Of a stretch of DNA of 53,281 bases, positions 1-53,281 are shown piece by piece. How positions within the stretch are numbered: position 1 is the first letter of the stretch; every line of letters begins with the position of its first letter. Source of the stretch: a virus. Under the pieces are notes generated by a model that had not been told where the DNA came from, did no database searches, and saw only the letters and a program-made list of their open reading frames with translations. The position numbers were made by a program, and so were the translations under genes. The stretch covers positions 1-53,281 of IMG/VR virus record IMGVR_UViG_3300047094_001628. One strand, 5' to 3'.

Positions 1-879
1 TAGATCATTTCCTGAAATTAAAATTTCACTTTCACTTTTTATTTTGTGTTGATCATTTTTAACATCTTCAAAAAACTTAGATATTAATCCATTAGATTCT
101 ATTTCAAAATAGTGAAAACTTTCAGGATGCATATAAGTTAAAAGTGTAAAAAGTGATTCTTCAGTACCCATATATCCCTTAGATAAAGTATCAGACATAA
201 GATGGTAATAAAGAGAATTGAAACTTTCTATTTTTTCTTTGGGGCCACCAAAAAACCCACCACGACATACTTTATCAATTTTTTTGTTGGTCATACGACA
301 CATTTCAGAATAGTCAAATCCGTGAATTTCATTATTCGCTTCGTATGGAAATGCGACAAAAGTTATGTTTTTTAACTTTTCTAGCTTTGTTAAAACTTTG
401 TCGTGAGTAAAATAACCTGGGTGTACTGTATTAGTTATACCTGCGTCTATCCAAAATAGATTTGTTGAATTAAATCTGTCCATTATTCGAGCATCATTCA
501 ATAAAAAAACTTTGGACATTACCAATGGGTTATACATTTCAAGACGAGCTTGTGTAGATTCAGGTAACCAACCTGATTGATTATACCAATTTGGATTTTT
601 TCTAATAATTTGAATCTTATCAAAAAATTCATTTTTGAACCAATCTTGAGACCTTACAATAAATTGAGTTTTCGATCTATCCCTTTTGGTTAAAACCCAA
701 TCTTCTAGTTCCTTTTCCCCGAAAATGATAAGGTTTTCTTCAATTGATAATAGTTGTTCTAGTTTCGAAAGATAGTGGTTGAAACTTCTTGACCAACCCT
801 CCGTAAGACTTTCTCTATTTATGTTCCACAGTCCAGTTACCAATGTTAATGATTTGGTTTTTTCTACATTTGATTTCAC
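1..879 (-). CDS. HtrL/YibB-like glycosyltransferase-type protein (partial)
   Basis: The gene runs off the left edge; 293 codons are visible and the C-terminus is missing. My translation shows the pattern of the HtrL/YibB family (Pfam HtrL_YibB): an N-terminal VTGLWNINRESL, then a stretch ending LIIFGE, a central LFWIDAGIT and a downstream CRGGFFGGPKE. The family is poorly characterised and is usually placed near LPS or glycan genes as a putative GT-A-type glycosyltransferase. The proposed start is a GTG at 877-879; an in-frame TAA lies two codons upstream and no earlier ATG fits, so the start is only moderately certain. Three of the four genes upstream on the same strand are glycosyltransferase-like, which supports a role in sugar transfer. 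Family membership is seen in the sequence; the donor and acceptor are unknown. Confidence 0.75.
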   Translation of the reverse strand, partial: MKSNVEKTKSLTLVTGLWNINRESLTEGWSRSFNHYLSKLEQLLSIEENLIIFGEKELEDWVLTKRDRSKTQFIVRSQDWFKNEFFDKIQIIRKNPNWYNQSGWLPESTQARLEMYNPLVMSKVFLLNDARIMDRFNSTNLFWIDAGITNTVHPGYFTHDKVLTKLEKLKNITFVAFPYEANNEIHGFDYSEMCRMTNKKIDKVCRGGFFGGPKEKIESFNSLYYHLMSDTLSKGYMGTEESLFTLLTYMHPESFHYFEIESNGLISKFFEDVKNDQHKIKSESEILISGNDL

Positions 880-965
880 CGATTATAAATTTTTTAATTT
901 TATATTTTTTTTCATAATAATTTTTATCTATTAAGTATTATTCACTTACAACTTTACTTGACTTA

Positions 966-1646
966 TTAATTTATTGTAGTGGTGTCCCCACTAGTAATAA
1001 AAAAATTATTTTTTCTCCTTTCTTCGTATACTAAATTATCTTCATTGTTAAATTGAAAATTTTTGATTTCAGTTTCATCTCCACCTTTCCAATCGTGAAA
1101 AAAAGGACAAAAACCAGGGGTGAAAACATTTCTACCTAACATCTTAGAGATTTCTGTGTACTCATTATCTGCGAAAATACTTTTGTAAGATGAATGATAT
1201 ATGTACCCAAATCTTTTGAAGTAATCCCATCCCATTATACAATTTATATCTAATAAATCACTCCATCTTGTACTTTGTGTGTGTAGCATACAATCTAATC
1301 CTAAATTCGAGTTTTGAAAGTACTCAATAATCTTTGTGTCGTAACAATCAACTACTGGAATCATATCATCACTAGCAAGAATTAAAATATCAAAAAATTG
1401 ATTTTCTAAATTAGCATTTATTGCCTCAATTTTATTTTTATTGTTACCATAGAAAACTTCATGATTTATATTTAATTCATTTATAAAATTAATTATATCT
1501 AAATTGTTCATCGAAAAATCATCAACATCAAAAGAAAAAACAAATTTAGTATTTTGGGGATTTTCTAATTTATCCCGATAAAGTTTCAAAACTTTTTTAA
1601 ATTGGTCGGGTCTACCCCGTGATGGGAATTTAATTAAAATTTTCAT
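966..1646 (-). CDS. GT-A-fold glycosyltransferase-like protein, paralogue A
   Basis: A 226-residue protein beginning MKILIKFPSRGRP. It has a Rossmann-type beginning and an ASDDMIP segment at residues 91-97 that can serve as the DxD-like metal and nucleotide-sugar site of GT-A enzymes. It is clearly related along most of its length to the protein encoded at 21452-22111 on the other strand: same start motif, same SDDMIP, a shared ADNE near residue 160 and a shared His-rich segment near residue 185. The ATG overlaps the TGA of the upstream GT25-GT2 gene by four bases, so the two are probably translationally coupled. No membrane segment or signal peptide is seen. The sugar and acceptor cannot be read from the sequence. 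Confidence 0.75.
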   Translation of the reverse strand: MKILIKFPSRGRPDQFKKVLKLYRDKLENPQNTKFVFSFDVDDFSMNNLDIINFINELNINHEVFYGNNKNKIEAINANLENQFFDILILASDDMIPVVDCYDTKIIEYFQNSNLGLDCMLHTQSTRWSDLLDINCIMGWDYFKRFGYIYHSSYKSIFADNEYTEISKMLGRNVFTPGFCPFFHDWKGGDETEIKNFQFNNEDNLVYEERRKNNFFITSGDTTTIN

Positions 1647-3163
1647 AATTCAATTGGATTATTTTTTATGTAATTTTTACCATTTATTTCTGATTGTGAT
1701 TCCAAACTTCCTTGATATTTCTTAGAACCATCTGTGTAAGCGACGAAAGGACCATCACCGATATTACCGTATAAAAAAGTCCCCCAATTATCTCTTATTT
1801 CCTCCCACTCGTGTTCGGAAATTTCTTTTCTGTATTTATAAATTAAAGTTTCTTCAATACTCTGTAGACCATTAATAATAAAACCATCAGTTTGTTTTTT
1901 AACAATTTCTTCGAACCAAAACCTCATCTTAGATGTTCTAAACATAACAGGATTGTTTGACCATCGACAAGTTGTGACTAATTTCAACTCTTCAACTCTT
2001 TTCTCTAATTCAAAAGGGGTTACATTTTTGTTTTTATCCTCTGATATTTCGGAATCTCTCGAGATATTATCGTCCTTAGAAAACCAAACAGCGTTTATAA
2101 AATTGTGTTTTTTAAAAACCTCCAATAAAGTAAGAAAATCTATCTTGTTTTCATTCAAGAAAACCCAGTCATGTTCTAAAAAAATAAAAAAAGGAGTTGT
2201 TATTTTCTTTAAAAGATTATCAAAAGAAGAAAGTGACCCTCCTGTAATGAAATCTAGTTCAATATTAATTTCATTTTTCTTATCTCTTAAGTATGAAATA
2301 AGTTTAAACCTATTCGTGTGATTTTCTTCGGAACTTTCATCATAATTGATAATAAATTTACACTTTATTAAATCTTTTGGTAAACTGTATAAAAGATAAT
2401 TAAGATAGAATAAAAAATTTTCTGTATAATTACCTGTAATTACAATTGTTATATTTCTTTCGATTTCAAACTTTTTTTTCCTACTTGATATGTTCTCATA
2501 AAAAAATTTATCAAAACTACCGTTAATCCAGACATCATAGTTCACGGGTCCGTTGGGTTGGAGTGTTGATTCTAATCCTACGGAATGATGTATCAACATA
2601 GGGGTTGTACACAGAGTTTTAAAACCTTTATGATTCATATAAGGTAGATAATCATCAATAGCTAATAAATCTTTTTGATAATTTAAATTTTCTAAAATAT
2701 ATTTTATTGCTCTTTTTTTTATTATGTAAGCCCACGCACCAGTGGATTTATGTACCTGTGCTAAATTTTCTGTTACAGGAATCAAAAAACTTTTAGGATT
2801 ACAACCTAGTAATATGATATCCCAATCGACATTTTTGGTATCATAAATTACCTCGGTGAGCTGTTGTTCGAAATATTTTTTATCATCAGATATTGGATAA
2901 TATAATTCATCTCTGATATCAAAATCGTCTTCTGAAATAAAAACAGTTTCGTATCCATTTTGAATACAATTTTCTAAAACGGCTAAATGACTTTTTGTAC
3001 AAGAGTATTGTTTCCAGTTGTCTTCCAAAGCATTAAATCTCTCAAGTGACTCGATCTTATAAACGTTAATTTGATTTTCAATTTTGTTTTTTCGTTCAGT
3101 GGATCGTTCTAAATTAATATAAAACCCAGCCTCTGCAATTTCTTTTCCTAAAATACTAAACAT
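1643..3163 (-). CDS. Bifunctional glycosyltransferase: GT25 domain fused to GT2-like domain
   Basis: A 506-residue protein with two parts. Residues 12-200 match family 25 (LPS glycosyltransferase, Pfam Glyco_transf_25): AGFYINLERSTER near the start, CTKSHLAVLENC at 55-66 and the acidic SEDDFD at 77-82. Residues 237-430 look like a second GT-A domain: a beta strand ITIVITGNY at 238-246, NYDESSEEN at 273-281 and FLEHDW at 328-333 as a DxD-like site. The whole is about twice the length of a usual GT25 enzyme, so I read it as a fusion of two transferases that might add consecutive sugars. It overlaps the next gene by four bases and the upstream small gene by eight. The fold calls come from motif recognition; specificity is unknown. 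Confidence 0.75.
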   Translation of the reverse strand: MFSILGKEIAEAGFYINLERSTERKNKIENQINVYKIESLERFNALEDNWKQYSCTKSHLAVLENCIQNGYETVFISEDDFDIRDELYYPISDDKKYFEQQLTEVIYDTKNVDWDIILLGCNPKSFLIPVTENLAQVHKSTGAWAYIIKKRAIKYILENLNYQKDLLAIDDYLPYMNHKGFKTLCTTPMLIHHSVGLESTLQPNGPVNYDVWINGSFDKFFYENISSRKKKFEIERNITIVITGNYTENFLFYLNYLLYSLPKDLIKCKFIINYDESSEENHTNRFKLISYLRDKKNEINIELDFITGGSLSSFDNLLKKITTPFFIFLEHDWVFLNENKIDFLTLLEVFKKHNFINAVWFSKDDNISRDSEISEDKNKNVTPFELEKRVEELKLVTTCRWSNNPVMFRTSKMRFWFEEIVKKQTDGFIINGLQSIEETLIYKYRKEISEHEWEEIRDNWGTFLYGNIGDGPFVAYTDGSKKYQGSLESQSEINGKNYIKNNPIEL

Positions 3164-3344
3164 AATGAAATACTTTTATGAGTGGATGATTTTTATATTT
3201 GGAAAACATATCTAGGTAGTTAGTCGAAAAAAGAAAGGAATTTTTCAAATTTAATTCTAAAAACTTTTTCAAACTAAACTGTTTTAATTTATTTACATGA
3301 TTAGGATAATTAATTTCTGTCGTAACCCAAAATTTTTCTAACAT
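3156..3344 (-). CDS. Small hypothetical protein, 62 aa
   Basis: A 62-residue reading frame that fills the gap between the GlcNAc-transferase-like gene and the GT25-GT2 fusion, and overlaps the start of the fusion by eight bases. The position and coupling pattern favour a real gene. It starts at an ATG and is rich in Lys, Leu, Phe and Asn. No known domain is recognised. The sequence is short enough to be a decayed piece of a larger glycosyltransferase, but I cannot align it convincingly to its neighbours. Treat the function as unknown. Confidence 0.5.
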   Translation of the reverse strand: MLEKFWVTTEINYPNHVNKLKQFSLKKFLELNLKNSFLFSTNYLDMFSKYKNHPLIKVFHYV

Positions 3345-3365
3345 ATTAACATATCTTTTTTATTT

Positions 3366-4613
3366 TTATAAATTTCCAGTTAATCTTTCACACCAACCTT
3401 TGGACTCGGAGTGAGGCCAAACGACCCAATATTTAGGCATATGAGAGGTTTGAAACTCTCTCCACACTTTACAATATCCATCAGGGTCATTCATCATTCT
3501 TGCAATTTCAGATTTGTCTGCATCTTTTCTGAAGATTGTCTCATCTGTTTCATCGTGAAAAGCCACAACCCAAAAGTCATAATCTTTTTCTTGAACTTGT
3601 GAATACCCAATATCAATGCAATGTTTAAAAATCATTGCAAAGTCGGATTTCCATTCTTCTTCAGAAGAATAGTTATATGGATTTGGTGGATGATGTTTAT
3701 CTAGTGTATATTGTTGAACGGCTCTTTTTTCGAAAAGTAGTCCAGAATATTTCTCATAATCTCTAAGTGATCTGACTTTACCAAACCCATATTTACCTTC
3801 GTGACCCTCTTGGGTTAAACCATCCATACCAAACAATTTTCTGTTCGTTAAATGAGACACATTATTTTTTTCAACCCAATGTTTATCATCATCCCATTGT
3901 TTGGTTCTACCTTTTCTAGTATACTCATGCCAAATAAGAACTTTATGTGGATGGAATAAGTCGTATCCCCAAGTATAAGCTCTAGCTGCTATGGAAATTT
4001 CTTCTCCGTGAAAATAGTATTCTGGATTATGTTGAACTTCTTTACAAAACTTACCCAACGTAAAAGCGTAGTGTGCTGAATAAAATCTAGCAGTAACAGG
4101 CTCTGTCATTGATTGCCAATTTGGTATCGTTTCAGGTAAGAAAAATACAGCACCTTCAGGTATAAATCGGTCAAAAACCATTCTCCATGGTTCTTGTATT
4201 CTCGCGGCAGGATCATTGTCAGGATCAAAGGAAGACACATAACCTGTAAGTAATGGTTTCTTATAACCTTTTTTCTGTAATTGTTTGACCATTGCAATCA
4301 TTTCAGTATCCCAATGAGGTGCAAACCTCATATGTGAATCTAACTGCATTGTATACTGTTCCTTATTGTATAATTGTTGAATTTGGTTTCTAGCCCAACA
4401 TGCTCCTTTTGACTCGGTATAAGGGATGTTTAAAATCCTAAATCTTTCATCGGTCATGTATTCTGTCAAGTCGTCAAACTTGTCCTCGGGATGAAATTGA
4501 CGAGCAATTCCAAAAACTAAATTTTCAGGTTTATCAGCATTTTCTAAACAACTCAAGATTGTTTTTTTTAACTCAGGATCTCGATATGACGCAATTTGAA
4601 TGAATATTTTCAT
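3366..4613 (-). CDS. GlcNAc-transferase-like glycosyltransferase (Skp1 GnT1 / GT60 type)
   Basis: A 415-residue protein starting MKIFIQIASYRDPEL, the usual opening of the Pfam GlcNAc family (GT60, typified by the enzyme that puts GlcNAc on hydroxyproline of Skp1). Further family signs are GACWARNQIQQL at 70-81, the DSHMRF metal-binding segment at 92-97 and the FHGEEISIAARAY block in the middle. The whole domain appears intact. Family members transfer GlcNAc from UDP-GlcNAc to hydroxyl groups on protein. It lies directly downstream, on the same strand, of a giant adhesin gene whose linkers are almost pure Thr and Pro, which makes that protein a possible acceptor; this last step is inference. 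Confidence 0.85.
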   Translation of the reverse strand: MKIFIQIASYRDPELKKTILSCLENADKPENLVFGIARQFHPEDKFDDLTEYMTDERFRILNIPYTESKGACWARNQIQQLYNKEQYTMQLDSHMRFAPHWDTEMIAMVKQLQKKGYKKPLLTGYVSSFDPDNDPAARIQEPWRMVFDRFIPEGAVFFLPETIPNWQSMTEPVTARFYSAHYAFTLGKFCKEVQHNPEYYFHGEEISIAARAYTWGYDLFHPHKVLIWHEYTRKGRTKQWDDDKHWVEKNNVSHLTNRKLFGMDGLTQEGHEGKYGFGKVRSLRDYEKYSGLLFEKRAVQQYTLDKHHPPNPYNYSSEEEWKSDFAMIFKHCIDIGYSQVQEKDYDFWVVAFHDETDETIFRKDADKSEIARMMNDPDGYCKVWREFQTSHMPKYWVVWPHSESKGWCERLTGNL

Positions 4614-4682
4614 AGTAAAATTTACTTTTGAAAAAAAAGTAATTAAACACTTATAAAGGTAAACAAATACTACTACATTGTT

Positions 4683-7600
4683 TTAACAAAGACCAGAAAT
4701 TGATGTAATTTCACCAGTACCTCCATCAATTTGGTAATGAATAATACCGTTTGAAACAAATCCAAATCCAGTCGCAGGGGTATTCAAATTTGTATCAATA
4801 TAAAGGATATCACCGATCTGAAGGCCTGAAAAACTCGCTCTAATACCATAGAATGTGTTACCATCATTCGAACAAGCTTCAGGATCACTTCCTCCAGTAC
4901 CTAAATTAGTGTATGCATAAGAAACAAAACCACTTTGTGAAGGTGTAACGGATGGAGTATTCGTTGGTGTTACAGTTTTAGTTGGGGTTACTGATGACGT
5001 TATAGACGTTGTAGGAGTATTCGTTGGTGTTACTGATGACGTTATAGACGTTGTAGGAGTATTCGTTGGTGTTACTGATGACGTTATAGACGTTGTAGGA
5101 GTATTCGTTGGTGTTAATCCAATCGTGGGTGTGACTGACGGAGTAATACTTGGTGTAGGGGTTGGTGTTGGTGTTGTATTACAACTACCCCAAATTGGTG
5201 GTGTCATAATAATAGGTATTCCAAAACGACCATAGTCTGGAGAATAAAAATCAGTTGGTTCTACAGGAATATTTGAAACACACCAAGAAGTTAATACAAA
5301 TTCCAATTGTGGGAAAGTATTCATACCTGCTCCAAAGAACATGTAATCCATATTAGTTGTTGAACTTACGTTCCAATTTGAAATTCCAGTGTAACTTGTT
5401 GTTGAATTAAATATAGTTTCACGGAATGCTGCGGTAAATCCTGTTACATTACTTACGTTCCAGTTAGTAATACCTGTTGGTGGTGTTGAAAAATTACCAG
5501 GACTAGAACCGAAGATGAAATTCATACTAGTCACCGAACTAACATCCCAATTCACAACCTCACCAATTGACGACCCAAATGATAGTTGATCCATATTCGT
5601 TACTTTTGATACATCCCAATTATCCAAACCTAAGATTGGGTAATAAGTACTATTATAACTAAAGGTGCCAACCATAGAAGTTATGTTTGACACATTCCAT
5701 CCAGAAAAAGAAGTAAGTAGAACAGAACCCCCAGGTAGTTGAGTTAGATATGGATTACAAGATCTAAATGCGTAGTCCATATTTGTTACCCCATCAAGGA
5801 TGTAGAATGGTATAACTGATGGTAACTTTAATTCATTTTGATTATAAACATTACTTACAACTCCTCGATCAAACCAAGACCCTTCGTTGTGACCTATTCT
5901 AAAATTACCAAATTGCTCAACCCCCAAAAAGTTTGTTTTACTTTTACCTGTGGCATTACCTAACTTCCAACCTGTTATTTTTCCAGAAATTGTTACGGTT
6001 CTAACATTACTTGCACCTGTGTAAACAAATCGTGGTCTAGTTGCTGGTGCAACATTGTTGGTATAAGTGTGACTTCGTGTATTATATGAGTTAGAAGTAA
6101 TTACACCATCACCCCAATTAATTGTACCGTCATACGTACCACCACTAATATATGGTAATGTAATTGTATCACCTGATTGAGCGTAATAGAATAAGATTGT
6201 ATCCTGATAAGTTATAGGAGTATAAGTCGGTGTTGGAGTCACAGAAGTTTGAGTTTGGGTTGGTGTGGGTGTTGGTGATTTAGTTGGAGTATTTGTTTGA
6301 GTTCTAGTTGGTGTAGGTGTTTGAGTATTTGTAGGTGTTTGAGTGTTTGTCGGAGTATTAGTTGGGGTTTGTGAATTTGTAGGTGGTGGTGTGGACCCTG
6401 AGCTACGACTTTGTGTCGGTGTCACAGTATTTGTTGGAGTTTTTGTTGTTGTTGGTGTTGATGTTGGTGTCTTTGTAGGTGTTTTGGTTGGTAATGGAGT
6501 TCTAGATGGTTGAGGAGGACAAGTACCCCAAATTGGTGGTGTTACGATGATTGGTATTCCGAAAATTCCACTTCCTAGAGTGTAAAACCCTGTTGGTTGT
6601 GAAGAAATATTTGAAACACACCAACCACTCAATACAAATTGTAATTGTGGATTGGTATCCATACCTGATTGTAAAAACATATTGTTCATATTTGTCGCAG
6701 ACCTCACATTCCATGAAGAAATTCCTGTTACTGTAGAATTTGAACTAAATATAGAACTTGAGAATGAACCTGAAAAACTGACCACGTTAGAGACATCCCA
6801 ATTTTCAATACCTGTTGGGACGTATGCTAGTGAAAAATTACCCATACTAGCAAAAATACTTGCCATATTGGTTACGGATGAAACATTCCAACTACTAACA
6901 TCACCGATTGAACCTCCCAAAGATAATTCTCTCATGTCTGTAACCTTAGATACATCCCAATTATTCAGACCATCACAAACAACACCATTGTAACTAAACG
7001 TACCTACCATAGAAGTTATGTTTGAAACATTCCAACCAGAGAAAGAATATGGAACAAATTGTTCGAAATATGGATTAGAAAATCTAAATGCGTAATCCAT
7101 ATTAGTAACACCTTCCAAAAGATAGAAAGGTATCTCTAACGGAAGTTTTAGTCCATAATGGTCAAAATTACTATTAGGTGAAGTAACTACCCCGAAATCG
7201 AACCATGAACCCTGATTATGACCAATTCTGAAATCACCGAATTGTCCAACACCTAAGAAATATCTTTTACTTATACCAGTTGCGTCACCTAACTTCCATC
7301 CATTTATTTTTCCAGAAATTGTTATGGTTCTAACATTAGTTGCTCCAGTTGTAACAAAGATATATGGATAACCATTACTAACATTTGCAGTAGGAGCAAC
7401 ATTGTTGGTATAAGTATGACTTCGTGTATTATAAGAGTTAGAAGTAATTACACCATCACCCCAATCAATTGTACCATCGTATGTACCGCCACTGATGTAT
7501 GGTAATGTAATTGTATCACCCGATTGAGCGTAATAGAATAGGATGGTATCTTGATAAGCTATGGGAGTATAAGATGGTGTATTTGTGGGAGTTAAAGATG

Positions 7601-10600
7601 GAGTATTACTAGGAGTAGGAGTAGGAACCGAAGAACAAAGAACTGAAGACGTAATTGTAGACCCTGAATTTTGCCAATAAATTACATAACTTACCGATAA
7701 ATCTTCGTTAGCGGAGAATGCTCTGTATCTATTTGCAAAACTAGATATAGGGGTTCCATCATTATAGTAAAGTACATCCCCAGAACCCAATTGACTCAAC
7801 GGTTTAGTTGTATACCCTATTTGGGTAGGTTCCAAATTATCACATGCAGTTTGTGCCGTTGTATAAGTTGTAACACCAAATCTACCATAGATCGGATAAC
7901 TAGAAGGTGTCGTTGGTGTTGGCGTAGGAGTATTGGATAGTGTTTGTGTAGGACAAGGGACTCCGAATTGAGGTAAGAATGTTATTTGAGAACCTGTTGA
8001 GAAGCCAAACGGTACAGATGGGATCAAACCTACACTCCATGTCGACAAATTTTGGTTGAATAAAGATGCTCCTGAGAACATACTAGTCATACCTGTTACA
8101 TTACAAACACTCCAATTTCCTATATTACTATTAATATTCGAATTAGAAAACATATAGGACATATCTGTCACCTTCGAAACATTCCAACCTCCAATTGTTA
8201 ATCCAGAACTCGCACTACTACCTAAGAACATAGAATTGGCATTCACCAAAGATCTAACATCCCAATTTGATAATGAATCTGTAAAGTTATTATATGAAAA
8301 CATATAACTCATATCTGTCACATTTCTAACAAACCATTGGCTTAGATTTACGATTGTCGAAGATTGTCCAGATGCACTTAAATTCATAAATGTTCCCTTC
8401 ATTTCATTAATAGTCCCAACACTCCAACTTTGTATGTTCATTTGGCTCGGTGCGATCAGTGTTGTGTTTTCAAATGTGTAATTTAAACTATTTGTATTGA
8501 ATATTGGAAAATAAAATTCATCCGAAATTATTAAACCATCCCTAATACCTCTGAAAGCATAGTCAAAGTTATACCATGGCATAGTTCCCCACTGAACAAC
8601 TTCAGATATTTTATTAGCATTTGAATATTTTACGACATTCGGTTGAGGATTACCTGTTAAGTATGGGTAATACAATCCTCCAAAAGCACCAACAGTAGAA
8701 CCCGATGGAGGTCCAATAGTTACAGTATAGACACCTGGTGTGTTATATTGTTTAGTAATGGTACCACCTGTGAAAGTTTGAGAATTACCATCACCCCAAT
8801 TTATATTATAACTCAAGCCAACTTCAAAAACTGAAAGTGTAAATTCATTTTCTGATATCGGAAAATCAGAATCACCAATTCTTGTGGTGTCTATTTTGAA
8901 TATGAATGGTAACGTTGGAGTATCAGGGTCAACATATTCTTCAGGAACCTGAGGTAGTACGGGTGGTGCCTGATTAAATAAACTTGTAGCACTTAAAGTA
9001 TAAACGAATGAGGGGTCACCTACGATAGCCAAACTATTAAATGACGAAGTTCCATTTAAACTGTTATAATCAATATCTGCTAAATCATAACGAGTTTGTC
9101 CTGAAGTTTGATTTGGAGGTATTGTTACATACCCAAATATCTCAATGGAACCACCGACATTTCTACCTAATGTATTTACAAAATCAACTCTAGTTGACAC
9201 GCTACTTGCAGTAAATCCAGTGATTAAATAAGTTATTTTGACAGAACCTGGGTTAAAAAAACCTGTCATTCCTAACGGAGTTTCCACACAAGGAGTACCG
9301 AACTGTGGTAAATTTGGATTAGATGTTGTAGCACTCAGTGATGGTTGATTTCCACCGAAATTTGCGGGTCTTGGTGATATTAATGGCATTTTCCAATCAC
9401 TCAAATTTTGATTGAAAGTACCACCAGTTGCAATACGATTTGGGTCAATATACAAAAATGATGTGGCAATTGATACATTACACACGTCCCAAGTACTTAT
9501 ATCTTGATTGAAATTGGGACAATTTCTGAACATATTCTGTATATTTGTAACATTACTGACATTCCAACCTGACAAAGGTTGATTGAAAACAGGGTATGTT
9601 TCACCAGTAAAGGGTAAGACCGTTATCCTAGATAAAAAATTAGGGAGGTTAGTGACACTAGATACATCCCAAACTCCAATTCCAGGATCGTTAAACCATT
9701 GAGAATTACTGAACATAGCACCGAGATTAGTGACATTACCCATCTCCCATAAATGAATATTATCAATTAACCCTGAATTCTGAATTGTCCCTGCTCTATC
9801 AGAAAATTTAAAACAATCTGAAAACCATGAAATACACTCAGTTACATCGGTCATATTCAGACTGCCAGTAACTGCGGAAAATTCACAATTACTACAACCT
9901 TGGAATGCACCCCTTGTTTGAATAGCTCCGTTGTTGATCTGTAACGGACCCCATTCTAAAACTTTTACTATTTTAAGTGCATTTACACTATCCCCCGAAA
10001 ATGACCACCCTTTTATAGTTCCAGTAATGGAAATTGTGTATGTACCAGGATTTGTATATGTATGAGAATTATCACTAAAACTAGTGATAGTATCCGATGT
10101 ACTATCACCCCAATCAACCACACAATTATAGTCGCCATAACTTACGAGGGGTAATTGAATTGTTTCATTATTTTCTATAGTTGTCCATTGGGACCTAAAT
10201 GTTGGTTCAACAAAACCTTGAGTTTTGGTGGGTGTAGGTGTTTGTGTATTGGTCGGAGTGTTGGTATTAGTTGGCGTTACAGTAGGTGTTAAAGTGTTAG
10301 TCGGAGTATTTGTTTGAGTTCGAGTTGGTGTTGGTGTTTGAGTTGGAGTCGGTGAAGGTGTGACACCAATCATAGAACATAATTGTACGTCAGTTATTGT
10401 AGTTCCATCGGTTTGATAAAAAATGTAATATTTTGTCGTTACAGATGAAGAATCGGCTATTGCTTTGTAACGATCTCCACTACCTTGTATAGGTTGATTT
10501 GTATCTATATCATAAATTTGGTCCCCAGGTCTCAATTCATTTAAAGGGCTGAGAATATATCCATAAAGTATAGCACTTTCAGTAGTCAAAAGATCACAAG

Positions 10601-11267
10601 CAGATCGAGCCGATGAACTACCGCCCACTGGAAATTCATTTGAATATACAGTATATTTAATGGGCAAAGTAGATGATGGTGTGACCGTAGAGGTGTTAGT
10701 CGGGGTTTGAGTCTGTGTTTGGGTAGGTGTTGTTGTAGGGGTATTTGTGGGTAAAATTTGATTACACGAAGTGACACTAGTTATTATAGAACTTGAATTT
10801 TGATAATAAATTACATAACCTGTTGTTGAGTTGTCTTGTGTTGAACTCAATGCCCTATACCTATTTGCAACTCCTACAACTATGGGTTCATTAGTCGCGA
10901 CATCAAAAATTTGATCGCCTGACCCAAGTTCCGACAAAGGTTTACGAGTGTAACCAATTAAAATTAATGAAGTACCGCCATCACGTAAATCAGAACACGC
11001 AGTTGTAGAGTCTGTTTGTAACGTTAAAGTGTCCGAATAGACATAATATTTAGTAACAGAAGCTGTTGTACTCGGAAAATCAATTGTATTTGTTATGTTT
11101 TGACCCTCACTTGCGGTTAATAAGGTACCCGTTATGTACCAAACATTGATTACCTCACTAGGTAATATCTGTTGATTATCTATTAATATATTATCACCAC
11201 ATCTTCGATAACTAATTGAACTAATTTGAGATAATGTATTTTGGATTGTTGACTTTTTACAAAACAT
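4683..11267 (-). CDS. Giant modular adhesin/tail-fibre-like protein with PKD-like and BspA (DUF285) repeats
   Basis: A 2194-residue protein, the largest in the window. In approximate order: N-terminal domain 1-70; small Cys-containing beta domains near 73-166 and 203-300; a Thr/Pro linker 298-352; a PKD-like domain with WGDSTSD near 352-420; BspA/DUF285-type repeats of the kind WDVSNVTNM...MF (26-residue surface-protein repeats) to 665; a second PKD-like plus BspA pair 786-1102; a third small beta domain 1129-1209; a third PKD-like plus BspA pair 1236-1579; a long Thr/Pro linker 1585-1677; a fourth pair 1686-2026; another linker; and a fourth small beta domain 2116-2194. The third and fourth PKD+BspA modules are near copies. 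DUF285 repeats occur in surface proteins that bind host ligands. With no signal peptide and a phage setting, a fibre or adhesin on the virion is likely. A TATTTATA motif precedes the start. Confidence 0.8.
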   Translation of the reverse strand: MFCKKSTIQNTLSQISSISYRRCGDNILIDNQQILPSEVINVWYITGTLLTASEGQNITNTIDFPSTTASVTKYYVYSDTLTLQTDSTTACSDLRDGGTSLILIGYTRKPLSELGSGDQIFDVATNEPIVVGVANRYRALSSTQDNSTTGYVIYYQNSSSIITSVTSCNQILPTNTPTTTPTQTQTQTPTNTSTVTPSSTLPIKYTVYSNEFPVGGSSSARSACDLLTTESAILYGYILSPLNELRPGDQIYDIDTNQPIQGSGDRYKAIADSSSVTTKYYIFYQTDGTTITDVQLCSMIGVTPSPTPTQTPTPTRTQTNTPTNTLTPTVTPTNTNTPTNTQTPTPTKTQGFVEPTFRSQWTTIENNETIQLPLVSYGDYNCVVDWGDSTSDTITSFSDNSHTYTNPGTYTISITGTIKGWSFSGDSVNALKIVKVLEWGPLQINNGAIQTRGAFQGCSNCEFSAVTGSLNMTDVTECISWFSDCFKFSDRAGTIQNSGLIDNIHLWEMGNVTNLGAMFSNSQWFNDPGIGVWDVSSVTNLPNFLSRITVLPFTGETYPVFNQPLSGWNVSNVTNIQNMFRNCPNFNQDISTWDVCNVSIATSFLYIDPNRIATGGTFNQNLSDWKMPLISPRPANFGGNQPSLSATTSNPNLPQFGTPCVETPLGMTGFFNPGSVKITYLITGFTASSVSTRVDFVNTLGRNVGGSIEIFGYVTIPPNQTSGQTRYDLADIDYNSLNGTSSFNSLAIVGDPSFVYTLSATSLFNQAPPVLPQVPEEYVDPDTPTLPFIFKIDTTRIGDSDFPISENEFTLSVFEVGLSYNINWGDGNSQTFTGGTITKQYNTPGVYTVTIGPPSGSTVGAFGGLYYPYLTGNPQPNVVKYSNANKISEVVQWGTMPWYNFDYAFRGIRDGLIISDEFYFPIFNTNSLNYTFENTTLIAPSQMNIQSWSVGTINEMKGTFMNLSASGQSSTIVNLSQWFVRNVTDMSYMFSYNNFTDSLSNWDVRSLVNANSMFLGSSASSGLTIGGWNVSKVTDMSYMFSNSNINSNIGNWSVCNVTGMTSMFSGASLFNQNLSTWSVGLIPSVPFGFSTGSQITFLPQFGVPCPTQTLSNTPTPTPTTPSSYPIYGRFGVTTYTTAQTACDNLEPTQIGYTTKPLSQLGSGDVLYYNDGTPISSFANRYRAFSANEDLSVSYVIYWQNSGSTITSSVLCSSVPTPTPSNTPSLTPTNTPSYTPIAYQDTILFYYAQSGDTITLPYISGGTYDGTIDWGDGVITSNSYNTRSHTYTNNVAPTANVSNGYPYIFVTTGATNVRTITISGKINGWKLGDATGISKRYFLGVGQFGDFRIGHNQGSWFDFGVVTSPNSNFDHYGLKLPLEIPFYLLEGVTNMDYAFRFSNPYFEQFVPYSFSGWNVSNITSMVGTFSYNGVVCDGLNNWDVSKVTDMRELSLGGSIGDVSSWNVSSVTNMASIFASMGNFSLAYVPTGIENWDVSNVVSFSGSFSSSIFSSNSTVTGISSWNVRSATNMNNMFLQSGMDTNPQLQFVLSGWCVSNISSQPTGFYTLGSGIFGIPIIVTPPIWGTCPPQPSRTPLPTKTPTKTPTSTPTTTKTPTNTVTPTQSRSSGSTPPPTNSQTPTNTPTNTQTPTNTQTPTPTRTQTNTPTKSPTPTPTQTQTSVTPTPTYTPITYQDTILFYYAQSGDTITLPYISGGTYDGTINWGDGVITSNSYNTRSHTYTNNVAPATRPRFVYTGASNVRTVTISGKITGWKLGNATGKSKTNFLGVEQFGNFRIGHNEGSWFDRGVVSNVYNQNELKLPSVIPFYILDGVTNMDYAFRSCNPYLTQLPGGSVLLTSFSGWNVSNITSMVGTFSYNSTYYPILGLDNWDVSKVTNMDQLSFGSSIGEVVNWDVSSVTSMNFIFGSSPGNFSTPPTGITNWNVSNVTGFTAAFRETIFNSTTSYTGISNWNVSSTTNMDYMFFGAGMNTFPQLEFVLTSWCVSNIPVEPTDFYSPDYGRFGIPIIMTPPIWGSCNTTPTPTPTPSITPSVTPTIGLTPTNTPTTSITSSVTPTNTPTTSITSSVTPTNTPTTSITSSVTPTKTVTPTNTPSVTPSQSGFVSYAYTNLGTGGSDPEACSNDGNTFYGIRASFSGLQIGDILYIDTNLNTPATGFGFVSNGIIHYQIDGGTGEITSISGLC
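4981..5106 (-). repeat. Three tandem 42-bp coding repeats in the giant adhesin
   Basis: Three consecutive 42-base copies (4981-5022, 5023-5064, 5065-5106), the second and third identical and the first differing at one base, encoding a 14-residue Thr/Ser/Pro-rich unit (TPTNTPTTSITSSV). Confidence 0.9.
5188..6230 (-). repeat. PKD+BspA module, copy 2 (C-terminal)
   Basis: About 1.04 kb of the giant adhesin gene that is a close copy of 6527-7573, bounded by matching CCCCAAATTGGTGGTGT and GCGTAATAGAATA segments. The encoded module starts YQDTILFYYAQSGDT and ends TPPIWG. Confidence 0.8.
6527..7573 (-). repeat. PKD+BspA module, copy 1 (N-terminal)
   Basis: Partner of 5188-6230. The PKD-like part is nearly identical in protein while the central loops have diverged, so the duplication has had time to vary in the exposed regions. 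Confidence 0.8.
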
Positions 11268-11282
11268 ACTTTTAAAATTTAC

Positions 11283-11290
11283 TATAAATA
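11283..11290 (-). promoter_or_regulatory. TATTTATA late-promoter candidate
   Basis: TATTTATA on the minus strand, 15 bases before the ATG of the giant adhesin gene at 11267. Confidence 0.4.
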
Positions 11291-11380
11291 CAAACGCAAT
11301 AGAAAATCGTTGAGTTAAAGAATACTTACAAATAAATTTTTAATCAAAAAACTTTATTCAAAACTAAAAATTCCGTAATT

Positions 11381-11411
11381 AAAAAGTTTTCAGAATTTGT
11401 ACTTGAAAACT
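11381..11411 (-). terminator. A+T-rich intrinsic terminator candidate
   Basis: AGTTTTCA and TGAAAACT form an 8-bp stem (11385-11392 with 11404-11411) followed on the minus strand by a short T run. It lies between the two adhesin-like genes. The stem is A+T-rich, so strength is doubtful. Confidence 0.4.
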
Positions 11412-11417
11412 GAACAG

Positions 11418-11462
11418 TTATCTCTGAGTGTTTGTTAGAGTTGGTGTTGGTGTTGGAGTATT
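11418..11462 (-). pseudogene. In-frame Thr/Pro linker remnant after the stop of the LamG-like gene
   Basis: Directly after the TAA at 11463-11465 the same frame continues for 14 codons, NTPTPTPTLTNTQR, before another TAA at 11418-11420. This is the same kind of linker used between domains in both adhesins, so it looks like the start of a lost C-terminal module. Confidence 0.6.
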
Positions 11463-14063
11463 TTACACATAAATAACATTAACACAAGGACATTGTGGTG
11501 AAACTGAATTCACTGTAAAACCACTTACACATTCACCTTGTTGTAATACAGGACTTAAATTAAAGTTGTGAGTATGGTCGTTTTGTTTTATTGTTTCGGT
11601 ACCACTAAAAATGGTGCCCAAATCACCATAAGCGGTACCCGAAACAACATAGTCACACACGGCATTTCCATTTTGAGTAAACCCAGGATCATCAAAAACT
11701 TTCAAATTAAAGTTACTACAACCCCCTAGATTTACTTCCAAATATTGGGTTGTGAATGTCGCACAAGTCGGGGTATTCGTCGGTGTGTTTGTGGGTGTTT
11801 GGGTATTAGTAGGTGTTTGACTATTTGTCGGTGTTTGTGTTATTGTGTTAGATGGAGTGTTTGTAGGTGTTTGACTATTTGTTGGTGTTTGTGTATTGGT
11901 TGGTGTTTGAGTCGGAGTATTAGTTGGGGTTGCCGTCGGAGTTGAATCAAGACACGTAAAACAATAAGCGTTCAAGAAATCGTATTTTGGTTCTAATATT
12001 CTTGCATTATGTTGTATTTCAGGTATAGTCAAAGGTTTAGCATACATCGAAAAAGAAGAAATTCCCCCATCAAATGACCCTGCAAAATTCTGTTCAATTA
12101 AAATATTAGTAGTTAACGCACTTAAACTTGTTCCACTCAAGATGTTTGGTGGGAATAATTCAGGATCTTGAATATAATAATTTAAATCATTGGTAGGAAT
12201 AGCACTAAAAATTAAATTCTCGTGTAGTCCTTGTGTACCTCCACCCCATGAAATATTAAATGGAACCCCCACTTGAGTTTCTTTATGGCCATAAAGTCCT
12301 CTCGGAATAATTTCTTCGACATTGTCAAAAGTTTCGAATAATTTACCATTTACAAAAATTTTGAATTTTCCTTTACGGAAACCTTTTTCCAATAACCACT
12401 CATTGTTAAGTTGTACCAACTCTTCTTTTTCAGGATTTAATTGGTAATGTGTTATTGGCGGTGAAATTAATGAAACTGAATTACTATCTGTAGATGCTGT
12501 GAATACTAAATTAGAAATTACACCTAAACCACCAAGGTAAACTAAATCACATTCATCCAATGCCGTATTTCTTTCAAAAACCACATCAATTAAAACCCAA
12601 TGTTCATCTAATGAATAAGTCGTTCCACTACATTCATCGTATATTCTTTTTGTAGTACAATAGTTGTTAATTGAGTATCCTGTTTGAGATTCGAAACCTG
12701 TGGTTTCACAACTACCACTAGTTATACAATCACCCGTCATAGTTAAGGTTCTAATACATATTTTTGGATTGGTTGGATCACCGCTAAATCTTATGGCAAG
12801 TGCGTTGGACATCCCGTTATAGGCTGCATCTTGTTCTGCTACAGGGACTTGTGGTTCATCAGGACAACAAGGACTTTCCGTGTAGTGATAATCTGTAACC
12901 CCAGTAGGTGGATACACAAAATAACAATCGGAATTATTGTATTCTAAAAAATTTAATTTATCAACAATCCAATATTGAAAATCTCCTTTTCCAACACGAT
13001 AGGTTGTAACAAATTGTAAAGAACTTGTTTCAGCTGAATACCCAATAACATTACCTGTTAAAAAAGCAAGTTCGTTATGATATACAACACAAGTATCCCC
13101 TGAAGTCCATAACAAATCCTGGCCAACTTGAATTGTCGCACCTGAAACACTCAAGTCAAAATGAGATGTGGAGTTAGTTGAGTATCCTAGATTTAGTGTT
13201 GTACAATCACAAGTTGTTAAATCTTTTAATCTTTTAGTTACCCGATCATAATCAGGATCTGTGGGATTTTTTCCTTGTGCAAAATGCCAATATTTGTTTT
13301 CGGCACGAGTACCTAAGTAGAAAAAAATACCCGAATTGTTTGGGTAATATTGGTTTAGAGTTGTTTTACCTGATGGCGTTGAATACTGATTGTATATCCT
13401 TGGTTTCAGTGTCATTTCAACTGTCCAACCTTTGGTATATCTTTCAGGTAGTATTTTATAATTATACCCGAAAAGTTCATAAAAACCTTGATAAAATCCT
13501 CCGTAAAGTTCATTGTAAACTCCAACTGTATTAGCTGTATACGATACCATTTCATAGGCAGTTTCTGCGGTAATTCCCGAAAATCTATGATTTGGATGGT
13601 TCGTATATCCGGTTACTTGAAATAATTTTAATCTTCTATCAAATTTTAATCGATCGAACTTTTCACTATCGTCCAATAACCCTTCAGTATATGAGATACT
13701 TTGACCTGTCATTCCTGTAACTAATCCATTGTCAGTACCTGTCAAACCTATATCACAAATACTTTTTCCTGAAAAACAATCCAAAATATAATCATAAGGA
13801 TTATAATAGTTTTCAGAAACTATTACGTTTTCCCTTTTATACTCACCAAATGGTAAATCTATTTTCTGAGATGATCCTGAAAAATTTAAATCAATTTTTA
13901 CAGGTAATACATCACCATCATTAGCACCAATAATTAATGGCGAAAAAACAACTTCTTCATTGTATTGTCGTTCATCATTGGCTAAAGAGATATCCGAAAT
14001 TTGTAATACAGGTTGTAAATACAACTTTGATTTGACATATTGATTGATGTTTTGATAAGCCAT
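11463..14063 (-). CDS. Virion surface protein with LamG-like region and Thr/Pro linker
   Basis: An 866-residue protein. Residues 1-120 form an N-terminal domain of the sort seen in phage structural proteins. The long middle part (about 150-690) resembles a laminin G/concanavalin-type beta sandwich, ending with FSMYAKPLTIPEIQHNAR, the typical last strand of such lectin-like domains. Residues 709-764 are a Thr/Pro/Asn/Gln linker like those of the giant neighbour. Residues 765-866 form a separate Cys-containing C-terminal domain. It sits upstream of the giant adhesin on the same strand and shares its linker style, so both may belong to the same fibre or decoration system. In the region after its stop, 14 further in-frame Thr/Pro codons remain. 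Carbohydrate binding is inferred, not shown. Confidence 0.7.
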   Translation of the reverse strand: MAYQNINQYVKSKLYLQPVLQISDISLANDERQYNEEVVFSPLIIGANDGDVLPVKIDLNFSGSSQKIDLPFGEYKRENVIVSENYYNPYDYILDCFSGKSICDIGLTGTDNGLVTGMTGQSISYTEGLLDDSEKFDRLKFDRRLKLFQVTGYTNHPNHRFSGITAETAYEMVSYTANTVGVYNELYGGFYQGFYELFGYNYKILPERYTKGWTVEMTLKPRIYNQYSTPSGKTTLNQYYPNNSGIFFYLGTRAENKYWHFAQGKNPTDPDYDRVTKRLKDLTTCDCTTLNLGYSTNSTSHFDLSVSGATIQVGQDLLWTSGDTCVVYHNELAFLTGNVIGYSAETSSLQFVTTYRVGKGDFQYWIVDKLNFLEYNNSDCYFVYPPTGVTDYHYTESPCCPDEPQVPVAEQDAAYNGMSNALAIRFSGDPTNPKICIRTLTMTGDCITSGSCETTGFESQTGYSINNYCTTKRIYDECSGTTYSLDEHWVLIDVVFERNTALDECDLVYLGGLGVISNLVFTASTDSNSVSLISPPITHYQLNPEKEELVQLNNEWLLEKGFRKGKFKIFVNGKLFETFDNVEEIIPRGLYGHKETQVGVPFNISWGGGTQGLHENLIFSAIPTNDLNYYIQDPELFPPNILSGTSLSALTTNILIEQNFAGSFDGGISSFSMYAKPLTIPEIQHNARILEPKYDFLNAYCFTCLDSTPTATPTNTPTQTPTNTQTPTNSQTPTNTPSNTITQTPTNSQTPTNTQTPTNTPTNTPTCATFTTQYLEVNLGGCSNFNLKVFDDPGFTQNGNAVCDYVVSGTAYGDLGTIFSGTETIKQNDHTHNFNLSPVLQQGECVSGFTVNSVSPQCPCVNVIYV

Positions 14064-14067
14064 ATGA

Positions 14068-14074
14068 ATAAATA
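14068..14074 (-). promoter_or_regulatory. TATTTAT late-promoter candidate
   Basis: TATTTAT on the minus strand, four bases before the ATG of the LamG-like gene at 14063. Confidence 0.4.
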
Positions 14075-14085
14075 CAATTAGAAAG

Positions 14086-14093
14086 TATTTATA
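14086..14093 (+). promoter_or_regulatory. TATTTATA late-promoter candidate
   Basis: TATTTATA in sense orientation, 12 bases before the ATG at 14106, facing away from the similar motif at 14068-14074 in the same 42-base divergent gap. Confidence 0.45.
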
Positions 14094-14105
14094 TTAAAAA
14101 AAATT

Positions 14106-14918
14106 ATGATTCAATACGGAGAGGAATATTTTTTTAACAATATGTATTTCTTTATGAAGAAAAACATCGACTCTATCGATGTTTATTATTCGAACGGGAA
14201 AAATTTATCCGAATCTAGACGTGACGAGGAAATTATGTCTTTCCCACATTCTTCAGAAAAAAATTTAAAGTTGATTTTCGAAAAAATACAAAAATCCAAA
14301 AAAAGATTTTCTAAGAAACAAATTCAAAAGATTTTATCGAAGATTAAACCTAGTAAAAATGGTGAAATAGATGAATTGGTGGACTTTGACGGTAGTTTGA
14401 GTAATTCAAAAATTCCAATACATGATCCGAAAATGTCTCCAAGGAAAACTATGGACCAAACAGTATACGCAGTGGCTCAACCAGGAAATCCCGTTATGAG
14501 AGGATACCGAGTTTATTGGGGCGAAAGTGTTCAAAGAGAAGAAGATATGTCCAAAGCATTTGGATGGGAAGAAACAAAAGACCTATCTCCAAAAGAAACG
14601 GTAGATACTTTAGAAGATATGGGAGTTGAGAATCCTGAAGAAAGAGCTTTAGAGTTTGGTAAAGTCATCAAAGTGAACAAAAAGAAATTACCAGGTTCTG
14701 ATATTCGTATGATCGTTAAGGAAAGAAAAAATAAAATGAAAGATGTGGTAGAAGACATTCTAGCTAAAAGACATTCTAGTGGAGATATCAAAAATAAAGA
14801 AGTTGAAGTATCCGCAGTCTTGAAAAAGAACCTAAAATCTTTAATTAGCATGGCAAAAAAAGAAGGGTTAGAAATGTCTGACATTATAAAAATGGTAAAA
14901 AATTCAGATAATGAATAG
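14106..14918 (+). CDS. Hypothetical protein, 270 aa, Lys/Glu-rich
   Basis: A charged 270-residue protein read divergently from the LamG-like gene. Residues 60-90 and 190-270 are rich in Lys and Glu and probably helical; a segment MRGYRVYWGESVQ lies near residue 125-137. I recognise no family. Several Met codons near the start (residues 1, 13 and 17) make the exact start uncertain; the first is used because a TATTTATA motif lies 12 bases upstream. It heads a run of five closely spaced genes (14106-16625) and overlaps the next by eight bases, so they are probably one operon. As a candidate late gene it may code for a virion or assembly protein. Confidence 0.6.
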   Translation: MIQYGEEYFFNNMYFFMKKNIDSIDVYYSNGKNLSESRRDEEIMSFPHSSEKNLKLIFEKIQKSKKRFSKKQIQKILSKIKPSKNGEIDELVDFDGSLSNSKIPIHDPKMSPRKTMDQTVYAVAQPGNPVMRGYRVYWGESVQREEDMSKAFGWEETKDLSPKETVDTLEDMGVENPEERALEFGKVIKVNKKKLPGSDIRMIVKERKNKMKDVVEDILAKRHSSGDIKNKEVEVSAVLKKNLKSLISMAKKEGLEMSDIIKMVKNSDNE

Positions 14919-15378
14919 TCAATTGTATGATAGAAAATGGAATTTTCCCGAAGATATGAGAAATCATATGAAAATTTGTTTTGCTAAAGTGAAAAATGCA
15001 GATCAAAATACGGAAGGGTATAATCGAAACTTACGATTACAGAAAACTCAACAAGTATCATACCCTGAATTAAAAAGGATTAAAAATTTTTTTGATACCT
15101 TTCAAGGTCATAACGTAGATGCTCCTTTTATTTTGAATGGTGAAAATAAAATGAAAGATTTTGTTAACACTTGTTTATCAAATGCTAGACAAAGTATACA
15201 GGGGTCGGAAAAAATTAAAAGGGACACCGGAATGGATAATGAGTTCATTCAAGTACCAACCGCAGATATCAACCTTAACATCGCTAAAACAACACCAAAA
15301 AAAACAAACATACAACAATACGATTTGAAAGTAACAGAAAATCTTAAAAGAATAAACGAAATTTTCAGTAAAATTTAA
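14911..15378 (+). CDS. Hypothetical protein, 155 aa
   Basis: A 155-residue protein with no recognised domain. It is rich in Asn, Lys and Gln, with a segment IQVPTADINLNIAKTTPKK near residues 110-129 that looks like an extended linker. Its ATG overlaps the end of the upstream gene by eight bases, and six bases separate it from the next gene, so expression is probably coupled. No signal peptide or membrane segment is seen. Function unknown; a small structural or assembly role is possible only from position. Confidence 0.6.
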   Translation: MNSQLYDRKWNFPEDMRNHMKICFAKVKNADQNTEGYNRNLRLQKTQQVSYPELKRIKNFFDTFQGHNVDAPFILNGENKMKDFVNTCLSNARQSIQGSEKIKRDTGMDNEFIQVPTADINLNIAKTTPKKTNIQQYDLKVTENLKRINEIFSKI

Positions 15379-15383
15379 AAACT

Positions 15384-15674
15384 ATGGCACTAGAACCACT
15401 TGATTTTTCTCAACCAGAAAACAGACTTACAACAATTGCCGATGTTGAGAGAAAAAAAAACATTGTAAAAAATGATTTTAAACAACAAGGAAACGAATAT
15501 TCATCAACCAACCCTGCGGCAGTTGGGGATGGTGATGAAATCGGTAGAGGTACGGGATCTTACTTGGACGTATACAATGAACAAGCAGGCACCTCTGTTG
15601 ACATTTTGGAACGTAAGTTAAACATTAAATTCAATTTATATCAACCAAACAAACCATACAGAGTTGAACAGTAA
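15384..15674 (+). CDS. Hypothetical protein, 96 aa
   Basis: A 96-residue protein starting MALEPLDFSQPENRLTT, ending with FNLYQPNKPYRVEQ. It has a Gly-rich middle (GDGDEIGRGTGSY near residues 51-63). It overlaps the downstream WYL-type gene by a single base (TAATG arrangement), which suggests translational coupling. I do not recognise the family. The composition and setting would fit a small virion component, but nothing proves it. Confidence 0.6.
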   Translation: MALEPLDFSQPENRLTTIADVERKKNIVKNDFKQQGNEYSSTNPAAVGDGDEIGRGTGSYLDVYNEQAGTSVDILERKLNIKFNLYQPNKPYRVEQ

Positions 15675-16069
15675 TGAAACTTATTGAATCTCTATATCAT
15701 CTAATTTTAGAGGCCGCGTCTATTAACGATATTCGACAGTCTATAGAAAAAAAACAAGTGTGTACAATCTATTACACAGGAGATGAACCTGGTGGTAGAG
15801 GTTTAAGAGAAATTGAGCCACTATGTTTGGGTTATTCTAAGGCAAACAATTTAGTTTTAAGAGCGTGGGACAAAACAGGTGCTTCACACACAGGATATTT
15901 AGGTTCTCAACCTTTACCAGGATGGAGGTTATTTAGAGTCGATAAAATCACAATGTATAAACCTTTGCGAACAAATTTTAATCAACCTAGACCAAATTAC
16001 AATTTTAATGGTGACAAAAGTATGAGTAGGATTATTATTAATGCAAAGTTTAACGCACAAACAGTATAA
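15674..16069 (+). CDS. WYL-domain-like protein, 131 aa
   Basis: Residues 29-113 resemble a WYL domain, the SH3-like fold usually found in ligand-sensing bacterial regulators: CTIYYTGDEPGGRG, then REIEPLCLGY, VLRAWDKTGAS and GWRLFRVDKI occur in the order and spacing of that family. The WYL triad itself appears only in altered form. There is no helix-turn-helix part in this 131-residue protein, so it is a stand-alone domain rather than a typical transcription factor. WYL domains can bind nucleic acid ends or small nucleotides in other systems; here the ligand is unknown. It sits mid-way in the 14106-16625 run. Domain call from motif recognition. Confidence 0.65.
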   Translation: MKLIESLYHLILEAASINDIRQSIEKKQVCTIYYTGDEPGGRGLREIEPLCLGYSKANNLVLRAWDKTGASHTGYLGSQPLPGWRLFRVDKITMYKPLRTNFNQPRPNYNFNGDKSMSRIIINAKFNAQTV

Positions 16070-16070
16070 T

Positions 16071-16625
16071 ATGAATCAAGACCTATTACAGAAGTTAGCA
16101 GTCGCTAAAAAAATTATGGATAAACAAAACGAAATGCCACGAGGTAATTCACCTATGAGTATTTCGTCACCTAGTGTTCAAAGTTTTGAACCTATCAACG
16201 CAAATTATAACATCCCACAAGAATTTTTGCAGGAACAAAAACAAGTACCACAACAAAACTCGAACGTTCCAATGTCCCAAAAAATTCAAAATTCTAAATT
16301 ACCAGATGAGATCAAAAGACTGATGTTGGAACACCCAATCGAACAACCACAAACACAACCTGTATTGTCAAATGAACTAGTGGAAGCCGCAGCTAGGTTA
16401 ATGAAAACCGATGCCGCTGGTAATACAAAAGGGGAACCAAAAAAAATTCAATCTAATTTTGATTACAATACGTTGAAATCCATGTTGAAAGAAACGATTG
16501 AAGAGGTTCTCACTGAAAAAGGACTTTTATACGAAGAAAGTTCATCGACTAAACAAGTGTTAACGTTTAGGGTCGGGAGTCACGTTTTCGAAGGTGTTGT
16601 AACAAAAATTAAAAAGGTTAAGTAA
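16071..16625 (+). CDS. Hypothetical protein, 184 aa, Gln/Pro-rich
   Basis: The chosen start is the ATG at 16071, immediately after the stop of the WYL gene; an upstream in-frame ATG at 16041 would overlap that gene by 29 bases and seems less likely. The 184-residue product has a helical N-terminus (NQDLLQKLAVAKKIMDKQNE), a long Gln/Pro/Ser-rich middle likely to be disordered, and a short folded C-terminus ending SHVFEGVVTKIKKVK after a helical stretch near residues 130-155. No family recognised. It closes the five-gene run; a 51-base gap with a hairpin follows before the sugar island. Confidence 0.55.
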   Translation: MNQDLLQKLAVAKKIMDKQNEMPRGNSPMSISSPSVQSFEPINANYNIPQEFLQEQKQVPQQNSNVPMSQKIQNSKLPDEIKRLMLEHPIEQPQTQPVLSNELVEAAARLMKTDAAGNTKGEPKKIQSNFDYNTLKSMLKETIEEVLTEKGLLYEESSSTKQVLTFRVGSHVFEGVVTKIKKVK

Positions 16626-16646
16626 ACACTTTTTTTATTCATCGTT

Positions 16647-16671
16647 TTTCTTAGTTTTTAAGTCTAAGAAA
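16647..16671 (+). other. Hairpin in the leader of the glycan island
   Basis: TTTCTTAG (16647-16654) and CTAAGAAA (16664-16671) can form an 8-bp stem with a 9-base loop, just before the ATG at 16677. It could be a weak terminator of the upstream run or a 5' leader structure for the first glycosyltransferase. No T-run follows, so I keep it as an unassigned hairpin. Confidence 0.3.
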
Positions 16672-16676
16672 TAACT

Positions 16677-17894
16677 ATGCAAAAATCAAAGATTAATATT
16701 TTAGTATTACCTTCAGATACTACAGGAGTTGGTAAATTTAGGTCATTAGATCCGCACATAATGTTACAAAATATGTACGGTGATGAATTTCATATTGACA
16801 TTGATTATCAACCTCAACTCAATGACATAAATTTTTGGAAAAAATACCAAATAGTACATTTCCATCGAACCATTGGTCAAAACTACGATGTTTCTGCCAA
16901 CCTTATTAAAATGGTTGGTCAATTGGGAATAAAAACAATAATGGATTTGGACGATTATTGGCTCCCAACAAAAGACCACCCCATTCACGATTTAGTCGTA
17001 TCAAATAAAATTCATGAAAAAATAATAGAAAACCTTAAAGTTAGTGATTATGTTACGACGACAACGAGTCTTTTTGCTCAAGAAATGTCGAAACACAACA
17101 AAAATGTGGTCGTATTTCCAAATGCAATTAGTAAAACAGAAACACAGTTTAATGCAGTTACAGAACCATCAGATAAGTTAAGATTTGGATGGTTGGGTGG
17201 ATCATCTCACTTACACGATATTACTATACTTGAATCAATTTTTTCTCGTATGCATGAATTCAAAGACACTACTGAAGTGTATCTTTGTGGTTTCGACATT
17301 AGAGGTAGTGTTACCGAAATCAACCAACAAACAGGTGAACAGAAAAAAAGGGATATTAAACCTCACGAAACGGTGTGGTACAAATACGAACAAGTTTTTA
17401 CAGACAATTACAAACTAATTTCACCCGAATATCATAATTTTCTTATGAGATTTAAAGAAGAAGATGATAGACAATTTTCTCACGAATTTTACAAAAGAGT
17501 TTGGACAAGACCTATCCAACAATACGCAAAAAACTACGCAAAGTTTGATGTATCGTTAGCTCCAATTAAAAATCATATATTCAATAGGATGAAATCTCAA
17601 TTGAAAGTAATTGAGGCTGGTTTTTATAAAAAAGCGTTAATTGCGTCGAATTTGGGACCTTATACTATAGATTTGACTCACGCCCTAGACAATGGTATAT
17701 TTACAAACGGAAACGCCCTTTTAGTAGATGAAAACAGAAATCATAGTGATTGGTTCAAATTTACTAAAAAACTTATCCAAAATCCAAATTTTGCAAAAGA
17801 CTTGGGTGAAAGATTATATGAGACAGTACACGAAAAATATAGCTTAGAAAAAGTTACAAAAGATAGAGCAGAATTTTACAAATCCATACTATGA
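16677..17894 (+). CDS. GT-B-fold glycosyltransferase (GT4-like)
   Basis: A 405-residue protein with a two-lobed GT-B look: an N-terminal lobe beginning INILVLPSDTTGVGKFRSLDP and containing IMDLDDYWLP at 88-97, and a C-terminal lobe with the donor-site region MKSQLKVIEAGFYKKALIASNLGPY (split over residues 303-327) typical of GT4 enzymes. Length is normal for the family. Its end overlaps the exonuclease gene by four bases. It is the first gene of the long sugar-related run, preceded by a 51-base gap with a hairpin. Substrates unknown. Confidence 0.8.
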   Translation: MQKSKINILVLPSDTTGVGKFRSLDPHIMLQNMYGDEFHIDIDYQPQLNDINFWKKYQIVHFHRTIGQNYDVSANLIKMVGQLGIKTIMDLDDYWLPTKDHPIHDLVVSNKIHEKIIENLKVSDYVTTTTSLFAQEMSKHNKNVVVFPNAISKTETQFNAVTEPSDKLRFGWLGGSSHLHDITILESIFSRMHEFKDTTEVYLCGFDIRGSVTEINQQTGEQKKRDIKPHETVWYKYEQVFTDNYKLISPEYHNFLMRFKEEDDRQFSHEFYKRVWTRPIQQYAKNYAKFDVSLAPIKNHIFNRMKSQLKVIEAGFYKKALIASNLGPYTIDLTHALDNGIFTNGNALLVDENRNHSDWFKFTKKLIQNPNFAKDLGERLYETVHEKYSLEKVTKDRAEFYKSIL

Positions 17895-18592
17895 TAACAC
17901 AACAAATAAATAAAATCCTTTTTTTTGACATTGAAACCGTAGGTTTATTCAGGAACTACGAAGAACTAGAGAAGAATAATGAAATGTTATTAAAACAATT
18001 TCATAACTATTTCGACTGGTTTTTAAAAAGATTTCCTGAAGATAAGGAATTACCTAAAGAACAAGTTTTTATTAACAGAGCGGCGCTTGTACCAGAATTT
18101 TCGAAAATCGTTTGTGCAAGTTTTGCATTTGTCACACCTGATGGTAAAGTTCACAAACAGACCATTTCAGGTGATGATGAAAAACAAGTATTGTTAGAAA
18201 TAAATCAATTGTTTAATAAAGTTCAAAAATCTGATTTTTGGTTGTGTGGACATAATGTAAAAAATTTTGATATACCACACCTTCTTAAAAGAATGGTAAT
18301 TAACGGAATAAAACCATCTACACTTTTACCTAGTTATGAAACAAAACCTTGGGAAATTAGAGCAATTGACACAATGGATGTTTGGAAATTTGGTAATCCC
18401 TTTGGTTTATCTTCTTTGGAATTGATGTGTGCTGCTATGGGGGTACCTTCCTCCAAGGAAGGTGAGATCACTGGAAATCGAGTACATGAAGCATATTGGG
18501 AATACAATCAATTGAATTTGATTGTTGAATATTGTGAACGTGATGTATTGGTTTTAGTAGATTTAATAAAAAAACTTAAAGAGTTGAAATGA
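17891..18592 (+). CDS. DEDDy 3'-5' exonuclease (PolB-exonuclease-like)
   Basis: A 233-residue RNase H-fold exonuclease. The motifs are complete: exo I FFDIETVG with D13 and E15, exo II HNVKNFDIPHL with D127, and exo III YCERD with Y214 and D218, the Tyr-type (DEDDy) arrangement. This matches the predicted exonuclease family related to the proofreading domain of PolB (Pfam DNA_pol_B_exo2). It should degrade DNA or RNA from 3' ends using two metal ions. It is inserted, with dut, among glycosyltransferase genes and overlaps both neighbours by four bases, so it is co-expressed with them. It may help in nucleotide recycling or replication; the precise role is inferred. Confidence 0.85.
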   Translation: MITQQINKILFFDIETVGLFRNYEELEKNNEMLLKQFHNYFDWFLKRFPEDKELPKEQVFINRAALVPEFSKIVCASFAFVTPDGKVHKQTISGDDEKQVLLEINQLFNKVQKSDFWLCGHNVKNFDIPHLLKRMVINGIKPSTLLPSYETKPWEIRAIDTMDVWKFGNPFGLSSLELMCAAMGVPSSKEGEITGNRVHEAYWEYNQLNLIVEYCERDVLVLVDLIKKLKELK

Positions 18593-19263
18593 TGAAAGAT
18601 TCAGATTTAAATGAAAATAAAGAGGACTTTGACTTTGATTTAGATTCAACACTTGATCAATTACATGAGGAGTTGAAAGAGTTGTCACGTAATCTCGAAG
18701 AAAATGGAGATAATGAATTATCTAATTTATCAGAAAAACTTGGTGTAGATTTTGAAAAACTAATAGAAACTCTTTCTTCGAGTGAAAATTCAAACATAAT
18801 TAGTGAAAATGTTTTTGATGGTCGAATTAGATTGAACTATGTTAAAATTCATCCAGATGCTGTTGACCCAAAATACAATTATGGAACTGATTCATGTTTT
18901 GATTTACACTCAGTTATAGATTATGAGTTGGGTGGATTTCAAAGAGCTTTGATACCGACTGGTTTAAAGTTTGACATTCCAGCGTATAATGAACTTCAAG
19001 TGCGAACTAAAAGTGGACTAGCAATCAACCAAGGGTTGGTAGTATTAAATAGTCCAGGAACAATAGATTCAGGTTACAATGGTGAAATAAAAGTAATAGT
19101 TTATAATACAACGTCTGAATCAATTTTTATAAAAAAACAACAAAAAATTGCTCAATGTGGACTGTATCCTGTTTATGTTGGATCTGTAGTCATTTTACAA
19201 CAACTAGATAGTATACAAGAAAAAGACAGAGGGGCAAATGGTTTTGGTTCAACAGGAATTTAA
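18589..19263 (+). CDS. dut: dUTP diphosphatase with acidic N-terminal extension
   Basis: Residues 80-224 hold the trimeric dUTPase motifs: GTDSCFDLHS (99-108), RTKSGLAINQG (139-149), NSPGTIDSGYNGE (154-166, with D160 and Y163 of the uracil pocket) and the C-terminal arm DRGANGFGSTG (213-223). The enzyme hydrolyses dUTP to dUMP, keeping uracil out of phage DNA and feeding dTMP synthesis. An extra N-terminal 78 residues, rich in Asp and Glu and probably helical, is not part of the usual 140-150-residue enzyme. Two ATG codons (18589 and 18592) are possible starts; the first overlaps the exonuclease stop by four bases. Function of the extension is unknown. Confidence 0.92.
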   Translation: MMKDSDLNENKEDFDFDLDSTLDQLHEELKELSRNLEENGDNELSNLSEKLGVDFEKLIETLSSSENSNIISENVFDGRIRLNYVKIHPDAVDPKYNYGTDSCFDLHSVIDYELGGFQRALIPTGLKFDIPAYNELQVRTKSGLAINQGLVVLNSPGTIDSGYNGEIKVIVYNTTSESIFIKKQQKIAQCGLYPVYVGSVVILQQLDSIQEKDRGANGFGSTGI

Positions 19264-19265
19264 TT

Positions 19266-20765
19266 ATGATAACAGTAATATATTCAACACATAAAGATTC
19301 AAATTATAACAAATCTTTTAAACACAATCTAACAAAAAGTATTGGAATTAAAAATTTCGAAATACTTGAGTATGAAAATTTTAATCAATATTCACTTGCT
19401 GAAGTTTACAACCGAGGGATACGTAAGTCTAAATACGAAATAATTGTCTGTATTCACAATGATATTAGATTAGAAACTGGATGGGGTAAAAAACTACTCA
19501 AAAATTTTGAGGATAACCCTGATTATGGTATTATTGGGAAAGCAGGTTCTTGTTATTTTCCCGAATCAGGAGTTTATTGGGAAAAAATGCACCAAACAAT
19601 GGTTGGTCAAGTTTACCACCATCCCGAAGGTCAACATAAATTTTTAAGTAGATATTCAACAAAACTACCTGAGTTAATTCCTGTGGTTACAATCGATGGA
19701 TTGTTTATTTCATTTAATAAAACAAAAGTAAAACATCAATTTGATGAAACAATTGGTAGATTTCACTTTTATGACCATTCGTTTTGTTTACCAAATTATT
19801 TAGATGGGGTTAAAATTGGTGTGACATCATCATTTGACATTACTCATCAATCCATAGGACAACCCAACCAAGAATTTTTTGAGACTAAAGAAAAGTTTAT
19901 AAAAAAATTTGGTTCGGTATTACCATTAGACTTGAAACCAGAAAAAATATATGTTGAAGAGGTTAACGAAAAACCATTAAAAAATATTGGTAAAGTGGCG
20001 GTAGTAATCCCAACTAAGGGAAATGTGGAAATGTTATTTGATTGTGTCAGATCTTTTTTTGAACATTGTAATCATAACCTATTTACAATTTTTATTGCTG
20101 ATACAGGGTCAAACGGAAATGAAAAAGATTGGATCAGACAAAATATTTTAACAATGGGTAATGTTGAATTGATAGAGTATGACTACTATAATTTTGCTAA
20201 AATTAATAATGACGTTGTTAGAAATCACATAAGTGAAGATTATTCTTTTATTTTATTTTGTAATAATGATATTAAATTAATGAACAATGTAATATACAAC
20301 ATGTTGACAATTTTTAAGGAAAACGTAAATGTTGGTACTGTTGGTGCGAGACTTCACTTCGATGATAATACCATTCAACACAGTGGTATTATGATTAATA
20401 CAGATGAGAATGGTGGATTACGTCTCGGTCATATTGGATATCAGTCATATTATAATTTCATTAATAATAACACAACTATACTTGGGAACACAGGTGCTTT
20501 ATTAATGATTAGGAAAAATATTTTTGTTAAGTGTGGGATGTTCAATGAAAATTATGTAGAATATTTTGAAGACGTTGAATTAAATTTAACTAGTATACTT
20601 TTAGGTTATAAAAATTATATTTCTGGTAAATCTGTTGCAATTCATTATGAATCTAAATCAAGGAATGAGGTTCCAGGTATTTATGAAAGACAACAATTGG
20701 ATGGTAAAAGATTATCCGAATTTTTCAACAAACACCGACATAAATTATTTACAAATGGAAGATAA
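19266..20765 (+). CDS. Double glycosyltransferase: two GT2-like domains
   Basis: A 499-residue protein made of two GT-A units. The first (residues 1-200) resembles the Glyco_tranf_2_5 group: ITVIYSTHKDS at the start and VCIHNDIRLETGW near 60-72 as the metal-binding segment. The second (about 240-490) is a classical GT2: VAVVIPTKGNVEM, then FCNNDIKLM near 331-339 and YFEDVELNL near 432-440, the last being the catalytic-base region. The pair could make a repeating or two-step sugar addition. It follows dut after two bases and overlaps the next gene by 11. Motifs are seen directly; donor and acceptor are unknown. Confidence 0.8.
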   Translation: MITVIYSTHKDSNYNKSFKHNLTKSIGIKNFEILEYENFNQYSLAEVYNRGIRKSKYEIIVCIHNDIRLETGWGKKLLKNFEDNPDYGIIGKAGSCYFPESGVYWEKMHQTMVGQVYHHPEGQHKFLSRYSTKLPELIPVVTIDGLFISFNKTKVKHQFDETIGRFHFYDHSFCLPNYLDGVKIGVTSSFDITHQSIGQPNQEFFETKEKFIKKFGSVLPLDLKPEKIYVEEVNEKPLKNIGKVAVVIPTKGNVEMLFDCVRSFFEHCNHNLFTIFIADTGSNGNEKDWIRQNILTMGNVELIEYDYYNFAKINNDVVRNHISEDYSFILFCNNDIKLMNNVIYNMLTIFKENVNVGTVGARLHFDDNTIQHSGIMINTDENGGLRLGHIGYQSYYNFINNNTTILGNTGALLMIRKNIFVKCGMFNENYVEYFEDVELNLTSILLGYKNYISGKSVAIHYESKSRNEVPGIYERQQLDGKRLSEFFNKHRHKLFTNGR

Positions 20766-21315
20766 AATAACATTTATTATACCGTCATTGAATAGGCCAA
20801 CAATTATTAATTCCATTGAATCACTATTAAAACAGACTAAACCGAATTGGGAGTGTGTAGTTATTTATGATGGGGTTGATGGTCCTGATTTTAATGATGA
20901 CCGGATTAAAGTACTTAAGATAACTAAAACAGGTACAATCGGTCCTTTTAATGGACAATCAGGACTAGTCAGAAATTTTGGTATCAAAGAGTCTAAAACT
21001 AAATGGATTGGATTTTTAGATGATGACGATACCATACATAAAGACTATGTAAAAGATTTATTCGATAAGTATTCTAACTATGATTTCGTGGTTTGGAGAA
21101 TGGTCTACACTGATGGTCGAATATTACCCCCACCAAATAATGATGATTTGTCATTTGGAAGTGTTGGTATTTCTTTTTGTTTTAAAAATAAATTTGAAAA
21201 TCTATTATTTGATAACAACAGGAACGGTGAAGATTATGATATGGTAACAAAATTAAAATCACTAACTTCAAATTTTATAGTTACGCCTGAAGTATATTAT
21301 AATGTAAGACACTAA
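20755..21315 (+). CDS. GT2 family glycosyltransferase
   Basis: I place the start at the ATG at 20755, 40 codons inside the longest open frame, because the earlier frame lies within the preceding gene and the GT2 fold starts exactly there with KITFIIPSLNRPT. The product is 186 residues, short for GT2 but containing the nucleotide-binding strand, VIYDGVDGPDF (36-46) and the metal site GFLDDDDTIH (86-95), and ending GEDYDMVTKLK as the likely base region. It overlaps the upstream double glycosyltransferase by 11 bases. The small size suggests a minimal catalytic domain lacking the usual C-terminal helices. Confidence 0.8.
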   Translation: MEDKITFIIPSLNRPTIINSIESLLKQTKPNWECVVIYDGVDGPDFNDDRIKVLKITKTGTIGPFNGQSGLVRNFGIKESKTKWIGFLDDDDTIHKDYVKDLFDKYSNYDFVVWRMVYTDGRILPPPNNDDLSFGSVGISFCFKNKFENLLFDNNRNGEDYDMVTKLKSLTSNFIVTPEVYYNVRH

Positions 21316-21349
21316 AATAAATATTAACTATTTACCAAAGAATGTTTAT

Positions 21350-21439
21350 ATGATTAACATAATAGAAATAACTAATGAAAATCAATTAACGAATAGTTAT
21401 ATTTTAACTTCTGAGGTGATGTATAAAAAAAATCATTAA
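21350..21439 (+). CDS. Possible 29-codon small ORF or gene remnant
   Basis: In the 136-base gap between two glycosyltransferase genes, an ATG at 21350 opens 29 codons starting MINIIEITNENQL and ending YKKNH before TAA at 21437. It has no recognised domain and no convincing ribosome-binding site. It may be the preserved beginning of a deleted gene or chance in A+T-rich DNA. Confidence 0.2.
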   Translation: MINIIEITNENQLTNSYILTSEVMYKKNH

Positions 21440-21451
21440 AGACAATTAATT

Positions 21452-22111
21452 ATGAAAATTTTAATTAAATTTCCCACAAGAGGTAGACCTAAAAAATTTC
21501 TAGAAGTTTTAGATATGTATTATAGTTTTTTATCTGATATAGATAGAACAATATTTCAAATAACAATCGATGAAGATGATATATTAATGAATAACAATAA
21601 TGTAATTGATAAATTAAAAAATTATAAAAATTTATTTTATAATATCGGTATCAGTAAAACTAAAATTCACGCTGTTAATAGAGATATTATTGTTGGAGAT
21701 TGGGATGTATTATTATTAGCGTCTGATGATATGATACCAATAAAAAATGGTTATGATGATATAATACGAAAATATATGATAGATAAGTATCCTGACACTG
21801 ATGGGGTATTGTGGTTTTATGATGGGAATCGAAAAGATTTAAATACCCTATCTATTTTAGGTTCAAGATATTATCAAAGATTTAATTATATCTACAATCC
21901 TGATTATAAATCGTTATGGGCCGACAATGAATTTATGGCAGTTGCGGATATATTAAATAAACAAACATTTTATGATGAAGTAATTATACATCACCAACAT
22001 CCTGATTGGGGATATGGTAGTAGAGATAAAGTTCATACTCTAAATAATATGAATGACACATATGATAAAAATGTCTTTTTATTAAGAAAAAAAAATAATT
22101 TCTATTTATGA
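21452..22111 (+). CDS. GT-A-fold glycosyltransferase-like protein, paralogue B
   Basis: A 219-residue protein starting MKILIKFPTRGRPKKF, with LASDDMIP at 89-96 as the likely metal and nucleotide-sugar site and ADNEFMAVADIL near 155-166. It is the paralogue of the product of 966-1646, with nearly identical first 13 residues and the same motif order, on the opposite strand and 20 kb away. Its end overlaps the next gene by four bases (ATGA), the first of three such junctions in a row. Codons here are markedly more A+T-rich than in the structural genes. Confidence 0.75.
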   Translation: MKILIKFPTRGRPKKFLEVLDMYYSFLSDIDRTIFQITIDEDDILMNNNNVIDKLKNYKNLFYNIGISKTKIHAVNRDIIVGDWDVLLLASDDMIPIKNGYDDIIRKYMIDKYPDTDGVLWFYDGNRKDLNTLSILGSRYYQRFNYIYNPDYKSLWADNEFMAVADILNKQTFYDEVIIHHQHPDWGYGSRDKVHTLNNMNDTYDKNVFLLRKKNNFYL

Positions 22112-22839
22112 ATACACATTTAATTGTTTTTGGAACTGATGATTATAAAAATTCAATATCATCGTTGATAAAAAGTTCGGAAAATTATTTCGATATTACT
22201 CATGTTTTTAATCTAAATGATATTGACGAAAACTTTAAAAATAAAAATAAAAATATTTTAGAACAAGGTAGAGGTGCGGGTTATTGGTTATGGAAACCAT
22301 ACTTTATACATAAAGTATTGTTAGATTCGAATGATGGTGATGTTATTTTTTATGTCGATGCTGGAAATATTTTCATAAACGACCCATCACTTTTATACGA
22401 AAAATTATCTGAAAATAATGATATAATATTATTTGATAATAGAGATGGGATGGCTGACGGAGAACCACCTCCAAATAAAGATTGGACAAAAAAAGATACA
22501 TTTATTTTAATGGGGTTAGATGATAGTAAGTATACTGATGGTCCACACGTTAATGCGTCATATCAGATATACAAAAAATCCCCAAAAACAATAAGTTTTG
22601 TTAAAGAATTATTAGAATGGTCTCAAAATGAAAACATTTTAACAGATATCTCAAACATTACAGGAAACAATTATCCATCATTCAAAGACCATAGACACGA
22701 CCAAAGTGTTTTATCTTTAATGGCGTTAAAGTACAACATTAATCTAGAAATCGATCCATCTGAATGGGGTAATAAATGTGGTATAAGGAAAACTCCTCAG
22801 TTATTTCTACACCATAGAGATAGAAATTTTATACTATGA
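22108..22839 (+). CDS. Glycosyltransferase-like protein of the WLWKP type
   Basis: A 243-residue protein with GRGAGYWLWKPYF (54-66) followed by GDVIFYVDAGNIF (77-89). This pair, an invariant-looking WLWKP block then a DxD-like YVDAG strand, recurs in uncharacterised glycan-cluster proteins of bacteria, phages and giant viruses that are annotated as putative glycosyltransferases. A late DHRHDQSVLSLMA segment supplies further conserved polar residues. I assign it to sugar transfer by family pattern and neighbourhood; no activity can be named. Both gene ends overlap neighbours by four bases. Confidence 0.6.
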   Translation: MNTHLIVFGTDDYKNSISSLIKSSENYFDITHVFNLNDIDENFKNKNKNILEQGRGAGYWLWKPYFIHKVLLDSNDGDVIFYVDAGNIFINDPSLLYEKLSENNDIILFDNRDGMADGEPPPNKDWTKKDTFILMGLDDSKYTDGPHVNASYQIYKKSPKTISFVKELLEWSQNENILTDISNITGNNYPSFKDHRHDQSVLSLMALKYNINLEIDPSEWGNKCGIRKTPQLFLHHRDRNFIL

Positions 22840-23558
22840 TAGATTTTTTCGAAAAAAATAAAAAAAATAATTTAAATGAAATTTATGAATTATTTTTAAA
22901 TGAATATAATAACGATTTGACATTAATTAATCATCGAACTTATATTGAAGATAATAATTTAGGATATGGTGAAAAACCATTTCATGTTATTTGGAGAGAA
23001 ATTGTAAACTCCCAAGCTAAAAAATTTAAATTTTTAGAAATAGGAGTTTATAAAGGTCAAGTTTTAAGTTTAGTTAAACTCTTGTCCGATTTAAAAAATA
23101 AAGAATGTGAATTTTATGGTGTAACACCTTTGAGTAATGTGGGAGATAAATATTCAAAAAATTATGATACTGTAGATTACGTTTTAATCATAGAATCATT
23201 ATTTAAGAAATTTAATTTAGAATTTAATTTAAACACAAACATAATCAATGGGAGTTCTGTTGAGGAAGGTATAAAAAATAAGGTTAAACAATTAGGTATT
23301 TTTGATGTTGTTTACATCGATGGTTGTCATGATTATGATTGTGTTGTTTCTGATATATTATTAATGAAAGAAATTACAAAAAATGGTTCTTACATTATTA
23401 TGGATGACGCATCTTGTTATAAACCAATAAATCGAATCGGAGCACACTTGGGACACCATGACGTATGTAATGCTGTAAGGGACCATATTGAAAATGATAA
23501 TTGTTTTGAAGAGGTTATTTGTGTTGGACATAATAGAGTATTTAAAAAAATAAAATGA
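22836..23558 (+). CDS. Class I SAM-dependent methyltransferase (Methyltransf_24/CmcI-like)
   Basis: A 240-residue protein with the SAM-binding motif FLEIGVYKG at 66-74, a following acidic and aromatic region, and IDGCHDYDCV at 161-170 then IIMDDAS at 187-193, the order found in CmcI/Methyltransf_24 enzymes that methylate sugars or small molecules. The first 60 residues are a helical N-terminal part. The gene overlaps its neighbours by four bases on each side, so it belongs to the glycan operon and could O-methylate a sugar of the final glycan. Target is inferred. Confidence 0.8.
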   Translation: MIDFFEKNKKNNLNEIYELFLNEYNNDLTLINHRTYIEDNNLGYGEKPFHVIWREIVNSQAKKFKFLEIGVYKGQVLSLVKLLSDLKNKECEFYGVTPLSNVGDKYSKNYDTVDYVLIIESLFKKFNLEFNLNTNIINGSSVEEGIKNKVKQLGIFDVVYIDGCHDYDCVVSDILLMKEITKNGSYIIMDDASCYKPINRIGAHLGHHDVCNAVRDHIENDNCFEEVICVGHNRVFKKIK

Positions 23559-24328
23559 CAAAAAATAGTATTACATGTGTATTGACTACACATAATAAAG
23601 AAAATTTAATTGAATTGGTTTCAAACGGTATTGTTCAAAACGTATCTGATTTGACAAAACAAATTGTTGTTGTTTTTGATGGATGTATAGATAATACTGA
23701 AAATTTAACGAAAAATATCTTTAAAAATTTCAAAGGAGTAGTTGATTATATTTATACTGATGATGTTTTTGAACTGAAAGCTAATAATGCCGGATTAAAA
23801 GTTGTGGAATCGGAATATGTGATTTTAATTCAAGATGATATGGTAATAAAGGAAAAAGATTTTGATAAAAGAATGTTAAAACCTTTTTTATTCTTTTTAG
23901 ATGTTTTTGCTGTAACATCACAAACCGCACATAATAATATAGTCATTGGTAATACTTTATCTACGGTTGATGAGGCGGATAGACGGCGTGGATACCCTAG
24001 AGATAAATTTGCAATCAGAGAGATTGCGAATAGAGGTCCTTTAATGTATAACTACAGTGACTTAGTTAAATTAAATTTTTTTGATGAATTTTTATGTCCA
24101 AATTCATATGATGACCACGATATTTCTTATCGTGCTTACAAAGAATTAAATAAGATTAGTGGTTTATATTGGATTGATTATAATTCTGAACCTGGATGGG
24201 GTACTGGTAGACAAAAAAATCAACATATACATAATACGGCACATCACAGAAATTCAAAAATAATAATTGAACGTCATTCAGATGTTTTAAATGGTGTAAT
24301 TAAAAATGAAGATAGAAATTTGAATTAA
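23555..24328 (+). CDS. GT2 family glycosyltransferase
   Basis: A 257-residue GT2 enzyme. It begins SITCVLTTHNKENLIE, has VVVFDGCIDNT at 38-48, KANNAGLKVVES at 75-86 and the metal site LIQDDMVI at 91-98; SYDDHDISYRAY near 190-201 provides the likely catalytic base. Length and motif spacing are normal for single-domain GT2 proteins. It follows the methyltransferase with a four-base overlap. The acceptor is unknown; a role in building the same glycan is inferred from the operon. Confidence 0.85.
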   Translation: MTKNSITCVLTTHNKENLIELVSNGIVQNVSDLTKQIVVVFDGCIDNTENLTKNIFKNFKGVVDYIYTDDVFELKANNAGLKVVESEYVILIQDDMVIKEKDFDKRMLKPFLFFLDVFAVTSQTAHNNIVIGNTLSTVDEADRRRGYPRDKFAIREIANRGPLMYNYSDLVKLNFFDEFLCPNSYDDHDISYRAYKELNKISGLYWIDYNSEPGWGTGRQKNQHIHNTAHHRNSKIIIERHSDVLNGVIKNEDRNLN

Positions 24329-24331
24329 ATA

Positions 24332-24652
24332 ATGATATACGTATTTGATTTAGATAACACTTTATGTGACACAAAGAAAAAAGACGATGGTAATTGGGAT
24401 TACTTGAATGCTAAACCATTTATAGATAGAATTAAAATGGTAAATGAATTATATGATAATGGTAATCGTATTATTGTAGAAACCGCAAGAGGCTGTGTTT
24501 CAAAAAAGAATTGGTATGAACAAACATATCATCAGTTAGTTAGTTTTGGTTTAAAGTTTCATGAATTAAGAACTGGTGTTAAATTTAATGCAGATTTTTT
24601 CATCGATGATAAAGCAATAAATTCAAACGATTTTTTTAATGGGAATAATTAA
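24332..24652 (+). CDS. HAD-superfamily phosphatase, capsule-phosphatase-like
   Basis: A compact 106-residue HAD protein with VFDLDNTLCDT (4-14; nucleophile D6 and acid D8), ETARG near 50-54 as motif II and FFIDDKA near 90-96 as motif IV. The size and layout fit the EcbF/BcbF group of capsule-biosynthesis phosphatases. It would remove a phosphate from a sugar phosphate or related intermediate. Its end overlaps the CapK-like gene by 14 bases. The key residues are all present, unlike in the second HAD protein of this island at 30821-31417. Confidence 0.8.
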   Translation: MIYVFDLDNTLCDTKKKDDGNWDYLNAKPFIDRIKMVNELYDNGNRIIVETARGCVSKKNWYEQTYHQLVSFGLKFHELRTGVKFNADFFIDDKAINSNDFFNGNN

Positions 24653-25973
24653 TCGAGTTATAAAAAAACAACCTAAATTTATAAAAAAAATTTATTATGA
24701 TTTAGTACCATTCAAATATAGATACGGTAAAACGTTTTTAGATACTTGTGACTTTTTAAATGAAGTAGATAAGTGGTCTTACAATAGGTCAGTAGAACAC
24801 CAATTTGACCAATTAAAACAGATTTTAAACCACTGTAATCAGAATGTACCATATTACAGTAAACTATTTGCAAATTACGGTTTTAATCCGAACATACAAT
24901 CGTTTGATGATATAAAAAAATTACCGTTACTCACTAAGGATATTATCAACAATAATTTTGATGATTTGATTTCCAAAAATTTTAATGGTAAAAAAATAAT
25001 GTTTAAAACATCGGGTTCTACAGGAAAAAGATTAAGATTTTATGGTGAAGACTCAATGTATAAAAAAGAAGCGGCATATATCTTACATAGTTTTAAATCA
25101 CATAGTGGGGACCTTTATGATAAATGGACAATATGGATTAGAAGGCATTCCCCTAAAGATATGAATGATTTAGTTGTGAGAGACTATGAACTTAAACGGA
25201 TTTATATCTCACCATTCCATTTAAATGATGATACTATTTTTTACTATGTTAATTTAATCGACCAAAGTAAATCAACAACTATTGTAACATACCCGTCAAC
25301 CGCATTTTGGTTATCCTGTTTGTTTGAAAAACACAACATAAGGTTACAACATGTAAAATCAATACATGGGGCATCTGAAAAATGTTTAGATGTGTGGAGA
25401 GATAAGATAAAACAGGTATTTGGTTTTAATTTAAAAATGCATTATGGTCAAGTTGAAAAGGTTTCTTTTATGTATCAATCTAATAATAGTGAATATTACC
25501 ATAATGATTTAACATATTCATTTACCGAATTTGATGAATCAAAAACTATTATTGGGACATCTTTTCTGAATTATGTGATGCCGTTTATTCGTTATGAGAC
25601 AAATGATGTGGTCACATTAAATGAGAATGTGGAATATGATATTTCAAGACCATTAGTTGTTTCTAAAATAGATGGTAGGGTGGATGATATGATTGTTTCA
25701 GAAAATGACACGAAAATACCCTCTGTCAACTTTTACACAGTAATGTCAAAAAGAGAAGAGATTAGTATGTTCCAACTCTACCAAAAATCAGATAAATCGT
25801 TATATTTTAAAATAGTAATTAACTATAATTTTAACGATTCTGTTTTGGATAAACTTCGTGACGAAATTGTTAAAAGGGTGGGTAATTTACCATTACAATT
25901 TGAAATTGTTAATGAAATACCAAGAGACTTAAACACTGGTAAAATAAGGTGCGTAATAACGGAATTAAAATGA
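24639..25973 (+). CDS. CapK/PaaK-like AMP-forming ligase
   Basis: A 444-residue protein with the layout of CapK and phenylacetate-CoA ligase relatives: LKQILNHCNQNVPYYSKLF near 59-77, the ATP loop FKTSGSTGKRL at 122-132, SIHGASEKC near 241-249, HYGQVE near 263-268 and PFIRYETNDVV near 308-318. Members adenylate a carboxylate and pass it to CoA or another acceptor; CapK-type genes sit in capsule clusters where their exact reactions are mostly unproven. It lies between a HAD phosphatase and a HisC-like aminotransferase and precedes a nucleotide-sugar dehydrogenase that could make a uronic acid, so it may activate a carboxylate for decorating a sugar. That step is inference. Confidence 0.8.
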   Translation: MGIINRVIKKQPKFIKKIYYDLVPFKYRYGKTFLDTCDFLNEVDKWSYNRSVEHQFDQLKQILNHCNQNVPYYSKLFANYGFNPNIQSFDDIKKLPLLTKDIINNNFDDLISKNFNGKKIMFKTSGSTGKRLRFYGEDSMYKKEAAYILHSFKSHSGDLYDKWTIWIRRHSPKDMNDLVVRDYELKRIYISPFHLNDDTIFYYVNLIDQSKSTTIVTYPSTAFWLSCLFEKHNIRLQHVKSIHGASEKCLDVWRDKIKQVFGFNLKMHYGQVEKVSFMYQSNNSEYYHNDLTYSFTEFDESKTIIGTSFLNYVMPFIRYETNDVVTLNENVEYDISRPLVVSKIDGRVDDMIVSENDTKIPSVNFYTVMSKREEISMFQLYQKSDKSLYFKIVINYNFNDSVLDKLRDEIVKRVGNLPLQFEIVNEIPRDLNTGKIRCVITELK

Positions 25974-27025
25974 TAAAAACTAATAAAAGATTAGAACTAA
26001 TTAATGAATATAAACCATCAAAAAGAACTGTTGATGGTGATATAAAAAAATTAGATTGGAATGAGTGTAACTTACCTTACAATGAGGAATATACTAATAT
26101 CTTATTATCATCATTGTCCTCTGTTAATTATAGTGAATATCCAAACATCAACAATGAAAATTTAATAAAAAAATTAAGTCTTTATTGTGGTGTTGAATCA
26201 AAAAATGTCCAAATTTTTAATGGTTCCGACTCCGCATTACACAACATATTTACAACATTTTTAAATTCTGAGACAAATGTGTTAATTTATTATCCGAATT
26301 ATAGTCAAATTGAAACATATATTAAACTTTACTCGGACAATGTAAATCACTCTAACATATACAACCCATTTGGTCAACACGAATATAATTTTTACGATAT
26401 CATTCACAACGATGTAATTTACATTAGTAATCCAAATAACCCAACTGGGTTTTGTTTAGATGTTAAAGTCATTGAGCGTTTATTAACTATCTACCCAAAT
26501 AAATTATTTATCATTGACGAAGCATATTACGAATTTTCAAAAAAATCCTGTTCAACATTAGTCAAGACACATGGTAATTTAATTGTAACTCGAACTTTTT
26601 CTAAAGCGTTTTCACTAGCGTCAATCAGATTAGGTTATATTTGTGCGAATGAAGAATTAATTAATTCAATAAATAAAATTAGAAATAGTAAAGAAGTCAA
26701 CTCTTTTGCACAAAAATTGGGTGAAATTGCTTTGGATAATATAGAATATATTGAAGATCGGGTGAATATTATTATTCAAAATAGAAAAAGATTTGAACAA
26801 ATATTAAAAAATAACAATATTGAATTCATAAAATCTGAATCAAACTTTATTTTAATTAGGGTTCTTGATAGTAAAAGAGTAATCGAAGATTTGTTTAATC
26901 AAAAGATATTAGTTAGAGATAGAGGTATGTTTTTTGGTTTAGACAATACAATTAGGATTACCATAGGTGATTGGGAGGATATGGAAATAATAATAAAAAC
27001 AATTTTAAACAAAAATGAATACTAA
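25970..27025 (+). CDS. PLP-dependent aminotransferase, HisC-like
   Basis: I use the ATG at 25970, overlapping the upstream stop by four bases, rather than a GTG seven codons earlier. The 351-residue product is a fold-type I aminotransferase of the histidinol-phosphate aminotransferase group: SEYPNINNENLIKKL near 55-69, NGSDSAL at 84-90, NPNNPTG at 154-160, DEAYYEF at 183-189 and the PLP lysine in SKAFSLASIRLGY (K212). No other his genes are visible, so histidine synthesis is unlikely; HisC-like enzymes in capsule and phosphonate clusters aminate other substrates. It overlaps the dehydrogenase gene by 11 bases. Confidence 0.85.
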   Translation: MIKTNKRLELINEYKPSKRTVDGDIKKLDWNECNLPYNEEYTNILLSSLSSVNYSEYPNINNENLIKKLSLYCGVESKNVQIFNGSDSALHNIFTTFLNSETNVLIYYPNYSQIETYIKLYSDNVNHSNIYNPFGQHEYNFYDIIHNDVIYISNPNNPTGFCLDVKVIERLLTIYPNKLFIIDEAYYEFSKKSCSTLVKTHGNLIVTRTFSKAFSLASIRLGYICANEELINSINKIRNSKEVNSFAQKLGEIALDNIEYIEDRVNIIIQNRKRFEQILKNNNIEFIKSESNFILIRVLDSKRVIEDLFNQKILVRDRGMFFGLDNTIRITIGDWEDMEIIIKTILNKNEY

Positions 27026-28244
27026 TAAAATATCATTAATTGGTTTAGGTAAACTTGGTTTACCATTATTAGCCACATTTGGTAAGAATGGTCAAAAAAT
27101 AATTGGTATTGATGTTGATATAAATAAAATCAACACACTTAAGAATAATGAGTTACCCTTTTATGAGACAAATTTGAAAGAGTATCTGATAAGCGGTCGC
27201 GAAAACATTGAATATTCCGATAATTTCAAATACATAATTAACAAAACCGATATTACCATTATATTAGTTAATACCCCTTCAAATGAAAATGGGGAGTTTT
27301 CAAATAAGTACGTACATAATGCTGTAATTAGTATTTGTCAAGAATTAAAAAATTCTGACAAAGAGGACTTCTTATTTATCATAAGTTCAACAGTGATGCC
27401 CGGTAGTCATGATGACATTATTAAAATGATTGAGACTAATACAGGTAGGAAATTAAATAAGGGATTTGGTGTTGTATACATACCTGATTTAGTCGCTTTA
27501 GGTTGTGTTATTAAAGACTTTGAAAACCCTGATGTAATTATTATGGGTGAGAGTGATTCTAAGTACGGTGATATTGCGGAAAAAATATATTCTAAAATAT
27601 TAAAAAACAATCCACCAGTTGTTAGGATGTCCCTAATTGAAGGTGAAATAACTAAAATTAGTTTAAACACATTTGTCACAATGAAAATTAGTTTTGCTAA
27701 TTTTATTGGAAATATTTCAGAAAAATTAAATGTCAACCCAAATAACATAACTAAAGCACTTGGTTATGACAAGAGAATTTCACCATATTACATTAAAAGT
27801 GGTTTATCTTTTGGCGGAACATGTTTTCCTAGAGATACGTGGGCATTTATTAAGATGTCGGAGAATCTTGGATTAGACGCCGTTCAGGTTAAAGCAACTC
27901 AAAAAATAAATGAAAATCAAAATATAATTCTTTATGACAAGGTAAAAAAATATAAAGACAAAAAAATTGGGATATATGGGTTATCATTTAAACCAAATAC
28001 ATATGTAACCACAGAGTCTCCTGGTAATATTCTTTATGAAAAATTATTAAGTCAAGGGTACGATGCTGTATTCTATGATAAATTAATTTTATCACCTTAT
28101 ACAAATAGATTTAATTCTTTTATTGAAGATTCGGACATTATTGTAATCACACATGATGTCAATAATGAATTTGATAATTTTGATTTAAATAATAAAATAA
28201 TAATTAACCCTTGGAGAGTGAAAGTATGTACAGATATGATATAA
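27015..28244 (+). CDS. UDP-glucose/GDP-mannose dehydrogenase-family enzyme
   Basis: A 409-residue nucleotide-sugar dehydrogenase: NAD-binding GLGKLGLP at 10-17, GIDVD at 31-35, NTPSNENG at 86-93, STVMPGS at 125-131 and the catalytic cysteine C270 in SFGGTCFPRDTWAF. The C-terminal UDP-binding domain (about 312-405) is complete. Such enzymes oxidise C6 of UDP-glucose, UDP-HexNAc or GDP-mannose to a uronate with two NAD+. The usual PEFLREG block is PDLVALG here (157-163), so the second conserved acidic residue is Leu, which may reflect a different subfamily. It overlaps both neighbours. Confidence 0.88.
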   Translation: MNTNKISLIGLGKLGLPLLATFGKNGQKIIGIDVDINKINTLKNNELPFYETNLKEYLISGRENIEYSDNFKYIINKTDITIILVNTPSNENGEFSNKYVHNAVISICQELKNSDKEDFLFIISSTVMPGSHDDIIKMIETNTGRKLNKGFGVVYIPDLVALGCVIKDFENPDVIIMGESDSKYGDIAEKIYSKILKNNPPVVRMSLIEGEITKISLNTFVTMKISFANFIGNISEKLNVNPNNITKALGYDKRISPYYIKSGLSFGGTCFPRDTWAFIKMSENLGLDAVQVKATQKINENQNIILYDKVKKYKDKKIGIYGLSFKPNTYVTTESPGNILYEKLLSQGYDAVFYDKLILSPYTNRFNSFIEDSDIIVITHDVNNEFDNFDLNNKIIINPWRVKVCTDMI

Positions 28245-28834
28245 TAAACCATTTTATATCCAAACTAAATTTAAAAACATATTTAGAAATTGGTGTGTTT
28301 GATGGGGAGTGTATAGAAAAAGTAAATTGCCCAATCAAGGATGGGGTAGACCCATCTTTTGAAAAAGGATTATCTATTGGAGTTAATTACAAAATGACAT
28401 CTGATGACTTTTTTAATAATAATAGAGATAAAATTTATGATATTATTTTTATTGATGGATTACATCATTCTGAACAGGTAGATATTGATATTGAAAATTC
28501 TTTAAAACAAACCAATAATAATGGTATTGTGATTCTCCATGATTGTAATCCGCCAACATTAGAACATACTTTAATACCGAGAGTTCAACCTCAATGGAAT
28601 GGGGATGTTTACAAATCAATATTGAAATTTAGAAAAAATAACAAAAATCATGAGTATTTTACGGTTGATTGTGATTGGGGGGTTGGTGTTATTATGAAAA
28701 ATTACAAATCGAAAAATGAAGAAAAAAACGCGGATTTTGAAAAAGGTATTGAAAGTTGGGATTATTTTGATTTAAACAGAAACAATTTACTTAATTTGAT
28801 AACCACAGAAGAATTTCAAACATTGTACTTATGA
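28226..28834 (+). CDS. Class I SAM-dependent methyltransferase
   Basis: The chosen start is the ATG at 28226; a GGAGAG run 9 bases upstream, rare for this window, marks it, while the longer frame opens only with TTG. The 202-residue product has LEIGVFDGE (20-28) as SAM motif I, FIDGLHHSEQV (75-85) and VILHDCNPP (102-110). This matches Methyltransf_24-type enzymes and is distantly like the other methyltransferase at 22836-23558. It overlaps the dehydrogenase gene by 19 bases and the next gene by four. A sugar or lipid-linked glycan is a plausible methyl acceptor. Confidence 0.78.
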   Translation: MYRYDIINHFISKLNLKTYLEIGVFDGECIEKVNCPIKDGVDPSFEKGLSIGVNYKMTSDDFFNNNRDKIYDIIFIDGLHHSEQVDIDIENSLKQTNNNGIVILHDCNPPTLEHTLIPRVQPQWNGDVYKSILKFRKNNKNHEYFTVDCDWGVGVIMKNYKSKNEEKNADFEKGIESWDYFDLNRNNLLNLITTEEFQTLYL

Positions 28835-29697
28835 GTAGGCCAATCTTAAAAACTACTTGGAATGCGGGATTTTTTAGTTGTTGCACTGACATACTAAGAC
28901 AACTAACAAAATATCACCATAATAATAAAAAACTCCCAATTTTAGATTCATCAGAACAATGGGAGTTGTATAAAGATAACGGTATTGATGACGTTAGTAT
29001 TTTTTGGTTGAGATTAGTTGAATCTAAAACTGAAGGAGACATTACATCTGAGTTTTTTAATAGATTACCAAATTTTAATGAGTTTGAAAGTGAAAGTTTT
29101 TCAACTAATTGTTTATATCCTCAAGTATGTAATGAAGACCAATATAGTCCCTACAATTTAATAAATTTTAATTATACAAATAAAATTGTTGATGCATACT
29201 TTACACCATCAAACAAAGTTATTAAATTGTATGATGAACTGATTTTGAAATACAATATTGATTTAAGTAAAACAATATCGGTACTGTATAGAGGTAACGA
29301 TAAACATTTGGAAACAAATTTACCAAATTACGATGAGGTTCTACAAAAAACATTACAAGTTAAATCAGAATTTCCAAACTATAAAATTTTAATTCAATCC
29401 GATGAAATTGATTTTTGTAATTATATGACAGATAATATACCTGAAGTGATAGTAATAGAAGAAACAAAAAAAATTTCAAGGTCTGACACTGCAATACAAT
29501 ATACTTTATCTAAAGGAGAAAGATTACAAACCGCGTTAACCTTTTTATCTGTTATGATGATAGTTTCAAATAGCTCTCAAATAATTTTGAATAGTGGGAA
29601 TGTTGGTTTGTGGGTTTGTTTATTTAGAAAAAAGTTTGACGGTGTACATCAGTTTTTGAGTAGAATAAACAGTGATGATAGAACTTGGATACAATAA
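28831..29697 (+). CDS. Fucosyltransferase-like protein (O-FucT/NodZ-type pattern)
   Basis: A 288-residue protein whose second half has the outline of fucosyltransferases of the GT23/GT11/O-FucT type: VLYRGNDKHLETN (151-163) in place of the HxRRGD donor loop, ILIQSDE (186-192) and SQIILNSGNVGLWVCLF (249-265) near the end. The first half is less conserved and may bind the acceptor. If correct, GDP-fucose or a GDP-hexose would be the donor, which would fit the GDP-mannose epimerase-like gene immediately downstream. The match is by motif order only and is moderate. It overlaps the upstream methyltransferase by four bases. Confidence 0.55.
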   Translation: MSRPILKTTWNAGFFSCCTDILRQLTKYHHNNKKLPILDSSEQWELYKDNGIDDVSIFWLRLVESKTEGDITSEFFNRLPNFNEFESESFSTNCLYPQVCNEDQYSPYNLINFNYTNKIVDAYFTPSNKVIKLYDELILKYNIDLSKTISVLYRGNDKHLETNLPNYDEVLQKTLQVKSEFPNYKILIQSDEIDFCNYMTDNIPEVIVIEETKKISRSDTAIQYTLSKGERLQTALTFLSVMMIVSNSSQIILNSGNVGLWVCLFRKKFDGVHQFLSRINSDDRTWIQ

Positions 29698-29712
29698 ATT
29701 AATTGATAAATT

Positions 29713-30846
29713 ATGAAACAATTTAAAAATATATTAGTTTTAGGTGGGGGTGGATTCATAGGTGGACATTTAGCTAAACGACTGAAATCAGAAGGACACT
29801 ATGTACGTGTTGTTGATTTGAAAAAACACGAGTATTTCAAAGAAAATGAAATTTGTGATGAATTTCTTACTTATGATTTAAGAGATCCTCACAATGTAAA
29901 AGCCGTTATGAGGTTGGAAGTTAATAATGGTAACCATCCCCAACCATTTAAGTATCTTAAACAACCTTTTTCCAAAGAAATAGGGTTTGATGAAGTATAT
30001 CAATTGGCCGCTGATATGGGTGGGGCGGGATACATCTTTACAGGTGAACATGACGCGGATGTAATGCATAATTCGGCAATGATAAATCTTAATGTTGCTC
30101 ATGAATGTGTGAAAACAAAAGTTGGAAAATTGTTTTATTCATCCTCTGCTTGTATGTATCCTGAACATAACCAACTTAACCCTGACAATCCAAATTGTGA
30201 AGAATCATCGGCATATCCCGCAAATCCAGATTCAGAGTATGGATGGGAAAAATTATTTTCTGAAAGATTATTTCTCGCATTTGCACGAAATTATGGTTTG
30301 AATGTTAGAATTGCTAGATTTCACAATATCTTTGGTCCTCAAGGAACATGGTTTGGTGGTAAAGAAAAATCTCCAGCGGCCATGTGCAGGAAAGTCGCAG
30401 AAATAGATGACGCTACAAAAATAATAGGTCAAACGAGACCTGAATACGAAATTGAAGTGTGGGGGGATGGAAAACAAACACGTTCCTTCTTGTATGTTGA
30501 AGAATGTGTAGAAGCCGTTTTACGACTTATGGAAAGTGATTTCACAGGTCCAGTTAATATCGGATCGGAAGAAATGGTTTCAATAAATGAATTAGCTCAG
30601 ATCGCTATAGATATTTCTAGTAAAGATATAAAAATCACAAACATTGATGGTGATGAATTTGTAAACAAATACGGATTCAAGTGTCCAACTGGTGTGAGAG
30701 GTAGAAATTCAGACAATAAACTTTATAAAGAAAAAGTGGGATGGGAAAGTTCTATGACTTTAAGAGATGGTATGAAAAAAACTTACACTTGGATTCAAGA
30801 AATGGTAAACAAAAAAAAGTATGGCAAAAGTTCGAATAGCAATTGA
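29713..30846 (+). CDS. GDP-mannose 3,5-epimerase-like NAD-dependent epimerase
   Basis: A 377-residue extended SDR. It has GGGGFIGGHL (11-20) for NAD, LAADMGGAGYIF (98-109), NSAMINLNV (120-128), the catalytic cysteine in SSACMYPE (C147) and YGWEK with Y176 and K180. The MGG segment and the cysteine before YPE are characteristic of GDP-mannose 3,5-epimerase, which turns GDP-D-mannose into GDP-L-galactose and GDP-L-gulose. Length fits the family. The next gene starts 26 bases before its end. A supply of GDP-L-galactose for the island's transferases is a reasonable inference. Confidence 0.88.
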   Translation: MKQFKNILVLGGGGFIGGHLAKRLKSEGHYVRVVDLKKHEYFKENEICDEFLTYDLRDPHNVKAVMRLEVNNGNHPQPFKYLKQPFSKEIGFDEVYQLAADMGGAGYIFTGEHDADVMHNSAMINLNVAHECVKTKVGKLFYSSSACMYPEHNQLNPDNPNCEESSAYPANPDSEYGWEKLFSERLFLAFARNYGLNVRIARFHNIFGPQGTWFGGKEKSPAAMCRKVAEIDDATKIIGQTRPEYEIEVWGDGKQTRSFLYVEECVEAVLRLMESDFTGPVNIGSEEMVSINELAQIAIDISSKDIKITNIDGDEFVNKYGFKCPTGVRGRNSDNKLYKEKVGWESSMTLRDGMKKTYTWIQEMVNKKKYGKSSNSN

Positions 30847-31417
30847 TATAGAAGGTGTTTTAAGGGATACATTTGAAAAAATAGAACAAATTTACCAAAA
30901 GTTCTTTATTGATGAATTAGAGTTGGTCGATGATGATTTCAAATTTGAAATCTATAAACCTTATAACACTAATGATTACCGAAATCATTTCAATTTTAAA
31001 AATGACGACGAATATTATAACTTTATGTTCAACGAATTTACTATGCAAATTTTTGGACATGCTCCATCAACTGAGATGGGTACATTTCATATTTTAAATG
31101 AAATTTATAAAGAGTATTTTGGTAAAGTAGAGTTTTTGTTAATTTCAAAACAAGTAGGTAAAAGTAAACCAGCAACCTTGTTCTTCGTATCCAAATTCGG
31201 ATGTGAAATTGAAAAAATTGTTTTTTATAATAACAAAACCAAAAACAAAATATGGAAAGAATTTGATATTTTATTAACAACAGACCCCGAATTATTACAA
31301 ATTAACAAAAATAAAACTTTAATTAAATTCGAAAAACCTTATAATTCTGATATAAAAATAAAATATTCTATAAGTTCGATCACAGAACTTTCAGAACTTG
31401 TAAAAAATTTAATATGA
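30821..31417 (+). CDS. HAD-like protein with altered second catalytic acid
   Basis: A 198-residue protein starting MAKVRIAIDIEGVLRDTF. D9 matches the HAD nucleophile but the residue two positions on, normally Asp, is Glu (E11). LLISKQVGKSKPATLFFV near 103-120 resembles motif II with its Ser plus motif III with Lys, and LLTTDPELL near 146-154 resembles motif IV. The overall shape recalls 5'-nucleotidase-type HAD proteins. The Glu could lower or abolish phosphatase activity. It overlaps the epimerase gene by 26 bases and the next gene by four. Confidence 0.6.
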   Translation: MAKVRIAIDIEGVLRDTFEKIEQIYQKFFIDELELVDDDFKFEIYKPYNTNDYRNHFNFKNDDEYYNFMFNEFTMQIFGHAPSTEMGTFHILNEIYKEYFGKVEFLLISKQVGKSKPATLFFVSKFGCEIEKIVFYNNKTKNKIWKEFDILLTTDPELLQINKNKTLIKFEKPYNSDIKIKYSISSITELSELVKNLI

Positions 31418-31686
31418 TGCTAGACGTTTTAGGAGAACAATACTATCTTAATATCAACGCAATTGATAATTTTATAGATAGACCAGACTTTTCAGGGACA
31501 GGTGAAAATCAACATATTTCCGTAATTAAGTTTGAAATAGTAAAAACTTTAACAGATGTTATTTTTTCAGAAATGCAACCCGTTGATGAAAAAATGATCG
31601 CAAGTAAAAATTCTAATGATTTAAGTGTTTCTTTCAGATTAGCGTGGAACACTATGTTATTTAATAAATTTATTCAAAAATTATAA
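31414..31686 (+). CDS. Hypothetical protein, 90 aa
   Basis: A 90-residue protein starting MMLDVLGEQYYLNINAIDNF. No domain recognised; it is mixed alpha/beta by appearance and has no signal or membrane segment. It is joined by a four-base overlap to the HAD-like gene and lies four bases before a glycosyltransferase gene, so it is transcribed with them. Whether it is an accessory subunit or unrelated cannot be told. Confidence 0.6.
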   Translation: MMLDVLGEQYYLNINAIDNFIDRPDFSGTGENQHISVIKFEIVKTLTDVIFSEMQPVDEKMIASKNSNDLSVSFRLAWNTMLFNKFIQKL

Positions 31687-31690
31687 CAAA

Positions 31691-32746
31691 ATGAGTGAAG
31701 ATTTAAAACAAAATCTACAGAGGTCTCTTTACAACATAGATACCAAATCGAACAAAATATATTTCTTTGTTCAAGACACTAAAGGAAATGCAAAAGCATC
31801 TATTAGATTCATTTATGACATTGCTAGTTCCTTAAGTAAGGATGGATATAAAATTGTTATGTTGTATGAAAAACCTGATTATATGCCAATAGATAGTTGG
31901 TCTTTTAGGAAGTACGAAGGATTAGAGTTTCAAGTGATTGAAGGTACAAATTTACAAATTGCTCCTGAAGATATTTTGGTAATTCCTGAAATTTTCGGAT
32001 TTGTTATGGAACAAGTTAAAAATTTACCTTGTGGTAAGATTGTTCTTTGTCAGGCGTATGATCACGTTTTAGAAACTTTGAGTCCAGGAGCAACATGGCA
32101 ACAATACGGATTTTATAAATGTATTGCTACTTCGGAGACTCAAAAAGAAGAAATCTCGAAAATAATGAGAAATGTTTCTTTCGATATCATTAGACCTACA
32201 ATTTCAGATTGTTTTGTTAAACAGACCCATCCACCAAAACCAATTATTTTGGTTCATACTAGAGAACAGAGGGAAGGACTTAATTTGATTAAAAGTTTTT
32301 ATCTCAAATATCCTCAATTTAGATTTTTCACATTTAGAGACCTTAGAGGTTTAAGCGAGGAGGAGTTTGCAAATGCTATGAATGATGCTTTTTTGGGAGT
32401 GTGGTTAGATTCGACATCATCGTTTGGTACCTTCCCTATAGAGTGTATGGCGTCAGGAATTCCAGTAATAGGTAAAATTCCAAATTTGAAACCTGAATGG
32501 ATGAATGAAAAAAATGGTGTATGGGTTGAAAATACATTACAAATTGTCGATGTTATTGCAGATTTTGCACAAACATGGTTAGAGGATAGTGTTTTACCCA
32601 CATTGTATAGTGAAGGTGAAACTACAGCAAGTAGTTACAGAATGACTGAAGAATTCGACACTGAGGTTGTCAGAATATTTAACGAGTTTCAAATGAAAAG
32701 AAAAGAATTTTTCTTTCAACAATTAAACCAACTAAATCAAAAATAA
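31691..32746 (+). CDS. GT-B-fold glycosyltransferase (GT4-like)
   Basis: A 351-residue protein. The C-terminal lobe has SSFGTFPIECMASGIPVIGK (243-262), the acidic donor-site segment of GT4 enzymes; the N-terminal lobe (about 20-170) starts KIYFFVQDTKGNAKASIRF and lacks an obvious nucleotide motif, as expected for the acceptor lobe. The size is at the lower end for the family. One base separates it from the following GT2 gene. Substrates unknown. Confidence 0.75.
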   Translation: MSEDLKQNLQRSLYNIDTKSNKIYFFVQDTKGNAKASIRFIYDIASSLSKDGYKIVMLYEKPDYMPIDSWSFRKYEGLEFQVIEGTNLQIAPEDILVIPEIFGFVMEQVKNLPCGKIVLCQAYDHVLETLSPGATWQQYGFYKCIATSETQKEEISKIMRNVSFDIIRPTISDCFVKQTHPPKPIILVHTREQREGLNLIKSFYLKYPQFRFFTFRDLRGLSEEEFANAMNDAFLGVWLDSTSSFGTFPIECMASGIPVIGKIPNLKPEWMNEKNGVWVENTLQIVDVIADFAQTWLEDSVLPTLYSEGETTASSYRMTEEFDTEVVRIFNEFQMKRKEFFFQQLNQLNQK

Positions 32747-32747
32747 A

Positions 32748-33551
32748 ATGGAAAGTTTAGATATAAGTGTTATTTTACCTATAAAATCAGGATTGGTTAG
32801 AGATTTTGATGAATACTTTGACAAAGCGATTAAATCTCTACAAATACAAGAGGTTTCACTCAATGAGTTAATAATTGTTCATACTGAAGAAGAAACTTTA
32901 GTAGAAAAACTAAAAAATTATAATTTTGATAATTTGAATGTTAAATTATTACCTTACACTGAAACCCCAAATTTTCAATCACAACTTAATTATGGTATTG
33001 AAAATGCTCAGTCAACATATGTAAGTTTTCTTGAATTTGATGACGAGTATTCTAATGTTTGGTTTAGAAATGTCCAAAAGTATATCAAATTCTATCCTGA
33101 GGTGGATGTTTTTCTACCTATAGTTGTGGATGTCGATGATAAAGGAGTGTTTTTAGGGTTTACTAACGAAGCCACTTTTGCTGCTAATTTTTCTCAAGAA
33201 ATTGGGTATTTATCCAACGAAACACTACTACAGTATCAAAATTTTCAGACATCGGGTTGTGTAGTTAAAAAATCTAATTATTTGGAAATTGGAGGATTTA
33301 AACCCTCGATGAAATTGACATTTGTGTATGAATTTCTTTTAAGAATGACATATAATTCCGCGAAAATTATGACAATTCCAAGAATAGGATACAAGCACAC
33401 CACTATGAGAGAAGGGTCTATTTTTTGGAACTACAAAAATGGTACTACTACGATGACAGAAGATGAAGTCAAATTTTGGATTGCCGCGGCTAAAAAAGAA
33501 TTTTATTTCAAAGATGACAGAAACATAAAGTTTGATACACAAATGGGTTAA
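32748..33551 (+). CDS. GT2 family glycosyltransferase
   Basis: A 267-residue GT2-like enzyme starting LDISVILPIKSG, with ELIIVHTEEET at 40-50 and the metal-binding EFDDE at 96-100, and QTSGCVVKKSNYLEIGGF near 167-184, the acceptor-side loop common in this family. It is the last glycosyltransferase in the island and its final base overlaps the late sigma gene start (TAATG), so the sugar island and the late-regulator module share transcripts. Confidence 0.8.
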   Translation: MESLDISVILPIKSGLVRDFDEYFDKAIKSLQIQEVSLNELIIVHTEEETLVEKLKNYNFDNLNVKLLPYTETPNFQSQLNYGIENAQSTYVSFLEFDDEYSNVWFRNVQKYIKFYPEVDVFLPIVVDVDDKGVFLGFTNEATFAANFSQEIGYLSNETLLQYQNFQTSGCVVKKSNYLEIGGFKPSMKLTFVYEFLLRMTYNSAKIMTIPRIGYKHTTMREGSIFWNYKNGTTTMTEDEVKFWIAAAKKEFYFKDDRNIKFDTQMG

Positions 33552-34276
33552 TGTCCATCGAGAATATAGAAAATAAGAAACTTAAAAAGGTTTCAAAAGA
33601 AAATTATTTTGATCAGAGGGAGGAAGATGCTGTCCTTAAATTTCTTCAGACAGATTCGGCTGAAGAAAGAAATATCATCTATAATACCTATTTAAAGGGC
33701 CCCCTAGACAAAATGATATCCTCCATTATTAGGAGGTATAAATTGTATCGTAAAGATATGGATTTTATTGAAATCCATAATGATACTCATGGTTTTTTGA
33801 TGACTAAAGTTGAGAAATTCAAACCAGCTAAAAATAAAAAAGCATATTCTTACTTTGGGACAATATGTAAAAATTATCTGATGGGTCAAATCATAAAAGA
33901 CCAAAAAGACACCAATAGAAATGTGTCTTATGAAGATATTTCACCTACTTTGGAGAATAGACCAGATATGATTTATTATTTGGAAAATGAAAAAACAGAA
34001 GCCGATGACATCATACAAGTATTTATAACAGATCTTAAATTATATTTGGAATCGGGTAATTTATCAGAAAATGAAGTAAAGTTGGGGATATCACTTTTAG
34101 AACTATTCGAAAACTATAAAACAAACTTTGAAGGTACAGAAAATAACAAATACAATAAAAACATTATACTCCTCTCGATTAGAGAAATGACAAATCTTAA
34201 TACGAAAGAAATAAGATCGTCAATGAAAAAGTTTAAAAAGTTGTATTTAAGTGTATTAAACAAACTAATCGATTAA
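33551..34276 (+). CDS. T4 gp55-like late RNA polymerase sigma factor
   Basis: A 241-residue protein resembling gp55, the T4 late sigma factor. Residues 45-120 have the region-2 features of this group: a helix ending DKMISSIIRRY, the DFIEIHNDTHGFLMTKVEKFKP stretch (71-92; split by spacing) and AYSYFGTICKNYLMGQI (98-114), which in T4-like relatives is the conserved YF..IA.N.F..R segment. The C-terminal third may hold the short sigma region 4-like or clamp-binding part. gp55 directs host RNA polymerase to late promoters with the sliding clamp. A weak hairpin terminator follows the stop. Confidence 0.75.
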   Translation: MSIENIENKKLKKVSKENYFDQREEDAVLKFLQTDSAEERNIIYNTYLKGPLDKMISSIIRRYKLYRKDMDFIEIHNDTHGFLMTKVEKFKPAKNKKAYSYFGTICKNYLMGQIIKDQKDTNRNVSYEDISPTLENRPDMIYYLENEKTEADDIIQVFITDLKLYLESGNLSENEVKLGISLLELFENYKTNFEGTENNKYNKNIILLSIREMTNLNTKEIRSSMKKFKKLYLSVLNKLID

Positions 34277-34287
34277 TAATCGTTTTT
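34270..34287 (+). terminator. Weak intrinsic terminator after the sigma gene
   Basis: CGATT (34270-34274) pairs with AATCG (34278-34282) around a three-base loop and is followed by five T. It overlaps the sigma stop codon. The stem is short, so termination would be partial. Confidence 0.3.
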
Positions 34288-34291
34288 AAAC

Positions 34292-34298
34292 TATTTAT
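34292..34298 (+). promoter_or_regulatory. TATTTAT late-promoter candidate
   Basis: TATTTAT in sense orientation, five bases before the ATG at 34304, opening the virion gene run that follows the sigma factor. Confidence 0.4.
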
Positions 34299-34303
34299 TT
34301 GTT

Positions 34304-34675
34304 ATGGCAACACCTAGAAAAAAAGAAATTAATTTATCCAAGGACTCAGTTCTTGCTCTTCTTCAAGAAATTTACAATGAACTTGTTGAACAAAGAACTA
34401 CCGCAATCAGAGTTCAGAATAAAATGTTATCATTTTTGAAAGATCCTGAGGATATGCAAAGTATTGGCCCTGTATTAGAAAAACAACAAAAAATCATAAA
34501 TGATGTTGTCGAAAAAAAACTAACTTTAGCTAAACTCCAATCAACAATTTGGGAAAAATCAGTGAATAAACAGTCCGATATGTCATTAACTGATATTGAC
34601 GAGGAAATGTTACAATCTCTTATTTTAAAAGATGTTGAATCATTAGAGGACGACAAATATAAAATGACCAAATGA
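34304..34675 (+). CDS. Hypothetical helical protein, 123 aa
   Basis: A 123-residue, almost entirely helical, acidic protein starting MATPRKKEINLSKDSVLALLQEIY. No family recognised. Being the first gene after the gp55-like sigma factor, and close in size to the T4 late co-activator gp33, it could be a transcription partner, but there is no motif to prove this and a chaperone or small virion protein is as likely. One base separates it from the next large gene. Confidence 0.55.
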   Translation: MATPRKKEINLSKDSVLALLQEIYNELVEQRTTAIRVQNKMLSFLKDPEDMQSIGPVLEKQQKIINDVVEKKLTLAKLQSTIWEKSVNKQSDMSLTDIDEEMLQSLILKDVESLEDDKYKMTK

Positions 34676-34676
34676 A

Positions 34677-36752
34677 ATGGGTGGTGTATATGATGAGCAA
34701 TGGCAAGGGATCAGGGATGAAATTGAAGCTGTAGCTGCCTATAATGAAGTTCAAAATCAAAAACAAGAACTTGTAAAAAAAAGAGAATCAAACCTAGAAA
34801 CTGGTTCAAAGAAACTTGTCGAACAATTAAAAAGTATTCAGAATCAAAAAAAAGAATATCAGAGACAAGTTAAAAACAAATTAGACCAACTTGTTGAAGT
34901 TCTAAATACAATCCCTGTTCAACAATTTTTAACACAAACGACCTCAGCGATTGCTAGTGTTGAGGGTAGTGTAAGTAGTTCGGGTAGTGCAATTTCAAGT
35001 TCATTAGATAAAACTAAGAACAAAGTAGATGAAGCAAAATCAAAAGTAGATTCTGTAAAAAAGATCTTCGTAAAAACTCTGAATAGAGTTAGATCGGAAC
35101 TACCTGAATTATTCATCGCTGAGGTAATAAATCAATTAGGTTGTTCACAAGAACAAACTTTCTTGGGTAATGATGTTTCTAACCTAACTAATCAAACGGG
35201 AGCAAATACCAATTCATTATACATACCAATTCAATCAATTGATTTATTCGGTATCTTACAGACTACCCCAGACTCTAAAGTTGGTAAAATTTTTTATGAA
35301 ACGGGAACAACATACAATGTACAAGCAAACGGAACCTATCCATTTAATAAGGATTTACATGAGTTGACTCAAACACCAGGACAAACATATTTAGATGCGA
35401 CTGGTGATTTTTATAATGGAGTTTCAGGTCAACCTTTGTTTAATATAGAATTTACAACAACTGATAATTTAGGAAATCCTGGTGGTTTTTTCAAAATAGA
35501 TTTAATCAATAGACCTCAAAGTAATATCGTATCACAATTTTTTACAGATTATTATGGAAAATTAGAACTTGTCAATTTACAAAATATATTTGGACAAATT
35601 TTTGACGCGATTTGTGGTGCCGTAAGTATACAAATGAATTTGTCCTCCCAACAACTAGAGGTAAAAGGAAAATATCAACTCTTGTTACAAAGAGTTTTGG
35701 GTTTATGTTTTGACCAAAGACAAGAGATTGACGTATCGGGTATTGCAAAAGTTTCACCAACTCAAGACGTTGACGCATCTTTTTTTCAATTCAATGAAAT
35801 AGATTTGAGAGAAATTGATTACACAATCGAAAATTTAAGAAAAGGAGTTGTAGAGTTTCAAGATTGTGATAATGTAAAATTACCTGTCAATAACGAAGAA
35901 ATAACCAATCAAATATTAAGTGTCTTAAGTGCAAATACTTCTGGAGAGATTTTACAAGCATTTGAATCAGTAGAAAGTACATTTGTTGATAATTTACAAA
36001 ATAATATAGCAATACCTGGGTTGAATTTAAGATTAGTTGTAGATACTGAATTATTAAAAGCAATACCACAAGCCTTGTATTCTTCTATTTTGACCCCCAA
36101 AATTATATTAGGGTTTTATATGATGTTGGCCTCGATTTTACCATCCTATAGACAATTATTAGCAAAAGTTCAAAACATTGTACAATTTTCTGAAATTTTC
36201 AGTAAATTATTTATTAATCTGTCATCTAAAGTAATGGCTAAGTTTATCAAAATATTAGTCCAAGAAATTAAGAAGGAAATTGTTTTATTAATGAGAATTA
36301 TTATAAGAGAACTCAAAAAAAATGGTGCGAAAAAAGAAGCTATCATACTTCAATTATTGACTGTGAGTGGATTATTAGTAAAACTGTTTGGTGATTACAG
36401 ACGATGTCAAAGTATTATTGACGAAATACAACAAATATTTCAAGTAGCGCTCACAGGAACTAAGATTGAAATTCCCGCAATACTATTACCACTATCTAAA
36501 TTCAGATCTGGATATTCAGAAGCACGTGCAAATTTGGAAATAGTTAAAGAATTTCAAAAAGTAGGAATCCCAACAGGTGCTATGCCGAGTGGGGCTCCGA
36601 ATTTTATGACACAATCATTTTTTGGATCTCAACAAGGGTCAGAAAGAGAGAGGGCTTTGAATTCAAAAACAAGTGTTTTAGTACCATTACCACCTGCAAT
36701 TGGTCTAGGAGCCCCACAACCACCAGTCGAAGCTTGGGGATTAAATATATGA
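34677..36752 (+). CDS. Large putative virion/baseplate protein, 691 aa
   Basis: A 691-residue protein. Residues 20-80 are a charged coiled coil, 85-135 a Ser/Lys-rich helical region, 150-380 a mixed domain with Gly/Asn/Thr-rich loops, and 455-600 a long series of amphipathic helices with hydrophobic patches (ILGFYMMLASILPSY, IVLLMRIIIREL). The C-terminus is Gly/Pro-rich. I know no family for it. Its setting directly before a small coiled-coil protein and an OB-fold hub/spike protein suggests a baseplate or tail-hub component. Whether the hydrophobic helices contact a membrane or pack inside an assembly cannot be decided. Confidence 0.6.
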   Translation: MGGVYDEQWQGIRDEIEAVAAYNEVQNQKQELVKKRESNLETGSKKLVEQLKSIQNQKKEYQRQVKNKLDQLVEVLNTIPVQQFLTQTTSAIASVEGSVSSSGSAISSSLDKTKNKVDEAKSKVDSVKKIFVKTLNRVRSELPELFIAEVINQLGCSQEQTFLGNDVSNLTNQTGANTNSLYIPIQSIDLFGILQTTPDSKVGKIFYETGTTYNVQANGTYPFNKDLHELTQTPGQTYLDATGDFYNGVSGQPLFNIEFTTTDNLGNPGGFFKIDLINRPQSNIVSQFFTDYYGKLELVNLQNIFGQIFDAICGAVSIQMNLSSQQLEVKGKYQLLLQRVLGLCFDQRQEIDVSGIAKVSPTQDVDASFFQFNEIDLREIDYTIENLRKGVVEFQDCDNVKLPVNNEEITNQILSVLSANTSGEILQAFESVESTFVDNLQNNIAIPGLNLRLVVDTELLKAIPQALYSSILTPKIILGFYMMLASILPSYRQLLAKVQNIVQFSEIFSKLFINLSSKVMAKFIKILVQEIKKEIVLLMRIIIRELKKNGAKKEAIILQLLTVSGLLVKLFGDYRRCQSIIDEIQQIFQVALTGTKIEIPAILLPLSKFRSGYSEARANLEIVKEFQKVGIPTGAMPSGAPNFMTQSFFGSQQGSERERALNSKTSVLVPLPPAIGLGAPQPPVEAWGLNI

Positions 36753-36753
36753 T

Positions 36754-36975
36754 ATGATACAGTCATCTAAAATTGATATTGAGAAATTGAATACCATTAT
36801 CACAGAAATAAAATCTAGTGGTAATAGTGAATTAATTCAGGCTATGGATTTTTTATCTGAAGATTTTGAAGAAACAAAACAAATGATAATAAATCTATCC
36901 ACACATTTAGACAATGTGGAAAATCTTTATAATAAAGTTCTTCATGAATATAATTTGAGGAATAACTATGAGTAA
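36754..36975 (+). CDS. Small coiled-coil protein, 73 aa
   Basis: A 73-residue helical protein with heptad-like spacing of Ile, Leu and Met across residues 5-70. It follows the 691-residue protein after one base and overlaps the next gene by eight bases. No family recognised; a tail or baseplate chaperone or linker is possible by position. Confidence 0.55.
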   Translation: MIQSSKIDIEKLNTIITEIKSSGNSELIQAMDFLSEDFEETKQMIINLSTHLDNVENLYNKVLHEYNLRNNYE

Positions 36976-38458
36976 AATATTATATCCAGCAACGGTTGTT
37001 AACAACCAAGACCCAATGTTGTTGGGTAGGGTCAGAGCTTATCCATTTGACCAAAATATCGAATCTGTACTTAAGGGGTATGATTTTGTACCAGACGTAG
37101 ATGATTGGACTGAAAAAGATCCTTTTATAATTCTACCTCTACTTCCTTTGTTCATCTCTCAAGTACCTGCAGTTGGAGAAAGAATTAGTGTTATTTTACA
37201 AAATAGTGAAAGAAGATTCCAAGATGCTTATTACGTACAAGGTGCGTATAGTAGTCCTATGACTATAAAGTATGAAAATGCTCAAGCTGCTGGAAAAAAT
37301 ACTTCATTGGGGTATAGAATAAAACAAAATTTAGCACTTAAAAATAAAAATGGGTCATTCAAAAACGTTAAAAGTTTCGGTGTATTCCCTGAATTAAATG
37401 ATGTCTCAATACTTGGACGTGGAACTTCGGACGTAATAGTAAAACCAGAGAGTGTTCTTATAAGAGCAGGTAAAACTTTAAGTTTGCAAACTAATAAATT
37501 TCCGTTAGCAAATGAAAAAAGAGCATATATTCAAGTTTCTAGTTTTGATACCAAATCTGTAGATCTAAAATCACAAGATTTGATTAAAATTAATCAGTTG
37601 AACCAACAAACACAATTACTTATTGAATGGAATATCTATAATTTGGACAATCAACAAAATGCTTTTACAGGCGATATTACTTTGTATAAACTGAAACCAG
37701 GTGAAAAGACATTAACAGATAATATCAATTATGATTCAGACTTAACTAATTTATCATATGTTATCTTCTCACAACAATTTATGGGACTTACTTTAGATGA
37801 TTCTGTTTCAGCAATCAATTCATTTATAAATCAAGTGAATAATGGTTCTATGACTAATGGACCTAGTTTGGGTAACGATAGATTCCCGTTCGCATATAGA
37901 CCAAATACACAAATAAGAAATATTCTTAAACCTGGTTCAGATGTTAATAACGCAATAATTTTTTCAAATGCATCTTCCTTTATTTCCAAAATAACCTTAA
38001 ATCCAGGACAAGGTCCCAAAGGTTTTTCATTTGCTTTGGTGAGTAGTAAAGGATCTATAGGTAAACCAAGTGAATTAACTATTGAAACTATTACCCCAAA
38101 ACAAATAACAAGTGAGTTTGGAACGTTTATGATGAGTGCCGCGGATACTTTAATAATGATGTCCCACAGAACAGGAAATATAGCTTTTGATCCAAAATTA
38201 TCCCCTAACCCAAACACTATGATGGGGATTACACAACAACAACTACAACAAAATGTTTTACCTAACACCTATGCTATGGTAAGAGGTGACATATTATTTG
38301 ACTATTTAGAAAAAATATCTCGTTTTCTACAAAATCATGTTCATTCTCACCCAAGTTTACCACCAGATTCCCTTACTTGGGCTGGTGATCAAAAATCAGA
38401 ATTATTTTCTTTTCCATGGAGATTTAGAGCTCTCAATGAAAATATCCGAATAAATTGA
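36968..38458 (+). CDS. OB-fold baseplate hub/spike-like protein
   Basis: A 496-residue protein whose first 115 residues look like the OB fold of T4 gp5 and VgrG-like spike proteins: ATVVNNQDPMLLGRVRAYP (8-26), a WTEKDPFIILPLLPLF stretch (47-62) and VGERISVILQNSERR (69-84), followed by the YVQGAY strand. Residues 150-200 (VLIRAGKTLSL) continue as beta structure. There is no lysozyme domain. It probably sits at the centre of the baseplate. The start overlaps the coiled-coil gene by eight bases; TGA at the end is immediately followed by the TATTTATA motif of the next gene. Family call from pattern, moderate. Confidence 0.6.
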   Translation: MSKILYPATVVNNQDPMLLGRVRAYPFDQNIESVLKGYDFVPDVDDWTEKDPFIILPLLPLFISQVPAVGERISVILQNSERRFQDAYYVQGAYSSPMTIKYENAQAAGKNTSLGYRIKQNLALKNKNGSFKNVKSFGVFPELNDVSILGRGTSDVIVKPESVLIRAGKTLSLQTNKFPLANEKRAYIQVSSFDTKSVDLKSQDLIKINQLNQQTQLLIEWNIYNLDNQQNAFTGDITLYKLKPGEKTLTDNINYDSDLTNLSYVIFSQQFMGLTLDDSVSAINSFINQVNNGSMTNGPSLGNDRFPFAYRPNTQIRNILKPGSDVNNAIIFSNASSFISKITLNPGQGPKGFSFALVSSKGSIGKPSELTIETITPKQITSEFGTFMMSAADTLIMMSHRTGNIAFDPKLSPNPNTMMGITQQQLQQNVLPNTYAMVRGDILFDYLEKISRFLQNHVHSHPSLPPDSLTWAGDQKSELFSFPWRFRALNENIRIN

Positions 38459-38466
38459 TATTTATA
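38459..38466 (+). promoter_or_regulatory. TATTTATA late-promoter candidate
   Basis: TATTTATA in sense orientation, beginning at the base after the upstream stop codon and ending 13 bases before the ATG at 38480. Confidence 0.4.
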
Positions 38467-38479
38467 ATAAAATCTATGA

Positions 38480-39961
38480 ATGTCAATTTTCCGTTCCTAT
38501 TTTTCAAAAAATAATACCATACAAAAGACTAGTTTTGTAAATACGGGTAGAAACCCCGTAATGCAATTATTTTATGGTACGAGTCTTCAAACAACAGCCC
38601 CAAATGGGTTTACAAGGTTTATCTTTGATTTAGATCTTGATCCATTATTGGAAAACATAGCTTCAGGTGTTATATCCACAGGTTGTACATCCGCTATGAC
38701 CCACACCTTGAAGATGACCAACACTTCAAGTTTTGATATCGATCTTCTTAATACAGAAGCTTCCGATCAATCGATAAGAGCAACTTCATTTGACTTAATT
38801 CTTTTTAGAATACCAAAATCTTCTGGGTCAACAGGGAACACACAAACTTGGGATGAAGGTGTTGGATACGATTATGTGGATACACCCGCATTAGATAGTT
38901 GGGGTTACAATAAGAATTTTTCTACAAGACCATCAAATTGGTATCAAACAACTACAATTACAAATTGGTCTTTGCCTGGCATTTACAGTAACGACAATAC
39001 TAGTACGGGTAATACAGGATTAAATTATTCTGCTTTGACTATTGTTGATACTCAACACTTTGAATTTGGAAACGAAGATATCAATTTTGATATGACCCAC
39101 GAAATAAATTCGATTATAACGGGTTCTACGACAGGTTCTACGGGTTGGGGGATTGCATACGTCCCTCAAATAGAAAACATCACAGGACTCACCGTAACGT
39201 ATTCTGTGGGGTTTTTTACAAGACATACACAAACATTCTATCAACCATTCTTACAAACCACATTTGATGATTTGATTGAAGACAATCGAGTCACCTTTGT
39301 ACAAGGTAGAACAAACAAATTGTACTTGTATATTTTTGCGAATGGTGATTATTTAAATTTAGATCAAAATCCAATTGTAGATATTTTAGACCCTGATGAT
39401 GAACCCATAGCAGGTTATACAGGTTTGACTACTTGTTTGGTAACCAAGGGTGTTTATGAGGTTGTAATTCCACCTTTATCAGGTTACAATACTCCTTGTC
39501 AATTTACAGATAAATGGACAAATATTATCGCGCAAGGTAATAATCTTGATGATGTTGAAAACCAATTTGTTTTACAATCCTCCTCGGCATTTTATCAGAT
39601 TGGTAGTGTGTCTAAAGACCCATTATTGTATGGGTTTGATTTTAGTGGTATCAAACAAAATGAAAAAATTGTAAATACCGATATACGAAAAGTGATGGTG
39701 GTAATAAAACAAGCATATTCAAGTGCATATGTTTTACAAAACATAGAAGCTCAGTACCGAGTATATGTAAGAGAAGGACAAACAGAAGTAGAAGTTCAAG
39801 GGTGGACACCTATAAACCGAACACCTAACGAGTATTATTTTATTTTCGACACAAGAGATAAAATACCCAATGAATATTACGTTGACATCAAAGTGAATAC
39901 TTCTGGACAAAAAGATACTTATAAAAGACAATTAACTTTTCAAATAGTAAACCAAAAATGA
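38480..39961 (+). CDS. Putative virion structural protein, 493 aa
   Basis: A 493-residue, beta-rich protein. It contains WDEGVGYDYVDTPALDSWG near residues 125-143 and repeated Thr/Ser/Gly-rich strands, then a C-terminal part (about 390-493) with an immunoglobulin-like look. I recognise a general virion-protein style, with the early domain similar in layout to beta-sandwich structural proteins, but no named family. An ATG three bases earlier is out of frame; MSIFRSYF is the likely start. It overlaps the next gene by four bases. Confidence 0.6.
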   Translation: MSIFRSYFSKNNTIQKTSFVNTGRNPVMQLFYGTSLQTTAPNGFTRFIFDLDLDPLLENIASGVISTGCTSAMTHTLKMTNTSSFDIDLLNTEASDQSIRATSFDLILFRIPKSSGSTGNTQTWDEGVGYDYVDTPALDSWGYNKNFSTRPSNWYQTTTITNWSLPGIYSNDNTSTGNTGLNYSALTIVDTQHFEFGNEDINFDMTHEINSIITGSTTGSTGWGIAYVPQIENITGLTVTYSVGFFTRHTQTFYQPFLQTTFDDLIEDNRVTFVQGRTNKLYLYIFANGDYLNLDQNPIVDILDPDDEPIAGYTGLTTCLVTKGVYEVVIPPLSGYNTPCQFTDKWTNIIAQGNNLDDVENQFVLQSSSAFYQIGSVSKDPLLYGFDFSGIKQNEKIVNTDIRKVMVVIKQAYSSAYVLQNIEAQYRVYVREGQTEVEVQGWTPINRTPNEYYFIFDTRDKIPNEYYVDIKVNTSGQKDTYKRQLTFQIVNQK

Positions 39962-40590
39962 AAAAAATTATTTTAAACCAAAGTCAGTATAAATTATTAG
40001 AAAAATTAGTATCAGAACAAGAAGACAGATATATGTTTTTTTCTAATTTAGAACAAATTAGAGATCAAGCAAATGAATTGTTAAAATATGATAGAAATAA
40101 GGTAGAACAACTATTGGATGATGGTCATGATTGGGCTCAGGATCATGTTGCGTCATCAACAGAATCTATTGACCAAGTCTATGATTTTATGAAGAATAAT
40201 TTCAACAACGAAACTAATATGATACAGGAACAACCAATGTTGACTAACAATATGAAAAGTTCAATAGAGTGTCTTAAAAGTATCAAGAAAGACATAAGTT
40301 GGCAAGAAGTATTACAATGGTTCAATGAAAATAATATTGATTATTTTGGTATGAATGATTTGGAAATGTACATAAAATATTTAGAGGAGAGATCAGATAG
40401 TAAACAACTACAGGTTCAAGAAGGTCGAAAAAAAACAGGAACAAAATTATGTGCAAGAGGTAAATCGGCAGCAAAAGCAAAATTTGATGTATATCCAAGT
40501 GCCTATGCTAACGGCTATGCGGTGCAAGTATGTAAAGGAAAAGTTAAAGGTTTGGATGGAAAAAAAAGATGTTCACCACCCTATTGTTGA
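39958..40590 (+). CDS. Phage protein with C-terminal YPSAYAN-type basic domain
   Basis: A 210-residue protein. The start KKIILNQSQYKLLEKLVSEQ is a short helical leader. Residues 160-205 hold KTGTKLCARGKSAAKAKF, then DVYPSAYANGYAVQVCKGK and two late cysteines; this basic Cys-containing block recurs at the C-terminus of proteins of cyanophages and other T4-like phages, function unknown. The middle (30-150) is acidic and helical. Four cysteines with Lys/Arg around them suggest a small nucleic-acid or metal-binding unit, but this is only inference. Confidence 0.6.
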   Translation: MKKIILNQSQYKLLEKLVSEQEDRYMFFSNLEQIRDQANELLKYDRNKVEQLLDDGHDWAQDHVASSTESIDQVYDFMKNNFNNETNMIQEQPMLTNNMKSSIECLKSIKKDISWQEVLQWFNENNIDYFGMNDLEMYIKYLEERSDSKQLQVQEGRKKTGTKLCARGKSAAKAKFDVYPSAYANGYAVQVCKGKVKGLDGKKRCSPPYC

Positions 40591-40639
40591 TTTGGATTAT
40601 TCAGTCAAGTCTATTATATTTGTGGGACTAAACCAAACC

Positions 40640-41044
40640 ATGAAAAAATTATACTTGAAAATCAAAAGGTACTTCAAAAAAATTTATATCCAAGGTCTGA
40701 GGTATTATAGGCCCAAAATGCAGTCTCGTTACGAAATAATTGCTCTCAAAATTTGTATGAATTTGATTGACGATGAATCGAGTGAACTTTTAATGACACC
40801 TATCACAAATAAAAGGTACATCAAAAACGAGTCCAAAAATTTGTTTGTCACTATTGATTCAGTTAATGTGAATATTGTAAATGACCATTGTGCTTATACA
40901 GTATTTATGAACGAATTTCTACACGGCAAACTCGTAGACAGATTCAATGAAAAAATTGAATTAAAAAGATCTATGATGGAAAAAAAAATAACCCAAAATA
41001 TCAAATACTCACTCAGAGGTATTCTTCATTTTCTTGAATCGTAG
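40640..41044 (+). CDS. Hypothetical protein, 134 aa
   Basis: The open frame extends upstream into the preceding gene; I place the start at the ATG at 40640, the first after that gene's stop (an ATG at 40556 would overlap it by 35 bases). The 134-residue basic product begins MKKLYLKIKRYFKK and carries SRYEIIALKICMNLIDDESS near 29-48. No family recognised. Its last 32 bases overlap the end of the converging gene on the other strand. Confidence 0.5.
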   Translation: MKKLYLKIKRYFKKIYIQGLRYYRPKMQSRYEIIALKICMNLIDDESSELLMTPITNKRYIKNESKNLFVTIDSVNVNIVNDHCAYTVFMNEFLHGKLVDRFNEKIELKRSMMEKKITQNIKYSLRGILHFLES

Positions 41045-41591
41045 GACATATTTCTTTGGCCATTTTTTTGGCGTCTTTTTCATCAATTAGTCCTATTCTA
41101 AACATAAGACAATAATATTTAGAATTTTGATCCAAGTGATCTTTGGCTATTTTTTTGGCCTTGGTAGGATTTTTAGTATGTTCCAATTCTACTAAAGTCC
41201 CTAATTCAAGCATTTGTTTTCTATTTATTGTTTCCTGCAGAAGATTTTTAATCATGGCTCTCATAGCCTCATTTTTTTTAGTTTTTTTGGGTTTATATGA
41301 TGTGTATACAGGTTTTTGACCTTTTCCTGATTGTGTGTCTTTTTTTTCTGCAGTTCTTTTTTGTTGACATGCGGTTTTCTTTTGAGCGTCAGTCATTCTT
41401 GATGCGACTCCTTTAGCTCTACATTTCGGATACGCACCTTTGTCAGTATCTCCTCTCCCACATGGTGGATGTCCACCACCCTCTTTTTTTCTACAAATAT
41501 TAACCCAAGGTCCTTGTGGTTGTTTGGTTCCCTTTTTTTTCTTTTTGGTTCCGAACCAAACAGCTAAATCCTCCCTGAGTTGATTATTCAT
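41013..41591 (-). CDS. DUF6321/DUF5661-type phage protein
   Basis: I choose the ATG at 41591 because an earlier ATG at 41612 lies inside the TATTTAT motif. The 192-residue product joins two small phage domains. Residues 4-70 (LREDLAVWFGTKKKK, then WVNICRKKEGGGHPPCGRGD and AYPKCRAKGVASRMT) resemble DUF6321, a basic Cys-containing domain common in cyanophages. Residues 130-180 (LGTLVELEHTKNPTKAKKIAKDHLDQ) resemble DUF5661. The functions are unknown; the four cysteines hint at metal binding. It converges on the 40640-41044 gene and is divergent from the next. Confidence 0.7.
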   Translation of the reverse strand: MNNQLREDLAVWFGTKKKKKGTKQPQGPWVNICRKKEGGGHPPCGRGDTDKGAYPKCRAKGVASRMTDAQKKTACQQKRTAEKKDTQSGKGQKPVYTSYKPKKTKKNEAMRAMIKNLLQETINRKQMLELGTLVELEHTKNPTKAKKIAKDHLDQNSKYYCLMFRIGLIDEKDAKKMAKEICPTIQENEEYL

Positions 41592-41610
41592 TTTTTTTGT
41601 GTATCTTACC

Positions 41611-41617
41611 ATAAATA
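41611..41617 (-). promoter_or_regulatory. TATTTAT late-promoter candidate
   Basis: TATTTAT on the minus strand, ending 19 bases before the ATG at 41591. Confidence 0.35.
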
Positions 41618-41625
41618 CCTAGCGT

Positions 41626-41865
41626 ATGGAAAATGAACAACAAAATTCAAAAATTTTAGGAACTTTATTTGGTTCCATAAATTATGACTCGGAAGAAAAT
41701 TTGTCAAAATTTATTGATGAAATTAATTCTGCCCAAGCGGCTTATTGTATTCAACAAGCCCTGAATTATGCTCACATAAATGGAGTATTTTCGTTAAAAG
41801 AAAGTGAAGTTATATCTAAATCTTTAAGAATTCTCATTCTATCCTCCCCAAAATCTGAAACCTAA
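41626..41865 (+). CDS. Hypothetical protein, 79 aa
   Basis: A 79-residue, mostly helical acidic protein with AQAAYCIQQALNYAHINGVF near residues 35-54. No family recognised. It stands alone between a divergent gene and the convergent capsid gene, and a strong hairpin follows its stop. Size and isolated position make the function unknown. Confidence 0.5.
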   Translation: MENEQQNSKILGTLFGSINYDSEENLSKFIDEINSAQAAYCIQQALNYAHINGVFSLKESEVISKSLRILILSSPKSET

Positions 41866-41868
41866 AAA

Positions 41869-41896
41869 AAAAGGGGACAATTTCTTGTCCCCTTTT
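41869..41896 (-). terminator. Strong intrinsic terminator, probably bidirectional
   Basis: AAAAGGGGACAA (41869-41880) pairs perfectly with TTGTCCCCTTTT (41885-41896) around a four-base loop. Read on the minus strand it follows the major capsid gene and runs into a long T stretch, so it ends that transcript; on the plus strand it follows the 79-residue gene. Confidence 0.85.
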
Positions 41897-41914
41897 CAAT
41901 TACCATTGAGAAGA

Positions 41915-43777
41915 TTAACGTAATTCTCTCAAATCGAAAGTACGGATACCGTCACAAGTCACACGACCATAGAAACGGTTGTTAACCATTTTCTTAGCGT
42001 ATCTTGTCATTATACCTTTGATAGGTGTAAAGTTGAACGGATTGTACATAGTAGGCGTCAATTGTAGAGGTACATACGGAGCGTAAATGTAACCTGTGTC
42101 TAACAATGAAGTACCTTTGTGACCGATGATAAGTTGGTTTGGTGGGAAATATGGATCTCTGTAAACCTGATATCTGCCGGATAGTGTACCAATTCTCTCA
42201 ATACCCATGTTGTATTGATCTTGCTCAGGAGCAGCGTTTGATACGTGGAAATATTCCAAATCATCAAAGATTGCTGAAATCTCAGAAGAACAAACGATCC
42301 AGTTAGCACCACCTCTCAATGTCGACTTATGGATTTGTGCCGACAATTGGTTGATAGCGGTAATAAGTGTTTGGTTCCAATCTTTCTGAGTATAAGGAGT
42401 AGTTCCTGTAGAAGCCAATCTCTTCCAACCGTTGTAATCCCATCTCAAGTTCCAAGCAGCACCTTTTCTCAAATCTCTCAAAATCTCTCTGTCGATTTCT
42501 GCGGCAACTTGTTCAGAAAGAAGAGCTGTAAGCTCAGCTTCTGCATCAATGTTGTGGAACGCTGAAACGTCTTGAGCAAGTTCAGGAGACCATTGTGCTC
42601 TCAATTTACGTTCTGTTACAGATACTGTAACTGATTCTAAATCGAAAGAAACCTCACCGATTTGATCTTCGAATTCAAGTTCTTTATAAACTCTGTAAAT
42701 CGCGATAAAGGCGTTGTTGGTTGTAGCTGTTGAAGCAAATGTTGATCCTGTGTAACCATCAGGTGTTGTTTGTCCACAAGAAACACATACTGGTTGTTGT
42801 AAATCAACCTCCAAATAAATAATACCATTCGCATCACAAACATTATTGTATGCACCGCCCGAATTGTTACCAATCGGCCAAGTAGTGTTGGTTTGTGAAC
42901 CGTATTGAACGATACCTTTACCGTACTTTTGAGTTACCACTCTGAAAAGGTAAGGATTACCATTACCAGGAGCTCGACTTGAAGTTGTTGCGTTACCATA
43001 AGCTCCGAAAATGTTCAAACCTGAAAGGAATTCTTCGGTATCCATGGTATTACCATTTGGTCCGATCAATTGACCAGCACCAGCGTTTGAGAATCCACTC
43101 ATCGCTAAAATTACTTTACGATAATCAGATGATGTGTATGCTGAGGGGACTAAAAATCCACTAGCATCCCAAGCAACTGTCATTGTTGTAGCAGTTGTGG
43201 CTGTCCATTTACCTTTGGAGTAGTCAAAAAGACCTGGAGGGTTTAATGTTGCCTCATCACCTTCATAAAATAAATCGTAAAGATCTTTTTGGTAATAAGG
43301 GTTATAAGTACCTGTGCTGTCCGCTGCAGTATAACCTGCATTTTGATTTCCTGGATAGTTACCAGGTGAACCAATTGGAGCATAGTGGTCACCACTTTGA
43401 CCTAACCATCCCAAATCATTTGGTGATGTTCCACCCGAATAACCTTGAATTTTAGGAACAAAGTAGAACAATTTACCGATAGGTAAGTTCATTGCTTGTA
43501 CCGATACGATATCGTTTGCCAAAAGTTTTGAGAAAACCCTTCTTACGATAGGAAATACAACGGTTTCAAAAGAACCACTGTCAGAAGTCGATGATGCTTC
43601 GTTTATCAAGAATGACGCTTGGTTCTCATATAACTGAGCAACGTTTTCTTTCATATGACCTTTTAGTCCTTCTAAGAACCCAAGTTTGTCCCACTTGTTG
43701 ATTGTATCTTCTTTGATAACTTTAAGGTGTTTTAACCCAATGTTACCAACAAGACCGCTTTCTAATAATGCACCCAT
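41915..43777 (-). CDS. Major capsid protein, T4 gp23-like
   Basis: A 620-residue protein with T4 gp23 features: an N-terminal helical propeptide (1-60), FPIVRRVFSKLLANDIVSVQ (75-94), MNLPIGKLFYFVPKI (96-110) and a C-terminal RFYGRVTCDGIRTFDLREL. Codons are noticeably more G+C-rich and regular than in its neighbours, as expected for a very highly expressed gene. The sequence LINEASS at 57-63 gives an INE|A site fitting the T4 prohead-protease preference for cutting after Glu, which would release a mature chain of about 560 residues. It is downstream of the scaffold gene after 20 bases and is followed by a strong terminator. Confidence 0.93.
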   Translation of the reverse strand: MGALLESGLVGNIGLKHLKVIKEDTINKWDKLGFLEGLKGHMKENVAQLYENQASFLINEASSTSDSGSFETVVFPIVRRVFSKLLANDIVSVQAMNLPIGKLFYFVPKIQGYSGGTSPNDLGWLGQSGDHYAPIGSPGNYPGNQNAGYTAADSTGTYNPYYQKDLYDLFYEGDEATLNPPGLFDYSKGKWTATTATTMTVAWDASGFLVPSAYTSSDYRKVILAMSGFSNAGAGQLIGPNGNTMDTEEFLSGLNIFGAYGNATTSSRAPGNGNPYLFRVVTQKYGKGIVQYGSQTNTTWPIGNNSGGAYNNVCDANGIIYLEVDLQQPVCVSCGQTTPDGYTGSTFASTATTNNAFIAIYRVYKELEFEDQIGEVSFDLESVTVSVTERKLRAQWSPELAQDVSAFHNIDAEAELTALLSEQVAAEIDREILRDLRKGAAWNLRWDYNGWKRLASTGTTPYTQKDWNQTLITAINQLSAQIHKSTLRGGANWIVCSSEISAIFDDLEYFHVSNAAPEQDQYNMGIERIGTLSGRYQVYRDPYFPPNQLIIGHKGTSLLDTGYIYAPYVPLQLTPTMYNPFNFTPIKGIMTRYAKKMVNNRFYGRVTCDGIRTFDLRELR

Positions 43778-43797
43778 TTTTTTTTATTTAGTTTTGT

Positions 43798-45390
43798 TTA
43801 TTTGTTTATTTTTTGCATGATATCCTTCATTCTCAAGAACTGAGGATTTTCATAAGTTTTTGATTCGATTAAATTTTGTGAAGAACCTGAACTATGTGTT
43901 TTTTCGATTTTTTCCATAGATTCAGTCACAACATTTTTCGAGGAATTTGTTAATTCGTTTTTAATTGAATTGTAAAGATTTTTGGATTCTTTGATTGATT
44001 CAACATCATCAAACCTTCTAAGAATGTTAATTTTTTCTTGTTTTGAAGTAGGATGTTCTGTGAACAATCTAGTTGCATAAGCCAAATTGGAATTGAAAAC
44101 AGCAACTTCATTAAGTTTTTCTCTGAAAACATTTAAAGCTTTTTGATACTCAACATTCTTCTGTCTTAGAGATTGAACTTCTTCACTCACTGCCGAATTC
44201 GGGATTACTTTAGCTTTTGGTAAACCTTTTCTCAGTCCGTAATTTCTAGTTCCGTTACTTAGTGTTCTAGCCGCTTCTTTAGTTTCACCTTTTGAGAAAG
44301 CTCTGGCGATTCTGTTTTCCACAGCAGAAATGTCATGTTTCTTACCTTCCTTATATTCAAATTTCTTGGGAGAAAGATTCATTCCAGTACCTTTAGCTTT
44401 TCCTGTAGGTTGTATTTTTCCAATACCCTCTTTTGTTTCAGTTTTTTTAGCTTTAGGGGCTGTTTTTTCACCTGGTCTATGGAAAGGACTGCGTTTTTTA
44501 TCTTTACCAGTTTCAACTTTTTCTTTTTCTTTTGGTTTTGTAGTTGTAGATTCTTTGGTTTCGGCTTTTGAACCCAATGGTTTACCAGCTTTCCAATTTG
44601 AAAACATTATTGGTTTCATACCACTTTTTGATTCATGCATAGATTCCTCCATATCTTCTTCATCGATTTCGTCATCTGTGTCTTCCTCATCCATAGAAAT
44701 TTCATACACAACCTCATCCATTTCTTCATCCATTTCTTCATCCATTTCTTCATCCATTTCTTCATCCATTTCCTCATCCATTTCTTCTGAGAAAATATCA
44801 TTCATGATTTGGTCCATTTGGGAATCGGACATTTTTTCGGTAATAGATTCGTTTGTTGAGATGATATATTCTACATCTTCTTCTTCGTCATCAAGGTGAA
44901 TTTTATCACCTTCTTTTTTCACGATAATTCTATCAGATGGACCCATTTTTTTGAAAACACTTAATACGTCTTCCATCGATGCGTCATCAGGGATTTCTAC
45001 AACATCTTCATCTTCAATGTCGATATCTAATTCGTCGGAATCCATATCCATTTCATCTTCAGAGTCCATATCCATTTCATCTTCAGAGTCCATATCCATA
45101 TCATCTTCAGAGTCCATATCCATATCATCTTCAGAATCCATATCCATATCATCTTCAGAATCCATATCCATATCATCTTCAGAATCCATATCAATTTCAT
45201 CTTCAGAATCTATTTCAGGTTCAGCTTGTTCTTTTAGTTTATTTTTAGTCTTTAACGACTCTTTTACTAGCTCAGAGATTTCTTCCTTCATTGTTGAAGC
45301 AAGTATTCCTTTTGCGTTTTCAGTTACAACATCTTCTAGATTTTTCATCTGAAGAAGAGCTTCTTCTACTAATGACTTTTTGTCTGCCAT
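43798..45390 (-). CDS. Prohead core scaffold protein with acidic repeats (gp22-like position)
   Basis: A 530-residue, highly charged protein between protease and capsid genes, the place of gp22 in T4. Residues 61-118 are about seven 8-residue units of the type MDSEDDMD; residues 201-225 are about six MDEE units; a basic Lys/Thr/Pro-rich region (270-350) and a helical coiled coil (400-530) follow. Such an acid-rich, helical composition suits an internal scaffold that is digested during head maturation. No conserved catalytic motif is seen. It has its own TATTTATA motif upstream and a terminator separates it from the preceding gene. Confidence 0.75.
   Translation of the reverse strand: MADKKSLVEEALLQMKNLEDVVTENAKGILASTMKEEISELVKESLKTKNKLKEQAEPEIDSEDEIDMDSEDDMDMDSEDDMDMDSEDDMDMDSEDDMDMDSEDEMDMDSEDEMDMDSDELDIDIEDEDVVEIPDDASMEDVLSVFKKMGPSDRIIVKKEGDKIHLDDEEEDVEYIISTNESITEKMSDSQMDQIMNDIFSEEMDEEMDEEMDEEMDEEMDEEMDEVVYEISMDEEDTDDEIDEEDMEESMHESKSGMKPIMFSNWKAGKPLGSKAETKESTTTKPKEKEKVETGKDKKRSPFHRPGEKTAPKAKKTETKEGIGKIQPTGKAKGTGMNLSPKKFEYKEGKKHDISAVENRIARAFSKGETKEAARTLSNGTRNYGLRKGLPKAKVIPNSAVSEEVQSLRQKNVEYQKALNVFREKLNEVAVFNSNLAYATRLFTEHPTSKQEKINILRRFDDVESIKESKNLYNSIKNELTNSSKNVVTESMEKIEKTHSSGSSQNLIESKTYENPQFLRMKDIMQKINK
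44711..44787 (-). repeat. Tandem 12-bp coding repeats in the scaffold gene
   Basis: About six tandem 12-base units (plus-strand core TCATCCATTTCT) encoding repeated MDEE. Perfect or near-perfect copies imply recent slippage. Confidence 0.85.
45036..45208 (-). repeat. Tandem 24-bp coding repeats in the scaffold gene
   Basis: About seven 24-base units encoding MDSED(D/E)MD. Copies differ at a few third positions, so the array is somewhat older than the 12-base array. Confidence 0.85.
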
Positions 45391-45409
45391 AAAATATTAA
45401 ATTTTTCCA

Positions 45410-45417
45410 TATAAATA
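45410..45417 (-). promoter_or_regulatory. TATTTATA late-promoter candidate
   Basis: TATTTATA on the minus strand, 20 bases before the scaffold ATG and just downstream of a terminator, as expected for a new transcription start. Confidence 0.45.
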
Positions 45418-45480
45418 TATCCATAGCGCAAAAAATATTGATTTTTAAAATTTTATTTGTAAAAAAATTAAACAAAAAAA

Positions 45481-45502
45481 AACCCCACTCTTTGGTGGGG
45501 TT
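45481..45502 (-). terminator. Intrinsic terminator upstream of the scaffold-capsid unit
   Basis: AACCCCAC (45481-45488) pairs with GTGGGGTT (45495-45502) around a six-base loop; on the minus strand the stem is followed by a long T run. It ends the transcript carrying the protease and the 70-residue gene. Confidence 0.85.
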
Positions 45503-45507
45503 CATTT

Positions 45508-45720
45508 TTACTCGATCACTTCATCGATTTTACTCTCAATCACTGACGTTATTCGCCAATCATGTTGAAAGCCTTGATACTTTCCAGTTACTTTTGCCTC
45601 AACATCAGTAACTGAAATTGCTCGTACCAATTTCATTTCAGTGATTTTTTTGATCTTACCTGAATTTTCATCAGGTAGATCGTATTGTACTTTACATACA
45701 AAATATTTAGAATCTTCCAT
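45508..45720 (-). CDS. DUF4494-like small protein, 70 aa
   Basis: A 70-residue protein with YFVCKVQYDLPDENSGKIKK (6-25), then TEMKLVRAISVTDVEAKVT (27-45), the pattern of DUF4494, a small domain common in Bacteroidota and their phages. Function unknown. It sits between protease and scaffold, three bases after the protease gene, and is followed by a terminator. It is one of the clues to the host phylum. Confidence 0.6.
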   Translation of the reverse strand: MEDSKYFVCKVQYDLPDENSGKIKKITEMKLVRAISVTDVEAKVTGKYQGFQHDWRITSVIESKIDEVIE

Positions 45721-45723
45721 AAA

Positions 45724-46455
45724 TTATTTTCTTAAAAAGTTATTCAATTTATTCATCAAGTCAATAGACCGATTCATAGGATTTGTGTTATCAGTGGATT
45801 CTGACGATATCTGCCTTAATTTTTTTTCTTCTTCAATATTTTCATCGAATGAATGTCGATCGTCAATGTTTGAGAACAAATAAGCTCCTGGTGTGGAAGG
45901 TGAAGAAACTAGGTCAAAACATATTAATTCAAAATCCTTTTGAACTTCGTTTTGCTCTCCAACTTTTTTCAGAGACCCAACACCCCTAGATGATATTCCT
46001 AAAGTTACTCCTTGTCTTAGTAAATTTGCGGCTTGATCTCCCTTGGTTGATACAATCCCCCTCTCATGAAATCCAGGTGACGTTAAAAGTTTTAGTTTTC
46101 CAAGTAACATTTGACCTTCCCACCATAAGTCACTAATTATGTGAGACACTCGGTCTAAATCAATCAATGAAGACTCTGGATGGTTTAATTCAGATAATGC
46201 TACTCCTTTCTTAATTAATTTTTTGTAATTCTCAGCTTCTCTTTTAAGAATTTGTTCTGGATAAATTCTACCATTTCTATTTGGTGTATTATATTTTTGT
46301 AATACAGCATAGAATTCAAAAGGTTTCGAATAATCTAATTGAGTTTTTTGTTCTTCCAAAACTTTTATGTTTCTGTGATCTGTGGCAGACACAAATCCTG
46401 CGTCCATCTCAATCAAGATACCTTTTCCCACTTCGTTTGGTCCTAATATTTTCAT
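45724..46455 (-). CDS. Prohead core protease, T4 gp21-like
   Basis: A 243-residue serine protease of the herpesvirus/T4-type prohead family. The catalytic region shows ELNHPESS with H92 and GISSRG with S155 or S156, and the typical early segment YNTPNRNGRIYP (55-66). It should cut scaffold and capsid propeptides after Glu. Its gene order before scaffold and capsid follows T4. Two overlapping TATTTAT motifs precede the ATG. Confidence 0.9.
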   Translation of the reverse strand: MKILGPNEVGKGILIEMDAGFVSATDHRNIKVLEEQKTQLDYSKPFEFYAVLQKYNTPNRNGRIYPEQILKREAENYKKLIKKGVALSELNHPESSLIDLDRVSHIISDLWWEGQMLLGKLKLLTSPGFHERGIVSTKGDQAANLLRQGVTLGISSRGVGSLKKVGEQNEVQKDFELICFDLVSSPSTPGAYLFSNIDDRHSFDENIEEEKKLRQISSESTDNTNPMNRSIDLMNKLNNFLRK

Positions 46456-46464
46456 AAAAAATTT

Positions 46465-46475
46465 ATAAATAAATA
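46465..46475 (-). promoter_or_regulatory. Two overlapping TATTTAT late-promoter candidates
   Basis: On the minus strand TATTTATTTAT lies 9 bases before the protease ATG, giving two overlapping copies of the motif. Confidence 0.4.
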
Positions 46476-46925
46476 TTAGCTAGTTTCGATTGTTTTTGTT
46501 TTTTTTGTTTTTTCAAAATCGAAATAAATATTTTGAGAAAAATTATGGGAATTTATGAAAGAAGTTATATCTTGCAAATGTTTTTTTAAGGTCAGAGATT
46601 TGAACTCAACATTTTTATTTACAAAAAAAGTTATTTCTAAATTCATAAAACTTTTTTTACCCATAACAAGACCACTAGTTCTAAGATCTAAATCACAAAT
46701 GAATGTAGATTGAAATAAATTAAGATCTAAAAAATCACCTATGGTTTCTTTGATTTCTCTATTTAATATGTTTATGACTCTCGACCAATTTTCAACATTT
46801 TTTTTGGGTGTTACCCAACTTTGGATATTCAAATACAATGATTTAAATGTTCTTGAATCCACCGTACCGTACGTACTTTTTAATCTTGTAAATCCATTTA
46901 ATTTACACGTTTTGCCTTTTTTCAT
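46476..46925 (-). CDS. Hypothetical protein in the head module, 149 aa
   Basis: A 149-residue basic protein starting KKGKTCKLNGFTRLKSTYG, with mixed alpha/beta character and FMNLEITFFVNKNVEF near 91-106. No family recognised. It lies upstream of the protease, where T4 keeps small core proteins gp67 and gp68, but it is not acidic or coiled like those. A head-assembly role is suggested only by position. Confidence 0.5.
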   Translation of the reverse strand: MKKGKTCKLNGFTRLKSTYGTVDSRTFKSLYLNIQSWVTPKKNVENWSRVINILNREIKETIGDFLDLNLFQSTFICDLDLRTSGLVMGKKSFMNLEITFFVNKNVEFKSLTLKKHLQDITSFINSHNFSQNIYFDFEKTKKTKTIETS

Positions 46926-46970
46926 TAATTAACTTCATAACAATGGTTTATTTTTTTTCAAAAAAATAGT

Positions 46971-46980
46971 TATAATATTG
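46971..46980 (+). promoter_or_regulatory. Possible promoter of the bS21 gene
   Basis: TATAAT (46971-46976) overlaps TAATATTG (46973-46980), one base from the Bacteroidota -7 element TAnnTTTG. It lies about 45 bases upstream of the bS21 start. No clear upstream element is seen. It is unlike the TATTTAT motif of the structural genes. Confidence 0.3.
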
Positions 46981-47022
46981 ATATAAATCAAATTTTTTCC
47001 ATTATTAATATAATTAGTTGAT

Positions 47023-47214
47023 ATGATAATAATAAAAATTAATGGTACGTCGAATCTCGACAAAAGCCTCAAATTATTGAAAGGAAAAATAATCAGAACC
47101 AAACAGAATGAAATTCTTTTATCAAGATTATCTCATGAAAGTAAATCTCAAAAAAGAAGAAAGGAAATTCTAAAAGCTCAGTTTATACAAAAAAAACGTA
47201 GTTCTGAGGGGTAA
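47023..47214 (+). CDS. rpsU: Ribosomal protein bS21 homologue
   Basis: A 63-residue basic protein with the bS21 pattern: a short strand IIIKINGTSNLDKSLKLLKG (2-21), then a helix containing RTKQNEILLSRL and a C-terminal helix SQKRRKEILKAQFIQKKR (42-59). It is closest in style to the short Bacteroidota form. bS21 binds the small subunit beside the 16S rRNA 3' end; in Flavobacterium it helps hide the anti-Shine-Dalgarno sequence. It is alone on the plus strand inside the minus-strand head module, ends two bases before the convergent gene and has no Shine-Dalgarno site. It may alter ribosome specificity for phage messages; this is inference. Confidence 0.85.
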   Translation: MIIIKINGTSNLDKSLKLLKGKIIRTKQNEILLSRLSHESKSQKRRKEILKAQFIQKKRSSEG

Positions 47215-47216
47215 AT

Positions 47217-47918
47217 TTACAAACTCTCGTATAGGTTTTTTAACCTAACAAAGTTAATCCTATCAAAAGTTTCTTTCTCAATGGTACTGATGGTTTCTTG
47301 AATTTTTGAAGAAATGTCTTCAGTATTTTCTTTTGAGATGTCTAGTAATTTATTGATAGTATTGGTTTTGACTTCGTCATATTTTTTTTGAAGAGTTTCT
47401 TCACTCTCTGTCAAAATACTCATCAACTCTTTTTGAGTATTTTCATCTAAATTCGAAATATAATTAGACGCGGTACTATTTGCGATCTTCAGAATAGAAT
47501 TAATGGGTAAGTTGATATTTTCTTTCTTTTCTGTATCTTCTGAAAGTTGATTAATTAACCTTTTTTTAGAGTGTGCACACTCCACCAAATTTGTAAAATC
47601 AGGGTAAATTAAATTATCAATATCCTCGTATATGTTATCAGTTTTGATTTCTTTAACCCAAAATTCGGCCAATTTTTTCTTTACCGATTTTTTATTTTCT
47701 TCAATCTGTTTTACAGATTCTTGAATAAAAATTTCAGCAGTGTCCTTATCTAAAGACCTTGTGTTTTTTAATGATTGATAGTGATAAAATACAGAAGTTA
47801 AATCTTTATTTTCAAGAACCAATTTCTTGAATTTTTTAATCTCCTGTTCGAAAATACCATTTTGGTATGACGAGATTAGATGATCTTCTATTGATGAAAA
47901 AAGTTCTCCGAATTTCAT
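47217..47918 (-). CDS. Hypothetical coiled-coil protein between portal and protease, 233 aa
   Basis: A 233-residue, helical, charged protein (Glu, Lys and Asn rich) with long coiled-coil stretches at 40-100 and 160-220. Twelve bases separate it from the portal gene. In T4 the interval between portal and protease codes for prohead core proteins gp67 and gp68; a similar core role is plausible from the helical, acidic nature and position. No family recognised. Confidence 0.55.
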   Translation of the reverse strand: MKFGELFSSIEDHLISSYQNGIFEQEIKKFKKLVLENKDLTSVFYHYQSLKNTRSLDKDTAEIFIQESVKQIEENKKSVKKKLAEFWVKEIKTDNIYEDIDNLIYPDFTNLVECAHSKKRLINQLSEDTEKKENINLPINSILKIANSTASNYISNLDENTQKELMSILTESEETLQKKYDEVKTNTINKLLDISKENTEDISSKIQETISTIEKETFDRINFVRLKNLYESL

Positions 47919-47930
47919 AATGTTTATTTA

Positions 47931-49775
47931 TTAAATATTATCGTCCGACAATTTATCCAACACTTGACTTATTGATTGTAATATTTTTTCTCCTTTATCA
48001 AAATCAATCTCACTTTTTTCTTCGATTTCCAATCTTTCTAGAATAATATTTGTGGACTTCTTTTTATTTTCAGGAGCTAATACTGGTTCTTCAGGAGGAG
48101 GAAGTGTTTCACCACCAGGTCCAGGTGCCATACCACCTAATTCACCACCCATAGGCGGCAAAGGTTCCGCACCACTAGGTGGAACAGATCCACTCGTGGC
48201 AGTTTCACCACTTAAAACTGATTTACTGTACAGTTTATCAATATTATCAAATATACCCGTTCTATTAATAACGTTAGGAGTATTTGCCAACTCAGCGGCA
48301 ACTGCGATCTCCATTCTTTGTTGGTTAAGATCCAATTTGATTTCATCGTCAGAGAAACCAAGTATGTGTTTTTTAGCCCAAGCATTAGATACAGGTGCAA
48401 TTCCCTCAATTTTTGTAACAGCATCTCGATACAATAACATTTTTTCTTTCCAAACTTCCACAGTAAGTAAATCAGCTTGTTTTGATGGATTGGTCAAAGA
48501 CAATTGAAATGAACCTAGTTCATCCTCAAACCCTAAAAGAAATAAATGAATTATTGCGATTTTATTTAGTTCAGCAATCATACATTTTTGAATACGATTG
48601 ATCGTTCTAGCAAAACGAATATCTTGAAGTGATAAATTTTTCCCATCTCCGACGGGTTCTTCAAATCCTAAAAATGCTTTAGGAATTCTTAAAGCTGTTA
48701 GAAGTTTCTTCTGAATGTACTCGATATCAGCAATTTCAGAAAGATTTTGAGCCCCTGCTAAGGTATCAATAGGTGTTGGTGCGGCAGGGTCTCTAACAGG
48801 AATAAAGAAATCTTGGTCAACCGCCATTTGATTGAATCTCATATCGACATTACCCGTTTTAGGATCAGCTATTTGGTCTTTTTTGAATTGTTGTGCAAAT
48901 CTTTGTACATATGGATACACATCAGCGTCATCCATATTCCCGACATAAACTTTGAAAACTCTTCTCTCAGGTGCTCGTGAGGTCCTATAAACTAACATCG
49001 CATCCTCAGCTAACACCAATTGTTTCCAAATTCTTCTTGCCTTCTCAGTCATCGATGTACCATATGGTAACTTACGATCATCTCCTAACAATCTAAAATG
49101 TGCAATTTCCCAACTATTAAAATCAAGTTGTTTGTTTTTCCAAGTGAATGTCAAACTTTTCACATCTGGTCTTGATGATTGTGCAGCCCCAAAACCTGAG
49201 GTTGCTCTACCTTTCATACCAACCTCGATCCTTTCTATCTCTATATTTGGTAATTGTAGACACCCAACAACACCTCTTTCAGGATCTAATTTCAAAAACA
49301 CAAAATTATCACCATACTTAGCGGTATTACGCGTCCACATAGGTAAATTTGTATTGATATCTAAAGCATTATTAAACAAGTCAGCTAAAATTGATTTAAT
49401 CCTCGGTGAGTCCGAATAGATTTGTAACATAAATCCATTTTCATCGACCGTAGTTGATTCTTCAGCGTATGTGTCTAATGCTGAGGCAATTTCAGGTGTG
49501 TATTCCATACTTTCAAAATCATAATATGAAGCCAATCTTGTTGGTTCATAATATACCGCTTGATTGTATAGATTATTTTCAACTTTAGCCCATTGACTTA
49601 CAAGATAATATGTTTGTTGAGCTTGAAGTTTTTGTTTTTCATATTCGTCTTTATTTTGGGTCTTGAGTAATTCTTTTTTATCAAAAGTATATGTTGGTAA
49701 ATCTTGACCCAATAAAGAATTTGGCCCTAAACTTTGAGATAATCTCTGCCAAATCGTTAAATTTTTATTTTCCAT
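47931..49775 (-). CDS. Portal protein, T4 gp20-like
   Basis: I use the ATG at 49775 (MENKNLTIWQRLSQ), not a TTG three codons earlier. The 614-residue product has T4-type portal signs: ASYYDFESMEYTPEIASALD (65-84), a central ARRIWKQLVLAEDAMLVYR then RAPERRVFKVYVGNM, and ALRIPKAFLGFEEPVGDG followed by LSLQDIRFARTINRIQ. The C-terminal 100 residues are Gly/Pro-rich then acidic. The portal ring is the head vertex through which DNA enters. It follows the terminase gene as in T4 but without sheath and tube genes between. Confidence 0.9.
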   Translation of the reverse strand: MENKNLTIWQRLSQSLGPNSLLGQDLPTYTFDKKELLKTQNKDEYEKQKLQAQQTYYLVSQWAKVENNLYNQAVYYEPTRLASYYDFESMEYTPEIASALDTYAEESTTVDENGFMLQIYSDSPRIKSILADLFNNALDINTNLPMWTRNTAKYGDNFVFLKLDPERGVVGCLQLPNIEIERIEVGMKGRATSGFGAAQSSRPDVKSLTFTWKNKQLDFNSWEIAHFRLLGDDRKLPYGTSMTEKARRIWKQLVLAEDAMLVYRTSRAPERRVFKVYVGNMDDADVYPYVQRFAQQFKKDQIADPKTGNVDMRFNQMAVDQDFFIPVRDPAAPTPIDTLAGAQNLSEIADIEYIQKKLLTALRIPKAFLGFEEPVGDGKNLSLQDIRFARTINRIQKCMIAELNKIAIIHLFLLGFEDELGSFQLSLTNPSKQADLLTVEVWKEKMLLYRDAVTKIEGIAPVSNAWAKKHILGFSDDEIKLDLNQQRMEIAVAAELANTPNVINRTGIFDNIDKLYSKSVLSGETATSGSVPPSGAEPLPPMGGELGGMAPGPGGETLPPPEEPVLAPENKKKSTNIILERLEIEEKSEIDFDKGEKILQSISQVLDKLSDDNI

Positions 49776-49783
49776 AATTAACA

Positions 49784-49790
49784 ATAAATA
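49784..49790 (-). promoter_or_regulatory. TATTTAT late-promoter candidate
   Basis: TATTTAT on the minus strand, eight bases before the portal ATG at 49775. Confidence 0.4.
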
Positions 49791-49804
49791 TTCGACTAAT
49801 TAAA

Positions 49805-51574
49805 TCAACGCTTACCACTTCCAAACAACCATGAATATTCTTTATAATCGTTTAACGAAGGTTGATTTCTAAACGCAGGATTTTCTCTATAATTTGTATT
49901 TGGTAATGCGGGATTAAAATGTGTTGTCGCTGGTTGTTCGTACGATTTAACCTCCCATGATTCTAGTAAAACCTTTGCTTGTTGTGAAACTTTTTGTAAC
50001 TGAGCAAATGAATAATCCGCAACATAGACCGCCATAGCCAAAGACATAATAAGGTCATCATGTTGTCCTTTCATATGGTCTGGTCTACCATTCACATAAA
50101 CAAAAGTGTTCATTTCGTTGACTAAACGAATAGAATGTATTTTCAAACCATGTCGAAAATATTCTTCTAACGCAGCAATAATTTGAACTCTTTTATTGTT
50201 GAAATTAATACCAGGTATTTTATCCTGCATTTTTGGGTCAAATTTCCATTTATTCGCAATGTCCATACCATCCACATAAAGTTCTTTATAACCAAGTTCT
50301 TGGAGTTTTCTTGCTGTAGAAACTCCCATTCCACCTGTAATATCAACTACTACAAAGGCTTTATACATAGTTGCCCATTTATAAACTATGTCAGCTAAAT
50401 TATCAGGTGGGAGTTTTCCCAAATACTCAACAGCTTGTTCTTTATCGTCAAAATCAAAAATCTGGAAAGTTGAAAAGTCTTCACTATCACCTCTCGAAAC
50501 GTCTACACCCATAATGTATCTGTGACCTATGATAGGTTCGTTCCACAACCATAATCCACCACTAACCATTTTATTTAATGGGTCTTTAACATCGTTTTCT
50601 AATATTTTTTGGACCAAGTTTGAATCGAATACGTTATCTCCTGACCCCAAAAAATTACACTCTAATTCTTGAGCGACTTTTCTTTTGTCATATTTTAATT
50701 TTTTGACCATTTTTTCAAACCAATTCGAGGTTGGTTTGAATCCATCATCTATAAGTCTTTGTATTTCGTCATAATCTCTATCCGCAGGTAATTTTTCTGA
50801 AACATCAACTATTTCAGGGTTTGGATATTCATCTCTGTTCAAATAAAAATGTATTAAATCATCTACTTTGATAAATTGTAAATCTTTTGTGTATCGTGGA
50901 TCTCTCCACCAAAACATTTCTGATATTTTGAAATCGTTAATACCTCTTATTGATTGATCGTAAATTTCGTAATAAATTGGATCATACCCGTTTGGTGTTG
51001 ATATTACAATAACTTTACCACCTGTGGATAATGAGGCCATACAAGCCGCCCAAAAATCACTATCGGCCTCGATATACGCCGCCTCGTCGAATATTAGAAT
51101 TGTAGGAGTATAACCACGTAACGCATCCTTCGATGTTGCAACCGCTTTTACTTCACATCCATTCGATATTTTAAAGTGTCTTTGCGAGTTTTTTTCTGCA
51201 CTATATGTTATACCAACCCAACTAGGCCATTGGTCAATAAATCCTCTAACTTTATTTGCAAATTCAACAGCCGTATCTAACTTATTTGCAATACACAAAA
51301 CCTTTTCAGGTTTGTTCTTGAGAGCAAAAGCTAATTTTTTACTTATCCAAGCCGCAGTTACTGTTGATACCCCAGCTTGTCTATATTTTTTGGCAATGTT
51401 TTCGTTATACTCTTCGTAATCTTTGATAAGTTTTGCTTGATCAGGAAATAACTCTAATGGAACATATTTTGATTGAGTATTGTCGTAAGTTTGTAAATAC
51501 GTTCTTAAAGCATATTCAGTATTCCTTACACATTTAGTGTACTCAAGTAATAATTGTTCTTTTGAAAAACCCAT
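49805..51574 (-). CDS. terL: Terminase large subunit, T4 gp17-like
   Basis: A 589-residue packaging motor. The ATPase part has a variant Walker A, KYRQAGVST (63-71), with its lysine at the front of the loop as in many phage terminases, Walker B ILIFDEAAY (159-167; D163, E164) and the coupling motif VISTPNG (190-196). The nuclease part has GVDVSRGDSEDF (356-367; D358), VVVDITGG (408-415; D411) and GQHDDLIMSLA (503-513; D506 or D507), the three acidic positions of the RNase H fold. It drives DNA into the prohead and cuts the concatemer. The small subunit is not recognised nearby. Confidence 0.93.
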   Translation of the reverse strand: MGFSKEQLLLEYTKCVRNTEYALRTYLQTYDNTQSKYVPLELFPDQAKLIKDYEEYNENIAKKYRQAGVSTVTAAWISKKLAFALKNKPEKVLCIANKLDTAVEFANKVRGFIDQWPSWVGITYSAEKNSQRHFKISNGCEVKAVATSKDALRGYTPTILIFDEAAYIEADSDFWAACMASLSTGGKVIVISTPNGYDPIYYEIYDQSIRGINDFKISEMFWWRDPRYTKDLQFIKVDDLIHFYLNRDEYPNPEIVDVSEKLPADRDYDEIQRLIDDGFKPTSNWFEKMVKKLKYDKRKVAQELECNFLGSGDNVFDSNLVQKILENDVKDPLNKMVSGGLWLWNEPIIGHRYIMGVDVSRGDSEDFSTFQIFDFDDKEQAVEYLGKLPPDNLADIVYKWATMYKAFVVVDITGGMGVSTARKLQELGYKELYVDGMDIANKWKFDPKMQDKIPGINFNNKRVQIIAALEEYFRHGLKIHSIRLVNEMNTFVYVNGRPDHMKGQHDDLIMSLAMAVYVADYSFAQLQKVSQQAKVLLESWEVKSYEQPATTHFNPALPNTNYRENPAFRNQPSLNDYKEYSWLFGSGKR

Positions 51575-51584
51575 TCCATCAACT

Positions 51585-52823
51585 TTATTTGAGCAAATCG
51601 TCTAGATTTATATCTTTCAATTCATCATCATCATCATCGTCGTCATCCTCTCCCTCAATTTCATTCAACTTATTCACAATTTCACTCACCATTCTGTCTA
51701 TGATTTGATTAGCTTTAGGATCTCCAACTAAAATTTTTTTAGTCAAATTAATAAAATCCTCAGCACTTATCATCACAAATTTTTGGAAAAGATAATTTTG
51801 AATAATTCTTTGTCCTGGTTCAAAGATTTTGTTCGGGTAAGCGGTAATTAACTTTTCCCAAAAAATTGGACCAAATCTTAAATCCCAAACTTCAGCAGGT
51901 AATGTATCTTCATAACCCGTCACCGCTTTTTGTTGGTCAGGGTTTGATGGTAAACCATGAGTTCCTATGACATCGTATGTTCCTTTGACTAATTCATGTA
52001 ATAGAACAGGAAATATAACACCTCGAGCAATTACTGTTGGTGGATCAGTATTTGTATCAATTTCTTCTGAACCAGCTTTACTACTCATCAAATTACTCAA
52101 CATATTTTCATTCAAAATCCAATAAAGTATTTCATTTATAGACATTAATGTGCCATACAAATTCAACAATCTAGGGTCTAAAGCATTCAATTTTTCTTCA
52201 ACTAGATGAAACATATACTGACCTTTAGCCCCAGCACCTTGAACAAACATATTAATTAAACGTCTTTTACTTCTTTCAATATTAAATTCGTCCAAGGCCT
52301 TTATTAACGCATCAACAGGGTTTACCTCTTCATTTTCAGGATCTTTGAAAAGTTGAAGTATTTCTTCTTCGGTTTTTTCTTCAGGTTCCATCTGAAACCC
52401 TTCATCAGGAATTTCAGATTGACTTACTAAGTAAGCCTGGTATTGTATGTCTGTAGGTGGTACTTCTAATTCTTCTCTTACTAATTCAATAGATAAATTT
52501 TCTAGATATTCTTTGTGTTGTCTTTCAATTCTTACGATTTCTCTCAAAGCCCCCATTAATAACATTTGTAAATTACCAATACTTCTTATATCGATAGGGC
52601 CTGGAATTTGAGTATATCTTCTAATATTATCGACAACTTGTTTGAATCTATCGGATGCAATAATTTCCTCAAAAGTTTGGTTTCCTGTGGTTTTTGGTAA
52701 AAAAGGTTGTTTTGAAACGGGAGTCTCTCCTCTTTCAATTTTCCTTTGAATACTAGGATCCATCCTTTCAGGTCTTCCACCATAATCGATGGGGGCTTCT
52801 TTTATATGTTTTTTGTAAGACAT
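51585..52823 (-). CDS. Hypothetical protein upstream of terminase, 412 aa
   Basis: A 412-residue acidic, helical protein. Residues 65-135 and 170-330 are predicted helices; the C-terminus has eight consecutive Asp (about 391-400) before a short helix ending LDDLLK. No family recognised. It precedes the terminase gene by ten bases and its start overlaps the next upstream gene by one base, so all three are co-transcribed. It could be a neck, completion or packaging-accessory protein; this is only from position. Confidence 0.6.
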   Translation of the reverse strand: MSYKKHIKEAPIDYGGRPERMDPSIQRKIERGETPVSKQPFLPKTTGNQTFEEIIASDRFKQVVDNIRRYTQIPGPIDIRSIGNLQMLLMGALREIVRIERQHKEYLENLSIELVREELEVPPTDIQYQAYLVSQSEIPDEGFQMEPEEKTEEEILQLFKDPENEEVNPVDALIKALDEFNIERSKRRLINMFVQGAGAKGQYMFHLVEEKLNALDPRLLNLYGTLMSINEILYWILNENMLSNLMSSKAGSEEIDTNTDPPTVIARGVIFPVLLHELVKGTYDVIGTHGLPSNPDQQKAVTGYEDTLPAEVWDLRFGPIFWEKLITAYPNKIFEPGQRIIQNYLFQKFVMISAEDFINLTKKILVGDPKANQIIDRMVSEIVNKLNEIEGEDDDDDDDDELKDINLDDLLK

Positions 52824-53266
52824 TATTTTTTAAATTTTATATTTAATTGATCAAATGTTAAATAATCTGGTATTTTAACCTTACCAGGATTTGGTACTAA
52901 ATCACGAATTTTGTTTTCAGTTGTTTCTATCTCCTTAAGATCACTTTCTAATTTTCCTTTTGTAATTGAAAACACTGGAGTTTGTGATTTCTTATTCATT
53001 TTGAATTTTCCAATTTGTTTGTTGTTGTGTAAGGGTCTTTTGATAATAGATTGGTTTTGTGCAATCATCTCAATAAGTGTTGCTTTGTCTGTTTGTGGTA
53101 ATAAATTTGTTTTTATCTGATTTCTTGTTATGTTCTCCAAAATTGGAATTATTGGGTTCTTGTTTTCCTTAATTTGTTTTTTGACATCCATAACACATCT
53201 CTCATATTGTTTCATTTGGTTTTTAGACCAATCACTTCGTTCAGTACTACCAAATTTTTTACCCAT
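52823..53266 (-). CDS. Hypothetical basic protein, 147 aa
   Basis: A 147-residue Lys-rich protein starting MGKKFGSTERSDWSKNQMKQY, with helices at about 10-60 and 100-120. It is the first gene seen of the packaging unit and could be compared with small terminase subunits (gp16), but no helix-turn-helix or other diagnostic motif is visible. Function unknown. The ATG lies 15 bases from the window edge, so promoter elements cannot be assessed. Confidence 0.55.
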   Translation of the reverse strand: MGKKFGSTERSDWSKNQMKQYERCVMDVKKQIKENKNPIIPILENITRNQIKTNLLPQTDKATLIEMIAQNQSIIKRPLHNNKQIGKFKMNKKSQTPVFSITKGKLESDLKEIETTENKIRDLVPNPGKVKIPDYLTFDQLNIKFKK

Positions 53267-53281
53267 GGTTGCGGTACATAT

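Follow-up and report, generated by a model that had tools for sequence, protein, structure and literature searches.

The anti-Shine-Dalgarno (anti-SD) sequence is free in E. coli ribosomes, but not in those of Bacteroidota. In Flavobacterium johnsoniae, residue Y54 of the ribosomal protein bS21 stacks on A1534 and helps to hold the 3' tail of the 16S rRNA, and the gene for bS21, rpsU, carries an extended Shine-Dalgarno (SD) sequence that ties bS21 synthesis to bS21-free ribosomes in a feedback loop; Y54A or loss of the C-terminus leads to more rpsU translation (PMC9976891). Genes for bS21 are also found in phages; the role of phage bS21 is taken up by McNutt et al. 2023 in speculation only (PMC9976891). 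Chen et al. 2022 described 47 freshwater Bacteroidetes phages with bS21, myoviruses with large genomes of about 290-330 kb, reported late transcription and proposed ribosome substitution (PMC9723584). Further, the bS21 of the Pelagibacter phage HTVC008M enters E. coli 70S ribosomes, with in vitro translation strongly impaired (Mizuno et al. 2019, PMC6375957), and both Mizuno 2019 (PMC6375957) and Chen 2022 (PMC9723584) have hypothesised that phage bS21 biases translation towards phage messages. Phage ribosomal proteins may specialise ribosomes or may simply stand in for the host copies, a question to which Bacteroidota are well suited, as their bS21 gates both the anti-SD sequence and its own synthesis.

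Here, we analyse a phage bS21 gene in a 53,281-base virus record (IMGVR_UViG_3300047094_001628), the whole of which is referred to as the window and the ends of which are not known. Within this 53 kb, Pfam and PHROG profiles recognise T4-like head genes (Table 1). The bS21 gene, which runs from ATG through 63 codons to TAA, is the lone plus-strand gene inside the minus-strand head block of TerL, portal, protease and MCP.

Table 1. Features of the bS21 locus and the surrounding head module (positions in the window)
Feature	Position	Strand	Remarks
Major capsid protein (MCP), gp23-like	41915..43777	-	PF07068 E = 2.4e-72
Acidic 530-aa protein, scaffold position	43798..45390	-	Named from its position; 24-base tandem repeats; no Pfam/PHROG family match
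DUF4494 protein	45508..45720	-	PF14902 E = 3.4e-10
Prohead protease	45724..46455	-	PF03420 E = 2.4e-23
Protein B, 149 aa, conserved hypothetical	46476..46925	-	Between bS21 and prohead protease; retained where bS21 is absent
Divergent intergenic region, protein B (-) / bS21 (+)	46926..47022		bS21 leader without Shine-Dalgarno; duplex with 16S tail -2.3 kcal/mol
Protein B promoter, Bacteroidota-type (putative)	46961..46992	-	-33 TTTG (46989-46992), 20-base spacer, -7 TATTTTTT (46961-46968); read from sequence; kept in homologous loci
Phage bS21	47023..47214	+	63 aa, pI 10.9, 17 K+R, 5 D+E; F54 variant, KPS hinge lost
Protein A, 233 aa, conserved hypothetical	47217..47918	-	Tail to tail with bS21; retained where bS21 is absent
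Portal protein, T4 gp20-like	47931..49784	-	PF07230 E = 1.9e-72
Terminase large subunit (TerL)	49805..51574	-	PF03237 E = 3.3e-14; phrog_2 E = 4.9e-43

Several other features of the window were recorded alongside the locus. The tandem repeats of the scaffold-position protein (45008-45247) encode acidic DSEDDMDM-like repeats, and hairpins followed by T-runs at 41866-41914 and 45391-45507 resemble, by eye, intrinsic terminators of the head module. Sugar-related genes occupy 966-4613 and 24639-30846, including a GlcNAc-type glycosyltransferase, an aminotransferase, a UDP-glucose/GDP-mannose dehydrogenase and an NAD-dependent epimerase. The 241-aa protein at 33551-34276 looks by eye like a phage sigma factor, but at E <= 0.01 neither Pfam nor PHROG yields a match. 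No tRNA was found in the window. For protein B the predicted model is good (pLDDT 90), its sole significant match being an uncharacterised myovirus protein.

Judged by its sequence, the ORF at 47023-47214 is a real gene and a homologue of bS21. When the window protein is searched alone, it scores 18.8 bits against PF01165 (E = 1.3e-3; Pfam cut-off 27 bits, passed by five of 16 relatives) and has no PHROG match, a weak single-sequence result that stems from the divergence of the window clade described below. The same protein in phmmer gives just two PDB matches at E <= 1, both of them bS21 and colinear over residues 1-60, namely 7jil of F. johnsoniae (E = 0.01) and 9i5v (E = 0.018). With a profile built from the window clade only, these matches reach 1.6e-4 and 9e-4, respectively, and a profile of 16 phage homologues retrieves bS21 chains only (best 1.3e-19). 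In hhalign, the window clade aligns with host bS21 at 96.6% (E = 6e-10, 62 gap-free columns) versus 0.2% for a neighbouring gene used as negative control. The predicted model gives this small, basic protein two helices (residues 9-37 and 41-62, pLDDT 88) separated by a short hinge; Foldseek returned no significant match for it, as can happen for so small a helical protein. The preliminary description had called the 63-residue product bS21, and the profile, profile-profile and PDB evidence agree with that identification; as regards the HMM search, it is the clade and phage-family profiles that match bS21, while the window sequence alone stays under the cut-off. A chance ORF is ruled out by conservation in relatives, purifying selection and synteny.

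Scans of IMG/VR yielded 68 distinct phage bS21 proteins, and tblastn against 50,697 records of cultured phages gave no match. Nearly all of the 43 loci compared share the window's gene order, and a single locus, L036, has none of the window's neighbours. On this 98.7-kb contig the phage bS21 (8001-8198) lies on a very long branch, and the head-module neighbours of the window were not detected nearby. The bS21 tree, built on 64 columns and of limited strength in its finer branching, places all of its 29 distinct phage proteins in a single group separate from the 44 host sequences (97/87). It gives no support to a recent capture from a host, within the limits that so few columns set.

Inside the phage group, the window clade (L002-L011 and L025-L029) stands on a branch of 1.46 (100/100). 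Its bS21 is 42-50% identical to that of other phage clades, compared with mostly 61-75% among those other clades, and the identities of TerL, protease and MCP are similar throughout the same comparisons. Tajima relative-rate tests with a phage outgroup are significant for bS21 in most comparisons (p down to 0.0006), less consistently so with F. johnsoniae as outgroup, and for none of seven neighbour genes. In most informative pairs dN/dS within the clade is 0.02-0.13, with dS often saturated. The window clade is thus a fast-evolving branch in bS21, with no such shift in the seven neighbour genes, and its bS21 is now under purifying selection. Identity between the bS21 of the window and that of F. 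johnsoniae is 33%.

Residues in contact with the ribosome were taken from McNutt 2023 and Chen 2022. Position 54 is aromatic in all 68 distinct phage proteins (Y in 57, F in eight, H in three) and is Y in 80/80 Flavobacterium hosts. The window protein has F54, which retains the aromatic ring and loses the hydroxyl; F54 occurs in the seven distinct proteins of the window clade and in one other phage protein. Since the aromatic residue is kept, an anti-SD-sequestered state like that of the host protein is predicted, and phage bS21 probably maintains sequestration of the tail. The KPSV hinge of 77/80 Flavobacterium hosts reads ESKS in the window; the change of K40 to S is present in all seven distinct window-clade proteins and in no other of the 68. 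Among the phage proteins, 61/68 have K40 but no more than 16 have P41; the KPS motif is common in bS21 without being defining. In helix 1, most phage proteins depart from the host at R21 (S/G, 64/68), F23 (V/I, 66/68) and T28 (Q, 59/68). The window clade differs from the host at these three positions, in the hinge and by Y54F, and retains the length, the helix pattern, K17, K20, K22, R46, A52 and the aromatic residue 54. This clade, with Tyr-to-Phe at a key contact and a lost hinge, constitutes a natural variant series.

The start regions of the window are poor in SD sequences, as the preliminary description had noticed: none of 47 forms a duplex of <= -7 kcal/mol with the anti-SD tail, compared with 15.9% of random genic 24-mers. 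The leaders of the bS21 genes themselves separate host from phage. An extended SD is present in 80/80 Flavobacterium rpsU leaders, which form duplexes of -19.6 to -24.7 kcal/mol with the 16S tail (80 genomes, 15 distinct leaders), and in 0/59 distinct phage bS21 leaders, for which the duplexes range from -5.1 to +0.8 kcal/mol (Mann-Whitney p = 3e-9, with Flavobacterium as a proxy for the host of the window). By the sequence of its leader, the phage copy lies outside the host feedback circuit. We found no paper on this contrast in a literature survey of incomplete coverage, and the contrast lends itself to direct testing with a reporter system that is already established.

Upstream of protein B, a putative promoter consists of TTTG, about 20 bases and TAnnTTTT, together with a conserved AATAAAC. 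The motif is found in 24/32 homologous loci (L184-L263) versus 1.8 expected from shuffles, also where bS21 is absent, and its -33 element falls within the bS21 leader. For bS21 itself, a host-type promoter near the ATG was suspected in some relatives; the count of ten of 65 versus 3.5 expected is a weak excess and the window has no match, and leaderless expression of bS21 is consequently not proposed. Separately, TATTTATA is found 16-27 bases before start codons five times (0.2 expected), upstream of the genes at 4683-11267, 14106-14918, 38480-39961, 43798-45390 and 45724-46455, and is possibly a late promoter similar to TATAAATA of T4. The SD-less genes, the Bacteroidota-type promoter of protein B and the nearest solved bS21, that of Flavobacterium, point indirectly to a Bacteroidota host, and the window is likely a Bacteroidota phage, in line with the initial assignment.

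Not all relatives carry the gene. Between intact A and B genes, bS21 is absent from L213/L214 and from L242/L247/L257/L258/L260 (the L202 sequence is partial). The latter lineage is nested among bS21 carriers (98/85, 100/100), and the gene has therefore been secondarily lost there, at least once. A bS21 was not found elsewhere on the contigs of the two lineages without it, which are fragments of up to 105 kb and 51 kb. It follows that bS21 is not essential, and, as A and B are kept where it is lost, that it is optional cargo in a core module whose two neighbours do not need it. Functional coupling of bS21 with these neighbours is weakened as a candidate by the same observation.

With moderate confidence, we favour the reading that phage bS21 takes the place of the host protein, leaves the tail sequestered and evades autoregulation by the host. 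The phage protein would enter host 30S subunits and displace the host copy, and its C-terminal helix with aromatic residue 54 would keep the 16S rRNA 3' tail sequestered, such that ribosomes would remain in the form that can translate messages without an SD, to which the phage genes of the window belong. Because its leader lacks an extended SD, phage bS21 could be produced on ribosomes already replete with bS21, outside the host feedback loop, with a presumed benefit late in infection. The bS21 homology, the two-helix model, the aromatic residue 54, the leader contrast, the SD-less genes and purifying selection are consistent with this reading, as are the entry of pelagiphage bS21 into E. coli ribosomes (PMC6375957), the transcription of bS21 in related phages at the same time as their late structural genes (PMC9723584) and the F. 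johnsoniae feedback loop built on Y54 and the SD of rpsU (PMC9976891). Against it, the window clade, at 33% identity to F. johnsoniae and with KPS and Y54 lost, may bind poorly or differently, and the lack of SD at bS21 may be a default rather than a selected feature, since all genes of this phage are SD-less; moreover, Flavobacterium is a proxy host, and relatives that have lost the gene show that it is not essential.

For host rpsU, we infer a further consequence, which is tentative and which we regard as somewhat unlikely. SD-less phage bS21 would fill the 30S subunits and the anti-SD tail would be bound; bS21-free ribosomes would then vanish, translation of host rpsU would stop and the ribosome pool would drift to phage bS21 without any protease. 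If true, such a passive takeover would turn around the view, published as speculation, of autoregulation as a protection for the host (PMC9976891), and the F54, KPS-less clade would represent either an adaptation to another host or a means of evading a host counter-measure.

A rival and rather doubtful explanation is ribosome specialisation, as put forward by Chen 2022 and in the preliminary description; here the diverged helix 1 would alter message initiation in favour of late phage messages. Positions 21, 23 and 28, which are non-host in nearly all phage proteins, belong to a region placed over the mRNA path (PMC9723584); yet no message feature was found that such ribosomes could read, the phage starts being Bacteroidota-like and SD-less, and the residue contacting the anti-SD tail is retained. 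The scarcity of SD sequences, from which specialisation had been argued, carries no special weight here, as SD-less starts are the ordinary condition in Bacteroidota. Specialisation is thus possible and no stronger than the simpler replacement with escape from autoregulation. That incorporation of phage bS21 would chiefly harm host translation is improbable: E. coli ribosomes with viral bS21 made about 5% of protein in vitro (PMC6375957), but this test was cross-phylum, and bS21 lies among capsid genes with which related copies are co-expressed, when the phage needs much translation (PMC9723584). Least probable is a window-clade protein that is no longer ribosomal and has another function, such as a part in the virion or in RNA-binding regulation, for although the long, well-supported branch, rate-test significance confined to bS21 among the genes compared, the clade-specific K40 to S change and the sub-threshold Pfam score would fit such a role, the conserved length, helix pattern and key residues listed above, a clade profile that still ranks bS21 first and the ordinary appearance of the proteins of other phage clades stand against it.

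The window and its bS21 can be set against the described systems as follows. The gene arrangement was already published in 2022 (PMC9723584), and the observation adds a member to a known kind; what the present analysis contributes is the faster evolution of one clade, the difference between host and phage leaders and the secondary loss of the gene. In common with the phages of Chen et al., the window has a bS21 strand-opposed to TerL, portal, prohead protease and MCP and flanked by two hypothetical genes, a similar GC content (31.6% versus 31.0-33.7%), an aromatic residue 54 and diverged helix-1 positions 21, 23 and 28 (PMC9723584). These authors name a co-transcribed gene 'bS21_CN' (PMC9723584), of which either A or B would be the counterpart. 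The window clade departs from those phages in its F54 (a single case in PMC9723584), in the loss of the KPS hinge and in its faster evolution; that study does not deal with the leader SD, with autoregulation or with promoters (PMC9723584). The bS21 of HTVC008M is likewise phage-encoded, but belongs to another phage and another host phylum (PMC6375957). With host bS21 of F. johnsoniae (7jil; PMC9976891), the window protein shares colinearity over 60 residues, the two-helix structure and the aromatic residue 54, whereas host rpsU is under autoregulation and carries an extended SD (PMC9976891), and the phage gene, whose product is 33% identical, is without an SD.
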